Source: Vreelandella halophila | GTDB taxonomy: Bacteria; Pseudomonadota; Gammaproteobacteria; Pseudomonadales; Oleiphilaceae | Direction: 5' to 3' | NCBI RefSeq assembly: GCF_019903425.1 | Contig: NZ_JACHUZ010000013.1 | Location: forward strand, 1,148,285 to 1,212,284 | DNA: 64,000 nucleotides | Part shown: positions 1 to 64,000 of the stretch, in pieces | Numbering within the stretch: position 1 is the first letter of the stretch | How the letters are laid out: the number at the start of each line of letters is the position of its first letter | The notes under the pieces: generated by a model | Databases searched by the model: none | What the model was told of the DNA's origin: nothing | The model's input: the letters and a program-made list of their open reading frames with translations, nothing else | Program-made: the position numbers and the translations under genes

Positions 1-902
1 TCAATCTGTTCAATCCGGGTATCGCCGGTGAGGTTTTCCCAGTGGCGGGGTATCTCGGCTTGAGCCAGCCGGTCACTGATCCGTTCATCCGTGTTCAGGG
101 CGAACAGGGCGGTGACGGCAAGCGCCAACACGGCGACTCCCGCCATCATTGAGGCCTTCGAACGTCTAGCGTTTGTATGGGAGGCGTGTTGCGAAACCCT
201 GAACGTGTGCAGGAGCATCGCGCCGAGGCAGACAACTGTTGCGCCCGCAAGCCCGAGCCAGACGCCGCGTGTCTTCGTGACGATAACGCCGAACAGGCCA
301 AGGGCCACCAGTAAGGTAAAAACAAGGCCGACCAATGCCCTGACAGCGATGGATCTGTCTGAGGTGATCACCCGGGGCAGGTAGCAGGCCATGGCCAGCA
401 GCAGGGTGCCAAACGCCAGGGCCATGTGTTGCGCATTGCGAATGTGGAAATCCACCCGCTTGCCGGCTAGGGCCCGTTCCCACTGGCCGGTTCCCACCTG
501 CATGGCGAGGTAGATGAGTAGCCCGGCAACGGCGGCGGCGCCCAGCCAGAACAGGAAGCGTTTGCCGTACTGCAGCACCATGACGCCCGCGAGCAGGATG
601 AGTATGGGCTTGATGTAGTGGCGCGTGACCTTGTTGCTGGGTTCGAACGCTTCTGTGTCCGGCAGGCTGAAGGCGTACCAGAACTGCACGAGAATGAGGA
701 AGCCGGTGAAGACAAGCCAGAGGCGCACAAAGAGGTCGTCGCGGAACCAGGGGCGCCAGAAACGGATCATGATGGCGAGGAGAAGCACCGCCATGACGGA
801 TTCCGCGGCGCGGTAGCCTTCATGCAGGGGCAACCAGAGCAGGGCGTAAAGGAGCAGGCTGCCGGCGGCGAGAGGGAACACCGCGTACTTCCAGTAGTCC
901 AA
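1..902 (-). CDS. O-antigen ligase/polymerase-like membrane protein (C-terminus off the window)
   Basis: About 300 residues are visible and the frame runs off the left edge. The product is a string of hydrophobic helices, with a loop reading VDFHIRNAQHMALAF and a later TKTRGVWLGL segment. This resembles the Wzy_C/WaaL family, which joins or polymerises undecaprenyl-linked O-antigen in the periplasmic half of the inner membrane. No ATG or GTG lies between the upstream in-frame TAG and the TTG at 902. GAGG sits 8 nt before that TTG, so I take TTG as the start. Its relation to the glycan locus 15 kb away is unknown. It could be ligase, polymerase or a related PEP-CTERM/EPS protein; the missing C-terminal part would help decide. 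Confidence 0.65.
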   Translation of the reverse strand, partial: MDYWKYAVFPLAAGSLLLYALLWLPLHEGYRAAESVMAVLLLAIMIRFWRPWFRDDLFVRLWLVFTGFLILVQFWYAFSLPDTEAFEPSNKVTRHYIKPILILLAGVMVLQYGKRFLFWLGAAAVAGLLIYLAMQVGTGQWERALAGKRVDFHIRNAQHMALAFGTLLLAMACYLPRVITSDRSIAVRALVGLVFTLLVALGLFGVIVTKTRGVWLGLAGATVVCLGAMLLHTFRVSQHASHTNARRSKASMMAGVAVLALAVTALFALNTDERISDRLAQAEIPRHWENLTGDTRIEQI

Positions 903-968
903 GTTGTCAGCCTCGAGCCGTGGATTGGGGGCGGGATTCTAGCGCAATTCAGCACTCCATGGGGAGCA

Positions 969-1028
969 CTGTAGGAGCGAGCCCTGCTCGCGATTTTTGG
1001 GTATCGCTTGCAAGGCAAGCTCCTACAG
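969..1028. repeat. REP-type palindromic repeat, copy 1
   Basis: Two hairpin arms face each other: CTGTAGGAGCGAGC...GCTCGCGAT and GTATCGCTTGC...GCAAGCTCCTACAG. This matches the general look of pseudomonad REP elements (GTAGGAGCGAGCTTGCTCGCG). It lies between the ligase-like gene and the first toxin-antitoxin module. Confidence 0.8.
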
Positions 1029-1063
1029 AGAGTGGGGATGGCGTTGCTTCTACCAAAATCAGG

Positions 1064-1085
1064 ACATATAATTCCACATATATGT
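1064..1085. promoter_or_regulatory. Candidate operator of the vapBC-like module
   Basis: ACATATA occurs at 1064-1070 and again, 12 bp later, as the start of the perfect palindrome ACATATATGT (1076-1085). It sits 15 nt before the antitoxin ATG in an AT-rich patch. Paired short sites one helical turn apart are typical for ribbon-helix-helix antitoxins, so autoregulation is a reasonable inference. Confidence 0.45.
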
Positions 1086-1099
1086 AAAGGGGGTTGGTT

Positions 1100-1330
1100 A
1101 TGGGCCAGGTGACGATCTATCTGGATGACGAGACTGAACAAAAGATGATTGAAAATGCCAGGGTCATGAAGCTTTCAAAAAGCAAATGGATTGCCGGTGT
1201 GATCCAGGAGAAGTTGGTGGATCAATGGCCCGATACGGTGCGGGAGCTTCCTGGAAGCTGGGGTGACTTCCCCTCACTGGAAGAGCTGCGTGCTGGAGAG
1301 AGTACCGATTCAGAGCGGGAAGCGCTTTAA
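1100..1330 (+). CDS. vapB: Ribbon-helix-helix antitoxin (VapB-like)
   Basis: A 76-residue protein. Its N-terminal half (GQVTIYLDDETEQKM...) reads as a beta strand followed by two helices, the ribbon-helix-helix DNA-binding fold; the acidic C-terminal tail would wrap the toxin. ATG 1100 is preferred over the in-frame TTG at 1094 because AAGGGGG lies 6 nt before it. The stop codon is directly followed by the toxin ATG, so the pair is translationally coupled. Expected role: bind and neutralise the PIN toxin and repress its own promoter at the ACATATA sites. Confidence 0.8.
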   Translation: MGQVTIYLDDETEQKMIENARVMKLSKSKWIAGVIQEKLVDQWPDTVRELPGSWGDFPSLEELRAGESTDSEREAL

Positions 1331-1723
1331 ATGTGGGTGCTCGATACCAATACGCTGATCTACTTTTTTAAGGGTGAGGGCCGGGTTGCGGAGCGGATGC
1401 TGGCGCGGGCGCCCCAGGATATTGGTATTCCCGCTATTGTTCTCTATGAACTGCAGGTTGGTATCGCCAAATCGGCATCGCCGGAAAAGCGTTCGAAGCA
1501 GCTCGCAGAACTGACCTCAGCGGTGCAGGTCCTGCCTTTTCACCAACGCGAGGCAAAGGCAGCCGCGCAGATTCGCGCCACCCTGGAGAGTGAAGGCCAG
1601 CCTATCGGCCCCTGTGACACCCTGATAGCCGGTACGGCGCTGGCTCATGGCTCCATTCTGGTCAGCCGCAATATCCGTGAATTTGAACGGATCGACCAAT
1701 TGCGTTTGGAGGATTGGTTTTGA
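1331..1723 (+). CDS. vapC: PIN-domain ribonuclease toxin (VapC-like)
   Basis: A 130-residue PIN domain of normal VapC length. The acidic metal-binding set is visible: D5 (VLDTN), E40 (LYELQVG), D96 (PCDTLIA), with N114/E117 near the end. VapC toxins cut specific RNAs, usually tRNA or rRNA, when released from the antitoxin. The gene starts on the base after the vapB stop codon. The two proteins differ clearly from the Phd/PIN module 150 bp downstream, so this is an independent module and not a duplicate. Confidence 0.88.
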   Translation: MWVLDTNTLIYFFKGEGRVAERMLARAPQDIGIPAIVLYELQVGIAKSASPEKRSKQLAELTSAVQVLPFHQREAKAAAQIRATLESEGQPIGPCDTLIAGTALAHGSILVSRNIREFERIDQLRLEDWF

Positions 1724-1749
1724 GGCAGGATTGAATCTGCTATCGCCCA

Positions 1750-1808
1750 TGTAGGAGCGAGCCTGCTCGCGATGGTCTTGGGTATCGCTTGCGAAGCAAG
1801 CTCCCGGG
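1750..1808. repeat. REP-type palindromic repeat, copy 2
   Basis: Same architecture as copy 1: TGTAGGAGCGAGC...GCTCGCGAT, then GTATCGCTTGCGAAGCAAGCTC. The right end runs into CCGGGATGGATTGTATTGGTA, which is shared with the copy in front of the second Phd/PIN module. The REP is therefore part of the duplicated unit. Confidence 0.8.
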
Positions 1809-1835
1809 ATGGATTGTATTGGTAACGGGAGGAAA

Positions 1836-1855
1836 GTTACACTTACAGGTGTAAC
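1836..1855. promoter_or_regulatory. Inverted-repeat operator of Phd/PIN module A
   Basis: GTTACAC (1836-1842), 6-bp spacer, GTGTAAC (1849-1855). It lies 15 nt upstream of the antitoxin ATG and is kept exactly in the second module copy, although the spacer and flanks differ. It is a likely binding site for the Phd-type antitoxin. Confidence 0.6.
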
Positions 1856-1870
1856 TAGCGAGGGCGAATC

Positions 1871-2107
1871 ATGGAAGCAACCACCAAATACCTGCGCCTT
1901 CATACCCGGGAATTGATGGCCGCCGTAGAACGGGGCGAGGAGGTCATCATCACCTGGCGTGGCCAGCGCCGGGCCCGACTGACGGGGTATGATCCGAGCC
2001 CGGAGCCGGCCTCGGCGCCAAACCCGGCCTTTGGGATGTGGTCGGATTCTGTGGAGGATGTGGATCAACAGGTGCGCCGACTGCGCCAGCCAAGGACCTT
2101 TGAATGA
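1871..2107 (+). CDS. Phd/YefM-type antitoxin, module A
   Basis: A 78-residue protein. Residues 1-40 (KYLRLHTRELMAAVERGEEV..., then RRARLTGY) fit the Phd/YefM DNA-binding fold. The C-terminal half is Pro-rich and then charged, as expected for a toxin-binding tail. It differs from copy B at two residues only (P42A and A49G). Its last four bases form an ATGA overlap with the toxin gene. Likely autorepressor at the GTTACAC/GTGTAAC site. Confidence 0.85.
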   Translation: MEATTKYLRLHTRELMAAVERGEEVIITWRGQRRARLTGYDPSPEPASAPNPAFGMWSDSVEDVDQQVRRLRQPRTFE

Positions 2108-2487
2108 AGTTGGTCGACACGGATGTTTTGATCTGCAATTTCCGGGGTGACCATCTCGCTGCGCAACTTCTGGATGCCGCGCCCGGCGTTGGCCTTTCCT
2201 CGGTGACTTACATGGAGCTGGTGCAGGGAATGCGCAACAAGCGTGAGCTTCAGCGGCTGCGTCAGGCGCTGCATTATTGGCATGCGCGGGTTCTACCGGT
2301 AACGGAAGGGATCAGTGCGCGAGCGGTGTTTCTTGTTGAGGAGTTTGCGCTGAGCCACAGCATGCAGCTGGCGGATGCCCTGATTGCAGCGACAGCCATT
2401 GACCATGGTGAGCCTCTGGTTACCGCCAATGATCGGCATTACCGTCATATCCCGGACCTGGAGATTGAACTGTTCCGGCCTGAATGA
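2104..2487 (+). CDS. PIN-domain toxin, module A
   Basis: A 127-residue PIN-domain RNase. Visible acidic residues are D5 and D7 (LVDTDVLI), E38 (TYMELVQG), D91 (ADALIA) and D110 (TANDRHY). It overlaps the antitoxin by 4 nt. Copy B (15276-15659) differs at seven residues that I can count (positions 4, 11, 17, 25, 48, 60 and 89), none of them catalytic, so both look functional. It converges on the nitrilase gene with a 7-bp gap. Confidence 0.88.
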   Translation: MKLVDTDVLICNFRGDHLAAQLLDAAPGVGLSSVTYMELVQGMRNKRELQRLRQALHYWHARVLPVTEGISARAVFLVEEFALSHSMQLADALIAATAIDHGEPLVTANDRHYRHIPDLEIELFRPE

Positions 2488-2494
2488 TTATGGG

Positions 2495-3385
2495 TTACTG
2501 CTCTAGGGTATCGAACCACTTCGGATCCAGTCGCCCTTGGTACATCGGCAGTTCGAGCACGGGATCGTCCTTGCGGAACTGGGACCACATTCGGTTTACG
2601 CCGGCGGTGCCGAAGGTGCGCACGCGCTGGACTTCCTCCGTGTTCAGCACGTCCGTGAGGGTGCCGGCGGTGGCGCCTGGCATGTGGGCACGCACATGGC
2701 CTTCCGGATCGACGATCAGGCTCTGCCCCATGCCGTCCGGTTCGGCCCTGTTGGCGCTGACCATGTAGACCTGGTTGAAGATGGCGTTGGCCTGGACGAG
2801 GATCTGTTCCTGCGCCCGGTCGCAGGTGATGGTCGCGGCCTGGTTGATGATGATGTCCGCTCCCATCCAGGTCAGCTGCCGGACGACCTCGGGAAACCAA
2901 ATGTCATAACAGATGGCGAGCCCTATACGGCCGACCCCGGGAACATCGAACACCACGAACTCGTTGCCGGGCTGGTAGGGCTCGAACGGGCGCCAGGGGA
3001 AGCACTTGCGGTATGCGGCCACCCGTTCCCCGCTTGGAGAGAACACCGGTGCGGTGTTGTACAGGTGGCCATCCTCACCCCGCTCACAGACGGTGCCCGG
3101 CAGCAGCCAGATGCCCAGGTTGCGGGCAATCCGGCTGAGGCGCTGGCTGCGGGGGCCGTCTATGGGCTCCGCTGCGTGCGCCAGCTGGGTCGTGCGTTCA
3201 TCCGGCGTCCCCTCGGCCGCACACAGGTGCAGCTCGGGGTAGACGACCATGCGGTCATGGTCCGGATCCGGCGGGAAATCGCTCAGCAGGGTGGCGATTT
3301 CGCGTTCGAAGCCGGTCAGCTCAACGTCTGTGCCCGGCTTTTGCGCCGGTGCCTGGACCAGCAGCAGGGGCAGGAATCGCGCCAT
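2495..3385 (-). CDS. Carbon-nitrogen hydrolase (nitrilase superfamily amidase)
   Basis: A 296-residue protein with the nitrilase-fold triad in the expected places: E51 (VVYPELHL), K127 (AAYRKCFPW) and C159 (LAICYDIWFPE). These enzymes hydrolyse amides or nitriles in the cytoplasm; the exact substrate is not readable from sequence, though an aliphatic-amidase-like role is plausible. GGAGG precedes the ATG. It lies 13 bp downstream of the permease gene on the same strand, so import and hydrolysis of one compound is likely. The divergent LuxR-type gene may control both. Confidence 0.85.
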   Translation of the reverse strand: MARFLPLLLVQAPAQKPGTDVELTGFEREIATLLSDFPPDPDHDRMVVYPELHLCAAEGTPDERTTQLAHAAEPIDGPRSQRLSRIARNLGIWLLPGTVCERGEDGHLYNTAPVFSPSGERVAAYRKCFPWRPFEPYQPGNEFVVFDVPGVGRIGLAICYDIWFPEVVRQLTWMGADIIINQAATITCDRAQEQILVQANAIFNQVYMVSANRAEPDGMGQSLIVDPEGHVRAHMPGATAGTLTDVLNTEEVQRVRTFGTAGVNRMWSQFRKDDPVLELPMYQGRLDPKWFDTLEQ

Positions 3386-3398
3386 GGTGTTCCTCCTG

Positions 3399-4772
3399 TT
3401 AGACCGGTTCGTTCGCCGTGTTGCTGTCGTCGACGGCGTCTTCGTCGAAGCTCACTTCCGGCGGCTGACGGGTGAAGAGTCGCGTCAGGTAGGCCAGGTG
3501 CGCGAGGCCCAGACTGAGCCAGATCAACCCCAGTGTAATGGCCTGGATATCCAGGTTGGCCATCAGCGAGAGGTTAACGATGGCGCCGACCAACGGCACG
3601 ACAACGGCCTTCAGGAAGCCGTATTCATCACGCATGCGGGCATCCTGATAGTACAGGGCGATCACCGATACGTTGACCATGGTGAAGGCAATGAAGGCGC
3701 CGAAGTTGATGAACGAGGCTGCCGAGAGCACGTCCAGGAACAGTGCGGTGATGCCGATGGCGCCGGTCAGGATGATGTTGAAGGCCGGCGTGTGGAAGCG
3801 TGAATGCAGGGCACCGAACAGCTTGCGGGGCAGTACCGAGTCACGCCCCATCGCGAACAGCAGCCGGGAGGCGCTGGCCTGGGCGGCGATGCCGGAGGTG
3901 AACTGCGCCAGTACCATGCCGGCAAGGAAGAAGGCACCGAAGAGGTCCGCGCCAATGGCCGTGGCGATCTCAAAGGCGGCAGAGTCCGGGTTCTCGAACG
4001 TGCCGCCGGGGTGGACGAGTTGCGTGGTGTAGCCGACCAACACGTAGATGCCGCCGCCGATCAGCGCAGTGAGCATGATCGCGCGCGGGATGTTGCGGCG
4101 TGGGTTGACCGTTTCCTCGGTGAGCGTGGTAACCGCGTCAAACCCGAGGAATGAGTATGCCGCTACGGCCGCGCCCGCGACAATGGCAGACATGCTGGAG
4201 TCCGCGTTGAAGAATGGCTCCATGCTGAACAGGGCTGCCGTGCCACCTTCGCCGAACACGTGCCCCAGTGAGAGGAGCACGAAGAAAACGATCACCAGCA
4301 CCTGGAACATCATCAGCAGCGAGTTCACCTTCGCGGCCAGCTTGATGCCGTAAACATTCAGGGCCGTGGTAATGCCGATAAAGCCCAGAAGGAAAACCCA
4401 GTTCGGGATGTCGGGGAACCGTGCGCCCAGGTAGGCGGCACCGATCAGCCAGATCACCATGGGCAGGAAGAAGTAATCCAGCAACACGCCCCAGCCGACC
4501 ATGAATCCGACCCGGGAATCGATGCTCTTGCGCACGTAGGTGTAGGCGGAGCCCGCGACCGGGAAGTTCCGCGCCATCACGCCGTAGCTGTAGGCGGTGA
4601 ACAGCATGGCGACTGTGGTAATGAGGTAGGCCGTCGGCACCGAGCCGTTGGTGGTGCTGGCAACCACTCCGAACGTCCCCAGGACAATCAGCGGTGTCAT
4701 GTACGCGAGACCGAACAACACCACGGCCTTCAGCGATAGTGTTCGCTCCAGTGTGACCCCGTCTTCAGACAT
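3399..4772 (-). CDS. APC-superfamily amino acid/polyamine permease
   Basis: A 457-residue protein with about twelve hydrophobic helices. The first, starting near residue 15 (LSLKAVVLFGLAYMTPLIV), and the SAYTYVRKSI segment are typical of APC transporters; PuuP-like putrescine importers are the closest in feel. The ATG at 4772 is chosen because AAGGGGG lies just upstream. The frame is open further upstream, but that stretch (PRWGYSLPLRH...) is not membrane-like and has no ribosome site. Likely cotranscribed with the nitrilase, which would hydrolyse the imported amide or a product of it. Confidence 0.85.
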   Translation of the reverse strand: MSEDGVTLERTLSLKAVVLFGLAYMTPLIVLGTFGVVASTTNGSVPTAYLITTVAMLFTAYSYGVMARNFPVAGSAYTYVRKSIDSRVGFMVGWGVLLDYFFLPMVIWLIGAAYLGARFPDIPNWVFLLGFIGITTALNVYGIKLAAKVNSLLMMFQVLVIVFFVLLSLGHVFGEGGTAALFSMEPFFNADSSMSAIVAGAAVAAYSFLGFDAVTTLTEETVNPRRNIPRAIMLTALIGGGIYVLVGYTTQLVHPGGTFENPDSAAFEIATAIGADLFGAFFLAGMVLAQFTSGIAAQASASRLLFAMGRDSVLPRKLFGALHSRFHTPAFNIILTGAIGITALFLDVLSAASFINFGAFIAFTMVNVSVIALYYQDARMRDEYGFLKAVVVPLVGAIVNLSLMANLDIQAITLGLIWLSLGLAHLAYLTRLFTRQPPEVSFDEDAVDDSNTANEPV

Positions 4773-4926
4773 AGTCTGTTCCCCCTTTGTGAAGCCGCCG
4801 CACGCTGGCGATAGTGTTATGCTGCTTGACTGCAATACGTAGTAAACGCAGTGTTCCTGAACGGTAATGAGATGGCGCAAGGGTAGGCTATAACCCCAGC
4901 GTGGTATGGTTCCGAAGGTGGTTTGA

Positions 4927-5727
4927 GTGAAGCCGAGCGACAATGCGAGCGTCCTGGCGCAGGCCATCCGGTCCCTGGGGCAACGGGGGTTCGCGCGTGC
5001 CTATGCGGAGCTTCTGCGCGCCCACGCCAGCTTCGACAACCTCATCATCATTGCGTACCACGGTGAGCGCCGGCCCGAGGTGCTGTACCGGGAGTTCACT
5101 GATCCGGTGGTCTACCTGCCCATGGACGACCAGTACCTGGGTGGCGCTTACCTGCTGGACCCCCTCTATCACCAGCATTTACGTGGTGATACCCGGGGCG
5201 TGATACGGCTGCAGGACGTGGCGCCGGATCATTTCCGCAGGACACAGTACTATTGCACCTACTATCAGCAGACCACGCTGCTGGATGAGATCGCCGTGTT
5301 CTCATCGATCTCCGATGACATCACGATTACCGCCAGCCTGGGGCGGGACCGCTCCAGCGGCCAGCCGTTCAGCCGCAAGGACATCCAGGCGCTGCGCAAC
5401 AATGAACTCATTCTGAGCGCGCTGGCGGAGAACCACTGGCGTGACTACCAACCCGGGACAGGGCCTGCCACGCTGCCGGCCCCGCTGGGGGAGCGCCTGC
5501 GCGATGCCCTGAAACGCCAGCATGACATCAGCCTGAGCCCGAGGCAGGCGGAAGTGGCACTCTACATACTGCGCGGCCACTCGTCGCTGTCCATCGGGTT
5601 GAACCTGGATGTCAGTCCGGAGACGATCAAGGTCTTTCGTCGCCAGCTTTACGCCCGTTGCGGGATCTCCTCCCAGGCTGAACTGTTCGCCCTGCTGATG
5701 CCGATGTTTGCGAGCCTGACCGAGTAG
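4927..5727 (+). CDS. LuxR-family transcriptional regulator
   Basis: A 266-residue protein. The C-terminal 60 residues (SLSPRQAEVALYILRG...VSPETIKVFRRQLYARCGI) are a GerE/LuxR helix-turn-helix. The first 190 residues form a domain I cannot place; it is not obviously an acyl-homoserine-lactone domain. The start is GTG with GAAGGTGG upstream. The gene is divergent from the permease-nitrilase pair across a 154-bp gap, so local regulation of that pair is the simplest inference. Confidence 0.8.
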   Translation: MKPSDNASVLAQAIRSLGQRGFARAYAELLRAHASFDNLIIIAYHGERRPEVLYREFTDPVVYLPMDDQYLGGAYLLDPLYHQHLRGDTRGVIRLQDVAPDHFRRTQYYCTYYQQTTLLDEIAVFSSISDDITITASLGRDRSSGQPFSRKDIQALRNNELILSALAENHWRDYQPGTGPATLPAPLGERLRDALKRQHDISLSPRQAEVALYILRGHSSLSIGLNLDVSPETIKVFRRQLYARCGISSQAELFALLMPMFASLTE

Positions 5728-5868
5728 GGGATGTGCTTTCAAACATGCTGTGTGATTGTGCGAGAAGCAGTCACTGGTAATTGATGGCGAAAGCGCAGAG
5801 AATGGTTTCAAAACCGGGTGCCCCGGAAAGGGCCCCACAGGACCTTTTCTGTTACCAGCGAGTCAACT

Positions 5869-6354
5869 ATGAGGCGTGCAGCTGGCTTTACACTTATTGA
5901 GCTGGTCATTGTGATCGTGATCCTGGCGGTGCTGTCCGCCTTCGCGTTGCCACGCTTTGCTGATCTTGGTCGCGATGCTCAAATCGCTGCTCTTGAAGGG
6001 CTGGAGGGGGCGATGAAGTCAGCGGCATCAGTCACGTATTCGGCCTGCCAGAGTTCTCGCAACTGCGACCCATCTGAGGTTCCCACGAACCAGCCGAGCG
6101 CCAATGAAATCATTCTTGATGGCGAGGCGGTAACGCTGGCCTATGGCTATCCACGCGCGGCCTCAAGCGGCATTCTGCAGGCCGCTCGGATTGATCCTGA
6201 CGACTATCAGCTGGAGAACGAATCCTCAACGACTGAGGATATTGCCCTTTCGCCCACCGGAATTGAGAGCCCCAGTGATTGCCAGCTGAGGTACACGGAA
6301 CCGAATACGGCCGGGTCGTCACCCACAATCACGCTCACAACCGCTGGGTGTTGA
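5869..6354 (+). CDS. Type IV pilin-like protein (MSHA-pilin-like)
   Basis: A 161-residue protein starting MRRAAGFTLIELVIVIVILAVL. This is a short basic leader, the prepilin-peptidase cut after Gly, then FTLIE and a hydrophobic helix. PRFADLGRDAQIAALEGLEG is close to the MshA pattern. Four cysteines follow, possibly in two disulfides. I use the ATG at 5869 rather than an upstream in-frame start, because only it gives a normal leader length. No assembly genes are nearby, so it would rely on a pilus machine encoded elsewhere. Confidence 0.85.
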   Translation: MRRAAGFTLIELVIVIVILAVLSAFALPRFADLGRDAQIAALEGLEGAMKSAASVTYSACQSSRNCDPSEVPTNQPSANEIILDGEAVTLAYGYPRAASSGILQAARIDPDDYQLENESSTTEDIALSPTGIESPSDCQLRYTEPNTAGSSPTITLTTAGC

Positions 6355-6356
6355 GG

Positions 6357-6956
6357 CTAGACTCGTTGCCGGCGCAGGCGTCGGCTCCCAAGGGCTGCGC
6401 CAATACCGAGGACCAACAGGCTCAGGGTGCTAGGTTCAGGTACAGAGAACGTCTTCATGCCGAGCTGGAATTGAGCCTGACCACCCGAAAATTTGAAAGA
6501 TGAAGGGCGGGCGTCAAATTCGATGCGAAGGCTGTTGGCGCTAAAGGCCAGCGCCGGGTCAAGCGCATTTTCAAACAGGTCGTTTGCGAGCAGCTCAAAC
6601 GACTGCAGCTGTTGGTTGTCTGAAAAGCGCATATTCTGGATGTCGACGATCAGAGTCTGGAAGTCCCATCGATCCCGCGAATCCAGAGTGAGCACGTGCG
6701 ATGCCGGATCGTAATCCAGCCAGAGCTCACCACCACGCAGGCCAGTGTCATTGGCAATTCGGTGATCCCCGGTCAGTTCATACCCTTCGGCCTTAATGGT
6801 CTGATTCTGCACCCGGTGAACAACGGGGGCGTCGATGAAATCGAGATCGGGGTAATGGGCCTCCGTATGGAAATCGGCTTCGATCAAGGCGGCGTTGGCG
6901 TTGATTGGCAACAGTACCGCTACGGTAATGGAAATGACTTCTCTCAGGGAATACAT
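6357..6956 (-). CDS. PEP-CTERM sorting-domain protein
   Basis: A 199-residue exported protein. It has an N-terminal signal (ISITVAVLLPINANA), an Asp-rich beta-like body, and a C-terminus VPEPSTLSLLVLGIGAALG followed by a basic tail (SRRLRRQRV), the PEP-CTERM pattern. These proteins are recognised by exosortase (EpsH/XrtA), often in exopolysaccharide-making bacteria. AGGAG lies 8 nt before the ATG at 6956, which excludes the in-frame start 27 nt upstream. No exosortase is visible here. The gene converges on the pilin gene with a 2-bp gap. Confidence 0.85.
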   Translation of the reverse strand: MYSLREVISITVAVLLPINANAALIEADFHTEAHYPDLDFIDAPVVHRVQNQTIKAEGYELTGDHRIANDTGLRGGELWLDYDPASHVLTLDSRDRWDFQTLIVDIQNMRFSDNQQLQSFELLANDLFENALDPALAFSANSLRIEFDARPSSFKFSGGQAQFQLGMKTFSVPEPSTLSLLVLGIGAALGSRRLRRQRV

Positions 6957-7250
6957 GATCACAACTCCTGGGCAACAGGTCACTGAGTCCCTGAGTTAAA
7001 GCAAATAACCAGCCATAAATAGAAAATCTCGGGAAAATATATGGTTGCGCCTGAAAGGCGCTGCTGAAGCATCGAGGGGTGTAAAGTAAATCGACACTGC
7101 AGTCAGATGCCAGCCTGACGGCGGGTCATGCATACCCGCCTTCTGCCCACCGATCCCGGGTAGGTCAGGTGAGGTGGGCCTATTCGTCTGGACAACTGTC
7201 GGGTATCGCTTGCGAAGCAAGCTCCTACGGTGGGTTGGGAGAAAACCGGT
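6957..7250. other. Intergenic region with hairpin and half REP
   Basis: About 290 bp without a gene. It holds an inverted repeat GGCGGGT-CATGCAT-ACCCGCC (7120-7140), which could fold as a hairpin but has no T-run, and a half REP unit at 7201-7229. The first 60 bp carry the PEP-CTERM gene's upstream region. Confidence 0.6.
7201..7229. repeat. REP-type repeat, copy 3 (right arm only)
   Basis: GTATCGCTTGCGAAGCAAGC followed by TCCTAC matches the right arm of the other REP copies. The left GTAGGAGCGAGC arm is missing, so this is a truncated copy, just past the ppk2 stop codon. Confidence 0.65.
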
Positions 7251-8051
7251 TCAGGTGTCGTCCAGCAGCTGCCGGTAGCGGCTGAGCACCGTCTCATCCC
7301 CTGCCGGGTACTCTGGTGCCAGGGTCTGCAGTGTGTCCGCCAGAAGGCCGGCGACAATGGCGCGGGCTTCGGGTTTTTTGTCGGCGGGGATGATGTGCCA
7401 TGGCGCCTCGGGGATGTGAGTGGCGGCGATGGCTTCTTCCGCATAACCGAGCAGTTCGTCCCGGCGCAGCCAGGCGTCAATGTCCGAGGGGTCGAACTTC
7501 CAGCGCTTGTGGGGTTTATCAAGGCGCTTGCGCAGGCGTTTTTCGTGCTCCTGCTCAGAAGTGTGAAGCCAGAACTTGAGTATGCAGGTGCCTTCCCGCG
7601 CCAGGTGCTGTTCGAACTGGCGCAGCGAGGTGTAGCGCCCCTCCAGCTCCCCGGGCCCGGAGTGCCAGACCGGCCAGGCTCTTTCGGCAATGACGGCCTC
7701 ATGGTGGCTGCGGTTGAACGCCGAGACCTCCCCGAACGCCGGAAGGAAAGGTGTGACGCGCCAGAGGAAGTCGTGCCTTGTTTCGCTGCCTTTGGGGCGC
7801 GAAAAGGACCAGGCATGGAAGCCCGCTGGGTCCATGTAGGTGGCCAGCGTCCGGATCAGGCTGTCCTTGCCGCTGGCGTCGGGGCCGTGGACCACCAGCA
7901 GCAGGGCCTTTTCCTGGTTCGCCCAGAGGCGGCGCTGGTATTCGCCGATGGTTTTCAGGCTGGTTTCCAGATCCGGCAGGGCTTCGGGGTGTTCTGCGCG
8001 GCAGGGGTAGTGGCTCAGTTGGGGGCGGTTGGGGGCAAATGACCAGTCCAT
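7251..8051 (-). CDS. ppk2: Polyphosphate kinase 2 family protein
   Basis: A 266-residue protein with Walker A HGPDASGKDS (residues 55-64) and the PPK2 signature FNRSHHEAV, then RKRLDKPHKRWKF and the lid region. PPK2 enzymes move phosphate between polyphosphate and nucleoside mono- or diphosphates in the cytoplasm. The length fits a single-domain class. Whether it prefers AMP, ADP or GDP cannot be told by eye. It sits alone between REP copies 3 and 4. Confidence 0.9.
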   Translation of the reverse strand: MDWSFAPNRPQLSHYPCRAEHPEALPDLETSLKTIGEYQRRLWANQEKALLLVVHGPDASGKDSLIRTLATYMDPAGFHAWSFSRPKGSETRHDFLWRVTPFLPAFGEVSAFNRSHHEAVIAERAWPVWHSGPGELEGRYTSLRQFEQHLAREGTCILKFWLHTSEQEHEKRLRKRLDKPHKRWKFDPSDIDAWLRRDELLGYAEEAIAATHIPEAPWHIIPADKKPEARAIVAGLLADTLQTLAPEYPAGDETVLSRYRQLLDDT

Positions 8052-8110
8052 GAGGCCTCGATCCGGTGGAGGTGTTGGTCTGTCCAGCGTAGCCTATTTC
8101 CCGGGCATAG

Positions 8111-8171
8111 CTGTAGGAGCCAGCTTGCTCGCGATCGTCTCCAGTATCGCCTGCACGGCAAGTTCCTACAG
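8111..8171. repeat. REP-type palindromic repeat, copy 4
   Basis: CTGTAGGAGCCAGCTTGCTCGCGAT, then GTATCGCCTGCACGGCAAGTTCCTACAG. The last six bases overlap the 3' end of jetD: the jetD TAG stop is read from the complement of the element's CCTACAG terminus. It bounds the Wadjet operon on its downstream side. Confidence 0.8.
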
Positions 8172-9356
8172 CGGATGGGCAAACCGCTCGGGCAGGGCGC
8201 TGAGGGGGATGCGTTCCTGTTCCAGGCGGGGCTGCTCGCCATAGTCGCCGTTGCGCAGGGCGTGGTAGAGGGCCTGTTCCGCCTCGGTGAGGTTGGGGAG
8301 TTGGTGGTGGGTCGGTTTGGGTTCAGTGCCTATGAGCCATTGATGAGCATTGAGGGTAGCGGCGTCCATCAGCAGTGAGCGGGTGTGCGGCAGAACGCTG
8401 CGCAGCTGATTGAGAATGGCGAAGCCGTGGGTATCAATGTCGCCCCAGTAGTAGATGGGCTTGTCCTGGAGCCAGTTGGCCCCGCCGAGAAGTCTGTCCA
8501 CCCCGTAGCCCTGGCCGAAGATGACGATGGTGTCCGGCACTGGCGGGAAGGCGAGGGCGGTGATGTCGTTTTCCACGATCAGAACGGTTCCGATAGCCGG
8601 ATTCAGGGTGTTGAATTCATGGACGGGGATCTGGAGGTCACTGAGCCCGTGCAGGGTGTGGGCGGCGTCCAGAATGCGGAAACGGACTGTGGCGGGTTTA
8701 CTGGCAAAGCCGTAGCGGCGCTCGAACTGGCTGGCACCGGTGGCGTTGGGGTCGATGGCGGTTTCAGGCAGCACGCGGTCGAACAGTTGCGTGAGCAGTT
8801 TGCGGTGGCCTTCGATGAACTTGGTGTCGACGCCGGGAATGTCGAGCTGGCGCAGGTAGATGCCTGGGCGCGGGTTGTCTCTCAGCCAGTGCATAACCGC
8901 ACGCAGACGTGGCCAGTTGTCGTGGTGTTCGAGCACCGTCAGCGGATACGCCAGGGCCCAGTCATGGAGTTCCGGGAACGCCGCGAGGAGAGCATGGAAG
9001 CAGGCGCTGAAGCGCTCGGCCTGGCGCCGGCGGCGGATAAAGCCCAGTGCCTGTTCGGGCGTTTCGAACACGACGGCGCTGGGAATCTCGTTGCGGCCGA
9101 GCTGGCGGTGGTTGCGGCTTTCCCACTCCAGCGAGAAATCCCCGCGACTGGCTTCGTGTTGCCATTGGCGGGCCCATTCCCGGGCTTGCGGGAACTGTTC
9201 CAGAAGTTGCCTTGGGCCGGGTTTTTTCAGTGGCAGGCGCAGGGGGAAGTGCACCTGTGGCTGTTGCCAGGCGCGCAGTAGTTCCCCTTTTTCCCAGCGC
9301 TTGCGCAGGGTTGCGGCGACGTCATCCGGGGTGCTCCAGGGGCCGGAGGTGCTCAT
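8166..9356 (-). CDS. jetD: Wadjet nuclease subunit JetD (Toprim domain)
   Basis: A 396-residue protein. The N-terminal part fits DUF3322. The C-terminal part (DUF2220) holds the Toprim motifs: an acidic strand VLIVENDITAL (about residue 260) and GDIDTHGFAIL (about residue 306), giving the Glu and DxD metal ligands. In Wadjet systems JetD cuts plasmid DNA after the JetABC SMC motor has extruded it. It overlaps jetC by 4 nt (ATGA) and is the last gene of the operon. Its stop lies inside a REP element, which may mark an old recombination or insertion boundary. Confidence 0.92.
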   Translation of the reverse strand: MSTSGPWSTPDDVAATLRKRWEKGELLRAWQQPQVHFPLRLPLKKPGPRQLLEQFPQAREWARQWQHEASRGDFSLEWESRNHRQLGRNEIPSAVVFETPEQALGFIRRRRQAERFSACFHALLAAFPELHDWALAYPLTVLEHHDNWPRLRAVMHWLRDNPRPGIYLRQLDIPGVDTKFIEGHRKLLTQLFDRVLPETAIDPNATGASQFERRYGFASKPATVRFRILDAAHTLHGLSDLQIPVHEFNTLNPAIGTVLIVENDITALAFPPVPDTIVIFGQGYGVDRLLGGANWLQDKPIYYWGDIDTHGFAILNQLRSVLPHTRSLLMDAATLNAHQWLIGTEPKPTHHQLPNLTEAEQALYHALRNGDYGEQPRLEQERIPLSALPERFAHPL

Positions 9357-12300
9357 GCAGGGTGCTCGCGTTTGTCCTTCTCCGCCCGGTATTCCTCGAT
9401 GGTGAGGTTACGCAACAGCGATTCACGCCCTTCCGGGTTGTACACAAAGCCGACCTGGGCCACGTAGGGTTCGATGATGTGGATCTTCTGCAGCGGGGTA
9501 ATGATCAGAAGCTGCAGGTTCAGCCGCTGGAACAGTTCCAGGCCGAAGCGGGCGGATTCGTCCGAGCCGCGCCCGAAGGCCTCGTCGATCATCACGAAGC
9601 GGAAGCTGCGTGAGTGCACTGCCCCCCATTCGAGCCCGAACTGGTAGGCGAGGCTGGCGGCCAGCACCGTGTAGGCCAGTTTCTCCTTCTGGCCTCCGGA
9701 TTTACCACCAGAGTCGGTGTAATGTTCGTACTCGGTATCGTCTTCCCGGTAACGTTCGGAGGCGGCGAAGTTGAACCATTGGCGCACGTCGGTGACCTTG
9801 CGCGTCCAGCGCTGGTCCAGCTCGGTGGTGCCCTCGCGGCCGCGGAAACGCTCGATGATGGCCTTCACATGCAGGAACTTGCTCTCGGCGTACTGCTCGT
9901 CCTCGGCGCCGGTGACGCTGCCCTCGGTGCAGGCCTTGAGACTCTGCTGGAATTCGCGGATGTCCGGGTCGGGATTGGTTTCGGCCTCGAGGCGGATGTA
10001 ACGCCCGGGGTTGTACTCAATGTCCGCCAGTGAGCGGTTGATCTGTTCGATGCGTTCGCGGATCAGTGCCTGCTCCTGATAGAGCTTGCCCTGGAAGCCG
10101 GCGATCTCCTGGATGGTGTTTTCGTTGAGCAGGGTTTTGAACTTCTGTTCGAAGCGCGGGAGATCGTCCTCTTTAAGGCTGGTGAGCAGGGCGCGGTATT
10201 CGCCTGCCGCGTCGATGCTGGCATCCATTTCCTGGGTGTCCAGTGGCCAGCGGCTGGCGAACTCATTCATCGCCCGCAGAATTTTCTCTTCCAGGTTTCG
10301 GATTCGCTTGGCTTCGTTGTCGAGTTTGCGCTGCAGCCACTCGCGCATCTCCTGCTCGCGGTTGGCGCAGGACTCGACGGTGAGCTGGTGCTCGCCCAGG
10401 GCCTGTTCGCGCAGGCCATCCAGCTCCTCGAACCAGGACTGGTCCTGGCTCTGTTGCTCCAGCAGTGTGTTCAACTCCTCGAGTTCGTTCCGGGCGTTCT
10501 GCTGTTTCTCCCCAGTAACTGCGAGCTGGCCGGAGAGCCGTTCCTTTTCCCGTTCGCTTTCCTCGATGCGTTTTTCCAGGGCATCGAGCTGCTCGTTCAG
10601 CGTCTGCAGCTGGTCGCTGGCCTTTTCAAGTTCGGTCTTTTCCCGTTCCAGTTCCGCGATGGCCTGCGCCGGCGTGTGCCAGTCGATCTCGTTGTAATCC
10701 TGAATAGCCTGAAGTTTGACCAAGGTGTCGCGCTGGTCGTTCAGTTCCTTCTTCTGGCGTTTGATCTCCGCCAGTTCGGTTCCCAGTTGCTGGATGTCGC
10801 GTTCAAGGTCCGCCTGCTGGTTTTCCAGGGTGGCGATCTTGTCCTGGTTGCTCCAGCCGAGCATGAAGCGGCTGCGGTCGTTGAGCCGGTGGCGGTCGTC
10901 CTTTTCGTGGCGCTGCTCGTTGGTCTTGATCTGGCCGGCGCGGGTAATGGCGCGCGGCTCCCGGCGCAACTGGGCTAGATCGTCGCAGCAGGCGTAGTCG
11001 AAGCGTTTCGCCAGTTCCTGCTCAAGCCAGGGATGGAACTCGGAGTCGGGCTTGATGTCGAGCTTGGCCACCAGTGACCGGGCGTGGAGCTGTGGCGGGG
11101 CGGTCACTCGCGGGTGACTGACGCGGAAATACACCAGCCGGCCCTTGAGGTGGGTCTGCTCGACCCATTCGGCAACGGCGCTGTAGTGCGCCTCCGGCAC
11201 CAGCAGCGAGAGCGCGAAATTGTGCAGCACGCGTTCGGCGGCGCCTTCCCAGTCGCTTTCATCCTCGCGCACGCGGATCAGTTCGCCGGCAAAGGGAAGG
11301 GCGTCCTCGTTCAGTGACAGGTCCTGGCACAGGCGCTCGCGGATGCGGATCTGGGCGCTGGCGATGTTGGAGCGGCGCTGGCGCAGTGAATCGAGTTCGT
11401 CGCTCAGGCTCTGGTGCTCGCTGCGCCTCTGGCGAAGGGTGACCTCGGCTTCTGTGTTGCGGTTGGTCAGTGTCTGATCGCGCTCCTGCAGCTCGTTGCG
11501 CTGGGTCTCAAGCTGCGTGAGGTTGTCGCCGAAGGTCTCCAGATCCGGGTGCTGGGTCAGGCCCAGCTCACCGGCCAGGGTGGCGTAGTGTTCGGCTTTG
11601 CTCTGGCGCTGGTTGCGTTCGTCCTGGCGCCGAGCGATGTCGGTCTTGAGCTGTTCGATGCGGTCCCCGCCGTGCTCGCCGATGGCCTGGCGCAGCCGGT
11701 CGCGCTCACCGCGCTGTTCGGTCAGGGTGCTCTGCTGCTGCTCAAGCCGGCGTTGCTGGCGTTGGTGCTCTTCCGCGAGATTGTCCAGGCGTTTGTGCAG
11801 CAGTTGGCTCTTGTGGTGGGCGAAGTAGCTTTTCAGGGCGTCGCGGCACTGTTCCCAGTGCTGGTGCTGTTGCTGGAGTGCCTGGTGTTCGTCGCAGTCG
11901 CCGACCAGCGGCTCCAGGGCTTCCATCTGGGCACGGGCCTTGAGTACCGCCTCGTGGGCGCGGTTGAGGTCGTCGAAGTGCTCGATCAGGTCGTCAATGC
12001 GTGGGCCCACGTCAAAGGCCTCGAGCATGTGTTCGCGCACGAAGCCGGTGAGGTTGCCCACGGATTTCATGGACACGGTCTGGTGGAACAGCTCCAGTGC
12101 CTGGTCATTGTCGATTCCGAACAGACGGCGGAAGGCGGCCTCGTATTTGGCGAAGCTGTCGTGGATCTGGACATGGGGATTGTCGCGCAGGCGCTTGCGC
12201 AGGGTGTTGATGTCGGCGTTGAAGTTGGCGAAGTCCGTTTCGATGGCCAGATCCTGCTCGGCCACGATGTGGATGCGCTCGGGCTGGCCCTGCTGGTCTT

Positions 12301-12727
12301 TGTGCCAGAACAGTTGGGCGAGGGTGACGGTCTGGTCAAACCCGGCGTTGTAGAAGCTGGCCAGGATCACTGAATAGCTATTGTGATCGCGCAGGGCTAC
12401 GGGCCTGGCATTGGGGCCGGTGTCACTGCGCTCGGATTTGTAGTAGCCAAGCACGTAGGAGCGCAGTGAGCGCTCCTTGCTCTCGGCACCGGCGGCCTTG
12501 TTGTAGGCCGCACGCTGGGGGCGGACCAGCAGCGTGGTCATGGCATCCACCAGGGTGGACTTGCCGGAGCCGATGTCGCCGGTCAGCAGTGCGTTGCGCC
12601 CGTCCAGGTTCAGGCGCCAGACGTGGTGGTTGAAAGTGCCCCAGTTGAGCACCTCCAGGCGTTGCAGGCGGAAACCGGCGAGCTGGTCGTCACTGGCAAA
12701 ATCGAGAAGCTGTTCCTGCATCGCCAT
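9353..12727 (-). CDS. jetC: Wadjet SMC-like ATPase JetC
   Basis: A 1124-residue protein. It has Walker A GDIGSGKST (residues 50-58), two long Glu/Gln/Arg-rich coiled-coil arms (about 280-440 and 640-840) around a hinge-like middle, an ABC signature SGGKSGGQKEK near 1004 and Walker B FVMIDEAFGRGSDE near 1045. This is the MukB/MksB-like motor that extrudes DNA loops and selects small circular DNA. Its start overlaps the jetB stop by one base. Length and motifs look intact. Confidence 0.93.
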   Translation of the reverse strand: MAMQEQLLDFASDDQLAGFRLQRLEVLNWGTFNHHVWRLNLDGRNALLTGDIGSGKSTLVDAMTTLLVRPQRAAYNKAAGAESKERSLRSYVLGYYKSERSDTGPNARPVALRDHNSYSVILASFYNAGFDQTVTLAQLFWHKDQQGQPERIHIVAEQDLAIETDFANFNADINTLRKRLRDNPHVQIHDSFAKYEAAFRRLFGIDNDQALELFHQTVSMKSVGNLTGFVREHMLEAFDVGPRIDDLIEHFDDLNRAHEAVLKARAQMEALEPLVGDCDEHQALQQQHQHWEQCRDALKSYFAHHKSQLLHKRLDNLAEEHQRQQRRLEQQQSTLTEQRGERDRLRQAIGEHGGDRIEQLKTDIARRQDERNQRQSKAEHYATLAGELGLTQHPDLETFGDNLTQLETQRNELQERDQTLTNRNTEAEVTLRQRRSEHQSLSDELDSLRQRRSNIASAQIRIRERLCQDLSLNEDALPFAGELIRVREDESDWEGAAERVLHNFALSLLVPEAHYSAVAEWVEQTHLKGRLVYFRVSHPRVTAPPQLHARSLVAKLDIKPDSEFHPWLEQELAKRFDYACCDDLAQLRREPRAITRAGQIKTNEQRHEKDDRHRLNDRSRFMLGWSNQDKIATLENQQADLERDIQQLGTELAEIKRQKKELNDQRDTLVKLQAIQDYNEIDWHTPAQAIAELEREKTELEKASDQLQTLNEQLDALEKRIEESEREKERLSGQLAVTGEKQQNARNELEELNTLLEQQSQDQSWFEELDGLREQALGEHQLTVESCANREQEMREWLQRKLDNEAKRIRNLEEKILRAMNEFASRWPLDTQEMDASIDAAGEYRALLTSLKEDDLPRFEQKFKTLLNENTIQEIAGFQGKLYQEQALIRERIEQINRSLADIEYNPGRYIRLEAETNPDPDIREFQQSLKACTEGSVTGAEDEQYAESKFLHVKAIIERFRGREGTTELDQRWTRKVTDVRQWFNFAASERYREDDTEYEHYTDSGGKSGGQKEKLAYTVLAASLAYQFGLEWGAVHSRSFRFVMIDEAFGRGSDESARFGLELFQRLNLQLLIITPLQKIHIIEPYVAQVGFVYNPEGRESLLRNLTIEEYRAEKDKREHPA

Positions 12728-13365
12728 CAGTCGGTCCCGTTGTCGGTATGGGAGGCGTCACTGTCATCCGCGGCGACGTGCTCGCGGTAGGCCTGGAGTT
12801 TCTGGTCGAATTCGTTGAGCCACTGGGCGTCCACGTAGGCCTTGATGATGCGTCGGACCTCGATCTTGTCCTTCTGGCCTTTCAAGCGGCGGATGAAGCC
12901 GAGTTTCTCGACGTTGTTGAGGTGGGAATCGATGCGGTCGACCAGTTTCGCCTCGTTGGAGGTCTCCGGCAGGAAGGTGCGCATCATGTTGACGATGTCC
13001 TCCCGGTCCAGGATCAGGCGCGGGTCGCCGCCCTCGGTGTCGGCCTCGGCGAGCTTGCGCCGCAGCAGCGCGATCAGCAGGCTGACCGGGTAGGACAGAG
13101 GCCGCCGGGGCATCAGCTGGGGGATATCGGCGTCGCTGTCTTCGCCCGCCTCGGAGGTCAGCCAGGCATAGCCCTCGCTTTCGTCCACCCGCAGCGCCAG
13201 CCCCATCACGGCCACGTAGTCGCGGATACGCGGCTGCAGGTGCAGAAGCTGCTGCCACAGCCGCGGGTCGTCCTGCTCGAAGATCACCCCCTTGAGCAGT
13301 TTTACGACAATGGGCGACAGCGCGTTGGCCTCTCCGGATTCAGTGGCGTTGGTGGGCTCTTCCAA
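12727..13365 (-). CDS. jetB: Wadjet subunit JetB (MukE/MksE-like)
   Basis: A 212-residue protein of DUF4194 type. It is a winged-helix-rich subunit (SYPVSLLIALLRRKLAEAD..., then DREDIVNMMRTFLPE and RIDSHLNNVEKLGFIRRL) that bridges the kleisin JetA and the JetC heads. The start appears to be TTG at 13365, with GGAG 6 nt before it inside the end of jetA; the gap to the jetA stop is 2 nt. Tight spacing on both sides points to coupled translation and fixed stoichiometry. Confidence 0.88.
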   Translation of the reverse strand: MEEPTNATESGEANALSPIVVKLLKGVIFEQDDPRLWQQLLHLQPRIRDYVAVMGLALRVDESEGYAWLTSEAGEDSDADIPQLMPRRPLSYPVSLLIALLRRKLAEADTEGGDPRLILDREDIVNMMRTFLPETSNEAKLVDRIDSHLNNVEKLGFIRRLKGQKDKIEVRRIIKAYVDAQWLNEFDQKLQAYREHVAADDSDASHTDNGTD

Positions 13366-13367
13366 GG

Positions 13368-14813
13368 TCAGCTCCGGGCTCGGGTGAACAGGACCAGGGG
13401 GGCTCGGGCATGGCGGCGAATGCCTTCAGCGTCCCGCCATTCTATGGTCTGGGGTTGTGCTTCATCAAAACTGGCTCGCGGGTCATCCCCCGCTAGCGAG
13501 AGATAACTCACCAGTTCAGCCAGACCGACCTGTAATGGGTGGTTGCGTATGACATCCGCCAGCGTGACCTGTGAGCTGTGGCGCAGCTCCTGGGCAATGG
13601 CGGATTGCAGTCGGGCCTTATCCACCACCACCTGGTTGAACAGTGCCTCCGGGTCGACATTCGTTTCATCGCCGGTGGCCACGCTGGTTTCCAGTACCGG
13701 GCGCAGTGGCGGCGAGAACAGCGGCCGTTCCATGGGCAGGTTGATGTCCGCCTTGGGGGATTCCAGGGTCATCCAGGTGCCATCCAGGCGCTCCCCGCGC
13801 AGGGCGATGGCGTGGGTTTCCGCGGATTGGATGAGTTGCATGATGCGCTTGTTCTCAAGAAAGGCCTGGTCGTCGAGAAACCGCCGCAGCTGTGCCGAAA
13901 GCCGGGCCACGGTGCGCTGGGTCTGCTCGCCCGCCTCAAGCCAGTCGTAGTGGACGCGTTTGATGCGCGGGTCCGGGGCCATCTGCTGGACGGCCTCCAG
14001 CGACAGAACCTGCTCCAGACCCTCTGTGAGTTGCTGCTGGCGGGTCGGTGACATCAGAAAATCCCAGAAGGCACGGAAAGTGCGGCCCTGGTCGGAGTCG
14101 GCGATGGCGTCGCGTTCACCGAAGATCTCGTCAAGCAGCTCGCCCTTGCGCCCTTCCCAGGTGGTGATCTGTTCGCGGGCCTGGCGGTCGAGCTGGCGGA
14201 AGTTCTGCTCCACTTCGCGGAAGTCGGACAGCAGCTCGCGGGCGGTGGTGCTCAGCTGCTGGAAGCGTTCACGCACGGCCGTCTCTTCCATGATCTCGAT
14301 ATCGCCGCTTTCCACCCGTGCGATCTCGTCCTCGATTTCGGCCTTGCGCCGCTGCAGATCGTTCAGCCGTGTCTGTTTGTCCGTCTCCACCCCTTCGAGC
14401 ATCTGCTGGAGCAGATCGAACACGGTTTTCAGGCGCGACTCGGTGCCCACGAACTGGCGCTCGGTGAGGCTGTTGAGCCACTGGATGGCCTTCTCGGCAG
14501 CGGGCGTGAGATCAAAGTGCGCCTCGTCCGAGTTGGCCGGGTAGAACTTGCGCAGCCAGCCCTTGTCGTTGTCCGCCCAGTCGTTGAGGTAGTGCGCAGC
14601 CGCTTGTGGGAAGGCGTCCTCGCCTTCGGTCTCGCGCAGGTTGAACAGCCGATCTTCCAGTCTGGCCTGCAGGTGGGACTCGCTCAGGCTGCGTTCGTTG
14701 GGCTGGATGAACACTTCATCGAGAAAGCTGATCGTCAACGGGGCATGGTTCGCCTGCAACAGCCTCCAGGCAGGGTGATGGCGGCGCAGCTGGGCGGCGG
14801 TGTGGTAATCCAA
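13368..14813 (-). CDS. jetA: Wadjet kleisin-like subunit JetA (MukF/MksF-like)
   Basis: A 481-residue DUF3375 protein. The N-terminus (QLRRHHPAWRLLQANHAPLTISFLDEVF) is characteristic, followed by helical and coiled segments (KQTRLNDLQRRKAEIEDEI...) and a C-terminal domain. It links JetC heads and JetB, as MukF does in MukBEF. The start is TTG at 14813 with AGGA just upstream; the only nearby ATG is out of frame. First gene of jetABCD. Its promoter should lie in 14814-14920, next to REP copy 5. Confidence 0.9.
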   Translation of the reverse strand: MDYHTAAQLRRHHPAWRLLQANHAPLTISFLDEVFIQPNERSLSESHLQARLEDRLFNLRETEGEDAFPQAAAHYLNDWADNDKGWLRKFYPANSDEAHFDLTPAAEKAIQWLNSLTERQFVGTESRLKTVFDLLQQMLEGVETDKQTRLNDLQRRKAEIEDEIARVESGDIEIMEETAVRERFQQLSTTARELLSDFREVEQNFRQLDRQAREQITTWEGRKGELLDEIFGERDAIADSDQGRTFRAFWDFLMSPTRQQQLTEGLEQVLSLEAVQQMAPDPRIKRVHYDWLEAGEQTQRTVARLSAQLRRFLDDQAFLENKRIMQLIQSAETHAIALRGERLDGTWMTLESPKADINLPMERPLFSPPLRPVLETSVATGDETNVDPEALFNQVVVDKARLQSAIAQELRHSSQVTLADVIRNHPLQVGLAELVSYLSLAGDDPRASFDEAQPQTIEWRDAEGIRRHARAPLVLFTRARS

Positions 14814-14920
14814 GGGGCGTCCTGAGGGTGCATTATTGAGCTTTTTTATTCTATGAAACCATGGGAAAGGGTCAATGCCATCTCCGGGTATCCGCTGAGT
14901 TATTGCGGATCCTGCATCTA

Positions 14921-14979
14921 CTGTAGAAGCGAGCTCGGCTCGCGATTCTTGGGGGTATCGCTTGCGAGCAAGCTCCCGG
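14921..14979. repeat. REP-type palindromic repeat, copy 5
   Basis: CTGTAGAAGCGAGCTCGGCTCGCGAT, then GTATCGCTTGCGAGCAAGCTCCCGGGATGGATTGTATTGG. The right flank matches the flank of copy 2. It lies upstream of jetA and of the second Phd/PIN module, so copies 4 and 5 bracket the Wadjet operon. Confidence 0.8.
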
Positions 14980-15007
14980 GATGGATTGTATTGGTAGCAG
15001 GGTTAAC

Positions 15008-15027
15008 GTTACACTTATTGGTGTAAC
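15008..15027. promoter_or_regulatory. Inverted-repeat operator of Phd/PIN module B
   Basis: GTTACAC (15008-15014), spacer TTATTG, GTGTAAC (15021-15027). Both arms are identical to module A while the spacer (TTACAG there) and the bases to the left differ, which supports selection on the arms. Confidence 0.6.
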
Positions 15028-15042
15028 TAGTGAGGGCACACC

Positions 15043-15279
15043 ATGGAAGCAACCACCAAATACCTGCGCCTTCATACCCGGGAGTTGATGGCTGCCGTAG
15101 AACGGGGCGAAGAGGTCATCATTACCTGGCGTGGCCAGCGCCGGGCCCGGTTGACCGGGTACGATGCCAGCCCGGAGCCTGCTTCGGGGCCGAACCCGGC
15201 TTTTGGGATGTGGTCGGATTCTGTGGAGGATGTGGATCAACAGGTGCGCCGACTGCGGCAACCAAGGACCTTTGAATGA
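15043..15279 (+). CDS. Phd/YefM-type antitoxin, module B
   Basis: A 78-residue near-copy of the protein at 1871-2107, with A42 and G49 in place of P42 and A49. The DNA-binding N-terminus is unchanged. It ends in the same ATGA overlap with its toxin. Because the protein is so similar, cross-neutralisation and cross-repression of module A are likely. Confidence 0.85.
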   Translation: MEATTKYLRLHTRELMAAVERGEEVIITWRGQRRARLTGYDASPEPASGPNPAFGMWSDSVEDVDQQVRRLRQPRTFE

Positions 15280-15659
15280 AGCTCATCGACACGGATGTCC
15301 TGATCTGGAATTTCCGGGGTGACCGCCTCGCTGCGCAACTTCTGGATACAGCGCCCGGCGTTGGCCTTTCCTCGGTGACCTATATGGAACTGGTGCAGGG
15401 AATGCGCAACAAGCGTGATCTTCAGCGCCTGCGTCAGGCACTGCATTACTGGCAGGCGCGGGTTCTACCGGTGACCGAAGGGATCAGCGCGCGGGCGGTG
15501 TTTCTGGTTGAGGAGTTTGCGCTGAGCCACAGCATGCAGATGGCGGACGCTCTGATTGCCGCAACAGCCATCGATCACGGAGAGCCCCTGGTTACCGCCA
15601 ATGATCGGCACTACCGCCATATCCCGGACCTGGAGATTGAATTATTCCGGCCTGAATGA
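15276..15659 (+). CDS. PIN-domain toxin, module B
   Basis: A 127-residue PIN RNase with the same acidic residues as module A (D5, D7, E38, D91, D110). Substitutions against copy A are conservative apart from C11W. An intact frame and retained catalytic residues argue that it is active. It is followed at once by a scrap of a helicase gene on the other strand. Confidence 0.88.
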   Translation: MKLIDTDVLIWNFRGDRLAAQLLDTAPGVGLSSVTYMELVQGMRNKRDLQRLRQALHYWQARVLPVTEGISARAVFLVEEFALSHSMQMADALIAATAIDHGEPLVTANDRHYRHIPDLEIELFRPE

Positions 15660-15685
15660 TCGCTGTCTTGAGTGCACCATTGACC

Positions 15686-15790
15686 TCATGCATCAATGGG
15701 CTGGAGCAGAGCCTGGACCTCTTCCTTGGTCCGTCTCAGGATGAAGGGCCCTATGCGGCGTTGCAGGGCCTGGTGGCGCCAAAGCGCAGC
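15686..15790 (-). pseudogene. Remnant of a SNF2-family helicase
   Basis: On the minus strand a short frame reads LQRRIGPFILRRTKEEVQALL and stops at a TGA (15686-15688). The pattern R-x-I-x-P-F-x-L-R-R-T-K-x-x-V is a hallmark of SNF2/Rad54-type ATPases, just after the first RecA-like lobe. No start, no Walker motifs and no helicase C-lobe are present, so about 35 codons survive. It lies between toxin B and the epimerase gene. Confidence 0.55.
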
Positions 15791-15827
15791 AGGTTGGCCT
15801 CGCGAGCGCCAGAACGGGTATGGGGTG

Positions 15828-16790
15828 TTATTCCATCTGAAACGCCTCAGCCGTCCGCTCCAGGGCCTCGGTAAGCGTTAAGGGTGGCGTCCATTGCAGT
15901 CGCTCATGTGTTTTGGTCGTATCCAGTTCGAGTGACTCAAACAGGCGTTCGTAGAGACAATGCTTGCCAAGCACGTTGGCCGCTACTTTCATGATGGAGG
16001 GAGGGACGGGCAGCAATCGCGGTGACCTCCCCAGTGCTTTTGAGGTCCTTACCAGCAGCTCCGTGGTGGATACGGTTTCGGCGTCGGCGGCGAGGAAAAC
16101 CTCATTGGCCGCGGCTGGATGGGTGGTGCAGGTAGCGATCAGATCAACCAGGTTGTCCACCGCTACCAGTGAACGCCGGTTTTCGGTTTTTCCAAGCGGA
16201 AGGGGGAGGCCGCGGTTGAGCCAGCGCATCATGGTTGCAAAGTTGGCTTTTACGCCCGGCCCATAAACCAGCGGAGGGCGGATGATCACAAGTTCCATCC
16301 CCGTCTGGTTGGCAATTTCCCGCAGCCCCTGTTCCGCTTCCGCCTTCGACTGGCTGTAAGGGTCGGCGGGAGTGGGAGTATCGTCCGCTGTGAACGGACG
16401 GCCTGGGGACGAAAAAGACCCATTGACCTTGATGGTACTGAGGAATACAAACCGCTTCACGCCGGCCGCCGCCGCCTGCTGCGCCAGGTTCAGCGTGCCA
16501 TGGGTGTTGATGCGCCGATACTCGGCCAGCGGGTCGGCACGCTCTGCCTTGAGCACGTGCACGCGCGCGCCCAGGTGAACCACTGTTGACACGCCGGTAA
16601 GCGCTGGCTGCCATTGGGTATTACCAGATAGTTCGCCGGTCACGAAAGACCGGGCGAACCAGTGGGCTTTGGCGTGATGCCGGACGGCTGCCAGAACATC
16701 CCAGCCTTCATGCTCGGTAAGTCGAGCGACCAGGCGTTGCCCAATGAAGCCCGTGGCGCCGGTTACAAGAATGGAATGTTGTCTGGTCAT
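15828..16790 (-). CDS. NAD-dependent epimerase/dehydratase (nucleotide-sugar type)
   Basis: A 320-residue extended short-chain dehydrogenase. It has the nucleotide site GATGFIG (residues 10-16), an STIKVNG strand, and YSQSKAEAE containing the catalytic YxxxK; then RPPLVYGPG. The family changes nucleotide-activated sugars (GalE/WbpV-like); the exact sugar is not readable. It is divergent from the secretion/glycan operon across a 359-bp gap, so it probably supplies a sugar for the surface glycan. Confidence 0.82.
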   Translation of the reverse strand: MTRQHSILVTGATGFIGQRLVARLTEHEGWDVLAAVRHHAKAHWFARSFVTGELSGNTQWQPALTGVSTVVHLGARVHVLKAERADPLAEYRRINTHGTLNLAQQAAAAGVKRFVFLSTIKVNGSFSSPGRPFTADDTPTPADPYSQSKAEAEQGLREIANQTGMELVIIRPPLVYGPGVKANFATMMRWLNRGLPLPLGKTENRRSLVAVDNLVDLIATCTTHPAAANEVFLAADAETVSTTELLVRTSKALGRSPRLLPVPPSIMKVAANVLGKHCLYERLFESLELDTTKTHERLQWTPPLTLTEALERTAEAFQME

Positions 16791-17149
16791 GGGTTGCTGT
16801 ACGCCATGGCAAGGGGCACGCCTGCTCCAGCTGTCTGAGATTGATCCCGGCCTTCCGCGCCCACTGGGTTACCGCTGGGAATCTCCGGTATGACGGCAAC
16901 ACGCAACGATTGCCATTATGGCGCAAATCCAGACGATAAGAAAAATTCGTGTGCAAAGCAGTGCTTGTCCGTGGATGATAGAAGCAGTGCTGTCAGGGAG
17001 GGTAGGGATAGGGAGTACCCAGGTTACAGGAGTGTAACCCGCTCTTTTGACACCGGTGTGACCCGCCCATAAAATGCCACAGCCTTACAGTAAGGGCCCA
17101 TGCCTTACATAACGACGCCTGTGAGATATTCAGCCAAGCCCCAGCATCG
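16791..17149. promoter_or_regulatory. Divergent control region with sigma70-type promoter and two dyads
   Basis: On the plus strand TTGACA (17047-17052), 17-bp spacer, TAAAAT (17070-17075) is a near-consensus sigma70 promoter for the secretion operon. A perfect 10-bp palindrome ACACCGGTGT (17050-17059) overlaps the -35 box. An inverted repeat GGTTACA-GGAG-TGTAACC (17022-17039) sits just upstream. Both are good operator positions. The rest of the gap (16791-17021) shows nothing else I can support. Confidence 0.65.
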
Positions 17150-18913
17150 GTGACTCTTCGAATGCTCAGCAAAAAACGGTCCGAGCCGAGTGAACCCACC
17201 CCCCTGGAAGACGCGCTCCGTCAATGCAAGCGCGCGTTCATCGCGGTGGGCGTATTCAGCATGTTCATCAACCTCCTCATGCTGGTTCCCGCCATTTACA
17301 TGCTCCAGGTGTACGACAGAGCGCTTGGGAGCCGCAGTGTAGAAACCCTGGTCATGCTCACCGTCATTGTCGTTATTCTGTTCATAACGCTTGCGCTGCT
17401 GCAGATGGTGCGTTCCGCCATACTGGTGCGGGTAGGCAACAACATCGACAATCTGGTCGGGCGCAAGATCTTCTCCTCAATGTTCCGCCAGGCGATTGAC
17501 TCGCCCGGGCGCAGTGACTCACAGCCACTGACCGACCTCACCACACTGCGCCAGTTTCTGACCGGGCAGGGGCCGATCGCCTTTTTTGACGGTCCCTGGC
17601 TGCCCATCTTCATCGCCGTATTGTTCATGTTCCATCTGTTCTACGGTATTTTTGCCGTCATCGCCACGGTTGTGCTGATTGCATTGGCCTGGGCCAACGA
17701 GAAAATGACAGGCGGCATGCTCTCCGAGGCGGGCCAGGCCAATATCCAGTCCAGCCAGTACGCCAACGCCTGCCTGCGTAACGCTGAGGTGGTCCATGCC
17801 ATGGGCATGGAGCGCAACCTGCGGGGGCGCTGGCTCTCGCGTCATCTGGATTTTCTTCTTAATCAGTCAAATGCCAGTGATCGGGCAGCGATTCTGACCA
17901 ACGCCTCAAAAACGCTCCGGATGATGTTCCAGTCACTGATTCTGGGCCTGGGCGGGTACCTCGCCATTAAGCAGGAAATCACGCCAGGTATGGTCATTGC
18001 CGGCTCCATTCTTCTGGGGCGCGCGCTGGCGCCACTCGATCTCATGATTGGCTCCTGGAAGCAGTTCGCCAGCGCCCGACAGGCGTATGAGCGGCTCCAG
18101 AAGCTGTTCAGGAATTACTACTCCGAACAGGATCGCATGCCGCTGCCTCCGCCTGAGGGCAACATCGAAGTGGAAGGCATTTTTGTTGTGCCACCCGGGT
18201 CCGGGACACCGGCGCTGCGGGGCATCAACTTTTCCCTTCAGAAAGGGGATATGCTTGCCGTGGTCGGCCCCAGCGCCGCCGGCAAGTCAACACTGGCGCG
18301 GGCCATGCTGGGCGTTTGGCCACTGGCCAACGGCAAGGTCCGGTTGGACGGCGCGGATATCCATCAGTGGGACAAAGACCAGCTGGGGCCCCACCTCGGC
18401 TACCTGCCGCAGGATATAGAGCTTTTCGAGGGCACCATCAGCGAAAACATCTGCCGTTTTGGCGAAGTTGATGCCGAGCGCGTTGTTGAAGCGGCAAAGC
18501 TTGCCGGTGTCCATGAGCTCATTCTGAGGCTCCCCTACGGCTATGACACGCCGATTTCCGTCGCCGGTGGCGCGCTCTCCGGAGGGCAGCGGCAGCGCAT
18601 TGGCCTGGCACGTGCCGTCTATGGCGAGCCACGGGTGGTTGTGCTGGATGAGCCGAATTCCAATCTGGATGATCGCGGCGAGCAGGCTTTGCTGGAAGCT
18701 CTCCAGGCCCTCAAGGCAAAGGGCATTACAGCGGTGCTCATCACACATCGGCGCCCCATTCTGCGGCTGGTGGATAAAATGCTGGTTCTTTCAGATGGGC
18801 AGGCAGTGGGCTTCGGTGAGCGCGATGAAGTCATGAAAGCGCTTGAGAGTGGCCAGATCGCACTTGGGGGCAAAAACAGCGGTGGCAAGTCACTCCAGTC
18901 GGGAGGGGTCTGA
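17150..18913 (+). CDS. Type I secretion ABC transporter (permease-ATPase)
   Basis: A 587-residue half-transporter of the PrtD/RsaD class. Paired helices come first (FINLLMLVPAIYMLQVYDRAL), then a second membrane group around 155-190, then the ATPase with Walker A GPSAAGKST (about 373), signature LSGGQRQR and Walker B VVVLDEP. It powers one-step export of proteins with an uncleaved C-terminal signal. The start is GTG 17150 or ATG 17162; neither has a strong ribosome site. There is no C39 peptidase domain. It heads the operon; the S-layer-like protein at 29672 is the obvious substrate. Confidence 0.9.
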   Translation: MTLRMLSKKRSEPSEPTPLEDALRQCKRAFIAVGVFSMFINLLMLVPAIYMLQVYDRALGSRSVETLVMLTVIVVILFITLALLQMVRSAILVRVGNNIDNLVGRKIFSSMFRQAIDSPGRSDSQPLTDLTTLRQFLTGQGPIAFFDGPWLPIFIAVLFMFHLFYGIFAVIATVVLIALAWANEKMTGGMLSEAGQANIQSSQYANACLRNAEVVHAMGMERNLRGRWLSRHLDFLLNQSNASDRAAILTNASKTLRMMFQSLILGLGGYLAIKQEITPGMVIAGSILLGRALAPLDLMIGSWKQFASARQAYERLQKLFRNYYSEQDRMPLPPPEGNIEVEGIFVVPPGSGTPALRGINFSLQKGDMLAVVGPSAAGKSTLARAMLGVWPLANGKVRLDGADIHQWDKDQLGPHLGYLPQDIELFEGTISENICRFGEVDAERVVEAAKLAGVHELILRLPYGYDTPISVAGGALSGGQRQRIGLARAVYGEPRVVVLDEPNSNLDDRGEQALLEALQALKAKGITAVLITHRRPILRLVDKMLVLSDGQAVGFGERDEVMKALESGQIALGGKNSGGKSLQSGGV

Positions 18914-18914
18914 G

Positions 18915-20405
18915 ATGTCAGACGACCGCAAGGGGCATGAATCGAACAGCAATAACGAAGGTGGCGACAAGCCAGTGAGTAGCCGAGAAACCGATCACAG
19001 CGACGAACAGGAGAACGGCGCTGAAGCACAGGAGTGGCAGAGCGGGCAGGAATCAGGGCTTCCCGGCGAATACATAGAAGCCAGCGGGAATGAAAACCAG
19101 TCTTCCGACCAGAGCATGCCCACCGATACACGCCGGCGCGTCGGTATCGGGATTATTGTGCTTCTGATCACCTTTGTCGGGCTTGGTGGCTGGGCTGCGT
19201 TGGCGCCGTTGCACGGCGCCGCTGTTGCCACCGGCCAGGTGGTTATTGATTCCGAGAATCGCGTTGTTCAGCACCTGGAGGGGGGCATTGTGTCCTCAAT
19301 CCATGTTCAGGAAGGTGATCGGGTTGAGAAAGGCGAGGTACTGGTACAGCTGTCTGAGACCAAGCCACGCTCGGAACTGAGCGTGGTCGAATCCCAGCTC
19401 ATGGAAACCCTGGGGCGCGAAGCCCGGCTTCTGGCGGAGCGTATTGATGCGGACCGCATTGAGTTCCCTGAAGAACTGCGCTCGCGGGACACAGCGGCGG
19501 CCTCCAACATCATTGAAGGCCAGCGCGCCCTGTTTGAGACCAGGCGTGAGTCTTTCCGGGGCCAGGCGGAAATCTACGACCAGAACATCCAGGCTTTCCG
19601 GCAACAGATCGAAGGGTTGCGCGCCACCAACGAAACCCTCGAATCCCGCATACAGAGTGTTCAGGAAGAGCTTGAGAACTGGACTGAACTGCATGAACAG
19701 GAACTTGCGGACCGCACCCGCATCAATGAGATGCAGCGCAAACTGTTCAGCCTGAAGGGCGAAAAGCTCTCCAATGAATCACAGATTGCCGAGCTCAAGG
19801 TGAAGATCGGCACAGCCCGCACGGAAAAGCTGGTTCATAAGGAAGACTACAAGGAGAAGGTCGCGGAACGGCTCAGGGAAACACAGCAGAAGAAAGCGGA
19901 CCTCCAGGCCCGGCGTGTGGCTCTCAGGGACACCCTCAAACGCACCACAATTACCGCGCCGGATAACGGCACCGTCGTGGGAATGACCGTCTTCACACCA
20001 GGGGCAATCGTGAAAGCGGGCGATACGCTGATGGAAATTGTGCCCAATGATCAGGAAAAAACCATCAATGCGCGCGTCAAGCCGCAGGATATTGACCGGG
20101 TCGAGGTGGGCCAGAAAGCCGACGTACGCCTATCGGCGTTCAACCAGCAATCAAATCAGTTGATCGAAGGCGAGCTGGTGCGGGTCTCCGCTGACTCGTT
20201 CAAAGATGAACAAAGCGGTGAGCGCTACTTTGATGCACGCGTTCGCATTACAGAAGAAGGGCGTAAAACCATGCGGAAACAGGCCATGTTCCTCACACCC
20301 GGTATGCCGGCTGAGGTCATGATCAAAACCGGTGAGCGAACGGCGCTGCAGTACCTGCTGGCCCCGGTAACCCGCATGCTCGACCGCGCCTTCCGGGAGG
20401 AGTAA
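18915..20405 (+). CDS. HlyD-family membrane fusion protein
   Basis: A 496-residue protein. Its acidic cytoplasmic tail (1-73, mostly Glu/Asp/Ser/Asn/Gln) is unusually long. One membrane helix follows (VGIGIIVLLITFVGLGGWAAL), then a lipoyl-like strand region (GAAVATGQVVIDSENRVVQHLEGG), a long alpha-helical hairpin (about 150-340) and the C-terminal barrel. It is the periplasmic bridge between the ABC protein and the TolC-like channel. GGAGGGG precedes ATG 18915, so I reject the longer in-frame start. Confidence 0.9.
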   Translation: MSDDRKGHESNSNNEGGDKPVSSRETDHSDEQENGAEAQEWQSGQESGLPGEYIEASGNENQSSDQSMPTDTRRRVGIGIIVLLITFVGLGGWAALAPLHGAAVATGQVVIDSENRVVQHLEGGIVSSIHVQEGDRVEKGEVLVQLSETKPRSELSVVESQLMETLGREARLLAERIDADRIEFPEELRSRDTAAASNIIEGQRALFETRRESFRGQAEIYDQNIQAFRQQIEGLRATNETLESRIQSVQEELENWTELHEQELADRTRINEMQRKLFSLKGEKLSNESQIAELKVKIGTARTEKLVHKEDYKEKVAERLRETQQKKADLQARRVALRDTLKRTTITAPDNGTVVGMTVFTPGAIVKAGDTLMEIVPNDQEKTINARVKPQDIDRVEVGQKADVRLSAFNQQSNQLIEGELVRVSADSFKDEQSGERYFDARVRITEEGRKTMRKQAMFLTPGMPAEVMIKTGERTALQYLLAPVTRMLDRAFREE

Positions 20406-20408
20406 CAG

Positions 20409-21731
20409 ATGGTGGCACGCAAAAGCATCCCGCTGCTGGTAATCGGTCTGACGCTCCAGGCTGTCCCCTTGGCCGGCCTTGCTCAGATTACACTGCCGGA
20501 TGTGTATCTCAGTGCCATGGCGACCAACGAAGGCGTCATGAGCAAAGAGCTGCAGGAACAGGCAAAAGAGGAATCGGTCCGTGAAGCCTGGGGTAAAGTC
20601 CTGCCCCAGGTCGATGCAACAGCCAGTTATGGCGTCTCGGAATACACGCGCAACTTCGACCGTGCCAGTAGCATCACCGAGACGGACACGCTCACTCGAG
20701 CGGACGTCCAGCTTGATCAGGTCATCTACTCCCGCGAAACCTTCAAGGAAATCGAGCGCGCTGGCGCCAGCGCGGACCTGGCCGGTGCCGAGCGTCGGGC
20801 GCGTGAGCTGGAGGTGGGGTTCAACGCCATTGAGGCCTATCTGGAGGCCAACCGCCTGCAGGCCGAGACGGACGTGCTGGAAGACAGTCTGGCCAGCCAC
20901 CAGCGTCGGCTCAAACAAATGGAAAGCATGCAGGAAAGAGGCCTGGCAAGCCGCTCAGAGACGCTCGATGCCAGAGCGCGGATGGATGAGGTCGAGGCCG
21001 AACTGGCCTCGTTGCGTTACGACTACCGGGCGGCCATCAAGAACCTTGAGGCGGTCTCCGGTCTGGATGTCGACCAGAAGCAGTTGGCCCCCTTGCCCGT
21101 AGGCGTCTGGAAACGGACACCGGCAGTGCTGGACAAAGACTGGCAGTCACTCGCTTTCAGCAATTCCGCCGAAATAAGCCGGGCCAAGCGTGAGCGCGAA
21201 GTGGCGGATGCCACTTACGAACGTGAGCGCGGCGCTCACTGGCCGGAATTGTATCTCAGCGCCCAATACAGCAACAATGACACCTTCGCCACAACCCTGC
21301 GCGAGGAACTGCGGGCCGAGCTGCAGCTGCGTGTGCCGCTGTACAGCGGCGGCAGTACATCAGCCCGTGCTCGTGCGGCGCACAAGCGTGAGCGCGCTGC
21401 GGAGTACGAACTGCGCCACCGTAAAGACCGCGTGCAGGTTGAAGTCTCACGGTTAACGGAAACCTTGCAGGGCAGTTACCAGAAGATCCGTTCACTCAAA
21501 ACCGCGGAGTCGTCAGCCGAGGCGGCGCTCGAAGCGGCTCAGAAGGGATTCCAGTCTGGTGTGCGCAGCCTTAATGACCTGCTGGACAGCCGCAACAGGC
21601 TGACCGATATCCGCCGCTCCCTGATCGAGCAGACCCATAAGAACGTCATGCGCCAGTATGAGCTGCGGCAGCGTACCGGAACACTCTCCGTTCAGGATCT
21701 TCCTGGCCTCGCCAGTGCTGCGGGACAGTGA
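20409..21731 (+). CDS. TolC-family outer-membrane channel protein
   Basis: A 440-residue protein with a signal peptide (SIPLLVIGLTLQAVPLAGLAQ) and two similar helical halves (residues about 40-220 and 250-430) as in TolC. The sequence RVPLYSGGSTSARARAAHKRERAA near 310 is a family hallmark. It forms the outer-membrane exit of the type I system. It starts 3 nt after the HlyD stop, and its TGA overlaps the next gene's ATG. Having its own channel in the operon means export need not depend on a housekeeping TolC. Confidence 0.9.
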   Translation: MVARKSIPLLVIGLTLQAVPLAGLAQITLPDVYLSAMATNEGVMSKELQEQAKEESVREAWGKVLPQVDATASYGVSEYTRNFDRASSITETDTLTRADVQLDQVIYSRETFKEIERAGASADLAGAERRARELEVGFNAIEAYLEANRLQAETDVLEDSLASHQRRLKQMESMQERGLASRSETLDARARMDEVEAELASLRYDYRAAIKNLEAVSGLDVDQKQLAPLPVGVWKRTPAVLDKDWQSLAFSNSAEISRAKREREVADATYERERGAHWPELYLSAQYSNNDTFATTLREELRAELQLRVPLYSGGSTSARARAAHKRERAAEYELRHRKDRVQVEVSRLTETLQGSYQKIRSLKTAESSAEAALEAAQKGFQSGVRSLNDLLDSRNRLTDIRRSLIEQTHKNVMRQYELRQRTGTLSVQDLPGLASAAGQ

Positions 21732-22540
21732 TGGGGGCCAGCACCATGCGAGCCACCATAAGGGATCTATGGCGATACCGGAGCTTCATATCCGGAAATG
21801 TGAGACGTGAATTCCAGAGCCGGTATCTCAACTCCCTGCTTGGGGCGGCCTGGACGGTCATTCACCCGTTGTCGCTTATTCTCATCTACACCCTGATCTT
21901 CTCCCAGATCATGCAGGCGAAACTGCCTGGCGTGGATGACCGTTTTGGGTACAGTATCTATCTCTGCTCCGGGATTCTCACCTGGGGGTTGTTTTCGGAG
22001 ATTACCACTCGCGGGCACAATCTGTTCCTGGAAAACGCCACGCTGCTCAAGAAGATGCATTTTCCATGGGTGTGCCTGCCGGTAACACTCGCGCTCAATG
22101 CCTGTCTCAACTTCGTGATCATTTTCGGCCTCTTTCTGGCGTTTCTGTTGTTCACGGGCAACCTGCCTGGGTGGGCGATGCTGGCGCTTATCCCCATGCT
22201 GGCCCTCCAGTTGCTGTTTGCCACCAGTCTCGGCGTCGTTCTGGGCCTGCTCAACGTCTTCTTCAGGGATGTGGCCCATCTGTACACCGTGGTACTCCAG
22301 TTCTGGTTCTGGCTCACGCCCATCGTTTACCCGCTTGCCATTCTTCCGGATGAGCTCCAGCGTTTGATCCGGCTTAACCCCATGACCGGCTTCATGGAGG
22401 GGTATCACCGTATACTGGTGCACGGCGAGCTGCCCGGTATTTACGGACTTCTGCCAGTGGCTGTGCTGACACTGCTCTTCACAGCGCTGGGGGTGAGGCT
22501 TTTCCGTAATCACGCCAACGAGATTGTGGACGAGCTGTAA
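21731..22540 (+). CDS. wzm: Polysaccharide ABC exporter permease (Wzm/KpsM-like)
   Basis: About 269 residues. An N-terminal amphipathic stretch (YRSFISGNVRREFQSRYLNSLLG) and six hydrophobic helices fit the ABC-2 exporters of O-antigen, capsule or teichoic acid. It moves undecaprenyl-linked glycan across the inner membrane. The ATG overlaps the tolC-like stop by one base (TGATG), and its own TAA overlaps the wzt ATG, so a protein exporter and a glycan exporter are translationally coupled. An in-frame GTG 3 nt earlier is possible. Confidence 0.9.
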   Translation: MGASTMRATIRDLWRYRSFISGNVRREFQSRYLNSLLGAAWTVIHPLSLILIYTLIFSQIMQAKLPGVDDRFGYSIYLCSGILTWGLFSEITTRGHNLFLENATLLKKMHFPWVCLPVTLALNACLNFVIIFGLFLAFLLFTGNLPGWAMLALIPMLALQLLFATSLGVVLGLLNVFFRDVAHLYTVVLQFWFWLTPIVYPLAILPDELQRLIRLNPMTGFMEGYHRILVHGELPGIYGLLPVAVLTLLFTALGVRLFRNHANEIVDEL

Positions 22541-23829
22541 TGACTGCAATTCGGGTTACTGGCCTGAGTAAGGCCTATCGATACTACCCCAGTGAATGGG
22601 CCCGCCTTAAGGAGTGGCTGCTGCCGGGCCAGCGCCCAAGGCACAGCCTTGCCTGGGTTCTTCAGGACATCAACCTTGACGTTCCCCGTGGCGAAGCGGT
22701 GGGCATACTGGGCGTGAACGGCGCTGGCAAGAGTACGCTGCTCAAGATCATCACCGGCACCACCCAGCCGACCTCGGGAGAGGTCCAGGCCGAAGGCCGT
22801 ATTGCCGCGCTTCTGGAGCTCGGCATGGGGTTCCATCCGGATTTTACCGGCCGCCAGAACGTGGTCATGGCCGGCCAGCTGCAGGGGCTCACGCCGGATC
22901 AGGTGGAGCAGCAGATGGCGGGTATCGAGGCATTTGCGGGCATTGGCGACTACATTGATCATCCGGTGCGGGTGTACTCCAGCGGCATGCAGGTGCGTCT
23001 GGCCTTTGCCGTGGCCACCGCCATCCGCCCGGAGATCCTTATTGTGGATGAGGCCCTCTCAGTGGGGGATGCCGCCTTCCAGCGCAAGTGTTACCGCCGC
23101 ATCAACGACTACATCGAGCAGGGCACCACACTGCTTTTCTGCACCCATGATATTGACGCGGTACGCCGGCTCTGCAGCACGGCACTGTTCCTGCGTGAAG
23201 GCCACGTCGCCGCCTCCGGGCCTGCACGGGGCGTGTGCGACGCCTACGAACGGTATCTTTTCGGCGGCAGTGAACACCAGGGGTCGGTGGCGTCCGAGAC
23301 GTCCGCGCAAGCGCAGAGCGACACGTCGGATTCCGAGCGTCTGGACCCCGAACTGCAGCCCGACTGTGAAACCAGCTATGGCGACGGGCGGGCAACCATT
23401 CGCTCGATCACGATGGAAGACACCAACGGTCAACCCGCCAATGTCTTTGCCAGCCGTGAGTCCATCGTGCTGCGTGTTGAGATTGAGTGGCATGAGCGCG
23501 TCAGCAACGTCGTGTTTGCCTTTATGATCAAGACCCGCGAGGGCCTCGGCCTTTATGGCCTGGATACCGCGGGTGACGACGCCTTTGCTCAGCGCACCTT
23601 CGAAGCCGGTACACGTGTGAGTGTGCGCTATCACATCGGTAACGCCTTCGCGCCCGGCGTGTACTACGTCAATGCCGGCATTCGCGACGACAACAGCGAA
23701 ACAGAGACCTTTCTGCATCGGCGCCTGGATGCACACCTGTTCCGTGTTCGCGAAGACGCCAACACCACGGTTAAATCGGGCCTGATCAATGTCCCCGCTG
23801 AGGTCACCATTGAGGAATCGCCATCATGA
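22540..23829 (+). CDS. wzt: Polysaccharide ABC exporter ATPase with C-terminal glycan-binding domain (Wzt-like)
   Basis: A 429-residue protein. The ATPase (1-240) has Walker A GVNGAGKST, the signature YSSGMQVRL and Walker B ILIVDEALSVGD. After an acidic linker (SVASETSAQAQSDTSD...), residues about 280-425 form a beta-rich domain like Wzt-C (IVLRVEIEWHERVSNVVFAF, later GVYYVNAGIRD). In characterised systems this domain binds the modified non-reducing end of the glycan and so couples chain termination to export. This suggests the exported chain carries a terminal cap, perhaps made by the next gene. Confidence 0.92.
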   Translation: MTAIRVTGLSKAYRYYPSEWARLKEWLLPGQRPRHSLAWVLQDINLDVPRGEAVGILGVNGAGKSTLLKIITGTTQPTSGEVQAEGRIAALLELGMGFHPDFTGRQNVVMAGQLQGLTPDQVEQQMAGIEAFAGIGDYIDHPVRVYSSGMQVRLAFAVATAIRPEILIVDEALSVGDAAFQRKCYRRINDYIEQGTTLLFCTHDIDAVRRLCSTALFLREGHVAASGPARGVCDAYERYLFGGSEHQGSVASETSAQAQSDTSDSERLDPELQPDCETSYGDGRATIRSITMEDTNGQPANVFASRESIVLRVEIEWHERVSNVVFAFMIKTREGLGLYGLDTAGDDAFAQRTFEAGTRVSVRYHIGNAFAPGVYYVNAGIRDDNSETETFLHRRLDAHLFRVREDANTTVKSGLINVPAEVTIEESPS

Positions 23830-25358
23830 GCAATGCTCAGACGCGGGCTCCCGTTTTCCTGCATGCGCTTTTCCGTTCTGGCAGCACCTATCTGTACCGT
23901 GCCTTTCGCCGTCTCGACGGCGTTACCTGTTTCCAGGAGCCCATGCACGAAATCGCCGTTGAGGCCCGAGACAACCCGCAACTGCTGCAAGAGGCCGGCG
24001 ACCCCTCCAAGGCTGGTGAGCTCCGGCACGCGGCGCTGGGCGCACCCTATTTTGCAGAGCTCCACGCCATTGCGGATCAGTGCCTGCCCTACCTCCGCGA
24101 AAGCGATGTGTACGACGGCTATTTCGGTGACCGCACTCACTGTGCAGGCCTTGACTACTGGCAGGCGCTGGTTCGCAACGCCCCGGAGCGCCCCGTGATC
24201 CAGGAATGTCGCTCCTCGGGGCGTATTGCGGCATTGCGGCACAACCTTGGTGGCTATCATGCATACCTGTGGCGCAACCCCTGGGATCAGTGGTGGTCCT
24301 ACCAGGTTTCGCCGTATTTCGATCTCACCACCCAGCTTGTTCTCAACGCTGCCAGCCGCCCGGCATTTCTGGATCAACTGGCTGATCACATCGGGTTCAA
24401 GCGCCTTGAAGGCCGGCGCCTGCACGTGACCTACGACTGGTTCGCGCACCGCCCTTTACCGCCGGGGCACGCCTACCAGGCCTTCTACGCACTCTGGCTG
24501 CTGGCACTGCATCAGGCGCGGAGCCATGCGGATCTGCTCATTAACATTGACACCCTCAGTGCCAGCGCCGCTGAACGCCAGCGCATCGCACAAGCGCTGG
24601 CCAGCGAAGGCGCCCAGGGGCTGGATTTCAGCGATTGCCACAGCCCGGTAACCGTATTCACCCATGCCGAAAAGGCCCGCTTTCAGGCGCTCGAACACGA
24701 GGTCCATGAACTCTGGCGCCAAAGTGGTATGCCCGAACAAGCGCTGGAAGCGATTCAGGCCCTGCGCAAACACCATGAACCGGTACGTGACGATGAGCTG
24801 GCACGGAGCGGGGAACTGGCCCGGTACCGTGAACTGGTGGATCGCCGCCGCCGGGAGATGGCCGGGCACCTGCACAGCTCGGATGCTGCACTGCAGGCAG
24901 CGCATCGCCGGGAGGACAGCCTGCGCGAACGCATTGAGCTGCTGGAGCAGGAAAATGAGGCGGGGCGCGAGCACCTCGCTGAAGCCGTCACTGACTATGA
25001 GACCACGCTCAACCGCCTGTATAACAGTTATTCCTGGCGCGTGACGGCACCCCTTCGCTACGCCATAAGAGGCGTCAACCACCTGCGTGCCCATGGCGCG
25101 AAGTCGTTACTGGCAAGAGGCATTGCGTCAGCCGAGCACCGCAGCCGCCATTACCCCCGGTTGCGCCGGGCGCTGGTGGCGCTGGTCAGCCGCGTGCCTG
25201 GCGTCGCACGTCGGCTGCGTCGGCTTCAACTCGGTGGTAATCCCGAGCACAGCGCCTCGACGGAGTTGCTCACGCCCAGAGCCAGAACGCTGTACAGCGA
25301 GCTGAAAGGCCATATCGAGGACTCACCAGGGAGAGGGCACCATGAGACTCGTGATTGA
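23826..25358 (+). CDS. Sulfotransferase-like protein fused to a coiled coil and C-terminal domain
   Basis: A 510-residue protein. Residues 10-30 (FLHALFRSGSTYLYRAF) match the PAPS 5'-phosphosulfate loop, and LWRNPWDQWWSY near 155 resembles the 3'-phosphate motif, so the N-terminal 270 residues are probably a sulfotransferase. Residues about 330-390 are a coiled coil. The segment YNSYSWRVTAPLRYAIRG (about 399-416) is a motif often seen beside glycosyltransferases in surface-glycan proteins. It overlaps wzt by 4 nt and the next gene by 17 nt. It may sulfate the glycan end or measure chain length. Substrate unknown. Confidence 0.7.
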   Translation: MSNAQTRAPVFLHALFRSGSTYLYRAFRRLDGVTCFQEPMHEIAVEARDNPQLLQEAGDPSKAGELRHAALGAPYFAELHAIADQCLPYLRESDVYDGYFGDRTHCAGLDYWQALVRNAPERPVIQECRSSGRIAALRHNLGGYHAYLWRNPWDQWWSYQVSPYFDLTTQLVLNAASRPAFLDQLADHIGFKRLEGRRLHVTYDWFAHRPLPPGHAYQAFYALWLLALHQARSHADLLINIDTLSASAAERQRIAQALASEGAQGLDFSDCHSPVTVFTHAEKARFQALEHEVHELWRQSGMPEQALEAIQALRKHHEPVRDDELARSGELARYRELVDRRRREMAGHLHSSDAALQAAHRREDSLRERIELLEQENEAGREHLAEAVTDYETTLNRLYNSYSWRVTAPLRYAIRGVNHLRAHGAKSLLARGIASAEHRSRHYPRLRRALVALVSRVPGVARRLRRLQLGGNPEHSASTELLTPRARTLYSELKGHIEDSPGRGHHETRD

Positions 25359-28300
25359 TCTGCAATGCCTGCAGACCTCAAGCCGCTACCGCGGCATCGG
25401 CCATTACGTCAGCTCGCTTGTGGAAGCCCTGATTGAGTGCAACCAGAATCAGGCCGAGCCGCACGAGCTCATACTGTTGTTCAATGGCGCGCAGCTCGAG
25501 CGCCTTGAAGAGCAATACCGGCGCTGGGCCTCTCTGGCGGGCGCCGGCAGCATCCGTGTCTTCCAGTCGCTGCCCGGCACGGCGGAAGTTCACTGCCCCA
25601 ATCAGGGCATTATCAGGGTCAGTGAATACCTGCGTAACGATTTCATTGAACGGCTGGCCCCGGATTTCGTGCTCATCGGATCGCTTTTTGAAGGCATGAC
25701 GGACGAATTCGTTGCCAGCATCCCGAGCGTACGCCGTTACGCCGTAGGCGTGATCGGCTACGATCTGATCCCACTGATCAGCCCCCGCGAGTATCTCGGT
25801 GACCCGCTCATCCGTCAGTGGTATTACCGTAAGCTGGAAAGCCTGCATCGCGCAGACCGTATTTTCGCCATTTCCGAGAGTGCCAGCCGGGAATTCGAGA
25901 CCCAGTTGGCGCCTGCCGAGGGCGTGGTGCATACCATCTCCACGGCCTGTGACAGCGGCTATTACCCACTGGCGGACGCGGGCGAGCCCTACCGCGATGT
26001 ACTCGCCGGCCTTGGGGTTGACGGCCCCTTCATCCTCTACAGCGGCGCCCCGGACGAACGCAAAAATCTCAATGCCCTGCTGCAGGCATTCAGCCAGCTT
26101 GAGTACGAGCAGCGCCAGCACCTGCGGTTGGTGCTTGTGGGCCGGTTTGAGCCCGTCAACCGCGCGGCGATCAGCCAGTTTGCGCGCAGAAACGGCATTC
26201 CGGACGAACACGTCGTCTATACCGGTTTCATTCCCCAGCATGAACTGAACGTCCTTTACAACCACTGCGAAGTATTTGTTTTCCCCTCGCGGCATGAAGG
26301 CTTCGGGCTGCCCGTACTGGAGGCCATGACCTGCGGGGCCCCGGTGCTGTGCGCCAACACCACCAGCCTGCCCGAGGTCATGGGCTGGGAAGAAGCGATG
26401 TTCGCCCCGGACGACATTCCCCGCCTGACGGCACTGATCACCCGGGTGCTCACAGAGCCCGGCTTCCGCCAGCGCTTGATTGATCATGGCCTGCAGCGGG
26501 CCCAGCTTTTCTGCTGGAAACGAACGGCACAGGCGCTGCTGCGCGAGGCCGAACAGGTCGTGGCCGGGCAAAGCCCCGCCCCGGCTGCTGGCGCCACAGA
26601 GCAGACCAGCGACCGGCTACCCGCGCTGGCGCGCCTTTGTGCCAGCTGGCAACTGCCCGACACGAGCCTGCGCCAGCTCGCCAACAGCCTGGCCGCCAAT
26701 GAGCGAGCGGCCGGTGAGCAGCGCCCGCAGCAGCATTACCACTGGCGTATTGAAGGCCCGTTCGACTCCAGCTACAGCCTCGCCCTGCTCAACCGTGAGA
26801 CCGCCCGTGGCCTCGCCGCCATCGGCCAGACTGTAACGCTGCACTCGACCGAAGGCCCGGGTGACTTTGAGCCGGACCCGGAGTTCATGGCGCAGAACCC
26901 CGACATTGGCGTTATGCATGCCCGCCTGGGTAACCCGGAACTGACGCCGGACATCACCAGCCGCAATCTCTACCCACCCCGTGTGGACGACATTGCAACC
27001 GGCCACGCCCTCCTGCATCACTACGCATGGGAGGAAAGCGGCTTTCCTCAGGCGTGGGCCGAGCAGTTCAGCCAGCATCTGACAGGGCTGACCTGCCTCT
27101 CCGAGCATGTGCGCAAGGTATTGATCGACAATGGCGTATGCCTGCCCATGGCGGTCAGCGGTTGCGGGGTGGACCACTGGGACCGCGTCGCCCCGGAGCC
27201 CTACGCCGCACCCGGTGACGGCTTCCGCTTCCTGCATGTTTCCTCGTGCTTCCCGCGAAAGGGCGTGGACGCGCTGCTGGCCGCCTGGGGGCAGGCATTC
27301 ACCCATGAGGACAACGCCTGTCTTATCATCAAAACATTCCCCAACCCCCACAACGATGTCGTGCAGCAGCTCGCTGCCCATCGTGAGGCGAACCCGGCCT
27401 ATCCCGAAGTGATCCTCATCTGGGAGGACCTGCCCGCCGGCCAGCTCAAGTCATTATACGAACAGTGCCATGCCCTGGTGGCGCCCAGCCGTGCGGAAGG
27501 CTTTGGCCTGCCGCTGGCCGAAGCCATGCTCAGCGGCCTGCCGGTGATCACCACCGGCTGGAGCGGCCAGCTTGACTTCTGCGACCCGCAAACCACCTGG
27601 CTGACCCGCTACCGCTTTGGGCGCGCCCGGACCCACTTCAACCTGCCGGATTCCGTCTGGGCGAACCCGGATACCGAGCATCTCGCCAGCCAGATGCGGG
27701 CCGTGCATGAAACGCCCGCTGAGCAGCGCCAGGCCCTCGCCGATGCCGCGGCCGCGCACCTGCGCGAGCATTTCAGCTGGGAGCGCGTGGCGCTGCGCAT
27801 GGTCAACCAGGCCGAACGCATCATCCGCATTCAGGAACAGGCACCGACCCAGCGGGCGCTGCGCATTGGGTGGGTCAGCACCTGGAATCAACGCTGCGGG
27901 CTTGCCACCTACTCCCGCCACCTGATTGAGCAAAACACAGACGACGACATCCGGGTCTATGCGCCGGTGCTGGGTGAGCCCCCGGAACAGCCGGATGGCG
28001 CGAACGTAACGCGTTGCTGGTACCAGGACGACCAGGACCCACTGACGCACCTGGGCGACTGCCTGCTCAGCGACCAGGTGGATGTGGTGGTGATCCAGAT
28101 GAACATCTATTTCTACAGTTACCCGGCACTGGCCCAGCTGATTGCCCGCCTGCGCAGCCGGGGCATCGTGGTGACGCTCACCCTCCACGCCACCATTGAG
28201 CCCGAACCGCGTAAAGCGCTCAGTGAGTTGCGCCCGGCCGCCGAAAGCTGTGACCGGGTTCTGGTACACACCGTGGGCGACCTCAACCGGCTGGTTGAGG

Positions 28301-28944
28301 CCGGCATGGCGGCCAACGCCACGCTGCTTCCCCATGGCATGGCCCAACCCCGGCCCGCCCCGGTGGACTGGCCGCATGCCGGCAAGCGCTGCATCGCCTC
28401 CTACGGTTTCGCGCTGCCGCACAAGGGGCTGGAAGTACTGCTGGAGGCCTTCGCGCATCGTCACCAGCAACAACCGGACACCGTGCTGCTGCTGCTCAAC
28501 GCCGAGCACCCGGACGCCAGCTCCGCCGCCACCATCCAGGCACTGCATCGCCGCATCCAGGAACTCGGGCTTGAACAGGCCGTGCACACCGAGCACCGCT
28601 TTCTCAGCGATGAACACAGCATGGCCCTGTTGCAGCAGGCCGATGTGATCGCCATGCCTTACCAGAACACGGGTGAATCCGCCAGCGGCGCGGTCCGTAT
28701 GGCAATCGCCTCCGCCCGGCCCGTGATGGTCACGCCACTTCCCATATTCGAGGATGTTGCGCCGGCTGTGGGTACCTTCAGCGGCACGGATGCGGACGCC
28801 ATTGCCCATGGGCTGGAGCGGGTGCTTGCCGGTCAGGATGGGCCGGAGCCCGAGCAGGCGCGCCAATGGCGCGAGCAGCACAGTTACCCCGTGGTTGCCG
28901 GGCGGCTGGCGCGCCTGCTGCGGGCGTTGTGGCTCAACCGCTGA
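25342..28944 (+). CDS. Triple-domain GT4-type glycosyltransferase
   Basis: A 1200-residue protein with three successive GT-B units. Unit 1 (1-410) has RGIGHYVSSL and EGFGLPVLEAM near 318. Unit 2 (about 450-815) has EGFGLPLAEAM near 719. Unit 3 (about 838-1200) starts LRIGWVSTWNQRCGLATYSRHL and has a weakened Glu motif (NTGESASGAVRMA). Such fusions build repeat units processively or add several linked sugars at the membrane. GGAGAGGG precedes ATG. As part of the Wzm/Wzt block it probably makes the exported chain with GDP-sugars from gmd/rmd. Confidence 0.88.
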   Translation: MRLVIDLQCLQTSSRYRGIGHYVSSLVEALIECNQNQAEPHELILLFNGAQLERLEEQYRRWASLAGAGSIRVFQSLPGTAEVHCPNQGIIRVSEYLRNDFIERLAPDFVLIGSLFEGMTDEFVASIPSVRRYAVGVIGYDLIPLISPREYLGDPLIRQWYYRKLESLHRADRIFAISESASREFETQLAPAEGVVHTISTACDSGYYPLADAGEPYRDVLAGLGVDGPFILYSGAPDERKNLNALLQAFSQLEYEQRQHLRLVLVGRFEPVNRAAISQFARRNGIPDEHVVYTGFIPQHELNVLYNHCEVFVFPSRHEGFGLPVLEAMTCGAPVLCANTTSLPEVMGWEEAMFAPDDIPRLTALITRVLTEPGFRQRLIDHGLQRAQLFCWKRTAQALLREAEQVVAGQSPAPAAGATEQTSDRLPALARLCASWQLPDTSLRQLANSLAANERAAGEQRPQQHYHWRIEGPFDSSYSLALLNRETARGLAAIGQTVTLHSTEGPGDFEPDPEFMAQNPDIGVMHARLGNPELTPDITSRNLYPPRVDDIATGHALLHHYAWEESGFPQAWAEQFSQHLTGLTCLSEHVRKVLIDNGVCLPMAVSGCGVDHWDRVAPEPYAAPGDGFRFLHVSSCFPRKGVDALLAAWGQAFTHEDNACLIIKTFPNPHNDVVQQLAAHREANPAYPEVILIWEDLPAGQLKSLYEQCHALVAPSRAEGFGLPLAEAMLSGLPVITTGWSGQLDFCDPQTTWLTRYRFGRARTHFNLPDSVWANPDTEHLASQMRAVHETPAEQRQALADAAAAHLREHFSWERVALRMVNQAERIIRIQEQAPTQRALRIGWVSTWNQRCGLATYSRHLIEQNTDDDIRVYAPVLGEPPEQPDGANVTRCWYQDDQDPLTHLGDCLLSDQVDVVVIQMNIYFYSYPALAQLIARLRSRGIVVTLTLHATIEPEPRKALSELRPAAESCDRVLVHTVGDLNRLVEAGMAANATLLPHGMAQPRPAPVDWPHAGKRCIASYGFALPHKGLEVLLEAFAHRHQQQPDTVLLLLNAEHPDASSAATIQALHRRIQELGLEQAVHTEHRFLSDEHSMALLQQADVIAMPYQNTGESASGAVRMAIASARPVMVTPLPIFEDVAPAVGTFSGTDADAIAHGLERVLAGQDGPEPEQARQWREQHSYPVVAGRLARLLRALWLNR

Positions 28945-29230
28945 GCGTGGCACCCAGCCAGGCAGCCCCCAGAACACCGCAGGCCGCGCCGGCCGCGTTG
29001 GCCGCCATATCCAGCCAGCAGAAACCGCTGCCCCAGAAGTGGTCCCACGTCTCCTTGGCCAGCCCCACGCCCAGGGTGGCTGCAAGCGCCGGGGCCACAC
29101 CCCAGGGGCCGAGCACGAACGTCATGGCCAGCGCCAAGGAAACAAAAAAATGCTGGTGCTTGTCGCGCTCGCTCAGAGCGCTGGCAAGCAGATTCTGGGC
29201 CTGTTGAAGCAGGCGGAGGGGGTTAAGCAT
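28934..29230 (-). CDS. Small integral membrane protein
   Basis: A 98-residue protein with three hydrophobic helices. The segments SERDKHQHFFVSLALAM and AKETWDHFWGSGFCWLDMAANAAGA put conserved-looking His/Asp/Glu residues in or near the membrane, as in small YfiM/VanZ-like families, but I cannot name it. The ATG at 29230 lacks a clear ribosome site; upstream in-frame starts exist. Its 3' end overlaps the glycosyltransferase gene by 11 bp, tail to tail. Confidence 0.6.
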   Translation of the reverse strand: MLNPLRLLQQAQNLLASALSERDKHQHFFVSLALAMTFVLGPWGVAPALAATLGVGLAKETWDHFWGSGFCWLDMAANAAGAACGVLGAAWLGATLSG

Positions 29231-29671
29231 TGGGAGCGGGTGGTTGCCTTTTGGGTAGGGCCTGATGCCTCTCACGGTTACACAGAATAAACAATCTGGT
29301 GATGAGGGTCCACCCGCGACGGTTGACGGCATTTGCTCCTTCCCTCAAGAATGAAGCTCACTCGCAGGCTATCCATTGCCAGCGCTGCAGTTACATAAAA
29401 GCTCATAAAAGGTAACTTGTTGAAGCGCTAGTAAGGTGCTAGTCTTTTTGCGCGAACGTGTTAGACCGACTATGTTCGGTAGCACGGGGGGCAGGCCAAA
29501 CGGTGAGACCAGCCAACAGAGGCAGTCACCCTGGCCGCCGCCAAGAAATGTTCTGCTTTAAGGGGCTTCCCTGAAAAGGAGTGCATACTCAGGTGGGTGT
29601 CGACGGATGCCCAGGCGTCAGCCAAACCTGAATCTAGTCGTTACGGCTTAACTAATGGAGAGTAAATAACT
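29231..29671. promoter_or_regulatory. Long leader of the S-layer gene with stable hairpins
   Basis: About 440 bp with no gene; the first 100 bp hold the upstream region of the small membrane protein. A two-part stem GGCCA-aac-GGTGA (29494-29506) pairs with TCACC-c-TGGCC (29526-29536). A smaller stem ACCGA/TCGGT lies at 29465-29480. GGAGAG sits just before the S-layer ATG. No clear -35/-10 pair was found. A long structured 5' UTR fits the very stable mRNAs of S-layer genes. It does not match the c-di-GMP GEMM consensus that I remember. Confidence 0.5.
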
Positions 29672-32600
29672 ATGGCAACAGCAACTCAAGAGCAGGTACT
29701 CGAGCTCTATATTGCTATTCTGGATCGCTCGCCTACCCAGGAAGAGTTTGATTTCTGGACAAGTGGGATCACAAGCGGTGTGGCATCCGTCGAAACGATG
29801 CGTTCCAGCCTTGTGAATGACACTGAAGCGGGCCAAAACCTCTACAACGATGAGAATTCCCGCGAAGACGTGGTCACCGCGCTGTACCAGAACCTGTTCG
29901 GTCGCGAGCCGGATGCCGAAGGCCTGGACTACTGGGTGAACACCAGCGAAGCCAACGCCGACCAACTCGCTCTGGCACTGCTTAACGGTGCGGGTGAGTC
30001 AGACCGTGCCGCCATCGACGAGCGCGTCGATCAGGCAGCGGCTGAGCTTGGTGTTGAAGACGGTGGCGGTGAGCAGCCGGGCGTGCCGGGCGAAACCTTT
30101 GCGCTCACGGAAAACCGCGACAACCTGGAAGGCACTGAAAACGACGACACCTTTGTTGGTGACGTGGGTCAGAACGATCTGGGGGCCATTTCCAATGCGC
30201 TCGCCAGCGGCGACGTGGTTGACGGCGGTGCCGGTTACGACACCATCGAAGCAACCATGATCAACGACAATGAAGTGGATTTTGGTGGCAGCCAGGACCC
30301 GATGCCGCGCACGGAAGACGTTGAGGAACTGAGCCTCAACGCGCTGGAAGACGTGACGCTGGATGCGGATCAGGTCAGTGGTGAGCAGCACTACACGTCT
30401 GTGGACAGCCGCGGCGATCTGATCGTCAACAACGTCGACATCGGCAGCAATCAGATCACCAAGGACATCACCCTTGAGATGAAGGACACCCAGCAGGGCT
30501 CTGATCTGGGCGTTTACTTCAACGAGCAGGATCTCAAAGCGGCGCCGGATGAGGTGAACCAGGCTGCTGAGTTCTTCATTCAGGTCGCTGACGGTAACGC
30601 GCAGGACCCTGAAGAACCGCTTGCCAACGTCGAGTTCGATCTGCAGTTCACTCAGGACGGCAGCACCGAGACGTTTGAAAACCTGACGTCCACAGACGGC
30701 ACATACCAGGGTCTGGTGGAAGCCGTTCAGACAGCACTGACCGACGCGGGTCTGACTGACTACACGGTCGAGCTGGGCAACGAGTTCAATGAGTTCACAA
30801 CGGACAACGGCCAGACCTTTGACCTCGACTACACCGGCTACAGCGTCAACGTGACCGATGACGGCGGTGAACCGTTCGAAAACATCGAATTCACACCGAC
30901 CCAGAAGTCCGGTACTGAGCTGGCGATCATCCTGGCGCAGTCCAGCATCCGTGAAGAGCGCGAAGTCATCACCAACCAGGTTGAAACTACCGTGGTTGCA
31001 GATGGTGTTGGTCGTGGTTCCGACGGCGGCGAGATTGTGGTTGGCTCCACTTCCAGCTCCGACAGCTCCACCGGCATTGAAGTGTTCAACGTAACCGTTG
31101 AAAACAGCAGTGTTGTGCATGACATCTCCACAACCAACGATGGCAATAGCAGCTGGAACGGCTTCCAGGAGCTCAACCTGACCAACGGTGATGTTAAGGG
31201 CGACTTTGTCCTGACCAACACCGAAGGCACCGACGTTGATACCCACGGCAACGTTGACAGCACCGGCTTCAAGCAGGGCCTTGACGCGATCAACGCCGAG
31301 AACTTTGAAGGCGACATCGTTCTGGGTCGTGACAACGACATTGTTGACGCAGTGGCGCTTAATGCGGCGGTTGAAGGCAATGTGACCTACAACGCGACCC
31401 TGACAACGGGCGTTACCCACACTGCAGTTACCGGCGCTGGTGATGACGTGTACGACGTGGCGCTGAACAACGACAGCAGCATCGCGATCAACGCCGGCAA
31501 TGGCAGCAACTTTGTCAATGTAACGGAAGGCGCGAGCCCCGCATCCAGCGCGAGCATCACAACCGGCTCTGGCGAGGATACCGTTGAAGGCAACGCGGTG
31601 AGCATTGAAGCCAACACTGGCAGCGGCAATGACGTCATCTATGCCGAGAACACCGGTGCCAAGGCGAACTTCGTCATTGATACCTCCACATTCGGCGATG
31701 ACACCGCAACACCGGCAGCAGAAGGCTCTGTGGATGCCTCTATTAACTCCGGGGTGGAGTTCCTGTACAACGCACGCGTACAGGTCACACTCAATACGGC
31801 TGGCAACGCAGCATCGGCCTCCACGGATGGCCTTGAAAGTGAGTTGGTGACCATCCAGCCGGAAGAGGGCAACCTTACAACCAAGGCGGACATCAACAAC
31901 GCCATTGTCCAGGCGATCAACGAAGACGAACAGCTGAGCCAGATTGCTGAAGCGTCTGTTGATGCCAATGGCGACGTCGCTGTCCAGTACCTGGTGGACG
32001 GAGCCCAGGCTGCGGACGCGGTTCAGGTTGATTTCTTTGCACCGGAGAGCCAGCTTGGCTCCACGCTGCAGAGCAACATTGAATCCGAGTTCGAGCAGAC
32101 CTATAACGATTCCGGCTTCTTTGGCGGTAGTGGCCCTGCGGATGCGCAGACCGCTCAGAACAACGCGCTGAGCGGGGGGCTGAGCGGCGGCTTCACCTCA
32201 AGTGCAGGGGTGGCCTCTACCGGAACACCGGCGATCTACACTGTCGATCTGGCGGGTGCTGGTGTGGATAGCAGCGGAGACGAGGTGACCTTTGATACAG
32301 GCGCCGGCGCTGAAGTGGTCTACACCTCAAGTGGCGCTGAAAACGACAGCTCGCTGGCATCCAGCCTGGTCACTCAGGGCACGGTTAGTGTTGATGGGGT
32401 AACCTACAACGTTGCTGCTGGTGCATCGGCTACGGAAATCGAGCTGACAGCTCAGTCCAACGTTGATGAAACGGATGACCTTGTTGTTGCAACCAATGAC
32501 GCTGACGGCTCAGGCGGTGCTGGTTTCAGTCAACCGACCACCACCACCTTTACTCCGGACCAGGACGGTGTAGCACCAACACCCGCCTCGGGCAGTGCGT

Positions 32601-33265
32601 CAGTCGATACGGATAACGCCAACATCGTCAATGGCGGTGCCGGCGATGACCTGATCGTTCTGAGCAGTGACACGACCGTTGCGGATACCGTGGCCTACAG
32701 CGGCTACAATCAGGGCGACGACACCATCGTTCACTTTGAGTCCGGCACAGACCAGCTGGATCTGAGCGCCTACCTCACCAACACGCTTTCTGACTCCGAG
32801 TCGGAAGATTCCCAGGTGGATATGGCGCCCGTAACCGGCACAGGTCTGGCTCTGGAAGCCAACAGTGTCAGCATTGTTGACTTCAACGGTGGCATTACTG
32901 ACGGCAACGATCTGCTTGATACTGAGGTGGATTCGGCAGAGTTCGCCGAGCTGGGTACAGCCGAACTCGAAGCGGCGCTGGAAGCTGAAAGCAATGGCGT
33001 CAGCACCTCCGAGAATGCGGATCTGTACCAGGATCAGGCGAAGTCGATCGTGATGGTCCGCAACAACGAGCAGGACTTCAACGACGGCACCGTTGTTCAG
33101 AACCAGGGCGAATACAAGATCTTTGAAGTGTCCTACGACAATGCGGCCGCCTACGCCGCTGGCGACACTGACAAGGACTTCAGCGTCAAACTGGTTGGTA
33201 CTGCCGACTTCGGCGACGATGCATCCATCGCTGCAACCGATGTTGAGGCAACCGCAGTAGCGTAA
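29672..33265 (+). CDS. S-layer-like protein, type I secretion substrate with DUF4214-like N-terminus
   Basis: A 1197-residue protein, very acidic and without cysteine. Residues 1-110 hold two DUF4214-like repeats (YIAILDRSPTQEEFDFW and YQNLFGREPDAEGLDYW), proposed surface-anchoring modules. The middle is a long Thr/Asn/Asp-rich beta region with only scattered RTX-like units (GAGDDVYDV, GSGNDVIYA, GGAGDDLIV). Near 1020 comes SGYNQGDDTIVHFESGTDQLDL, the usual last domain of type I substrates, and the chain ends in ATDVEATAVA. There is no Sec signal. RsaA-like S-layer proteins have this plan. It follows the secretion and glycan operon and precedes sapC. Confidence 0.85.
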   Translation: MATATQEQVLELYIAILDRSPTQEEFDFWTSGITSGVASVETMRSSLVNDTEAGQNLYNDENSREDVVTALYQNLFGREPDAEGLDYWVNTSEANADQLALALLNGAGESDRAAIDERVDQAAAELGVEDGGGEQPGVPGETFALTENRDNLEGTENDDTFVGDVGQNDLGAISNALASGDVVDGGAGYDTIEATMINDNEVDFGGSQDPMPRTEDVEELSLNALEDVTLDADQVSGEQHYTSVDSRGDLIVNNVDIGSNQITKDITLEMKDTQQGSDLGVYFNEQDLKAAPDEVNQAAEFFIQVADGNAQDPEEPLANVEFDLQFTQDGSTETFENLTSTDGTYQGLVEAVQTALTDAGLTDYTVELGNEFNEFTTDNGQTFDLDYTGYSVNVTDDGGEPFENIEFTPTQKSGTELAIILAQSSIREEREVITNQVETTVVADGVGRGSDGGEIVVGSTSSSDSSTGIEVFNVTVENSSVVHDISTTNDGNSSWNGFQELNLTNGDVKGDFVLTNTEGTDVDTHGNVDSTGFKQGLDAINAENFEGDIVLGRDNDIVDAVALNAAVEGNVTYNATLTTGVTHTAVTGAGDDVYDVALNNDSSIAINAGNGSNFVNVTEGASPASSASITTGSGEDTVEGNAVSIEANTGSGNDVIYAENTGAKANFVIDTSTFGDDTATPAAEGSVDASINSGVEFLYNARVQVTLNTAGNAASASTDGLESELVTIQPEEGNLTTKADINNAIVQAINEDEQLSQIAEASVDANGDVAVQYLVDGAQAADAVQVDFFAPESQLGSTLQSNIESEFEQTYNDSGFFGGSGPADAQTAQNNALSGGLSGGFTSSAGVASTGTPAIYTVDLAGAGVDSSGDEVTFDTGAGAEVVYTSSGAENDSSLASSLVTQGTVSVDGVTYNVAAGASATEIELTAQSNVDETDDLVVATNDADGSGGAGFSQPTTTTFTPDQDGVAPTPASGSASVDTDNANIVNGGAGDDLIVLSSDTTVADTVAYSGYNQGDDTIVHFESGTDQLDLSAYLTNTLSDSESEDSQVDMAPVTGTGLALEANSVSIVDFNGGITDGNDLLDTEVDSAEFAELGTAELEAALEAESNGVSTSENADLYQDQAKSIVMVRNNEQDFNDGTVVQNQGEYKIFEVSYDNAAAYAAGDTDKDFSVKLVGTADFGDDASIAATDVEATAVA

Positions 33266-33357
33266 GCGCCTCACAGGCGAGCGGGTCATGCGCAAACATG
33301 GCCTGCGAGCCTGATCTCTCCGGGCCGGTAACGGTCATGCACGAGAGGTCTTAAAAG

Positions 33358-33390
33358 CCCCGCATAGCTCAGGTTATGCGGGGTTTTTTT
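33358..33390 (+). terminator. Rho-independent terminator after the S-layer gene
   Basis: A perfect 9-bp stem CCCCGCATA/TATGCGGGG with an 8-nt loop and then seven T. It is strong and well placed 92 bp after the stop codon, separating the S-layer gene from sapC. Confidence 0.93.
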
Positions 33391-33473
33391 ATGACCGTGT
33401 TTGCCTCCCAATCCGTTATGCCCAGTAATGTGTTACCCTCTGCTCCGTCAGTAAACGGGCAAGGGGAAGTGGC

Positions 33474-34280
33474 ATGGCTCACTATGTGGCACTGAGCAGG
33501 ACCACCCATCGCGAAGCAGGGCTCATTCCCGGCGGGTACCAGCATGCGCTGGAAGAAACCCTGGTTCCGGTTGTTACGGAAGAGTTGCCGCAGGTTATTG
33601 CGGCGATGCCCGTAGGGTTCGCGCCCAAGCCTTCCGAGCAAGGCTACAGTCTGGTGGCTGTGCAGTCCCTGCGCAGTGGTGTTAATGCGTACGTACAACC
33701 CAATGGCCGGTGGCTGGGGAGTTATCGCCCGGCCTGGTATCGTGCCCACCCGTTCCGCTTGACCAGTGACGCAGAAAGCGGCCAAAGAATCCTCTGCATT
33801 GATACAGACTCGCCTACCTATGTGCCTCATGCCGGTGCCAATGCTATTCGGTTGTTCGAAGACGATGGCACGCCGACACAGCATACCCAGGCCAGTCTCA
33901 AGCTTCTGGAAAAGCTGGACGCCGCGCAACGGGTAACCCAGGCATTGGTCAACGAGCTTGAGGCGGCGGGGCTCATTACCCCCTGGCGAATCAGGGTGGG
34001 CGGCGCCGACGATGAGAGCGCACAGCCAGTCACCGGGATCTATCGCATTGATGAGGCGGCCTTGAAGGCACTGGACCCGGAAACACTGGGCAGGCTGGCC
34101 GCCAGCGGCGCGTTGTCTGCGGCCTATGCGCAATTACTGTCCGAACACCGGCTCCAGACATTGGCGCGCCTTCACCAACGCCGTGACGGTGTCAGCAGAA
34201 ACGAGACGGGCTCCTCACAGGATGTGGATCTCGAGTCGCTATTCCGCGATGACGATGACGACCTTTCCTTCGCCTTCTGA
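33474..34280 (+). CDS. sapC: SapC-family protein
   Basis: A 268-residue soluble protein. The stretch YSLVAVQSLRSGVNAYVQPNGRWLGSYRPAWYRAHPFRL is the SapC family core (first named in the Campylobacter fetus S-layer locus). No signal peptide is visible. The C-terminus is very acidic (DLESLFRDDDDDLSFAF). The biochemical function is unknown; repeated linkage with type I secreted surface proteins points to S-layer or giant adhesin biogenesis or regulation. Confidence 0.85.
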   Translation: MAHYVALSRTTHREAGLIPGGYQHALEETLVPVVTEELPQVIAAMPVGFAPKPSEQGYSLVAVQSLRSGVNAYVQPNGRWLGSYRPAWYRAHPFRLTSDAESGQRILCIDTDSPTYVPHAGANAIRLFEDDGTPTQHTQASLKLLEKLDAAQRVTQALVNELEAAGLITPWRIRVGGADDESAQPVTGIYRIDEAALKALDPETLGRLAASGALSAAYAQLLSEHRLQTLARLHQRRDGVSRNETGSSQDVDLESLFRDDDDDLSFAF

Positions 34281-34374
34281 GCACGGCCGTGGCGCCTTGC
34301 GTGACCGTTCAGCGATTGGCATGATAGCCGCCTTTCAGTTGCCCAAATGCTCACAATTCACTAGGAGCCGTGTT

Positions 34375-34806
34375 ATGGACACCTCGACTGCCGCGCAAAC
34401 CGTTACCATTGACGGTCAGCATTACAAGCGCGAGGACCTGAGCCAGTCTGCGCTGGCGCAGCTTGACAATCTCCAGTTTGTTGACCGTGAGATGACGGAG
34501 CTTAACAATCGTCTGGCGGTACTGCGCACGGCAAGACGGGCCTATGCCAAGGTCCTTGAGAGCCATTTGCCGGCCAAAAAAGCGCCCGCAAACAAAAAGA
34601 AAGACGTGGTCAGTATTGACGGCAGCAAATACAACCGAGCGGACTTCAGTGACGAAGGCCTTGCACAGCTCGCCAATCTGCAGTTTACAGACAGCGAGAT
34701 CGAGCAAACCAACAACCGTTATGCGGTGTTCCGCACAGCACGCACGACCTATGCCCAAACACTCGGGAGCGAGCTGAACGGGGTGCAGCCGGCAACAGCA
34801 CACTGA
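34375..34806 (+). CDS. Small protein with two tandem IDG-Y repeats (DUF6447-like)
   Basis: A 143-residue soluble protein made of one unit twice (about residues 8-62 and 75-132): V-x-IDG-x-x-Y-x-R-x-D-x-S-x-x-x-LAQL-x-NLQF-x-D, then NNR-x-AV-x-RTAR-x-x-YA. The units are joined by a Lys/Pro/Ala linker (KKAPANKKKD). The frame is open upstream, but AGGAG 9 nt before ATG 34375 fixes the start. Single-unit relatives (I recall DUF6447) also occur near type I secreted proteins. Function unknown; it may be a cytoplasmic chaperone or length regulator for the S-layer protein. Confidence 0.65.
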   Translation: MDTSTAAQTVTIDGQHYKREDLSQSALAQLDNLQFVDREMTELNNRLAVLRTARRAYAKVLESHLPAKKAPANKKKDVVSIDGSKYNRADFSDEGLAQLANLQFTDSEIEQTNNRYAVFRTARTTYAQTLGSELNGVQPATAH

Positions 34807-34825
34807 TGCCGGTATAGACGGTTGA

Positions 34826-35899
<1,074 letters not shown>

Positions 35900-35903
35900 C
35901 GCC

Positions 35904-36773
35904 ATGCGGGTACTGGTAACCGGGAGCAATGGGTTTACCGGCGGCTACCTGGTGAATGAGTTGACGCAGGCCGGCCACGATGTGGTGGGGCTTGGTAATG
36001 GCGCCGGCAACGACTGGCAGGTGCCGCTGGAGGACCGCGAGGGCCTCGCCGCTGCCGTGGCCGCCATTGAACCGGACGCAGTGGTGCACCTGGCGGCGCT
36101 GGCGTTTGTGGGCCATGACGACCCCGGCGCCTTCTACCAGGTGAACCTGATGGGCACGCGCAACCTGTTGGCGGCACTCACTGCGGCACCCTCCAGTCCG
36201 GCGGCTGTCGTGCTGGCGAGCAGTGCCAACGTCTATGGCAACCAGGAGCGCGAGTGCCTTGGTGAGGACCTGTGCCCCAGGCCCGCCAATGAATACGCGG
36301 TGAGCAAGCTGGCCATGGAGCACATGGCCGCCACCTGGGCTGATACCCTGCCGGTTGTGATTACACGCCCATTCAATTACACCGGCGTGGGGCAGCCCGA
36401 GCATTTCGTGATCCCCCGCATTGTGGCGCACTTCCGGCGTCGGGAACCGGTCATTGAGCTTGGTAACCTGGACGTGTGGCGGGATTTCAGTGATGTGCGG
36501 GCGGTGGCTGCGGCCTACCGTGCGCTGGTGGAAACCCCTCCAGTGGGCGAGACCCTGAACATCGCCTCCGGTGAGAGCCACTCACTGCACGAGGTGCTGG
36601 CTCTTTGCCGTGAGATCACGGGGCACGACCCACAGGTGCGCAGCAGCGCGGGGCTTGCGCGCCGTCACGAAGTCACTCGCCTGCGTGGCGATACCCGCCG
36701 CCTGGACGCGTGCATTGGCAACCGCTGGCAGCCGCCGCTGCGCGAGACCCTGCGCTGGATGCTGGAGGCCTGA
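35904..36773 (+). CDS. rmd: GDP-6-deoxy-D-mannose reductase-like SDR (Rmd)
   Basis: A 289-residue SDR. It has GSNGFTGGYLVNEL, HLAALAFVGHDDPGAFYQVN, ASSANVYGN, NEYAVSKLAMEH (YxxxK) and RPFNYTGVGQ, close to Rmd of Pseudomonas. With Gmd it would give GDP-D-rhamnose. ATG 35904 is used; an in-frame start 15 nt earlier would overlap gmd and has no better signal. GDP-fucose synthase is less likely: the FNYTGVGQ segment and the gmd pairing favour Rmd. Confidence 0.8.
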   Translation: MRVLVTGSNGFTGGYLVNELTQAGHDVVGLGNGAGNDWQVPLEDREGLAAAVAAIEPDAVVHLAALAFVGHDDPGAFYQVNLMGTRNLLAALTAAPSSPAAVVLASSANVYGNQERECLGEDLCPRPANEYAVSKLAMEHMAATWADTLPVVITRPFNYTGVGQPEHFVIPRIVAHFRRREPVIELGNLDVWRDFSDVRAVAAAYRALVETPPVGETLNIASGESHSLHEVLALCREITGHDPQVRSSAGLARRHEVTRLRGDTRRLDACIGNRWQPPLRETLRWMLEA

Positions 36774-36838
36774 AGCGCTTGCCCGGAGAGCCTCAGGCAC
36801 TACACTGAGTGCACAAGTCTGTGTATTGGGAGGCACTG

Positions 36839-37759
36839 TTGAGGGCGCGCTGGCTCTGGCCTGTTATTGGGATGGCTGCGGTATTGACCGCATGCTCGGG
36901 AGGCTCCGGTGGGGGCGGCTCCGAAGAACCGCCGCTGGCCGAGCGGGAACAGGCCCAGTCCTACCGGGTGCTGACGCCGATTACCCTTCCGGATGAAAGC
37001 GGTGAACGCGAGCGGCCGGTTCCGGAGCCAGACGCGGACGCCGTGGCGTCGGTGGCCACGGACCGCGCCGATGCGCTCGGGGTGGCGCTCTCGGCGGGCC
37101 GCGTTGTGCTCACCCCCAAAGACGTGGACCGCCCCGTCACCGCCAGGGTGGCCCTGCTGGACGGCGAGGGCAGGCGTGTGCTGGCGTTTGACGTGAACTT
37201 GGTGAACGAGGCCGGCGAGCCCGAACGCCGCCGCGCCCAGACCTGGCTTGAGTCACGGCCCGAGGTGCTCGCGCTGGCCGAGGACTGCGCGCTGGCGCGC
37301 ACGGTGGCGGCTGCGGCCTATTTCAACCATGAACTGGACTATCCCGCTTACCGTGAGCTCACGCGTGGCCTGGGTCTGCCATTCACAGGTGAGGCTCCGG
37401 AGCTGGAGGCGGCGTTCGCTGATCTCAGCAGTGCCCTGGCGGCTTACCGCCAGGGCGAGTCCGCCATCGATGCCCTGGCGGCCCAAACGGATGCGGTGCG
37501 TGATGCGGCCCAGCGTCACCAGAGCCAGCACGCCGCCGGGCCGGTGGCTCGCGCCCATGACGCCATGCCCCCCTGGGCAGCGCCACCCGAGCGTGGCCTG
37601 CGTTACCACTCGCCTTCCGGGCGCGTATCCTCGTTGACGGGGAACGCCAGCGTCGGCAGCCAGGGCAGCGATGGCTGGCGGTTTGATGCGCAGTGGGCGC
37701 ATCTGGCGGGCATACCCACCGGGGCTGGTGTGCCGGAGTGCCAGGAGGAAGCACCATGA
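36839..37759 (+). CDS. Lipoprotein coupled to a subtilase
   Basis: A 306-residue protein. The N-terminus LLRARWLWPVIGMAAVLTAC-SGG is a lipoprotein signal (lipobox LTAC) followed by a Gly/Ser tether, so it should sit in the periplasm or outer membrane. The body is Ala/Glu-rich and helical, with no domain I know. I favour TTG 36839, which has GGGAGG 5 nt upstream, over GTG 36809. Its TGA overlaps the protease ATG by 4 nt, suggesting an inhibitor, chaperone or anchor for that protease. Confidence 0.6.
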   Translation: MRARWLWPVIGMAAVLTACSGGSGGGGSEEPPLAEREQAQSYRVLTPITLPDESGERERPVPEPDADAVASVATDRADALGVALSAGRVVLTPKDVDRPVTARVALLDGEGRRVLAFDVNLVNEAGEPERRRAQTWLESRPEVLALAEDCALARTVAAAAYFNHELDYPAYRELTRGLGLPFTGEAPELEAAFADLSSALAAYRQGESAIDALAAQTDAVRDAAQRHQSQHAAGPVARAHDAMPPWAAPPERGLRYHSPSGRVSSLTGNASVGSQGSDGWRFDAQWAHLAGIPTGAGVPECQEEAP

Positions 37760-39486
37760 GTATCGGAGTGAGGGCCGGCATCGCGGCGGTGCTGGCAGCC
37801 GCGCTGGCGGCGCCTGCTATGGGTGCCGGCAGTGCCCGGCTGATCGTGCACTATGAGCCGGGTGCCATGCGTCTGGGTGCAACCCTGGGGTACGCCGAGG
37901 TGGTCGCGCAGCGCCGGGGCCGGGAGGTGTTGCGGGTACCCGAGTCATCGGTTGCCGCTGTTCGCAGGGACCTGCGTCGCCGTGCCGGTGTGCGGGTGGT
38001 GGAGCGTGACGCGCGCCGTACCCGCCCACCACGGATGCCGCAAGAGCGCGGGGCCGATGGCGTGGTGCGGGCCCGCAATACGCTGGGGCCACCCGCCGTG
38101 GATGACAGCGGCAACCCGTTGTTCAATGATCCCTACTTCCCGGCGCAGGACTACTGGGCGGACCCCGCGGACCAGCCGCAACGGGCGGGTGCATCGGATT
38201 TTGCCGGTGCTGTGAGCGCCACCCGCGTGGTCGAGCCCCCGCGGGTGGCCGTTCTGGATTCGGGCGTGGCCGGTTACCAGGGAGGGCCTGACTGGGCAGG
38301 GGGCGTGAACCTTGTCTCTGAAGAGGCGAACGGCCGCGGCTCGCTGGCACCCAGTGAGTGGCGCATACTGCCGCAATACCGGGAATGGTGTGACACAAAC
38401 ACGGCACGTCACGGCAGCCAGATCGGTGCGGTGATCGCGGCGCCGCGTGATAACGGCACGGGTATTGCCGGTGTTGTGCCTGGTGCGGATCTGTACGCGG
38501 GGCGTGTGCTCAACTGTGAGGGCAGTGGCCGGGTCTCGGATGTGGTTGATGCCATTGATTGGGCGGCGGGGGTGGACTCAGGCCGCCCGGGTGTAACGCC
38601 GCTTTCGGAGCCGGTGGACGTCATCAGCCTGTCGCTCGGTGCCGAAGGGGCGTGCTCGTTCTCCGAGCAGGAGGCCATCGACCGAGCCCGCGACAGGGGC
38701 GTGCTGGTTGTTGCGAGCGCGGGCAATGATCCGGCGCGCGAGCCCGAGGATTCGGCGCCGGCGAACTGTGACGGTGTGCTGGCGGTGACGGCCGTGGATG
38801 CCGCCGGTGACCATGTGGTTGGAGGCGTGAGCGTGGGCGCGGGGGCGGATCTTGCGGCCCAGGGGTTTGAGGTGGCCGTGGAGGACGACCGTGGCATTCA
38901 GTGGCTGGCCTCCGGCACCTCGTTCTCGGCGCCCATGGTCTCGGCAACAGCGGCGTTGGCATTGGCGAATGTGCCGTCGCTGCCCGTGAGCGAGCTGGAG
39001 CAGGCGTTGCGGGGCACCGCAAGGCCGCCACAACTCAGTGCGGAGGCGCAGGCTCAGGGCGTAACGCAGTCGGACTTTGGGGCTGGGATTGTTGATGCAC
39101 TGGCTACGCTCGAGGCCTTGGCGGGCGCACGCACCGATCCCCGTGGCGCGGCCCTGGGGCCCCCGTTGCAGGGCGTCCGTTCCCAGGCGTTGCGCACGGC
39201 GGCGGGCGCCGCGCTGGCGGCTGGCGGCCTGGTCAGTGATCCGCAGCGGTTGCGTGAGCTCAGCGTGAGCGAGGCGTTCCCGCGCTCGGAGATGGTGCTG
39301 TTCTCGGTCGCGGCGGACCAACCGCTTCAGCTGAGCCGGGCCACGGAAGTGGCGGCGTCTCCGAATCAGCGTGTCATGGTGGGGGTACTCGAGTCCGGCC
39401 GGGACTACGCTCTGCAGTTCTGCGATGGAGCCGTGGGGGAACGGGTGTGTGAAAGTGAGGCACTGGTGCCACTCAGTGGGGAATAG
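37756..39486 (+). CDS. Secreted S8 (subtilisin-like) serine protease
   Basis: A 576-residue protein with a signal peptide (GIAAVLAAALAAPAMGAG) and a propeptide to about 130. In the catalytic domain Asp is in VAVLDSGVAG (about 168), His in ARHGSQIG (about 219) and Ser in SGTSFSAPM (about 389). About 150 further residues follow. CAGGAGGAA precedes ATG. It could mature or trim surface-layer proteins, or be an ordinary exoprotease; location next to S-layer genes is the only functional hint. Confidence 0.88.
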   Translation: MSIGVRAGIAAVLAAALAAPAMGAGSARLIVHYEPGAMRLGATLGYAEVVAQRRGREVLRVPESSVAAVRRDLRRRAGVRVVERDARRTRPPRMPQERGADGVVRARNTLGPPAVDDSGNPLFNDPYFPAQDYWADPADQPQRAGASDFAGAVSATRVVEPPRVAVLDSGVAGYQGGPDWAGGVNLVSEEANGRGSLAPSEWRILPQYREWCDTNTARHGSQIGAVIAAPRDNGTGIAGVVPGADLYAGRVLNCEGSGRVSDVVDAIDWAAGVDSGRPGVTPLSEPVDVISLSLGAEGACSFSEQEAIDRARDRGVLVVASAGNDPAREPEDSAPANCDGVLAVTAVDAAGDHVVGGVSVGAGADLAAQGFEVAVEDDRGIQWLASGTSFSAPMVSATAALALANVPSLPVSELEQALRGTARPPQLSAEAQAQGVTQSDFGAGIVDALATLEALAGARTDPRGAALGPPLQGVRSQALRTAAGAALAAGGLVSDPQRLRELSVSEAFPRSEMVLFSVAADQPLQLSRATEVAASPNQRVMVGVLESGRDYALQFCDGAVGERVCESEALVPLSGE

Positions 39487-40621
39487 CTCTGGCGGCGCCA
39501 TTGCGTATGACGGGCTGTTCTGCCGGGGCGGCGCGGAGCATCTGACCCTGGCGCTCGCGCGCGGGCTGGCGGGTACGGATGTGGTTGTGGGCGGCCGCAA
39601 TGCCGCCGCCTTTCCGGCGCAGTGTCTTGCCGACCTCCGGTGTCTTGAGCTGGGGTGGGCCCCGCCTGTGACCCAGAGGGCGTTACGCACCCTGACCGGG
39701 CTTTATCGATTCCGCTACCGGGCTCAATGGCTGGCCCGCTACGACTGGGTTGTATTCAGCGGCGCCAATGCGCCCCAGGGTGTGTGGCACCGTTCTCAGG
39801 GGGGCAATATCTACTATTGCCACACCTTGCCGCGCTTTGCGTTCGATCTTTATGACGATTATATTGCCGCAATTCCACGCTGGCAGAGGCCGCTGTTCCG
39901 GGCGCTGGTGGCCCAGGTGCGGCGTTATTACGCCGCTGCCATAGCCAGGATGGACGCCATTGTTGCCAATTCCAGTAATGTGCGTGGCCGGCTTGAGCAT
40001 TATCTTGGGCTGAGCGCACAGGTGGTGCACCCGCCCTGCGACACAGACGGTTATCAATGGCTGGCGGATGAGGGGTTCTTCCTCTCCACCGCACGGCTTG
40101 AACCCTTCAAGCGCGTGGAGCGTTTGATTGAGGCCTTCCGTTCGCTGCCCGAACATGAGCTGGTGGTAGCCTCTGGGGGCTCACAGGAACAACAGCTGCG
40201 GCGCCTTGCCGCCAACTGCCCGAATATACATTTTACCGGCTGGCTCTCGGCAGAAGCACTGCAGTCGTTGACGGGCCGCGCCAGGGCAACGCTCTATGTA
40301 GCGCAGGACGAGGACTTCGGTATGTCGCCGGTGGAGTCCATGGCGGCTGGTAAGCCGGTAATCGGTGTGGCGGAAGGCGGCCTTATTGAGACGGTGCTGG
40401 AGGGGCAGACAGGTATCCTGTTAAGCGAACCCGACCCGAAGGCCATTGCCGAAACGGTGCGGGGCATGACGCAGGCGCGCGCGGCTACCATGCGCCCCGC
40501 CTGTGAGGCGCGTGCGAGTCACTTTGCAACCGGGCGGTTTGTGAAGGCAATGGCAGAGGTGATTGATTCAGTTCGGGGGGAGCGTGCGGGTTCTACATGT
40601 TTACAGGACTTACTTTCCTGA
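39476..40621 (+). CDS. GT4-family glycosyltransferase
   Basis: About 381 residues. The N-terminal donor/acceptor lobe starts GGAIAYDGLFCRGGAEHLTLALARGL. The C-terminal lobe has LSTARLEPFKRVERLIEAF and the E-x7-E region EDFGMSPVESMAAGKPVIG. This is a retaining GT-B enzyme, probably mannosyl- or rhamnosyl-type. The start is uncertain: GTG 39476 gives the fold directly, and GTG codons at 39449 and 39455 are alternatives. It overlaps the protease end and the next gene. Confidence 0.82.
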   Translation: MGNSSGGAIAYDGLFCRGGAEHLTLALARGLAGTDVVVGGRNAAAFPAQCLADLRCLELGWAPPVTQRALRTLTGLYRFRYRAQWLARYDWVVFSGANAPQGVWHRSQGGNIYYCHTLPRFAFDLYDDYIAAIPRWQRPLFRALVAQVRRYYAAAIARMDAIVANSSNVRGRLEHYLGLSAQVVHPPCDTDGYQWLADEGFFLSTARLEPFKRVERLIEAFRSLPEHELVVASGGSQEQQLRRLAANCPNIHFTGWLSAEALQSLTGRARATLYVAQDEDFGMSPVESMAAGKPVIGVAEGGLIETVLEGQTGILLSEPDPKAIAETVRGMTQARAATMRPACEARASHFATGRFVKAMAEVIDSVRGERAGSTCLQDLLS

Positions 40622-41717
40622 AAGCCAGGGCGGGCTGGAGGAAACCATCCGCCAGATCTGCATGGGCACGCAGGCACTGGGTGTAAGCAACCGGGTGTTC
40701 ACCCTGGCCCCTGGCGCCTCCGGTGAGGTGATCCAACGCCCGGAGGCGGCGGTTGTTCGCCACCGGTTGGATGCGGAAGTGGCTTCCTGTGGGCTTTCGC
40801 TGCCGGCGATCCGGGCATTCCGGCAGGAGGCGCGGCAGGCGGACCTGGTGCATTATCATTTTCCCTGGCCTTTTGCGGACCTGCTGCATCTGCTGTGCGG
40901 GGCGCGTACGCCGTCGGTTCTGACCTATCATTCGGATGTGATCCGCCAGCGGCGGCTGATGGCGCTCTATGGCCCCCTCATGTGGCGGTTTTTGAAAAGT
41001 GTGGATCGCGTGGTGGCGACCTCCCCGAACTATCTGGCGTCGAGTCCGGTTCTGCAGCGGTTGCCGGAAGGCGCGGATGTCATTCCCATTGGACTGGATG
41101 AAGCGAGCTACCCCACGCCGTCGCAGGCCGATCTGGCCGAGGTGCGGGCGCAGGTGGGGCGTGATTTCTATCTGTTCGTGGGCGTTCTTCGTTACTACAA
41201 GGGCCTGCACACACTGCTTGATGCCGTAGCCGGCACCGATCTGCCCGTGGTCATTGCCGGCGCCGGGCCCGTGGAGGACGAGCTCAGGGAGCGCGTTCGC
41301 CGCGAGGCGCTGGAGAATGTGGTTTTCCTCGGGCAGGTTTCGGATGCGCAGAAGATGGCGCTGTTCCAGCTCAGCAGGGCGGTGGTGTTCCCCTCGCACC
41401 TGCGCTCGGAGGCCTTCGGGTTGACGCTGGTGGAGGGCGCTATGTGTTCACGCCCATTGATCTCGGCCGAGATGGGCTCTGGCACAAGTTACGTCAATGC
41501 CCATGATGAGTCGGGGCTGGTGGTGCGCCCGGCGGATGCCAGAGACCTGAGGGCAGCGCTGCAGCGCCTGCACTCGGATGAGGCATTGGTGGCACGGCTG
41601 GGGCATGGCGCTCGTCAGCGCTATGAGCGCCTGTTTACCGGGCAGTGCATGGCAGAGGCTTATTATGGGCTCTATCAGCGGCTTCTGGGTGCTACGGAGC
41701 CCACGCCGGGAGGATGA
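40563..41717 (+). CDS. GT4-family glycosyltransferase
   Basis: A 384-residue GT-B enzyme. Early motif VYRTYFPESQGGLEETIRQI, acceptor lobe LTYHSDVIRQ, then FVGVLRYYKGLHTLLDA and EAFGLTLVEGAMCSRPLIS (E-x7-E). It resembles mannosyl/rhamnosyl transferases of O-antigen pathways. It overlaps the preceding gene by 59 nt if TTG 40563 is used; GTG 40584 is an alternative. Paired with the upstream enzyme it probably makes the primer or repeat unit of the exported chain. Confidence 0.82.
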   Translation: MIQFGGSVRVLHVYRTYFPESQGGLEETIRQICMGTQALGVSNRVFTLAPGASGEVIQRPEAAVVRHRLDAEVASCGLSLPAIRAFRQEARQADLVHYHFPWPFADLLHLLCGARTPSVLTYHSDVIRQRRLMALYGPLMWRFLKSVDRVVATSPNYLASSPVLQRLPEGADVIPIGLDEASYPTPSQADLAEVRAQVGRDFYLFVGVLRYYKGLHTLLDAVAGTDLPVVIAGAGPVEDELRERVRREALENVVFLGQVSDAQKMALFQLSRAVVFPSHLRSEAFGLTLVEGAMCSRPLISAEMGSGTSYVNAHDESGLVVRPADARDLRAALQRLHSDEALVARLGHGARQRYERLFTGQCMAEAYYGLYQRLLGATEPTPGG

Positions 41718-41816
41718 GCCGCATGCCTGGCGCCATGGCCGCAGGCGGGGTGTGCAATCGGGCGAGAAGCTGTAACAGAAGGTTGCAGTGAGGTAACCGG
41801 GGAGTGGCTACTGTAT

Positions 41817-41839
41817 CCCACTGTAAAGAGGGGTTTTTT
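41817..41839 (+). terminator. Weak rho-independent terminator
   Basis: CCCACT, loop GTAAAG, AGGGG, then six T. The stem is 5 bp with one bulged A. It lies 100 bp after the last glycosyltransferase gene and before the next lipoprotein gene. Confidence 0.5.
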
Positions 41840-41913
41840 CTGGTCAAAACCGCTATTAAACACAATTTTGCAACCGTAGTATTGCTTCTGTAATCCAGTC
41901 AGAGGCAAGAGCC

Positions 41914-43473
<1,560 letters not shown>

Positions 43474-43497
43474 ATGCTCCTGCAATGACATGCGAAC

Positions 43498-43566
43498 AGG
43501 TATTTCATGGAGGTGCAGCGGTGAAAGGGTCTCCCTTTCACGATGAAATGCCCTCCTGAAATACCT
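43498..43566. promoter_or_regulatory. 69-bp nested palindrome
   Basis: The outer stem AGGTATTTCA-t-GGAGG (43498-43513) pairs with CCTCC-TGAAATACCT (43552-43566). Inside is a second hairpin GTGAAAGGG-tct-CCCTTTCAC (43521-43541). There is no T-run. It lies 25 bp after the lipoprotein stop and about 85-150 bp upstream of the sigma54 promoter, so it could be a terminator-like structure or an enhancer site for the activator. Confidence 0.6.
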
Positions 43567-43648
43567 CGGCTTCTACGTATTGCTTTCCTTTCATTAACAT
43601 CCTTACAGAACAACGCGTTAACAGCGTCTTGGTCGTTTCCGAACGCTC

Positions 43649-43664
43649 TGGCACAGCGCCTGCA
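43649..43664 (+). promoter_or_regulatory. Candidate sigma54 (-24/-12) promoter of the catabolic operon
   Basis: TGGCAC-A-GCGC-CTGC-A fits TGGCAC-R-N4-TTGC-W with one mismatch. GG (43650-43651) and GC (43662-43663) have the required 10-bp gap. Transcription would start near 43675. The operon's last gene encodes a sigma54 activator, which supports this. Confidence 0.68.
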
Positions 43665-43699
43665 ATAACTCAGGCAGAGCTGAACCAGAGATTGAACGT

Positions 43700-43720
43700 G
43701 CAGGAGGTGGAGCCTCCTGC
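43700..43720 (+). promoter_or_regulatory. Leader hairpin of the catabolic operon
   Basis: Perfect 8-bp stem GCAGGAGG/CCTCCTGC with loop TGGAG, within the predicted 5' leader and 32 nt before the first ATG. It has no T-run, so an mRNA-stability or translation element is more likely than a terminator. Confidence 0.45.
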
Positions 43721-43752
43721 GTTCCCGGACAACAACAAGGCGCTGACCAGCC

Positions 43753-44949
43753 ATGACCAAACCACTCGAAGATGTGCGGATCATTGATCTGACGCACATG
43801 CTCTCCGGACCCTACGCCGGCATGCTGCTGGCGGACCTCGGAGCGGAGTCGATCAAGGTTGAGCCGCTCAAGGGGGAGGGCACCCGCTCGCTGCTTGCCG
43901 GTAATCCCAAGTTCTCCCACGGCGGGCAGGGGGCGTACTTCATAACCCTCAACCGCAACAAGAAAAGCGTGTGCATCGACCTCAAGAGCGAGGATGGCCT
44001 GGCCATCTTCTATGACCTGGTGCGCGATGCGGACGTGGTGCTGGACAACTTCTCCGCCGGCGTCCCCACCAAGCTGAAGATCGACCACGAGCACCTGGCG
44101 GAGATCAACCCGCAGATCATCACCTGCTCGGTCACCGGCTTCGGCGAGGACGGGCCGAACTACCAGCGCCCGGCCTTCGACCAGGTGGTGCAGGGCATCG
44201 GCGGTGGCATGTCGATCACCGGCCATGACGCCGAGCATCCGGCGCGCGCGGGCATTCCCATCGGCGACCTGGGCGGTGGCATGTTCGCGGTCATGGGCAT
44301 CCTCTCGGCCCTGCACTCGCGCACTACCCATGGCTACGGCCAGCACGTGGACATCTCCATGCTCGACTGCCAGGTCAGCATGCTCAACTACATGGCCACC
44401 ATGTATTTCCTCTCCGGCGAGAACCCCTCGCCCATTGGCAACAGCCACTTCGTGCACGTGCCCTACGACGCCTTCCGCACCAGCGATGGCTTCGTGATCA
44501 TCGCGGTGATCTTCGACAGCTTCTGGGACAACCTGGTGGAGCTGCTCGACATCGATGAACTGCGCGACCCGGAATACCGCACCCAGCCCGGGCGTTTTGC
44601 GGACAAGCACCGCATCAACGGCATCCTCACCGAGCTGCTGCGCACCGAATCCACGGCGCACTGGGTGGAGCTGCTCTCCGGCGCCCGCATTCCCTGTGCC
44701 CCAGTGAACAGCCTTTCCGATGCCCTGAACGACCCGCAGGTGCTGTTCCGCAACATGGTGGTGGACATTCCCCAGCCGGATGGCGGCACCGTCCGCGCGC
44801 CGGGCAATCCCATCAAGCTCTCCATTGACGACCCCGATTCCTACACACCGCCGCCGCTGCTGGGCCAGCACACCAGTGAGGTGCTGGAGAAGCTGGGCTA
44901 CAGCGCGGACCGGATCCGCTCACTTCTGGATAAGGGGATCGTTGGATGA
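43753..44949 (+). CDS. Class III CoA-transferase (CaiB/BaiF family)
   Basis: A 398-residue protein with the family start PLEDVRIIDLTHMLSGPYAGMLLADLGAESIKVEP and the catalytic Asp in IPIGDLGGG (D172), which forms the acyl-anhydride intermediate. It transfers CoA between two carboxylic acids in the cytoplasm. Next to an HMG-CoA-lyase-type gene, a succinyl-CoA:(R)-citramalate CoA-transferase-like activity is attractive. First gene of the operon; its ribosome site is weak. It overlaps the lyase gene by 4 nt (ATGA). Confidence 0.88.
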   Translation: MTKPLEDVRIIDLTHMLSGPYAGMLLADLGAESIKVEPLKGEGTRSLLAGNPKFSHGGQGAYFITLNRNKKSVCIDLKSEDGLAIFYDLVRDADVVLDNFSAGVPTKLKIDHEHLAEINPQIITCSVTGFGEDGPNYQRPAFDQVVQGIGGGMSITGHDAEHPARAGIPIGDLGGGMFAVMGILSALHSRTTHGYGQHVDISMLDCQVSMLNYMATMYFLSGENPSPIGNSHFVHVPYDAFRTSDGFVIIAVIFDSFWDNLVELLDIDELRDPEYRTQPGRFADKHRINGILTELLRTESTAHWVELLSGARIPCAPVNSLSDALNDPQVLFRNMVVDIPQPDGGTVRAPGNPIKLSIDDPDSYTPPPLLGQHTSEVLEKLGYSADRIRSLLDKGIVG

Positions 44950-45890
44950 TGGTGCCGGCAGTAAGCGATTCAGTGACCATTAACGAGGTAGGCCCCCGCG
45001 ACGGGCTCCAGAGCCAGGGCAAGACCCTGTCGCCGGGGCAGCGCCTGGACCTGATCGAGCGCCTGGTTGGCGCCGGTCTGCGCCACGTGGAGGCGGGCAG
45101 TTTTGTCTCGCCCAAGGCCGTGCCGCAGATGGCCGGCACGGATGAGGTCTTCCACGGTCTGCCCGCAAAGGATCAGGTGCGCTACGCCGCCCTGGTGCCG
45201 AACATGAAGGGCTATGAACTGGCCGTGGCCGCCGGGGCGCGCGTGGTGAACGTGGTGCTCTCGGTCACCGAGACCATGAACTACGAGAACATCCGCCGCA
45301 CTGTGGATGAATCCGCCACCGACTTTGAGGGGATCCTCGAGCGCGCCAGTGCCGAGGGCGTTGCGGCCCAGGCCTATCTGGCCGTGGCCTTTGAATGCCC
45401 CTTCGAGGGGCCGGTCAACCCGGAGGTGGTCCGCCATTACGCCGATCGCATGACGGCGGCCGGCGCGCAAAAGATCATCATCGCCGACACCATCGGTGCT
45501 GCCAACCCGAAAGGGGTCCAGGCAGTGCTTGAGGCTGTTGGCGCTGTGGTGCCGGTCAGCCGGATCGCATGCCATTTCCACGACACCCGCGGCATGGCCC
45601 TGGCCAATGTGCTCGCCTCGCTCAACTACGGGGTCCGCGAGTTCGACGCCTCCATCGGTGGCCTCGGTGGCTGCCCGTTCTCACCGGGGGCCACCGGCAA
45701 TGTGGCCACCGAGGACGTGGCACTGATGCTCGATGCCATGGGCTACGACACCGGCATTGATCCGCTGGCGCTGGTGCCGGTGGTCCGCCACGCCCAGGCG
45801 CTGACTGGAACGGAGCTCGGAGGCAAGAGCTTCCAGTGGCTTGCCCGCCAGCACGATGGCCAGCAGGGAGGTGAACCCAATGGTTGCTAA
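44946..45890 (+). CDS. HMG-CoA-lyase-family (HMGL-like) lyase
   Basis: A 314-residue TIM-barrel protein. NEVGPRDGLQSQ near the N-terminus carries the metal and substrate residues, CHFHDTRGMALAN carries the metal His pair, and GGLGGCPFSPGATGN holds the signature Cys. The family cleaves 3-hydroxy-3-methylacyl-CoA esters to acetyl-CoA plus an oxo-acid: HMG-CoA, or (R)-citramalyl-CoA in some bacteria. Coupling to the CoA-transferase suggests that its substrate is that enzyme's product. Confidence 0.88.
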   Translation: MMVPAVSDSVTINEVGPRDGLQSQGKTLSPGQRLDLIERLVGAGLRHVEAGSFVSPKAVPQMAGTDEVFHGLPAKDQVRYAALVPNMKGYELAVAAGARVVNVVLSVTETMNYENIRRTVDESATDFEGILERASAEGVAAQAYLAVAFECPFEGPVNPEVVRHYADRMTAAGAQKIIIADTIGAANPKGVQAVLEAVGAVVPVSRIACHFHDTRGMALANVLASLNYGVREFDASIGGLGGCPFSPGATGNVATEDVALMLDAMGYDTGIDPLALVPVVRHAQALTGTELGGKSFQWLARQHDGQQGGEPNGC

Positions 45891-46866
45891 GGTCTTCGGA
45901 TTCGTCGCCCAGATCGCCCCCTGGGCCGTTGTCGCCAGCCTTGGCTACGCCGCGGCCTTCATCCACCCAACGGTGGAACCGCTGCCCCTGCCTCAGCCGC
46001 TGACCGAGCCACGGGATATCTTCTACGACGTGGCCAGTGCCAACGGCGAACGCTTCTGGTTCGTGGGCAACGCGGGCACCGTGCTGGAAGGCACCCGCGA
46101 GCCGGAGGGCTGGGAACGCCACGCCATGCCGGAGCCGATCAACCTCCAGGGTGTGGCCGTGACGCCCGAGAACACCGTGGTCGCCGTGGGTAACGAGGGG
46201 GCGGTCTTCATCCGGCGTGCCGGTGGGGAGGAATGGACCTCCCAGCGTCTGCCGGTCTCCGAGCGTGCCGGCAAGATGGTGGATGCGGCCTGGCTCAACG
46301 GCGCCCTCTGGGTGGTCGGTGAGATGGGCGCGATCTTCCGCAGCGACGATGGGGGCCGCAACTGGCAGTCCCTGGGCCTGGATAAGGACATCGGCCTGAA
46401 CGACATCGAGACCGATGCGGACGGCACCCTCTGGATCACCGCCGAGTTCGGGGACCTGATCCACTCGACGGACAACGGCGAGAGCTGGAAGACCCGCAAC
46501 TTCGGCTCCGAAAGCCTGCGCTCGGTGGCCTTCGCCGGCGACGGTACAGGCGTGGTGGTCGGCAACAACGGCGCCATGCTCCACCGCTCTGGCGCCGACA
46601 GTGGCTGGCAGTCCCTCGAGTCGGTCACCTCCGAGCACCTCTACGACGTGGGCTTTGACGGTGAGCGCTGGCTGGCCGTGGGCAACTCCGGTGCCGTGAT
46701 CGCCTCCGGCAACGGCGAGGACTGGGAGAAGCTGCGCCCCGAGGGCTTTGGCAGCGGCTACCACACCCGCCTGAACACCACTGAACGCGGCACCGTGATC
46801 GCCGGCCAGACCATTGGCCTTCTGCGTGCCTCCACCTGGAACACCTGGCCGGTAGAGGAGAACTGA
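45880..46866 (+). CDS. YCF48/BNR-repeat beta-propeller protein
   Basis: A 328-residue protein. An N-terminal hydrophobic anchor (FVAQIAPWAVVASLGYAAAF) comes before about seven beta-propeller blades with the Asp-box/YCF48 look (IFRSDDGGRNWQSLGL, IHSTDNGESWKTRNF). Probably periplasmic and membrane-tethered. GGGAGGTG precedes ATG 45880, which overlaps the lyase gene by 11 nt. Such proteins commonly sit beside RND, DUF1302 and DUF1329 genes in catabolic clusters and are thought to help assemble or dock the transporter; function unproven. Confidence 0.82.
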   Translation: MVAKVFGFVAQIAPWAVVASLGYAAAFIHPTVEPLPLPQPLTEPRDIFYDVASANGERFWFVGNAGTVLEGTREPEGWERHAMPEPINLQGVAVTPENTVVAVGNEGAVFIRRAGGEEWTSQRLPVSERAGKMVDAAWLNGALWVVGEMGAIFRSDDGGRNWQSLGLDKDIGLNDIETDADGTLWITAEFGDLIHSTDNGESWKTRNFGSESLRSVAFAGDGTGVVVGNNGAMLHRSGADSGWQSLESVTSEHLYDVGFDGERWLAVGNSGAVIASGNGEDWEKLRPEGFGSGYHTRLNTTERGTVIAGQTIGLLRASTWNTWPVEEN

Positions 46867-49223
46867 TGATGTCGCTCAGTCGTTTCGCCCAGGCTCTGTC
46901 CGAATTCTGTATCCGCCATCGCAAGCCGGTGACCGCCCTGATCGTGATCTCCACGATCGCCATGGCCGCGCTGCTCACCCGCCTGGAGGTCTACACCGAG
47001 TTCAGTGACATGGTGCCCCAGGGCCACCCCTACGTGGACGTGCACGAGGAGTACAAGGAGACCTTCGGGGGCTCGAACAAGGTCTCGATCATGGTAGCCG
47101 CCGAGGAGGGCAGCATCTTCCGCCGTTCCATCCTCAAGGAGGTCCAGCGCATCACCCAGGAGCTGGCCAAGGTCAGCGGCGTGAACCCCTTCCAGATCAC
47201 CTCCCTGGCCTCGCGCAAGCTCAAGTCGGTCAACGCCTCCTCCCGGGGCATCGAGAGTGTGCCGCTGATGTGGCCGGATGTGCCGGAGACCCGCGAGGGC
47301 GTTGAGACACTGCGCGAGGCGGTGCTCAACAACCCCATGGTCTACGGCATCTACGTCTCCAATAGCCAGGACTCGACCCTGATCCAGGTGGACTTCTACG
47401 ACAACCTGGTCGATTACAGCAAGATCTTCCCCCAGATCCAGTCGATCCTGGACGAGTCGCCGGTGAAGAACCAGGTGAACCATCACCTTGTGGGTCAGCC
47501 GGTGCTCTACGGCTGGGTGAACCATTACCTGGGCGAGACCGTGAACATCGCGCTGGCCTCGCTCGGGGCCATGCTGCTGGCGCTGTTCCTGCTCAACCGC
47601 ACCTGGCGCGGAACCCTGCTGCCGCTGGTCAGTGGCGTGGTCTCCACCATCTGGGCGCTGGGCATCGGGGTGTTGCTGGGCTTCAACTTCGATCCGCTGG
47701 TGATCGTGGTGGCGTTCATCATCACCGCGCGCTGTTTCAGTCACGCGGTGCAGCTGATCACCCGTTTTGACGACCTGTGCGACGGCGAGGGCATCCAGCC
47801 GAAAAAGGCGGCGGAGATGACCATGAAGGAGCTGTTCCGGCCCGGGCTGCTGGGGCTGGTCTCGGACGCCGGCGCCATCCTCTGTGTGGTGCTCACGCCC
47901 ATCCCGCTGCTGCAGAAGGTCTCCATCATCGGCGCCATCTGGGTGCTGACCATTGGCTTCTCCGCCGTGATCCTGACCCCGGTGCTGCTGAGCTGGGTGA
48001 AGGCGCCGCTGCGCAACGCCCACCCGCTGAACCTGCGCTTTCTGCTGACAGCGGTGCTGACCCTGGCCGTGAAAGTGGTGGAAGGCCGCGGGCGTTACGT
48101 GGTGCTGCCGGTGACCGCCATCGCCGTGGGCCTGCTGGTGTTCAAGGCCACGGACCTGACCATCGGCGATGCCACCCCGGGCTCCCCGATCCTCTGGGAG
48201 GATTCGTCCTTCAACCGGGACAGTGCCCTGATCAATGAGAACTACCCGGGCACCGAGCAGATGTTCATCGTGCTCTCCGGGGACGAGAACGACGTGCTCA
48301 AGCGCCCGGACGTGCTCGACTGGATGCAGCGGTTCCAGCGCCGGATGGAGCGCATGCCGCAGGTCGGCGGCAGCCTGTCGCTGGCGGACATCGTGGTGGA
48401 TGTGCGGCGCAACCTCTACGAGGGCAACCCGCGCTACCGAGAGCTGGGCAACGCCCAGATCGAGAACGGTGAGCTGATCAGCTTCTACATGCAGGGCGCG
48501 GCGCCGGATGACCTGGCCCAGTACGCCGACCCCATGTTCCGCAACGGCTCGGTGATCATGTTCCTGCAGGACCGCCAGGGCGAGACCCTGCGCCAGGCCA
48601 CGCATCAGATCAACCGCTTCATCAACGAGAACCCGCTGGACGGCGTGGATGTGCGCATGGCCGGCGGATCGCTGGGGATCATCGCGGCGGTCAACGAGGT
48701 GTTGCTGCGCGACCAGGTCGAGGCCATCGCCCTGGCCCTGCTGGTGGTGATCATTTCCTGCCTGGTGGTCTATCGCTCCTCGGCCAGCGGCATCTTCTTC
48801 ATGGTGCCGGTGCTGATCTCCAACGTGGTGACCTTCGCCTTCATGGCCTGGCAGGGCATCGGCATGAGCATCAGCACCCTGCCGGTGGTCGCGCTGGGCA
48901 TCGGTCTCGGGGTGGATTACGCCTTCTACATCGTGGACTCCGTGAAGGAGTACCTCGAGAAGGAACCCGACGGTGATGCCGTCGAGGCCATCCGCCAGTC
49001 CCTCTATTCCGCCGGACGCGGGGTGCTGCTGACGTCAGTCACCCTCGCCGCCGGTGTGCTTCTGTGGTCCTTCTCCTCTCTGCGTTTCCAGGCGGAGATG
49101 GGGCTGCTGATCGGGTTGTGGCTGCTCGTTTCAGCGTTCACGTCGCTGTTCGTCATGCCCTCCCTGGTAAGGGTGCTGCGCCCGAGGTTCATCTTCGGCC
49201 AGCCCGCTCCTTCCTCAAACTGA
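46866..49223 (+). CDS. RND/MMPL-family transporter
   Basis: A 785-residue protein with one N-terminal helix, a large periplasmic loop (TRLEVYTEFSDMVPQGHPYVDVHEEYKETFGG...), five or six helices, then the same plan repeated (second loop from about 430; last helix group from about 620). This is the HAE-3/MMPL architecture, as for hopanoid or lipid carriers. It likely moves a hydrophobic or amphiphilic compound between membranes. It overlaps the YCF48 gene at TGATG and sits directly before the DUF1302/1329 genes. Confidence 0.9.
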   Translation: MMSLSRFAQALSEFCIRHRKPVTALIVISTIAMAALLTRLEVYTEFSDMVPQGHPYVDVHEEYKETFGGSNKVSIMVAAEEGSIFRRSILKEVQRITQELAKVSGVNPFQITSLASRKLKSVNASSRGIESVPLMWPDVPETREGVETLREAVLNNPMVYGIYVSNSQDSTLIQVDFYDNLVDYSKIFPQIQSILDESPVKNQVNHHLVGQPVLYGWVNHYLGETVNIALASLGAMLLALFLLNRTWRGTLLPLVSGVVSTIWALGIGVLLGFNFDPLVIVVAFIITARCFSHAVQLITRFDDLCDGEGIQPKKAAEMTMKELFRPGLLGLVSDAGAILCVVLTPIPLLQKVSIIGAIWVLTIGFSAVILTPVLLSWVKAPLRNAHPLNLRFLLTAVLTLAVKVVEGRGRYVVLPVTAIAVGLLVFKATDLTIGDATPGSPILWEDSSFNRDSALINENYPGTEQMFIVLSGDENDVLKRPDVLDWMQRFQRRMERMPQVGGSLSLADIVVDVRRNLYEGNPRYRELGNAQIENGELISFYMQGAAPDDLAQYADPMFRNGSVIMFLQDRQGETLRQATHQINRFINENPLDGVDVRMAGGSLGIIAAVNEVLLRDQVEAIALALLVVIISCLVVYRSSASGIFFMVPVLISNVVTFAFMAWQGIGMSISTLPVVALGIGLGVDYAFYIVDSVKEYLEKEPDGDAVEAIRQSLYSAGRGVLLTSVTLAAGVLLWSFSSLRFQAEMGLLIGLWLLVSAFTSLFVMPSLVRVLRPRFIFGQPAPSSN

Positions 49224-49238
49224 CAACGGGTAAACAAG

Positions 49239-50918
49239 ATGACTACACACAATAAAGACGGCTTTGTCCGGAACGGTGTCCCGGGGCGTCTGCTGCTGGC
49301 GGGAGCGGTCATGGCAGCCTCGGCCGGGGCCACCACTACCGTCCACGCCCAGGAACAGAACTGGCTGCTCAAGGACTGGGAAATCAACGGCTACCTGCGC
49401 CAGTACGTGGGCATGAACCTGGAGAACCCGACGCTGATCGGCCCCGGCCCCAATACCTTTGATGGGCAGCAGGAGGATGACTACAAGTACGACCTCTCCA
49501 TGCTGCGCACCGTGGGCAAGCTGAACCTGTTCCGAGAGTTCGACGACGGCACCCGGGTCAAGCTCTCCGGCCGAATGTCGCGCGAGGTGAACACCGAGTA
49601 CATGCGCGACATGCAGCGGGTGGCGGATGAATGGGCACGCACGGGCCCGGAGAGCGAGGCGTACCGGGATCTCAGGCGCGACGTCTATGACGATGAACAG
49701 ATCCGCGAGGCCTGGGTCCAGACGGAGCTGACCGACAGCACGGAGCTCAAGCTTGGCCGCCAGCAGGTGGTCTGGGGCGAGACGGACTTCTTTCAGCTGA
49801 TGGACGTGATCCACGGTTACGACTTCCGTTGGCGGTCCTTCCTCGAGCCTGAGAATGAGGAACTGCGCAAGCCACTGAACATGGTGAATATCCGCCAGCG
49901 CATCGGCGATGGCGGCCTGCAGGCGATCTACATTCCCGGCAAGCTCAATGATAAGGATGATTTCGGCAACAGTTATGACGTTGAGGGCGGACGCTGGGCG
50001 AACCAGCCCAATCGGGGTGTCCAGTTCCAGTCCGCGCCTTTCGGGGCCGGTGTGCGCTACAACTACGAGCACCCCGAGGCGGATGTGGAAGACGGCGCCT
50101 ACGGCCTGCGCTGGAGCAGTACCCTGGGTGACTGGGGCTACTCGCTGGCCTGGTTCCATGGGCCCAACCCGAATCCGGTGGCCAACCCGAACCCGGCCCT
50201 GAACAACACCGCGCCCCAGCTCAGCACTGGACCGTACGAGGGCGTCTATCAGGGAGACCCCGGCTGGGCTGGTGAGTTCATCTTCCCGACCATCGATGTG
50301 TTCGGCGTAACGGCGAACAATTATTTCCCGGCACTGGATGTGGTGTTCAGCACGGAGCTGGCCTACATCCCGGACGCGCCGTACAACTTCGGTGTGGAAA
50401 GCAACGGTGCTGCCCCGACCGGCGAGGCGTGCGGGTTTTTCCCCGGGTTCTGTGGTATTAAGGAGAAGAACCTCTTCCGATCGATGTTCCGCATCGACAA
50501 GCAGCTGGACCTCACCGACCTGATCGGCACCAGCCGCCCGTCGTTCGCCAGTATCCAGATCTTCAACAACTGGATCACGGATTACGAAGGCAGCGACCAG
50601 CTGATCAACACCGCTGGTTTCGGCGGCAAGACCGAAGAGTTCAGTTCCATCCTGACCGCCGTGCTTTCGGCGAACTACGCCAACGACACGGTGAATCCGT
50701 CACTGGCCGCGGTCTCCGACCTGACCTATGGCGGTGGCGTGATCATACCGGCTGTTGAACTGGTACAGGGGGACCACATCCGTATTCGTCTCGAGGGGAA
50801 CTTCTTCTTCCACGAGACCGACCAGGACCGCCCACTGCAGGGTTTCAACGACACCAACCTGTTCGGGTACTTCTCAGGCAATGACCAGCTCATGGCCCGC
50901 CTGACCTACCAATTCTGA
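49239..50918 (+). CDS. DUF1302 family outer-membrane-type protein
   Basis: A 559-residue protein with a signal peptide (LLLAGAVMAASAGATTTVHAQ), alternating beta strands throughout and a C-terminal aromatic end (LMARLTYQF), as in outer-membrane barrels. It matches DUF1302 by pattern (LKLGRQQVVWGETDFFQLMDVIHGYDFRWRS). These proteins occur with DUF1329 in clusters for hydrophobic substrates and are believed to form an uptake channel. It lies 15 nt after the RND gene. Confidence 0.85.
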   Translation: MTTHNKDGFVRNGVPGRLLLAGAVMAASAGATTTVHAQEQNWLLKDWEINGYLRQYVGMNLENPTLIGPGPNTFDGQQEDDYKYDLSMLRTVGKLNLFREFDDGTRVKLSGRMSREVNTEYMRDMQRVADEWARTGPESEAYRDLRRDVYDDEQIREAWVQTELTDSTELKLGRQQVVWGETDFFQLMDVIHGYDFRWRSFLEPENEELRKPLNMVNIRQRIGDGGLQAIYIPGKLNDKDDFGNSYDVEGGRWANQPNRGVQFQSAPFGAGVRYNYEHPEADVEDGAYGLRWSSTLGDWGYSLAWFHGPNPNPVANPNPALNNTAPQLSTGPYEGVYQGDPGWAGEFIFPTIDVFGVTANNYFPALDVVFSTELAYIPDAPYNFGVESNGAAPTGEACGFFPGFCGIKEKNLFRSMFRIDKQLDLTDLIGTSRPSFASIQIFNNWITDYEGSDQLINTAGFGGKTEEFSSILTAVLSANYANDTVNPSLAAVSDLTYGGGVIIPAVELVQGDHIRIRLEGNFFFHETDQDRPLQGFNDTNLFGYFSGNDQLMARLTYQF

Positions 50919-50929
50919 GGAGAACAACA

Positions 50930-52195
50930 ATGACCATCCAACCCACAATCCGAAAGATGACTCTGGCGCTGGCCATGGCGGCCGGTTCCAGCGGGGCCCT
51001 GGCGGCGGCGCTTTCCCCGGGGGACAAACTCAGCGCGGACAACCTGGAGCAGCGCCTCCAGGATACCTTCGAGGGCAACACCATTGAGTCGCTGCTGACC
51101 GATGTACAGCAGCGCCTGATCCAGGAGGAGGGGCTGGTGATCACCCTCAAGGAATCCGAGCCCGTCAAACTGGGCGAGGATTACATGGCGGCCACCGAGA
51201 AGTATTCGGACCAGGCCACCTTCGACCCCGAGACCCGGCTGATGGAAGGCTGGGTGGCGGGCATGCCGTTCCCGGATGTGACCGAGGACACGCCGCACGC
51301 GGCGGAGAAACTGGTGTGGAACCACCACGTGGCCCAGCCCACCAAGAACTTCCAGGACTACCCGAAGTTCGCCTACCTGTTCGTGGATGACGAGGATGGG
51401 CTGGAACGCCGCCAGGAATGGGTGTTCAAGCGCTTCTACACCAAGGGGCGCCTGGGCGAGGAAGAGACCGAGGTGGGCGATGAGGATGTGCTGTTCAAGC
51501 AGCTGCTCTACGCCACCTACCCGAACGACATCCGCGGCCTGGGCCTGTTCACCATCCGCTACGACGGCCCGCAGCTGGATGACAGCTGGGCTTACCTGAA
51601 AACCGTGCGCCGGACCCGGCGGCTGTCCGGCGGGACCTGGATGGACCCGATCGGCGGTACCGACCAGCTCAACGACGACATCGAGATCTTCAACGCCCAC
51701 CCGACCTGGTACCCGGAGTACAAGCTGCTGGGCAAGCGCACCATCCTGGCCGTCGCCCACAGCCAGAACCGTTCCTGGAACCTGGACGCCAGCGGCCCGG
51801 AGGAGTTCCCGATCATCGACCTGGACGACGCCCCGCACTGGAACCCCCAGGACGAGTGGGAGCCGCGTGACGTCTGGGTGATCGAGGCCACCGCGCCGCC
51901 GGAGCACCCCTACAGCAAGAAGGTCATGTACATGGACACCGAGTTCCCCCGCTTCTACATGGCGGACGTCTATGACCGCAAGGGCGAGTTCTGGAAGTGG
52001 ATGAACTACAACCTCAAGACCGTGCCCACCGAGGACGGGGATCGCGGGATTGTCTCGGCCGCCGGCTTCACCATCGACTACCAGCGTCGCCACGCGACCA
52101 TCTTCATCCTGCACCCGGATGTGCGCCTGAACACGCCCGGAACCGGTCCTGAAGACATCAGTCTGCGTGAGCTCGAACGGGCGGCGGAACGCTGA
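50930..52195 (+). CDS. DUF1329 family exported protein
   Basis: A 421-residue protein with a signal peptide (MTLALAMAAGSSGALAAA). It has the DUF1329 pattern: NDIRGLGLFTIRYD, RRLSGGTWMDPIGGTDQLNDDIEIFNAHPTWYPEY, and WVIEAT-PPEHPYSKK. The fold resembles LolB/LppX-like lipid carriers, so a periplasmic hydrophobic-ligand carrier acting with the RND pump and DUF1302 barrel is plausible. GAGGAG precedes ATG. Confidence 0.85.
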   Translation: MTIQPTIRKMTLALAMAAGSSGALAAALSPGDKLSADNLEQRLQDTFEGNTIESLLTDVQQRLIQEEGLVITLKESEPVKLGEDYMAATEKYSDQATFDPETRLMEGWVAGMPFPDVTEDTPHAAEKLVWNHHVAQPTKNFQDYPKFAYLFVDDEDGLERRQEWVFKRFYTKGRLGEEETEVGDEDVLFKQLLYATYPNDIRGLGLFTIRYDGPQLDDSWAYLKTVRRTRRLSGGTWMDPIGGTDQLNDDIEIFNAHPTWYPEYKLLGKRTILAVAHSQNRSWNLDASGPEEFPIIDLDDAPHWNPQDEWEPRDVWVIEATAPPEHPYSKKVMYMDTEFPRFYMADVYDRKGEFWKWMNYNLKTVPTEDGDRGIVSAAGFTIDYQRRHATIFILHPDVRLNTPGTGPEDISLRELERAAER

Positions 52196-52218
52196 TGCCT
52201 CGCCTTTCAACAACAGAG

Positions 52219-52241
52219 CAACGGGCGGGCGCCGCCCGTTG
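52219..52241 (+). promoter_or_regulatory. Intra-operon hairpin
   Basis: A perfect 9-bp GC-rich stem CAACGGGCG/CGCCCGTTG with a 5-nt loop between the DUF1329 gene and hyuA. No T-run follows. Such a hairpin can protect upstream mRNA from 3' decay and set different levels for the transport and enzyme halves of the operon. Confidence 0.5.
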
Positions 52242-52268
52242 CCACCAATCGTCTGTAGGAGAGCATCT

Positions 52269-54338
52269 ATGAGCTTCAGATTGGGTGTGGATGTCGGGGG
52301 TACGTTCACGGACCTGCTCCTGATCAACGATGCCACCGGCGAGGCGTTCACCTGCAAGGTGCCCTCAACGCCGAGTGACTCCTCCCAGGGGGTGCTCAAC
52401 GGCATTGAGCAGATCTGCCGCACGTCCGGGGTCAAGCCACAGGACATCACCTCGGTGATGCACGGCACGACCGTGGCCACCAACGCCATCCTGACGCAGA
52501 AGGGCGCGCGGGTGGGGTTGGTGACGACCCGGGGCTACCGCCAGGTCCTGCACATCGCGCGTTCCTACGTGCCGGGCGGCATCGGCGGCTGGGTGATCTT
52601 CAATAAGCAGCCCCTGCTGGCCTCGCTGGAGGACACGGTGGAGGCCCATGAGCGCATCGGCGCCAAAGGGGATGTGGTCACGCCGCTGGATGACAACGAC
52701 ATCCGTGGCAAGCTCCAGGCGCTGAAGGAAGCCGGGGTTGAGGCGGTCACCGTCTGCCTCATCAACGCCTACGCCAATGGCGAGCACGAGCGCCGCATCG
52801 GCGAGATCGCGGCGGAAGTGATGCCGGACATTCCGGTGTCGCTTTCCTCGCGGGTGGTGCCCGAGATGCAGGAGTACGAGCGCACCGAGACCACGGTGGT
52901 GAATAGCTTTGTGCACCCGGAAGTCTCGAGCTACCTCTCTCACCTGGAAAAGGAAATCGCCCACCGGCTGGCCGATGACGTGCACCTGTCGATCCTGCGC
53001 TCGGACGGCGGTCTGGCGGCGAGTGAAGCGGCGGCGGCAACGCCGGTCAACCTGCTTCTGTCCGGGCCTGCCGGGGGCGTGGCCGGGGCCATCTGGTTTT
53101 GTTCGCGCGGCGGTTTCGACCGGGTTCTGACCTTTGATGTGGGGGGAACGTCCACAGACGTGGCCCTGATTGAGAACAGCAGCGCCCGCCTGCGTCGCGA
53201 GACCCAGGTGGGGGATGTGGCGGTGCGCGCACCCTCGGTGGACGTGCGCACGGTTGGTGCTGGTGGCGGTTCCATTGCCTTTGTGCCGGAGCTGACCAAG
53301 GCCCTGCGCGTGGGCCCGGACAGCGCCGGCGCCACGCCGGGCCCGGCGGCCTACGGCCAGGGCGGTGAGGCCCCGACGGTGACCGACGCGGACGTGGTGC
53401 TGGGCTACCTGCCCGCCGACCAGAAGCTGGGCGGCAACATGGCCCTGCGCAAGGATCTGGCGGAGAAGGCCGTCCAGAAAGTGGCGGATGCCATGGACCT
53501 GTCGATCAAGGATGCCGCCGAGGGCATCGTGCGCATTGCCAACGAGCACATGTTCGGCGCGCTGCGCCTGATCTCCGTGGAGCAGGGCTATGACCCCCGG
53601 GACTTCGCCCTCTGCGGCTTCGGTGGTGCCGGCCCGCTGCACGCCAACGCCCTGGGCATCCTCATGGACGCCTGGCCGGTGATCATCCCGCCCTCGCCGG
53701 GGGTGCTCTGTGCCTACGGCGATGCCACCACCCGGGTCAAGGACGAAGCCTCGCGCTCACTGGTCAGGGGCTTCTCAGGCCTGACGAAAGACGACGTGGT
53801 CGCGACCCTGGACCAGCTGACCCAGCAGGTGAACGACTCCCTTGCCGACCAGGACATTCCACGGGACCAGCAGGTGGTGACCTGGGAGGCGGATGTGCGC
53901 TACCAGGGCCAGGCGCTGCTGCTGACCCAGGTGGTGGAGCCGGAGACCCTGCGTGGCGAGGGCCTGGACGTGCTCCGCCGCGCCTTCGATGCCGAGCACC
54001 TGCAGCTGTTCAGCTTCTCGCTGGATGAGGAGCACGAGCTTGTGAACCTGCGCGCCACCGCCAGGGCACCGCGCCCGAACATCCGCGAGCGCCAGTGGGC
54101 GGTCAGCGAGACCAGCTCGGAGGTCGCCATCGTCGGTGAGAGCCCGATCTACTACGAGGGCCGGGACTACAACGCCACGCTGTACAACCGCGACCAACTG
54201 AGTCCGGGCCATGTGGTGGCGGGGCCAGCCATTGTCATGGAGATGGACTCCACCACCGTCATCCTGCCCGGTTACCACGCCACCGTGGACAGGGTCGGGA
54301 ACCTTCTGATCGAGCCTGCCAGTCCGGGTAAGGAGTAA
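52269..54338 (+). CDS. hyuA: ATP-dependent hydantoinase/oxoprolinase subunit A
   Basis: A 689-residue protein with an ASKHA-type phosphate loop at the N-terminus (LGVDVGGTFTDLLLI), HGTTVATNAIL, a second phosphate site TFDVGGTSTDVALI (about 290), and SIAFVP followed by DSAGATPGPAAYGQGG. HyuA/OplA-type subunits phosphorylate a cyclic amide to drive ring opening; carboxylases of ketones use the same fold. AGGAGA precedes ATG 52269. Forms a complex with the next gene, 5 nt downstream. Substrate not readable. Confidence 0.88.
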   Translation: MSFRLGVDVGGTFTDLLLINDATGEAFTCKVPSTPSDSSQGVLNGIEQICRTSGVKPQDITSVMHGTTVATNAILTQKGARVGLVTTRGYRQVLHIARSYVPGGIGGWVIFNKQPLLASLEDTVEAHERIGAKGDVVTPLDDNDIRGKLQALKEAGVEAVTVCLINAYANGEHERRIGEIAAEVMPDIPVSLSSRVVPEMQEYERTETTVVNSFVHPEVSSYLSHLEKEIAHRLADDVHLSILRSDGGLAASEAAAATPVNLLLSGPAGGVAGAIWFCSRGGFDRVLTFDVGGTSTDVALIENSSARLRRETQVGDVAVRAPSVDVRTVGAGGGSIAFVPELTKALRVGPDSAGATPGPAAYGQGGEAPTVTDADVVLGYLPADQKLGGNMALRKDLAEKAVQKVADAMDLSIKDAAEGIVRIANEHMFGALRLISVEQGYDPRDFALCGFGGAGPLHANALGILMDAWPVIIPPSPGVLCAYGDATTRVKDEASRSLVRGFSGLTKDDVVATLDQLTQQVNDSLADQDIPRDQQVVTWEADVRYQGQALLLTQVVEPETLRGEGLDVLRRAFDAEHLQLFSFSLDEEHELVNLRATARAPRPNIRERQWAVSETSSEVAIVGESPIYYEGRDYNATLYNRDQLSPGHVVAGPAIVMEMDSTTVILPGYHATVDRVGNLLIEPASPGKE

Positions 54339-54343
54339 CTGCG

Positions 54344-56212
54344 ATGCCAGCCACACTGATTGAAACCAATGAGACGCCGCTGAAGCGGGTCGATGTGGAC
54401 CTGGTCACCCTCGATATCATCGAGAACGCCATGTCCAACGCCCGCAAGGAGATGGACGCGGTGCTGATGCGCACGGCCATGTCCCCGGGCATCCGGGAGC
54501 AGGGCGACGCCTTCCCGATGATCGCCAACCACGAGGGCAAGATGGTGGTGGGCCAGTTCGGCTCCTTCATCTCCGGCTTCGTCAATTCCTATAACGGCGA
54601 CATCAACGAAGGCGACGTCTTCCTCACCAACGACCCCTACGCCTGCGACGGCGCGGTCAGCCACCTGCCGGACTGGCTGATCCTGGTGCCGGTGTTCAAG
54701 GACGGGCGGCTGATCAACTGGGCGGCCATGTTCGGGCACATGTCGGATGTTGGCGGCAAGGTGCCGGGCAGCCTGCCCACCGATGCCACCAGCATTTTCG
54801 AGGAAGGCATCCGGATCCCGCCGATGAAGATCTACCGCGGTGGCGTGCTTAACGAGGACGCGCTGGACATCATCCTGCACAACGTGCGCGTACCCAGCTG
54901 GGACCAGTCCGACTTCAACGCCATTGTGGCCGCCTGCCGCACGGCGGCACGGCGCTGCATCGAGCTGGCGGAGCGCTTCGGTGACGACATCTTCACCAGC
55001 GCGCTGGGCGAGATGCTGGAGCGCAACTACGTGGCCATGCGCGAGATCATCCGCAACGTGGTACCCGAGAGCAAGCGCTCGTTCGAGGACTACATCTGTG
55101 ATGACGGCGCCGGACTGGGGCCCTACACCATGCGCTGCACCCTGTGGCGCGAGGGCGACAAGGCCATCTTCGACTTCGAGGGGACCGACCCGCAGGCGCC
55201 GTCGTCCGTGAACTTCTACCTCAACGAGGAGATGTTCAAGATGTTCTTCGGGGCCTTCACCATCAACCTGTTCGATCCGTCGATCCTGTTCAACGACGGC
55301 TTCTACGACCTGGTGGAGGTGCGCATTCCTCAGGGCTCGATCCTCAAGCCCAACTTCCCTGCGGCGCTGTCGTGCCGGACCCACCTGCTGGGGCGGCTGT
55401 TCGATGTGATGAGCGGCCTGCTGGGCCAGGGTTCGCCGGATGCCATGAACGCGGCCGGCTTCTCGGACTCACCGCACTTCATGTACTCGGGCTACGACGA
55501 CAACGAGGAATGGTTCCAGCTGTTCCAGATCGGCTTCGGGGGCATTCCCGGGCGCCCGCTCGGTGACGGCCCGGATGGCCACTCGCTGTGGCCGGGCTTC
55601 ACCAACGTGCCCAACGAGTTCGTGGAGGCGTATTTCCCGATCCGGATCGAGACCTACGAGACCATCACCGATTCCGGCGGTGCGGGTATACATCGCGGCG
55701 GCAACGGCATCCGCGTGGGTTACCGCCTGCTGGCCAACGGCGAGGTCTCCATCCACGACGACCGTTGGCTCACCTACCCATGGGGCGTCAACGGCGGTGA
55801 TCCGGGCATGCGCAGCCGCAAGACGCTGCTGCGGGCGGACGGTTCCGAGCAGATCCTGCCCTCCAAGTGCGACCACGTGAAGGTCCGCAAGGACGATCTG
55901 CTGCTGTTCGACACCTGGGGCGGCGGTGGCTGGGGCAACCCGCTGGAGCGTGATCCCGAGGCCGTTGCCACCGACGTCAAGCGTGGGCTGGTGAGCGTGG
56001 ACGGCGCCGGCCGTTACGGGGTGGTGCTTGATGGGAAGGGCGTGATCGATGCCGCCGCCACCGAAAGCCTCCGGGCCGAGATGGCGCCGGGCCGGGATAC
56101 CACCGAGCTGTTCAACCGGGGCGGCACCATCGCCGAGATCAAGGCGCGCTGCCTTGATGAGACGGGCCTGCCGGCACCGGACACTCCGACCTGGGACAAG
56201 CAGGGAGCCTGA
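54344..56212 (+). CDS. hyuB: ATP-dependent hydantoinase/oxoprolinase subunit B
   Basis: A 622-residue partner of HyuA. It has EGDVFLTNDPYACDGAVSHLPDW, GHMSDVGGKVPGSLPTDATSIFEEGIRIPP (metal-site His/Asp) and SGGAGIHRGGNGIRVGYR-like stretches, then the Gly-rich GGGGWGNPLERDPE end. In oxoprolinase/hydantoinase the B subunit hydrolyses the phosphorylated ring. The length is a little above the family norm. Followed after 2 nt by an amidase gene, which fits a ring-opening then de-amidation sequence. Confidence 0.88.
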   Translation: MPATLIETNETPLKRVDVDLVTLDIIENAMSNARKEMDAVLMRTAMSPGIREQGDAFPMIANHEGKMVVGQFGSFISGFVNSYNGDINEGDVFLTNDPYACDGAVSHLPDWLILVPVFKDGRLINWAAMFGHMSDVGGKVPGSLPTDATSIFEEGIRIPPMKIYRGGVLNEDALDIILHNVRVPSWDQSDFNAIVAACRTAARRCIELAERFGDDIFTSALGEMLERNYVAMREIIRNVVPESKRSFEDYICDDGAGLGPYTMRCTLWREGDKAIFDFEGTDPQAPSSVNFYLNEEMFKMFFGAFTINLFDPSILFNDGFYDLVEVRIPQGSILKPNFPAALSCRTHLLGRLFDVMSGLLGQGSPDAMNAAGFSDSPHFMYSGYDDNEEWFQLFQIGFGGIPGRPLGDGPDGHSLWPGFTNVPNEFVEAYFPIRIETYETITDSGGAGIHRGGNGIRVGYRLLANGEVSIHDDRWLTYPWGVNGGDPGMRSRKTLLRADGSEQILPSKCDHVKVRKDDLLLFDTWGGGGWGNPLERDPEAVATDVKRGLVSVDGAGRYGVVLDGKGVIDAAATESLRAEMAPGRDTTELFNRGGTIAEIKARCLDETGLPAPDTPTWDKQGA

Positions 56213-56214
56213 TC

Positions 56215-56814
56215 ATGAGTCTGACATCCCGAACACTGTCCCGGGCCGGGCGCTACGCGCTGGTGCTGGTGGACATGAGCGTGGGGTTCACCGACCCCGT
56301 GAACAGCCCCCTGGGCACCGAATCGGCCGCCGTGGTGGCGGCCAACCAGCGGCTGCTGGCGTACTTCCGGGAACAGGGCCTGCCGGTGTTCTACACCACC
56401 GTGGCCTACAGCGAGCCCGACCAGGCCCGGGTCTTCCGGGAGAAACTGCCGTCGCTGGAGGTCCTGGCGCTGGGCTCGGGCATGGAGGCGATTGACCCCC
56501 GGGTGGCGCCCCGTGACAACGAGCCGGTGATCATCAAGCACTGGCCCAGTGGCTTCTTCGGCACCGACCTGAACGAGTTCCTGAAACAGGCGGACGTGGA
56601 TGGCGTGGTGGTTACGGGCATGACCACCAGCGGCTGTGTGCGCGCCACGGCCCTGGACAGCCTGCAGAACGAGTACCGCACGATTGTTGTGCTCGATGCC
56701 GTGGGGGATCGCGACAGCGAGGCCCATGACGCCAACCTCAAGGACCTGGGGATCAAGTATGTGGACGTGCTTTCAGTGGAACAGACACTGGCGCTGCTGG
56801 CCGGTGATGATTAG
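56215..56814 (+). CDS. Isochorismatase-fold cysteine hydrolase (amidase)
   Basis: A 199-residue protein with the Asp-Lys-Cys triad: D20 (LVLVDMSVGF), K108 (IIKHWPSGFFGTDL) and C141 (MTTSGCVRATALDS). The family includes N-carbamoylsarcosine amidase and the maleamate amidohydrolase NicF. Placed 2 nt after HyuB, it is the likely next step: releasing ammonia (or carbamate) from the ring-opened acid amide. Cytoplasmic, no signal. Confidence 0.87.
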   Translation: MSLTSRTLSRAGRYALVLVDMSVGFTDPVNSPLGTESAAVVAANQRLLAYFREQGLPVFYTTVAYSEPDQARVFREKLPSLEVLALGSGMEAIDPRVAPRDNEPVIIKHWPSGFFGTDLNEFLKQADVDGVVVTGMTTSGCVRATALDSLQNEYRTIVVLDAVGDRDSEAHDANLKDLGIKYVDVLSVEQTLALLAGDD

Positions 56815-57217
56815 CCGGGCGGCGTTGCCCGTGGCGGTACTGGCGCTGGCCGGCTGTGGTGCGCTTCCGGGCATCGGTGAGGATCCGCTGAAGGCGGAGC
56901 TGGAGGACTCGCTGGCGCGTGAGCCGGCGGCCTGTGCCGACTATCGCGCGGCCTATGTGGCGGGGTTCGAGACCCACGTCCAGGGGCTCAGTGACGATGA
57001 ACAGGCGCTGACGCAGCAGGGCCTGGAGCGGCTGGAGAGCAGCCGTTCCATTCTCGCGGCCAATGGCCTGGAGCGCGCTGACTGCACCCGACCCCACTGC
57101 ATCATCGAACCCCTGGATGCGGGGAAGCTGGACAGCTGGTGTGGCTACCGGCTCGACCGCAGTGACGGGCCCGAGGTGTTCCAGTGGTTCGAGTGGTCGA
57201 AGGTGGAGGATGAGTGA
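56807..57217 (+). CDS. Small lipoprotein of unknown function
   Basis: A 136-residue protein. [17 protein letters not shown] is a short lipoprotein signal (lipobox LAGC); the mature part has four further cysteines (C44-type ACADYR, and C-x4-C-x15-C near the end), suggesting disulfides in the periplasm. It overlaps the amidase gene by 8 nt and leuC by 4 nt. No family recognised. It is odd to find one surface lipoprotein between two cytoplasmic enzymes. Confidence 0.65.
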
Positions 57218-58629
57218 TGATGGCAAGAACCCTTTACGACAAGCTCTGGGAGAATCACCAAGTCGATGATCTGCCGGACGGCAGCTCGCTGATCTACATC
57301 GACCGCCAGCTTCTGCACGAAGTCACCTCGCCCCAGGCCTTCTCGGGGCTGCGCATGCAGCACCGGCCGGTCTGGCGCACCGGTGCCAGCATTGCCGTGC
57401 CCGACCATGCGGTGCCCACCCGCGGCCGCGAGGCCGGGGTGGCGGGCATCGCGGACCTGGTGGCGCGCCGCCAGGTCCAGCGGCTGACGGACAACTGCGA
57501 GGAATTCAGTATCCCGCTGTTTGCGCTGGACGATGCCCGCCAGGGGATCGTGCACGTGATCGGCCCGGAGCAGGGGCTGACCCTGCCGGGCATGACCATT
57601 GTCTGCGGCGACTCGCACACCGCCACCCACGGGGCCTTTGCGACGCTGGCCATGGGCATCGGCACCAGCGACGTGGAGCATGTGCTGGCCACCCAGACCC
57701 TGAAAATGCGCCGCCAGAAGAACATGCGCGTGATCTTCGACGGGCAGCTTTCCCCCTGGGTGACGCCCAAGGACCTGGTCATGGCCATGATCGGGCGCAT
57801 CGGTACCGCCGGGGGCACCGGCTACGCCATTGAATACGCCGGTTCGGCCATCCGCGCGCTGAGCATGGAAGGGCGCATGACCATCTGCAACATGAGCATC
57901 GAGGCCGGAGCTCGCGCGGGCATGGTGGCCTACGACCGGGTCACCGAGGATTACGTGCGCGGCCGCCATTACGCCCCGAAAGGCGACATGTTCCAGCGCG
58001 CCACCGGCGTCTGGCGGGACCTGGTCTCCGATGAGGGCGCCCGTTTCGACCGCGAGGAACACTTCGATGCCGGGGCGCTTTCACCCCAGGTGTCATGGGG
58101 CACCTCCCCGGAGATGGTTTGTGGTATAAGTGAATCAATACCCCGCCTGGAGGCGATCGATGACCCCGGGCTGCGTGAGGGCTACCGGCGGGCACTGGAT
58201 TACATGGCGCTGGAGCCGGGGCAGCCGCTTGAGGGCATAGAACTGGATAAGGTGTTCATCGGCTCCTGCACCAATGCCCGCATCGAGGACCTGAGGGCAG
58301 TGGCCGCCGTGGTGGAGGGCCGGAAAGTGCACGATCAGATCCATCAGGCCCTGATCGTGCCCGGCTCCGGCCAGGTGCGCGAGCAGGCGGAGCGCGAGGG
58401 CCTGGACCGGATCTTCCTGGACGCGGGCTTTGAGTGGCGGGCCGCCGGGTGCTCCATGTGCCTGGGCATGAACGATGACCGACTTTCCGAGGGGGAGCGC
58501 TGTGCCTCCACCTCTAACCGCAACTTCGAGGGGCGCCAGGGCAAGGGCGGGCGTACCCACCTGATGAGCCCGGTGATGGCGGCCGCCGCTGCGGTAACAG
58601 GCGCCATCACTGATGTGAGGGAGTTGTGA
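57214..58629 (+). CDS. leuC: 3-Isopropylmalate-dehydratase-type large subunit (LeuC-like)
   Basis: A 471-residue aconitase-family protein. The N-terminus [58 protein letters not shown] (first cluster Cys) and [12 protein letters not shown] (two more) give a complete [4Fe-4S] site. Length equals normal LeuC. LeuCD enzymes interconvert 2- and 3-hydroxy diacids through an unsaturated diacid and also accept citraconate/citramalate. In this operon a catabolic hydratase role is more likely than leucine synthesis; a second leuCD elsewhere would support that. Confidence 0.88.
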
Positions 58630-58631
58630 CC

Positions 58632-59273
58632 ATGCAGCCTTTCAGCACCCATACCGGGGTCGTGATCCCGTTCGACCGGCGCAACGTGGACACGGACGCG
58701 ATCCTGCCCAAGCAGTACCTGAAAATGCTGGAAAAAACCGGCTTCGGGGACTTCCTGTTCGATGACGAACGCTACCTGGATCCCGGCGATGTGGAGACCC
58801 CGATTTCCGGGCGCCGTCCGAACCCGGCGTTCATCCTCAACCAGCCGCCCTATGACAAAGGCAGCATTCTGCTGGCCCGGGACAACTTCGGCTGTGGCTC
58901 CAGCCGTGAGCACGCGGTCTGGGGTCTGGTGGGGTTCGGCATCCGGGTGGTGATCGCACCGAGTTTTGGCGAGATCTTCTATAACAACTGCATCAACAAC
59001 GGGCTGTTGCCGGTCATCCTCAAGCTGGCGGCGGTCGAGGAACTGTTCCAGTGCTGTCGCGAACACCCCGGCTTTGAGCTGACGGTGGATCTGGAAAACC
59101 AGACGCTGAGCCATCCGGCGCGGGGGGAGTGGCCCTTCCACATGGAGGACGGCCACCGCAAGGCGCTGCTTGAGGGGCTGGATGAGATTGGGCTGACGCT
59201 GGAGCGGGCGGAAGCGATACGAGCCTTTGAGGCCAGCCGCAGGGAGCGCGAGCCCTGGCTGTTCACTGAGTGA
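58632..59273 (+). CDS. leuD: 3-Isopropylmalate-dehydratase-type small subunit (LeuD-like)
   Basis: A 213-residue swivelling domain. PFDRRNVDTDAILPKQYLK, LARDNFGCGSSREHAVW and FGEIFYNNCINNGLLPV are all LeuD hallmarks. Pairs with the LeuC-like subunit to close the active site. ATG 58632 has GGGAG 8 nt upstream; GTG 58626, which overlaps the leuC stop, is the alternative. The C-terminal tail (RREREPWLFTE) is as in LeuD. Confidence 0.88.
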   Translation: MQPFSTHTGVVIPFDRRNVDTDAILPKQYLKMLEKTGFGDFLFDDERYLDPGDVETPISGRRPNPAFILNQPPYDKGSILLARDNFGCGSSREHAVWGLVGFGIRVVIAPSFGEIFYNNCINNGLLPVILKLAAVEELFQCCREHPGFELTVDLENQTLSHPARGEWPFHMEDGHRKALLEGLDEIGLTLERAEAIRAFEASRREREPWLFTE

Positions 59274-59283
59274 GGAGCGGGCC

Positions 59284-61146
59284 GTGGAGTTCAACAATTC
59301 GGAGTCGCGACGGGTCCAGATCTGCCTGATCGGCAATTCCAAGCTCAACCAGATGGTGCATTCGCTGATCCCGGAGTACCGGGATGTGGCGGACATCACC
59401 ATCATCGACAGCATCTTCCACGATGCCCTGGGCGCGGCGCGGCGGATGGTGGAATCCGATGCCGTGGACGTCTTCATGAGCGCGGGCGCCAACGCCCACT
59501 ACCTCAAGGACACGCTGCCCAAGCCGGTGGTGGTGCTGGAGGTGCGCCAGTCGGACATGATCAATGCCGTTCTGCGGGCCTCGGGCATCAGCAACCGGAT
59601 CCTGCTGCTGACCTACAAGCACCAGCCCACCTGGACCGAATTCCTCTCCTACTTCAACGGCCTGGACGTGGTGCACAAGACCTACGGCACCGCGGAAGAG
59701 GCCCGGGATCTGTTCCTGAGCACCGACCTCAGCGAGTTCGGTGTGGTCATCGGCTCCAGCTATGTGTGCGATCTGGCGGAAAAGGCCGGGCTGCCGGGGA
59801 CCCTGCTCTATTCCAAGGCCTCATGCCGGTCCATGATCGAGCAGGCGGTTGAGACCGCGGGCCGGAACAAGGTGGAGCGCGAGCGCGATGCCTTCATCGA
59901 GTTCCTGTTGTGGCAGTCGAGCAAGGCGCTGGTGGTTACGGATGTGATGGACCGGGCGGTGGCGTTCAATGAAAGGGCCGTTGAACTCATGCCGAAACTC
60001 AGGCGTGGGCGCGGCGTGAAACGCTTCCTGGATCCCCGGTTCGAGGGCTATACGGAAATGGCGGCCGAGGGGATGGTGCTCAATGACCGGCTGTGCCGGG
60101 TGACCAAGCGCCTGTTCGAGGTGGACGGCAATCACGTGGGCCATCTCTACTCGATTGTGGCCTCCCCGGTGCGGCGCGAGAGCGCCAGCGATGAGGCCTC
60201 GCGCGCCCTGGTGTTCCAGTCGCCGCAGATGACCGAGGCCAGCCACTTCCTGTCGATCTACGGGGCCACGCCGGGGCCTGTTCTGCTGCGCGGCGAGACC
60301 GGTACCGGCAAGGAACTGGCGGCGCGCCAGATCCACGAGGTCAGTGCCAACAGCAAGGGGCCGTTCGTGGCCATCAACTGCGCGGCCATTCCCAGCGAAC
60401 TGTTCGAGGCGGAGCTGTTCGGCTACTCGGACGGCGCCTTCACCCATGCCCGCAGCGGCGGTAAATCCGGCCTGCTGGAGGCGGCCAACAACGGCACCTT
60501 TTTCATGGACGAGATCAATTCCCTGCCGCTGCCCCAGCAGGCCAAGCTGCTGCGGGTACTGCAGGAACGCGAGGTCAAGCCGGTGGGCTCGCGCACCACG
60601 GTGGCGCTGAACATCAAGTTCGTGGCTGCCTGCAACCACGATCTCTACGAGGAGGTCCGGGCCGGGCGCTTCCGGGAAGACCTGTACTACCGCCTGAACG
60701 TCTTCAATGTGCGCCTGCCGGCACTGCGCGAGCGCATCGAGGACATCCAGCCGCTGAGCCACCACTTCCTCAAGAAGCTGGATGAGCAGTACAAGGTGGA
60801 TGTGGAGATTGAGACGCTGTGCACCCTGCTGCAGCCGTATTTCGTGCGCTTCAACTGGCCCGGCAACGTGCGCCAGCTTGAGAACATGCTGGAGCGGCTG
60901 CTGGTGTCGGTGACCCTGTACGAGTCGCTGGCGGATTTTGAGAAGGCACTGCCCAGGCTGGTGCCGGAGCTGTTCCCCGAGGACTGTGTCGAGCCCGATG
61001 AGGTGGTTGCGGAAGGGCGTCTGCGCCAGGTTGAGCGCGAGGAGATCCTGAAGGTGCTCGGCCAGTTCGGGGGTAACAAGACCCGCACCGCCGAGTACCT
61101 GGGGATCAGCCAGACGACGCTGTGGCGCCGCCTGAAGACCCTGTGA
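59284..61146 (+). CDS. PrpR-type sigma54-dependent activator with variant GAFTGA loop
   Basis: A 620-residue protein. Residues 10-190 fit the PrpR N-terminal sensor (ICLIGNSKLNQMVHSLIPEY...). The AAA+ domain (about 325-550) has Walker A GETGTGKE and Walker B GTFFMDEINSL, with R-fingers. A Fis-type helix-turn-helix follows (KTRTAEYLGISQTTLWRRL). The sigma54-contact loop reads GAFTHA rather than GAFTGA. GTG 59284 has GAGGAG 7 nt upstream, 10 nt after leuD. It presumably senses an organic-acid intermediate and drives the promoter at 43649. Confidence 0.88.
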   Translation: MEFNNSESRRVQICLIGNSKLNQMVHSLIPEYRDVADITIIDSIFHDALGAARRMVESDAVDVFMSAGANAHYLKDTLPKPVVVLEVRQSDMINAVLRASGISNRILLLTYKHQPTWTEFLSYFNGLDVVHKTYGTAEEARDLFLSTDLSEFGVVIGSSYVCDLAEKAGLPGTLLYSKASCRSMIEQAVETAGRNKVERERDAFIEFLLWQSSKALVVTDVMDRAVAFNERAVELMPKLRRGRGVKRFLDPRFEGYTEMAAEGMVLNDRLCRVTKRLFEVDGNHVGHLYSIVASPVRRESASDEASRALVFQSPQMTEASHFLSIYGATPGPVLLRGETGTGKELAARQIHEVSANSKGPFVAINCAAIPSELFEAELFGYSDGAFTHARSGGKSGLLEAANNGTFFMDEINSLPLPQQAKLLRVLQEREVKPVGSRTTVALNIKFVAACNHDLYEEVRAGRFREDLYYRLNVFNVRLPALRERIEDIQPLSHHFLKKLDEQYKVDVEIETLCTLLQPYFVRFNWPGNVRQLENMLERLLVSVTLYESLADFEKALPRLVPELFPEDCVEPDEVVAEGRLRQVEREEILKVLGQFGGNKTRTAEYLGISQTTLWRRLKTL

Positions 61147-61149
61147 GCG

Positions 61150-63222
61150 TTACAGCGCCTGCATCTGCTCCGGGTTGAACTGCTCCAGCGAGCCCGGTTC
61201 GATGTAGCGCTTCCAGTTGTCGAAGATCTCCCGCCCGGCGAGAAAGCCCTCGAAAATGGCGTGGTCCGTCATCCGTGGCGTGACGCAGTCGCCCACCCGG
61301 TGGACGTTGTCCAGTTGCGCTTTCAGCTCGAAGTACAGGTCCTCCATGGGCAGGTGGCGTACCGCCATCACCACTGAATCGATCCCCTCCAGTGTCTCGG
61401 TCTCGCCTGTGTAGAGGTTGAAGATGTCCACGCTCTTGTCGTGGATGGCGCCGACCCAGCTGTTGAGGGTGTGCGTCATGCCCGCCTTGAACAGGTTGGC
61501 GTAGACCACGGGCTGATCCAGCGTGGTGGCCAGCTTGTGGAAGAGCGCATTCCAGCGTGTGACCACGTGCACCTGGTGGCCGCGCTCTGTCAGCAGCTCG
61601 GCAATGCCGGCGGAGTAGCGTGTGCCGTGCTCATCCACGATCAGCACCCGCTTGCCGACGCGCCCGGGCTGGCCCAGTACCTCGTCCACGGTGATTACGT
61701 GCTCGCTGTCCGAACCCGGGACACGGGCCACCATGGGATTGATGTCGCTGTAGCCGCTGCGGTCCGGGGTGGAGCCGGTGGCGACGATGACACCGTCCGG
61801 GTTCAGGGCCTTCACGGAATCCAGTGTCGCGGTATGGCCGGTCTTGATGTCAACACCGAGTTTGGCGATCTGGGCCTTGAGGTCGGTCACGATCCACTGG
61901 AACGAGTCCCGGCGGGGGAGCTGGACGATCTGGTTCACCTGGCCGCCGAGCTGGTTGCTCCGTTCCAGCAGGGTGACCTTGTGGTTGCGCCCGGCCAGCC
62001 CCTCGGCGGCTTTCATTCCGGCAGGGCCGCCGCCGATGACTACCCAGTGCTGGGCGCGCCCGGCCATCTGGACCGTCTCCGGGCCGAAGACCGCCTCGCG
62101 GCCGGTGGCCGGGTTGACCTGGCAGGTCATGGAGGTGCCGTGGAACAGGCGCGCCACGCAGCCCTGGTTGCAGCGGATGCAGTGGTAGATCTCATCCTCG
62201 CGGCCGGCCTCGGTCTTGCTCGCGAACGCCGGATCGGCGATCTGCGCCCGGGTCATGGCCACCATGTCGGCACCGCCATCCGCCAGGATCCGCTCGGCTT
62301 CGGTGGCATTGCTGATGCCGGAGACGGCGAACACTGGCAGTGACAGGGCCTTTTTCAGGCGGGCAATGGGCGGCACCAGCCAGGCGTCCGGCACGTCGTA
62401 CGGCGGCATGATGTAGGGCGCGGACTGGTAGGCCCCGGCGGTGGTCATCACGTAGTCGATCAGGCCTTCCGCCTCGATGATCCGGGCGATCTCGATCCAG
62501 TCCTCGGGCTGGAGGCCGCCGGGTACCAGTTCATCCACCGGCAGGCGGATGCCCACAACGATGTCGTTGCCCACGCGCTTGCGCACGGCCCGGATCACCT
62601 CCAACGGGAAGCGCATGCGGTTGGCCAGCTCCCCGCCGTATTCGTCGGTGCGCTTGTTGAACACCGGCGACAGGAACTGGTGGAGCAGGTAGCTGTGCGC
62701 CAGGTGCACCTCGACGCCGTCGAAACCGGCTTCTTTAGTGTATTCGGCGGACCTGCACCAGCCCTCGACCACCTCGTCCATGTCGCTGCGCTCCATGGCC
62801 TTGGCCATCTCGCCGAACACCGGCGACTTGATGTTGGAGGAGGACCACAGCACGCGGTAGTCGTCCATGGCGTGGGTCTCGCCCATCACACCGAAGTGGT
62901 TGAGCTGGGCGAAGATATGCGAGCCATGACGGTGGACCGCGTCGGTCAGTTCCCGGTCGCGCTCCACCATCTCCTGGCGATAGCCGTAGGGATAGCCGCG
63001 CGTAAAGGTGTTGGAGGTGGGGTGGATCAGCCGGTTGCCGGTGATCATCAGGCCAATGCCGCCTTTCGCTCTGGCCACGTGGTAATGGATGTCGCGGTCC
63101 GTGGTGATGCCGTCGCGGGTGTTGAAGGCCATGGCATGGGCGGACTGCATGATCCGGTTGCGCAGGGTCACGTTACGGATCGTCAGGGGTTTGAACAGAT
63201 GGGGGTATTGGGCATGGGTCAT
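61150..63222 (-). CDS. Old-yellow-enzyme-type FMN/FAD/[4Fe-4S] oxidoreductase
   Basis: A 690-residue protein of the 2,4-dienoyl-CoA reductase/trimethylamine dehydrogenase class. A TIM barrel (1-370) has LFKPLTIRNVTLRNRIMQSAHA and the active-site stretch HLAHSYLLHQFLSP. The cluster Cys are in HCIRCNQGC...TCQVNP (C-x2-C-x3-C, then Cys). The C-terminal FAD/NAD part has VVIGGGPAGMKAAEGLAGRNHKVTLLE. Such enzymes reduce activated C=C bonds or demethylate amines. AAGGAG precedes ATG 63222. It converges on the activator gene with a 3-bp gap and may share the operon's substrate. Confidence 0.88.
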   Translation of the reverse strand: MTHAQYPHLFKPLTIRNVTLRNRIMQSAHAMAFNTRDGITTDRDIHYHVARAKGGIGLMITGNRLIHPTSNTFTRGYPYGYRQEMVERDRELTDAVHRHGSHIFAQLNHFGVMGETHAMDDYRVLWSSSNIKSPVFGEMAKAMERSDMDEVVEGWCRSAEYTKEAGFDGVEVHLAHSYLLHQFLSPVFNKRTDEYGGELANRMRFPLEVIRAVRKRVGNDIVVGIRLPVDELVPGGLQPEDWIEIARIIEAEGLIDYVMTTAGAYQSAPYIMPPYDVPDAWLVPPIARLKKALSLPVFAVSGISNATEAERILADGGADMVAMTRAQIADPAFASKTEAGREDEIYHCIRCNQGCVARLFHGTSMTCQVNPATGREAVFGPETVQMAGRAQHWVVIGGGPAGMKAAEGLAGRNHKVTLLERSNQLGGQVNQIVQLPRRDSFQWIVTDLKAQIAKLGVDIKTGHTATLDSVKALNPDGVIVATGSTPDRSGYSDINPMVARVPGSDSEHVITVDEVLGQPGRVGKRVLIVDEHGTRYSAGIAELLTERGHQVHVVTRWNALFHKLATTLDQPVVYANLFKAGMTHTLNSWVGAIHDKSVDIFNLYTGETETLEGIDSVVMAVRHLPMEDLYFELKAQLDNVHRVGDCVTPRMTDHAIFEGFLAGREIFDNWKRYIEPGSLEQFNPEQMQAL

Positions 63223-64000
63223 TCCGATGGCTCCTTGTGGAGATTGTTGTTGTGGCGCTCGGCGCCGGTCTGGTAATGGCTGATCAGGATGCCCGCGAAC
63301 ACCGCGACGGCACCCGCGATCTGCGCCGTGGTCAGTGCCTGGTCGAGCACCAGGTAACCAAGCAGCATGGCGGAGAGGGGGCTGAAGAACAGGAAGGCGG
63401 TAATCAGTACCGGCTCGAGGTGGCGCAGGGCCCGATACCACAGGAAATAGGGCAGCAGCGTGCCGATCACGGCCAGGTAGAGGTAGCCGCCGAGGTGGCC
63501 GGTTTCCAGACGCTGGAAGGGCAGCTCGAAGGCCAGGGCGAAGGGCAGCAGGATGAGCCCGCCCAGCAGCAGCTGCCAGCCGGTGAAAGCCAGCGTGGGG
63601 ATGGCCAGCTGCCAGCGCTTGACCAGCAGGATGCCCAGCGCCATCGAGAAGGCCGCCAGGAGGGCGGCGGCGATGCCGACCGTGTCCCAGGCAAGGCGGC
63701 TGGGGGCGATCAGGATCATGGCCACGCCACTCAGGCCAACGAATACGCCAATGGCGACATGCCGTGGTGTGCGGGTACCGAACAGCAGCCAGCCCATGAT
63801 CATGATCAGCAGCGGCTGCGAGGCCACCAGCAGCGCCGCCAGCCCGCCCGGCAGGCGGTAGGCGGCGACGAACAGCGGCCAGTGCAGCAGCGACATGCAC
63901 AGCAGGCTGACCACCGCCAGCTTGCCCCACTGGCTCCGGTCCGGCCGGTAGCGGGTCATCAGCGTGATGACCAGCCCCACCGGCAGGATCCGCAGCACCG
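63219..64000 (-). CDS. EamA/DMT-family transporter (start off the window)
   Basis: About 260 residues are visible, with at least eight hydrophobic helices and two repeated EamA halves (LLVASQPLLIMIMGWLLFGTRTPRHVAIGVFVGLSGVAMI and AFLFFSPLSAMLLGYLVLDQALTTAQIAGAVAVFAG). The frame is open to the right edge, so the first helix or two may be missing. Four-base overlap (ATGA) with the flavoenzyme gene. Likely exporter of a small metabolite; direction and substrate unknown. Confidence 0.85.
   Translation of the reverse strand, partial: VLRILPVGLVITLMTRYRPDRSQWGKLAVVSLLCMSLLHWPLFVAAYRLPGGLAALLVASQPLLIMIMGWLLFGTRTPRHVAIGVFVGLSGVAMILIAPSRLAWDTVGIAAALLAAFSMALGILLVKRWQLAIPTLAFTGWQLLLGGLILLPFALAFELPFQRLETGHLGGYLYLAVIGTLLPYFLWYRALRHLEPVLITAFLFFSPLSAMLLGYLVLDQALTTAQIAGAVAVFAGILISHYQTGAERHNNNLHKEPSE

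Follow-up and report, generated by a model that had tools for sequence, protein, structure and literature searches.

The DNA analysed here (the window) is a stretch of 64,000 nt, positions 1148285-1212284 of contig 13, from the 3.5-Mb genome of Vreelandella halophila, for which the nearest relative bearing a species name, among the matches obtained, is Vreelandella utahensis (activator 94% identical). Thirteen genes on the plus strand occupy 43753-61146. With the starts used, they are joined by overlaps or by gaps of at most 15 nt, the junction before hyuA measuring 73 nt if its ATG is the one at 52269. The run begins with the genes for a class III CoA-transferase (43753-44949; PF02515) and an HMG-CoA-lyase-like lyase (44946-45890; PRK05692, 341 bits over a cut-off of 246; PDB 2ftp), followed by those for a YCF48/BNR-repeat protein (45880-46866; PF14870; start proposed), an MMPL/RND transporter (46866-49223; PF03176), a DUF1302 protein that is probably located in the outer membrane (49239-50918; PF06980) and a DUF1329 LolA-like protein (50930-52195; PF07044). 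Next come the genes for HyuA, similar to hydantoinase/oxoprolinase/caprolactamase alpha subunits (52269-54338; PF01968; PDB 7hk5), HyuB, similar to hydantoinase B and caprolactamase beta (54344-56212; PF02538), an isochorismatase-fold amidohydrolase nearest to N-carbamoylsarcosine amidohydrolase (56215-56814; PF00857; PDB 26st), a small putative lipoprotein (56807-57217; an open reading frame kept in position, with no Pfam match), and LeuC-like and LeuD-like dehydratase large and small subunits (57214-58629 and 58626-59273). A further LeuC-like copy, 65% identical to the product of 57214-58629, is present in the genome. Just 5' of the run, an open frame (41914-43473) starts like a lipoprotein and contains a long Pro-Glu repeat; no NCBIfam match was obtained for it at 1e-10.

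The last gene of the run (59284-61146, plus strand; GTG start proposed from ortholog matches) follows leuD after 10 nt and encodes a protein made up of PrpR_N (PF06506, 106.8 bits against a cut-off of 29.1), an AAA+ sigma54 interaction domain (PF00158) and a Fis-type HTH_8 domain (PF02954). An earlier inspection of the letters, hereafter the sequence-only reading, had placed a sigma54 activator at the end of the run starting at 43753 and had called it the sole one in the window. Both points were borne out: the matches to the activator listed for this genome number 12, and a single one of them falls within the window. In the other eleven the match is confined to the AAA+ and C-terminal part, so that among the 12 the PrpR_N region is matched in the window protein alone. 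The designation of the activator as PrpR-type proved apt for the domain architecture, which is the same as that encoded in the E. coli/Salmonella prpBCDE-PrpR system, but did not extend to the PrpR equivalog (TIGR02329), for which the score was 445 bits versus a cut-off of 499.2. Two further traits set the locus apart from prp: none of the 13 genes of the run is a prp gene (prpBCDE), and the activator gene lies inside the operon, whereas prpR and prpB have divergent orientations. A gene for RpoN is present in another part of the genome.

The loop of the activator reads GAFTHA rather than GAFTGA, a point against its acting as proposed below. A survey covering the window activator, L010-L027, L074 and L115 (the search pattern missed L013) revealed GAFTHA, GAFTSA, GAFTNS and GAFTSS among orthologs, and GAYTGS in L115. 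Since GAFT is kept and the later residues vary across relatives, the departure looks like a trait of the subfamily rather than damage.

Promoter element and upstream boxes across orthologs

A candidate sigma54 -24/-12 element, TGGCACAGCGCCTGCA, is found at 43649-43664 on the plus strand and agrees with 10 of 12 consensus positions. Its GG (43650-43651) and GC (43662-43663) are 10 bases apart, in a TGGCACG-N4-TTGCW context, which is the exact gap that the sequence-only reading had described; the close placement ahead of the first gene was also right, although 88 nt, and not the 89 claimed, separate the element from the ATG at 43753. Within the window such matches are as common as in shuffled DNA: at a score of at least 10/12, the plus strand has five sites, versus a mean of 4.75 for that strand in 20 dinucleotide shuffles, and the minus strand has two, and a looser scan gave 22 matches where 42.9 were expected, i.e. 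fewer than the shuffles. These figures would suit an explanation in which the match is fortuitous and a sigma70 promoter drives the operon. Comparison of orthologous upstream regions argues against it. Searches for the first gene covered 21 genome entries, two duplicate pairs among them, and 19 non-redundant upstream regions were scored, consisting of the window and 18 first-gene orthologs (66-99% identical) from Vreelandella, Marinobacter, Alloalcanivorax, Pseudomonas, Halopseudomonas and one further genome; L032 duplicates L033 (same contig) and was omitted, L028 duplicates L029 (same coordinates) and was left unscored, and the CoA-transferase match of PS662 (37%) was excluded as a paralog. 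A site of at least 10/12 within 150 nt of the start was present in all 19 regions, which include close relatives and do not represent 19 independent events; in 200 shuffle rounds, 0.11 regions on average and 2 at most had such a site. The sites begin 54-104 nt 5' of the ATG, and the element is kept while most of the DNA around it diverges. It is this conservation across orthologs, and nothing else, that lifts the motif above chance, so that the sigma54 promoter claimed earlier stands by comparison and not by the motif in the window alone. The comparison supports 43649-43664 as a real sigma54 promoter, and a chance match combined with a sigma70 promoter is strongly disfavoured, being the least probable of the explanations considered. 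A competing sigma54-like site (43463-43478; 9/12) was dropped, because the corresponding V. utahensis DNA does not have it among its three best sites.

Ortholog alignment revealed two tandem palindromes of the form TTTCA-N3-TGAAA upstream of the promoter. The sequence-only reading, correct about the element, had been incomplete for this region, leaving the paired boxes at 43514-43548 unmentioned. The proximal candidate activator box, TTTCACGATGAAA (43536-43548, plus strand), is a perfect palindrome (10/10) whose position is conserved. Paired with it at 22 bp is the distal candidate box, TGCAGCGGTGAAA (43514-43526, plus strand), a weak one (6/10) of which the right half alone fits. Pairs were scored out of 20 as two boxes 18-23 bp apart, with a threshold of 16, and by this measure comparison shows a box pair in 19/19 first-gene promoters (shuffle mean 0.06, maximum 1; 100 rounds). 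The exact palindrome has a single copy in the window (43536-43548) and four in the whole genome. The other three copies were rejected as further targets, having no convincing sigma54 element at the right distance; two of them fall within open frames in the DNA read, the third in a short intergenic stretch.

An IHF-like site, GAACAACGCGTTA, was tentatively assigned at 43608-43620 (plus strand; 7/9, in an AT-rich region), and many orthologs contain such sites between the boxes and the -24 element, with best scores of 6-9 of 9. Eleven loci, the window among them, have the start of the upstream box 133-135 nt ahead of the -24 element; the distance is 119 nt for the seven Pseudomonas/Halopseudomonas loci and 160 nt for L047. 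Because boxes and IHF-like site are both ca. 11-15 bp closer to the -24 element in Pseudomonas/Halopseudomonas than in most other loci, they have moved together.

This promoter grammar is like that of prp. TTTCA/TGAAA half-sites are found upstream of E. coli prpB, together with the -24/-12 element TGGCACACCCCTTGCT, and IHF function is reportedly needed in Salmonella. The boxes described here differ from those of prp in being tandem palindromes with a 3-base spacer. The Salmonella PrpR enhancer is given as CGTTTCATGAAACG in Table 1 of PMC4987338, and its half-sites match the present boxes; the signal for Salmonella PrpR is named in the same article as 2-methylcitrate.

The second, convergent operon

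At 61146/61150 two operons meet tail to tail, with 3 bases between the ends of the activator gene and of oyeB. The latter (61150-63222, minus strand) encodes an OYE-family flavoenzyme and is the last gene of the second operon. It is preceded by the gene for an EamA-type transporter (63219-64000, minus strand), which runs beyond the window edge; the stretch beyond holds eamA, a second OYE gene (oyeA) and a gene for an Asp/Glu/hydantoin racemase, all on the minus strand (L095, 3400-6933), the racemase family having been assigned by Pfam on the PS662 protein. The sequence-only reading left unmentioned that the genes at 61150-64000 appear to belong to a second operon with a like promoter layout.

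The box motif had been read off first-gene promoters, and an independent set was therefore needed, for which the racemase promoters were used. The racemase gene is present in 14 of the 20 genomes searched, and the six without a match are the six Marinobacter genomes of that search. A sigma54-like site of at least 9/12 is found 45-85 nt upstream of 13 of the 14 racemase genes, with 11 of the sites reaching at least 10/12, counts that carry no shuffle baseline; the one miss is G068, where the gene is on another contig. Nine of these 13 promoters contain a box pair of at least 16/20, against a shuffle mean of 0.05, and the remaining four score 14 or 15, below the pair threshold. L109, which has no sigma54-like site of at least 9, is counted among the 14 and is outside the 13-promoter box test. 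Comparison thus shows, at the level of motifs, a second predicted promoter with boxes.

The OYE genes vary in position among relatives. An oyeB ortholog (71-75% identical) is located on the same strand just 5' of the CoA-transferase gene in five of seven Pseudomonas/Halopseudomonas clusters; in MRCP1333 an OYE ortholog is about 5 kb upstream of the CoA-transferase gene, and in the stretch read for P. violetae none was found. OYE genes of Alloalcanivorax (two stretches) are divergent from the CoA-transferase gene and have a 10/12 sigma54-like site, with a box pair ca. 170-200 nt before it. In Halopseudomonas xiamenensis (L023) and Pseudomonas MYb185 (L024), the eamA gene located downstream of the activator gene is preceded, at about 220 nt, by strong sigma54-like sites (11 and 10 of 12, respectively).

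Position of the activator gene and the feedback layout

A search of genome contigs with the activator yielded 18 loci, 16 of which have the whole 13-gene order with the activator gene last, making 17 intact orders with the window; L012 is cut by a contig end, and L019 (PS662) has lost most of the cluster. Judged by position only, the activator gene is inside the run with the first gene in 18 of 18 loci having both on one stretch, and also in L115. In PS662, an in-frame OYE/LeuD chimera (L019, 8806-10044; one assembly) precedes the activator gene. Apparently about 14 kb were deleted, leaving the activator gene at the end of the racemase run, which carries its own sigma54-like site. A same-strand, dehydrogenase-like open frame follows the activator gene in at least three loci (L021, L022 and L027, all Pseudomonas), and the run may therefore be longer there.

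Other clusters differ further. L074 is a reduced cluster of CoA-transferase, lyase, HyuAB, amidohydrolase and activator genes, followed by a gene for a TonB-dependent receptor (11641-14202). When 369 genomes of the class were sampled, HyuB was matched at E 1e-250 or better in six, the window's own included, and the clusters of the remaining five (L115-L119) were read. The order in the distant cluster L115 is activator, TonB-dependent receptor (6372-8963), CoA-transferase, lyase, HyuAB, amidohydrolase and LeuCD, and here a sigma54-like site (10/12) and a 20/20 box pair are found directly 5' of the activator gene, with no site of at least 9 within 400 nt upstream of the CoA-transferase gene. In the stretches read for L116-L119, the activator gene and a box pair of at least 17/20 were both absent (the pair threshold was 17/20 in reading L115-L119 and 16/20 in the promoter sets). 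L117-L119 have sigma54-like sites of at least 10, but none just before the first gene of the cluster; the L119 stretch starts near a contig end, with its upstream part outside view. Comparison thus shows co-occurrence of boxes and activator gene. It also indicates that the feedback layout, as predicted from gene order and motifs, is retained in three gene orders, once with the activator gene first, and since all three keep that gene in a sigma54 run the layout is called conserved.

These observations bear on which protein acts at 43649-43664. As the activator has 12 listed matches in this genome, all but one confined to the AAA+ and C-terminal part, a different sigma54 activator of the genome might drive this promoter while the PrpR-type protein acts elsewhere. 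However, the match spans PrpR_N for the window protein only, the boxes bear PrpR-like half-sites, and boxes and activator gene occur together and are both unseen in L116-L119, so this possibility is given very little credence. We consider it likely that a working sigma54 promoter at 43649-43664 reads a 13-gene operon ending in the gene for its own activator, and that the same protein also drives the convergent operon. The PrpR_N domain would bind a ligand that is probably one of the pathway's organic acids, and the activator would assemble on the two TTTCA-N3-TGAAA boxes at 43514-43548. IHF would probably bend the DNA between boxes and promoter, helping looping, and the AAA+ domain would then open the RNA polymerase-sigma54 complex. 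The message from 43649-43664 would carry the activator gene at its end, and activation would therefore raise the level of activator, a positive feedback. Such feedback through a 17-kb message, with a sensor for a pathway acid, had been proposed in the sequence-only reading; comparison supports that proposal in part, as regards the promoter and the encoding of the activator in the run that it would control. The second sigma54 operon, comprising the racemase gene, oyeA, eamA and oyeB and ending at 61150, would respond to the same activator. Such a switch could strengthen itself once a food compound, probably oily and nitrogen-containing, appears. A motif at chance level in the window is in this way turned into a predicted regulon with specified candidate binding sites in five genera, and a sigma54 activator gene held in its own sigma54 run across gene orders makes the role of feedback in sigma54 switches amenable to testing.

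Signals within the run that might affect the message were also analyzed. A 12-bp GC-rich hairpin, devoid of a T run on the plus strand, is located at 52217-52243, between the transport and the enzyme genes. Besides the window, V. utahensis and all seven Pseudomonas/Halopseudomonas loci have this DUF1329-hyuA hairpin (L058 and L067-L073 together), its position being kept while its letters differ between the Vreelandella and the Pseudomonas/Halopseudomonas groups. For the remaining 8 of the 17 loci, those of Marinobacter and Alloalcanivorax, no such hairpin was evident; in this comparison the stretch for L059-L061 ran beyond the true start. The hairpin could split the message; alternatively, it may be a sign of RNA processing or of transport and enzyme halves that are expressed unequally. 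Terminator-like patterns were more numerous than in shuffles (15 versus 8.1, s.d. 2.9), with five of the 15 on the plus strand and no convincing T run among them. A scan of 43300-61400 for sigma70-like sites gave only two, both on the minus strand, compared with 2.2 in shuffles, and internal sigma70 promoters were rejected, their number being as in shuffles.

A sigma54 promoter is nearly silent without its activator, and a basal source of activator must therefore exist; the sigma70-like scan of 43300-61400 did not find one. This need gives substance to an alternative in which the sigma54 promoter and its boxes are genuine, yet most of the activator comes from a constitutive or internal promoter of its own, the genes being clustered with little feedback. 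The intercistronic hairpin could lower distal expression, and 39-177 nt precede the activator gene in five Pseudomonas/Halopseudomonas loci, both in keeping with this alternative (plausible junction gaps were used, setting aside as artefacts -591 at the isochorismatase gene of L064/L065 and 939 before the activator gene of L066). A precedent is EtpR of Aromatoleum aromaticum, a sigma54 catabolic activator that is apparently constitutive according to PMC4630880. Against this alternative, the leuD-activator gap in the window is just 10 nt, plus-strand sigma70-like sites are absent from 43300-61400, and the activator gene stays in a sigma54 run in three gene orders, once as the first gene. We regard separate expression of the activator as unlikely, although it is the rival to be taken most seriously, and favour expression from 43649-43664. 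EtpR is also the nearest catabolic-plus-efflux analogue found: as described in PMC4630880, one sigma54 activator likewise governs neighbouring catabolic and efflux clusters with sigma54 motifs. EtpR is, however, encoded between the clusters, with no -24/-12 element before its gene in that account, whereas the present activator gene is within the sigma54 run.

Candidate pathway and substrate

HyuAB is nearest to caprolactamase and N-methylhydantoinase. It matches the CapAB/N-methylhydantoinase family over nearly the full length, but its scores of 506 bits (HyuA against CapA) and 216 bits are below the CapAB equivalog cut-offs of 1000 bits each, and the companion genes of CapAB differ from those found here. 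The amidohydrolase is also near PDB 3ot4/3uao, which we take to be maleamate amidohydrolase. The set of enzymes suggests catabolism of a cyclic imide or an alkylmaleate. The substrate is perhaps a hydrophobic cyclic imide that HyuAB would open, with de-amidation, hydration by LeuCD, activation by the CoA-transferase and cleavage by the lyase to follow. An order of imide, half-amide, diacid, hydroxydiacid, CoA ester and cleavage would employ every enzyme; the L074 cluster, which is devoid of LeuCD, does not fit it unless the other copy of that genome serves. The literature searches made found no match for the pathway, which is no proof of absence.

Taken as a whole, the two convergent operons might constitute a self-amplifying sigma54 regulon for an undescribed route, in which a hydrophobic cyclic imide, such as an alkylated maleimide remaining after tetrapyrrole breakdown, would be taken up, reduced by the two OYE enzymes, opened by HyuAB in an ATP-driven reaction, de-amidated, hydrated by LeuCD, converted by CoA transfer and cleaved in a retro-Claisen reaction to a 2-oxoacid and an acyl-CoA, with a diacid of the pathway as inducer. 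So detailed a scheme, including its example substrate, is offered as a speculative proposal that is doubtful in its entirety. Maleimides appear in PMC8669743 as products of tetrapyrrole breakdown, and not as substrates of gene clusters. The regulon groups transporters, OYE enzymes and the HyuAB-LeuCD-lyase set, and inducer screening could thus identify the pathway.

DUF1302, DUF1329 and RND proteins are linked to monoterpene use in PMC6394551 and to Tween 20 use in PMC10866462. The Ame system of Castellaniella defragrans, the subject of the former article, shares with the present locus the DUF1302 outer-membrane and DUF1329 LolA-like proteins and the RND transporter, linked there to the metabolism of hydrophobic compounds; it handles monoterpenes, however, and the account of Ame in that article makes no mention of a HyuAB/LeuCD pathway. 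The L074 and L115 clusters are devoid of the RND/DUF1302/DUF1329/YCF48 set and have the gene for a TonB-dependent receptor in its place.
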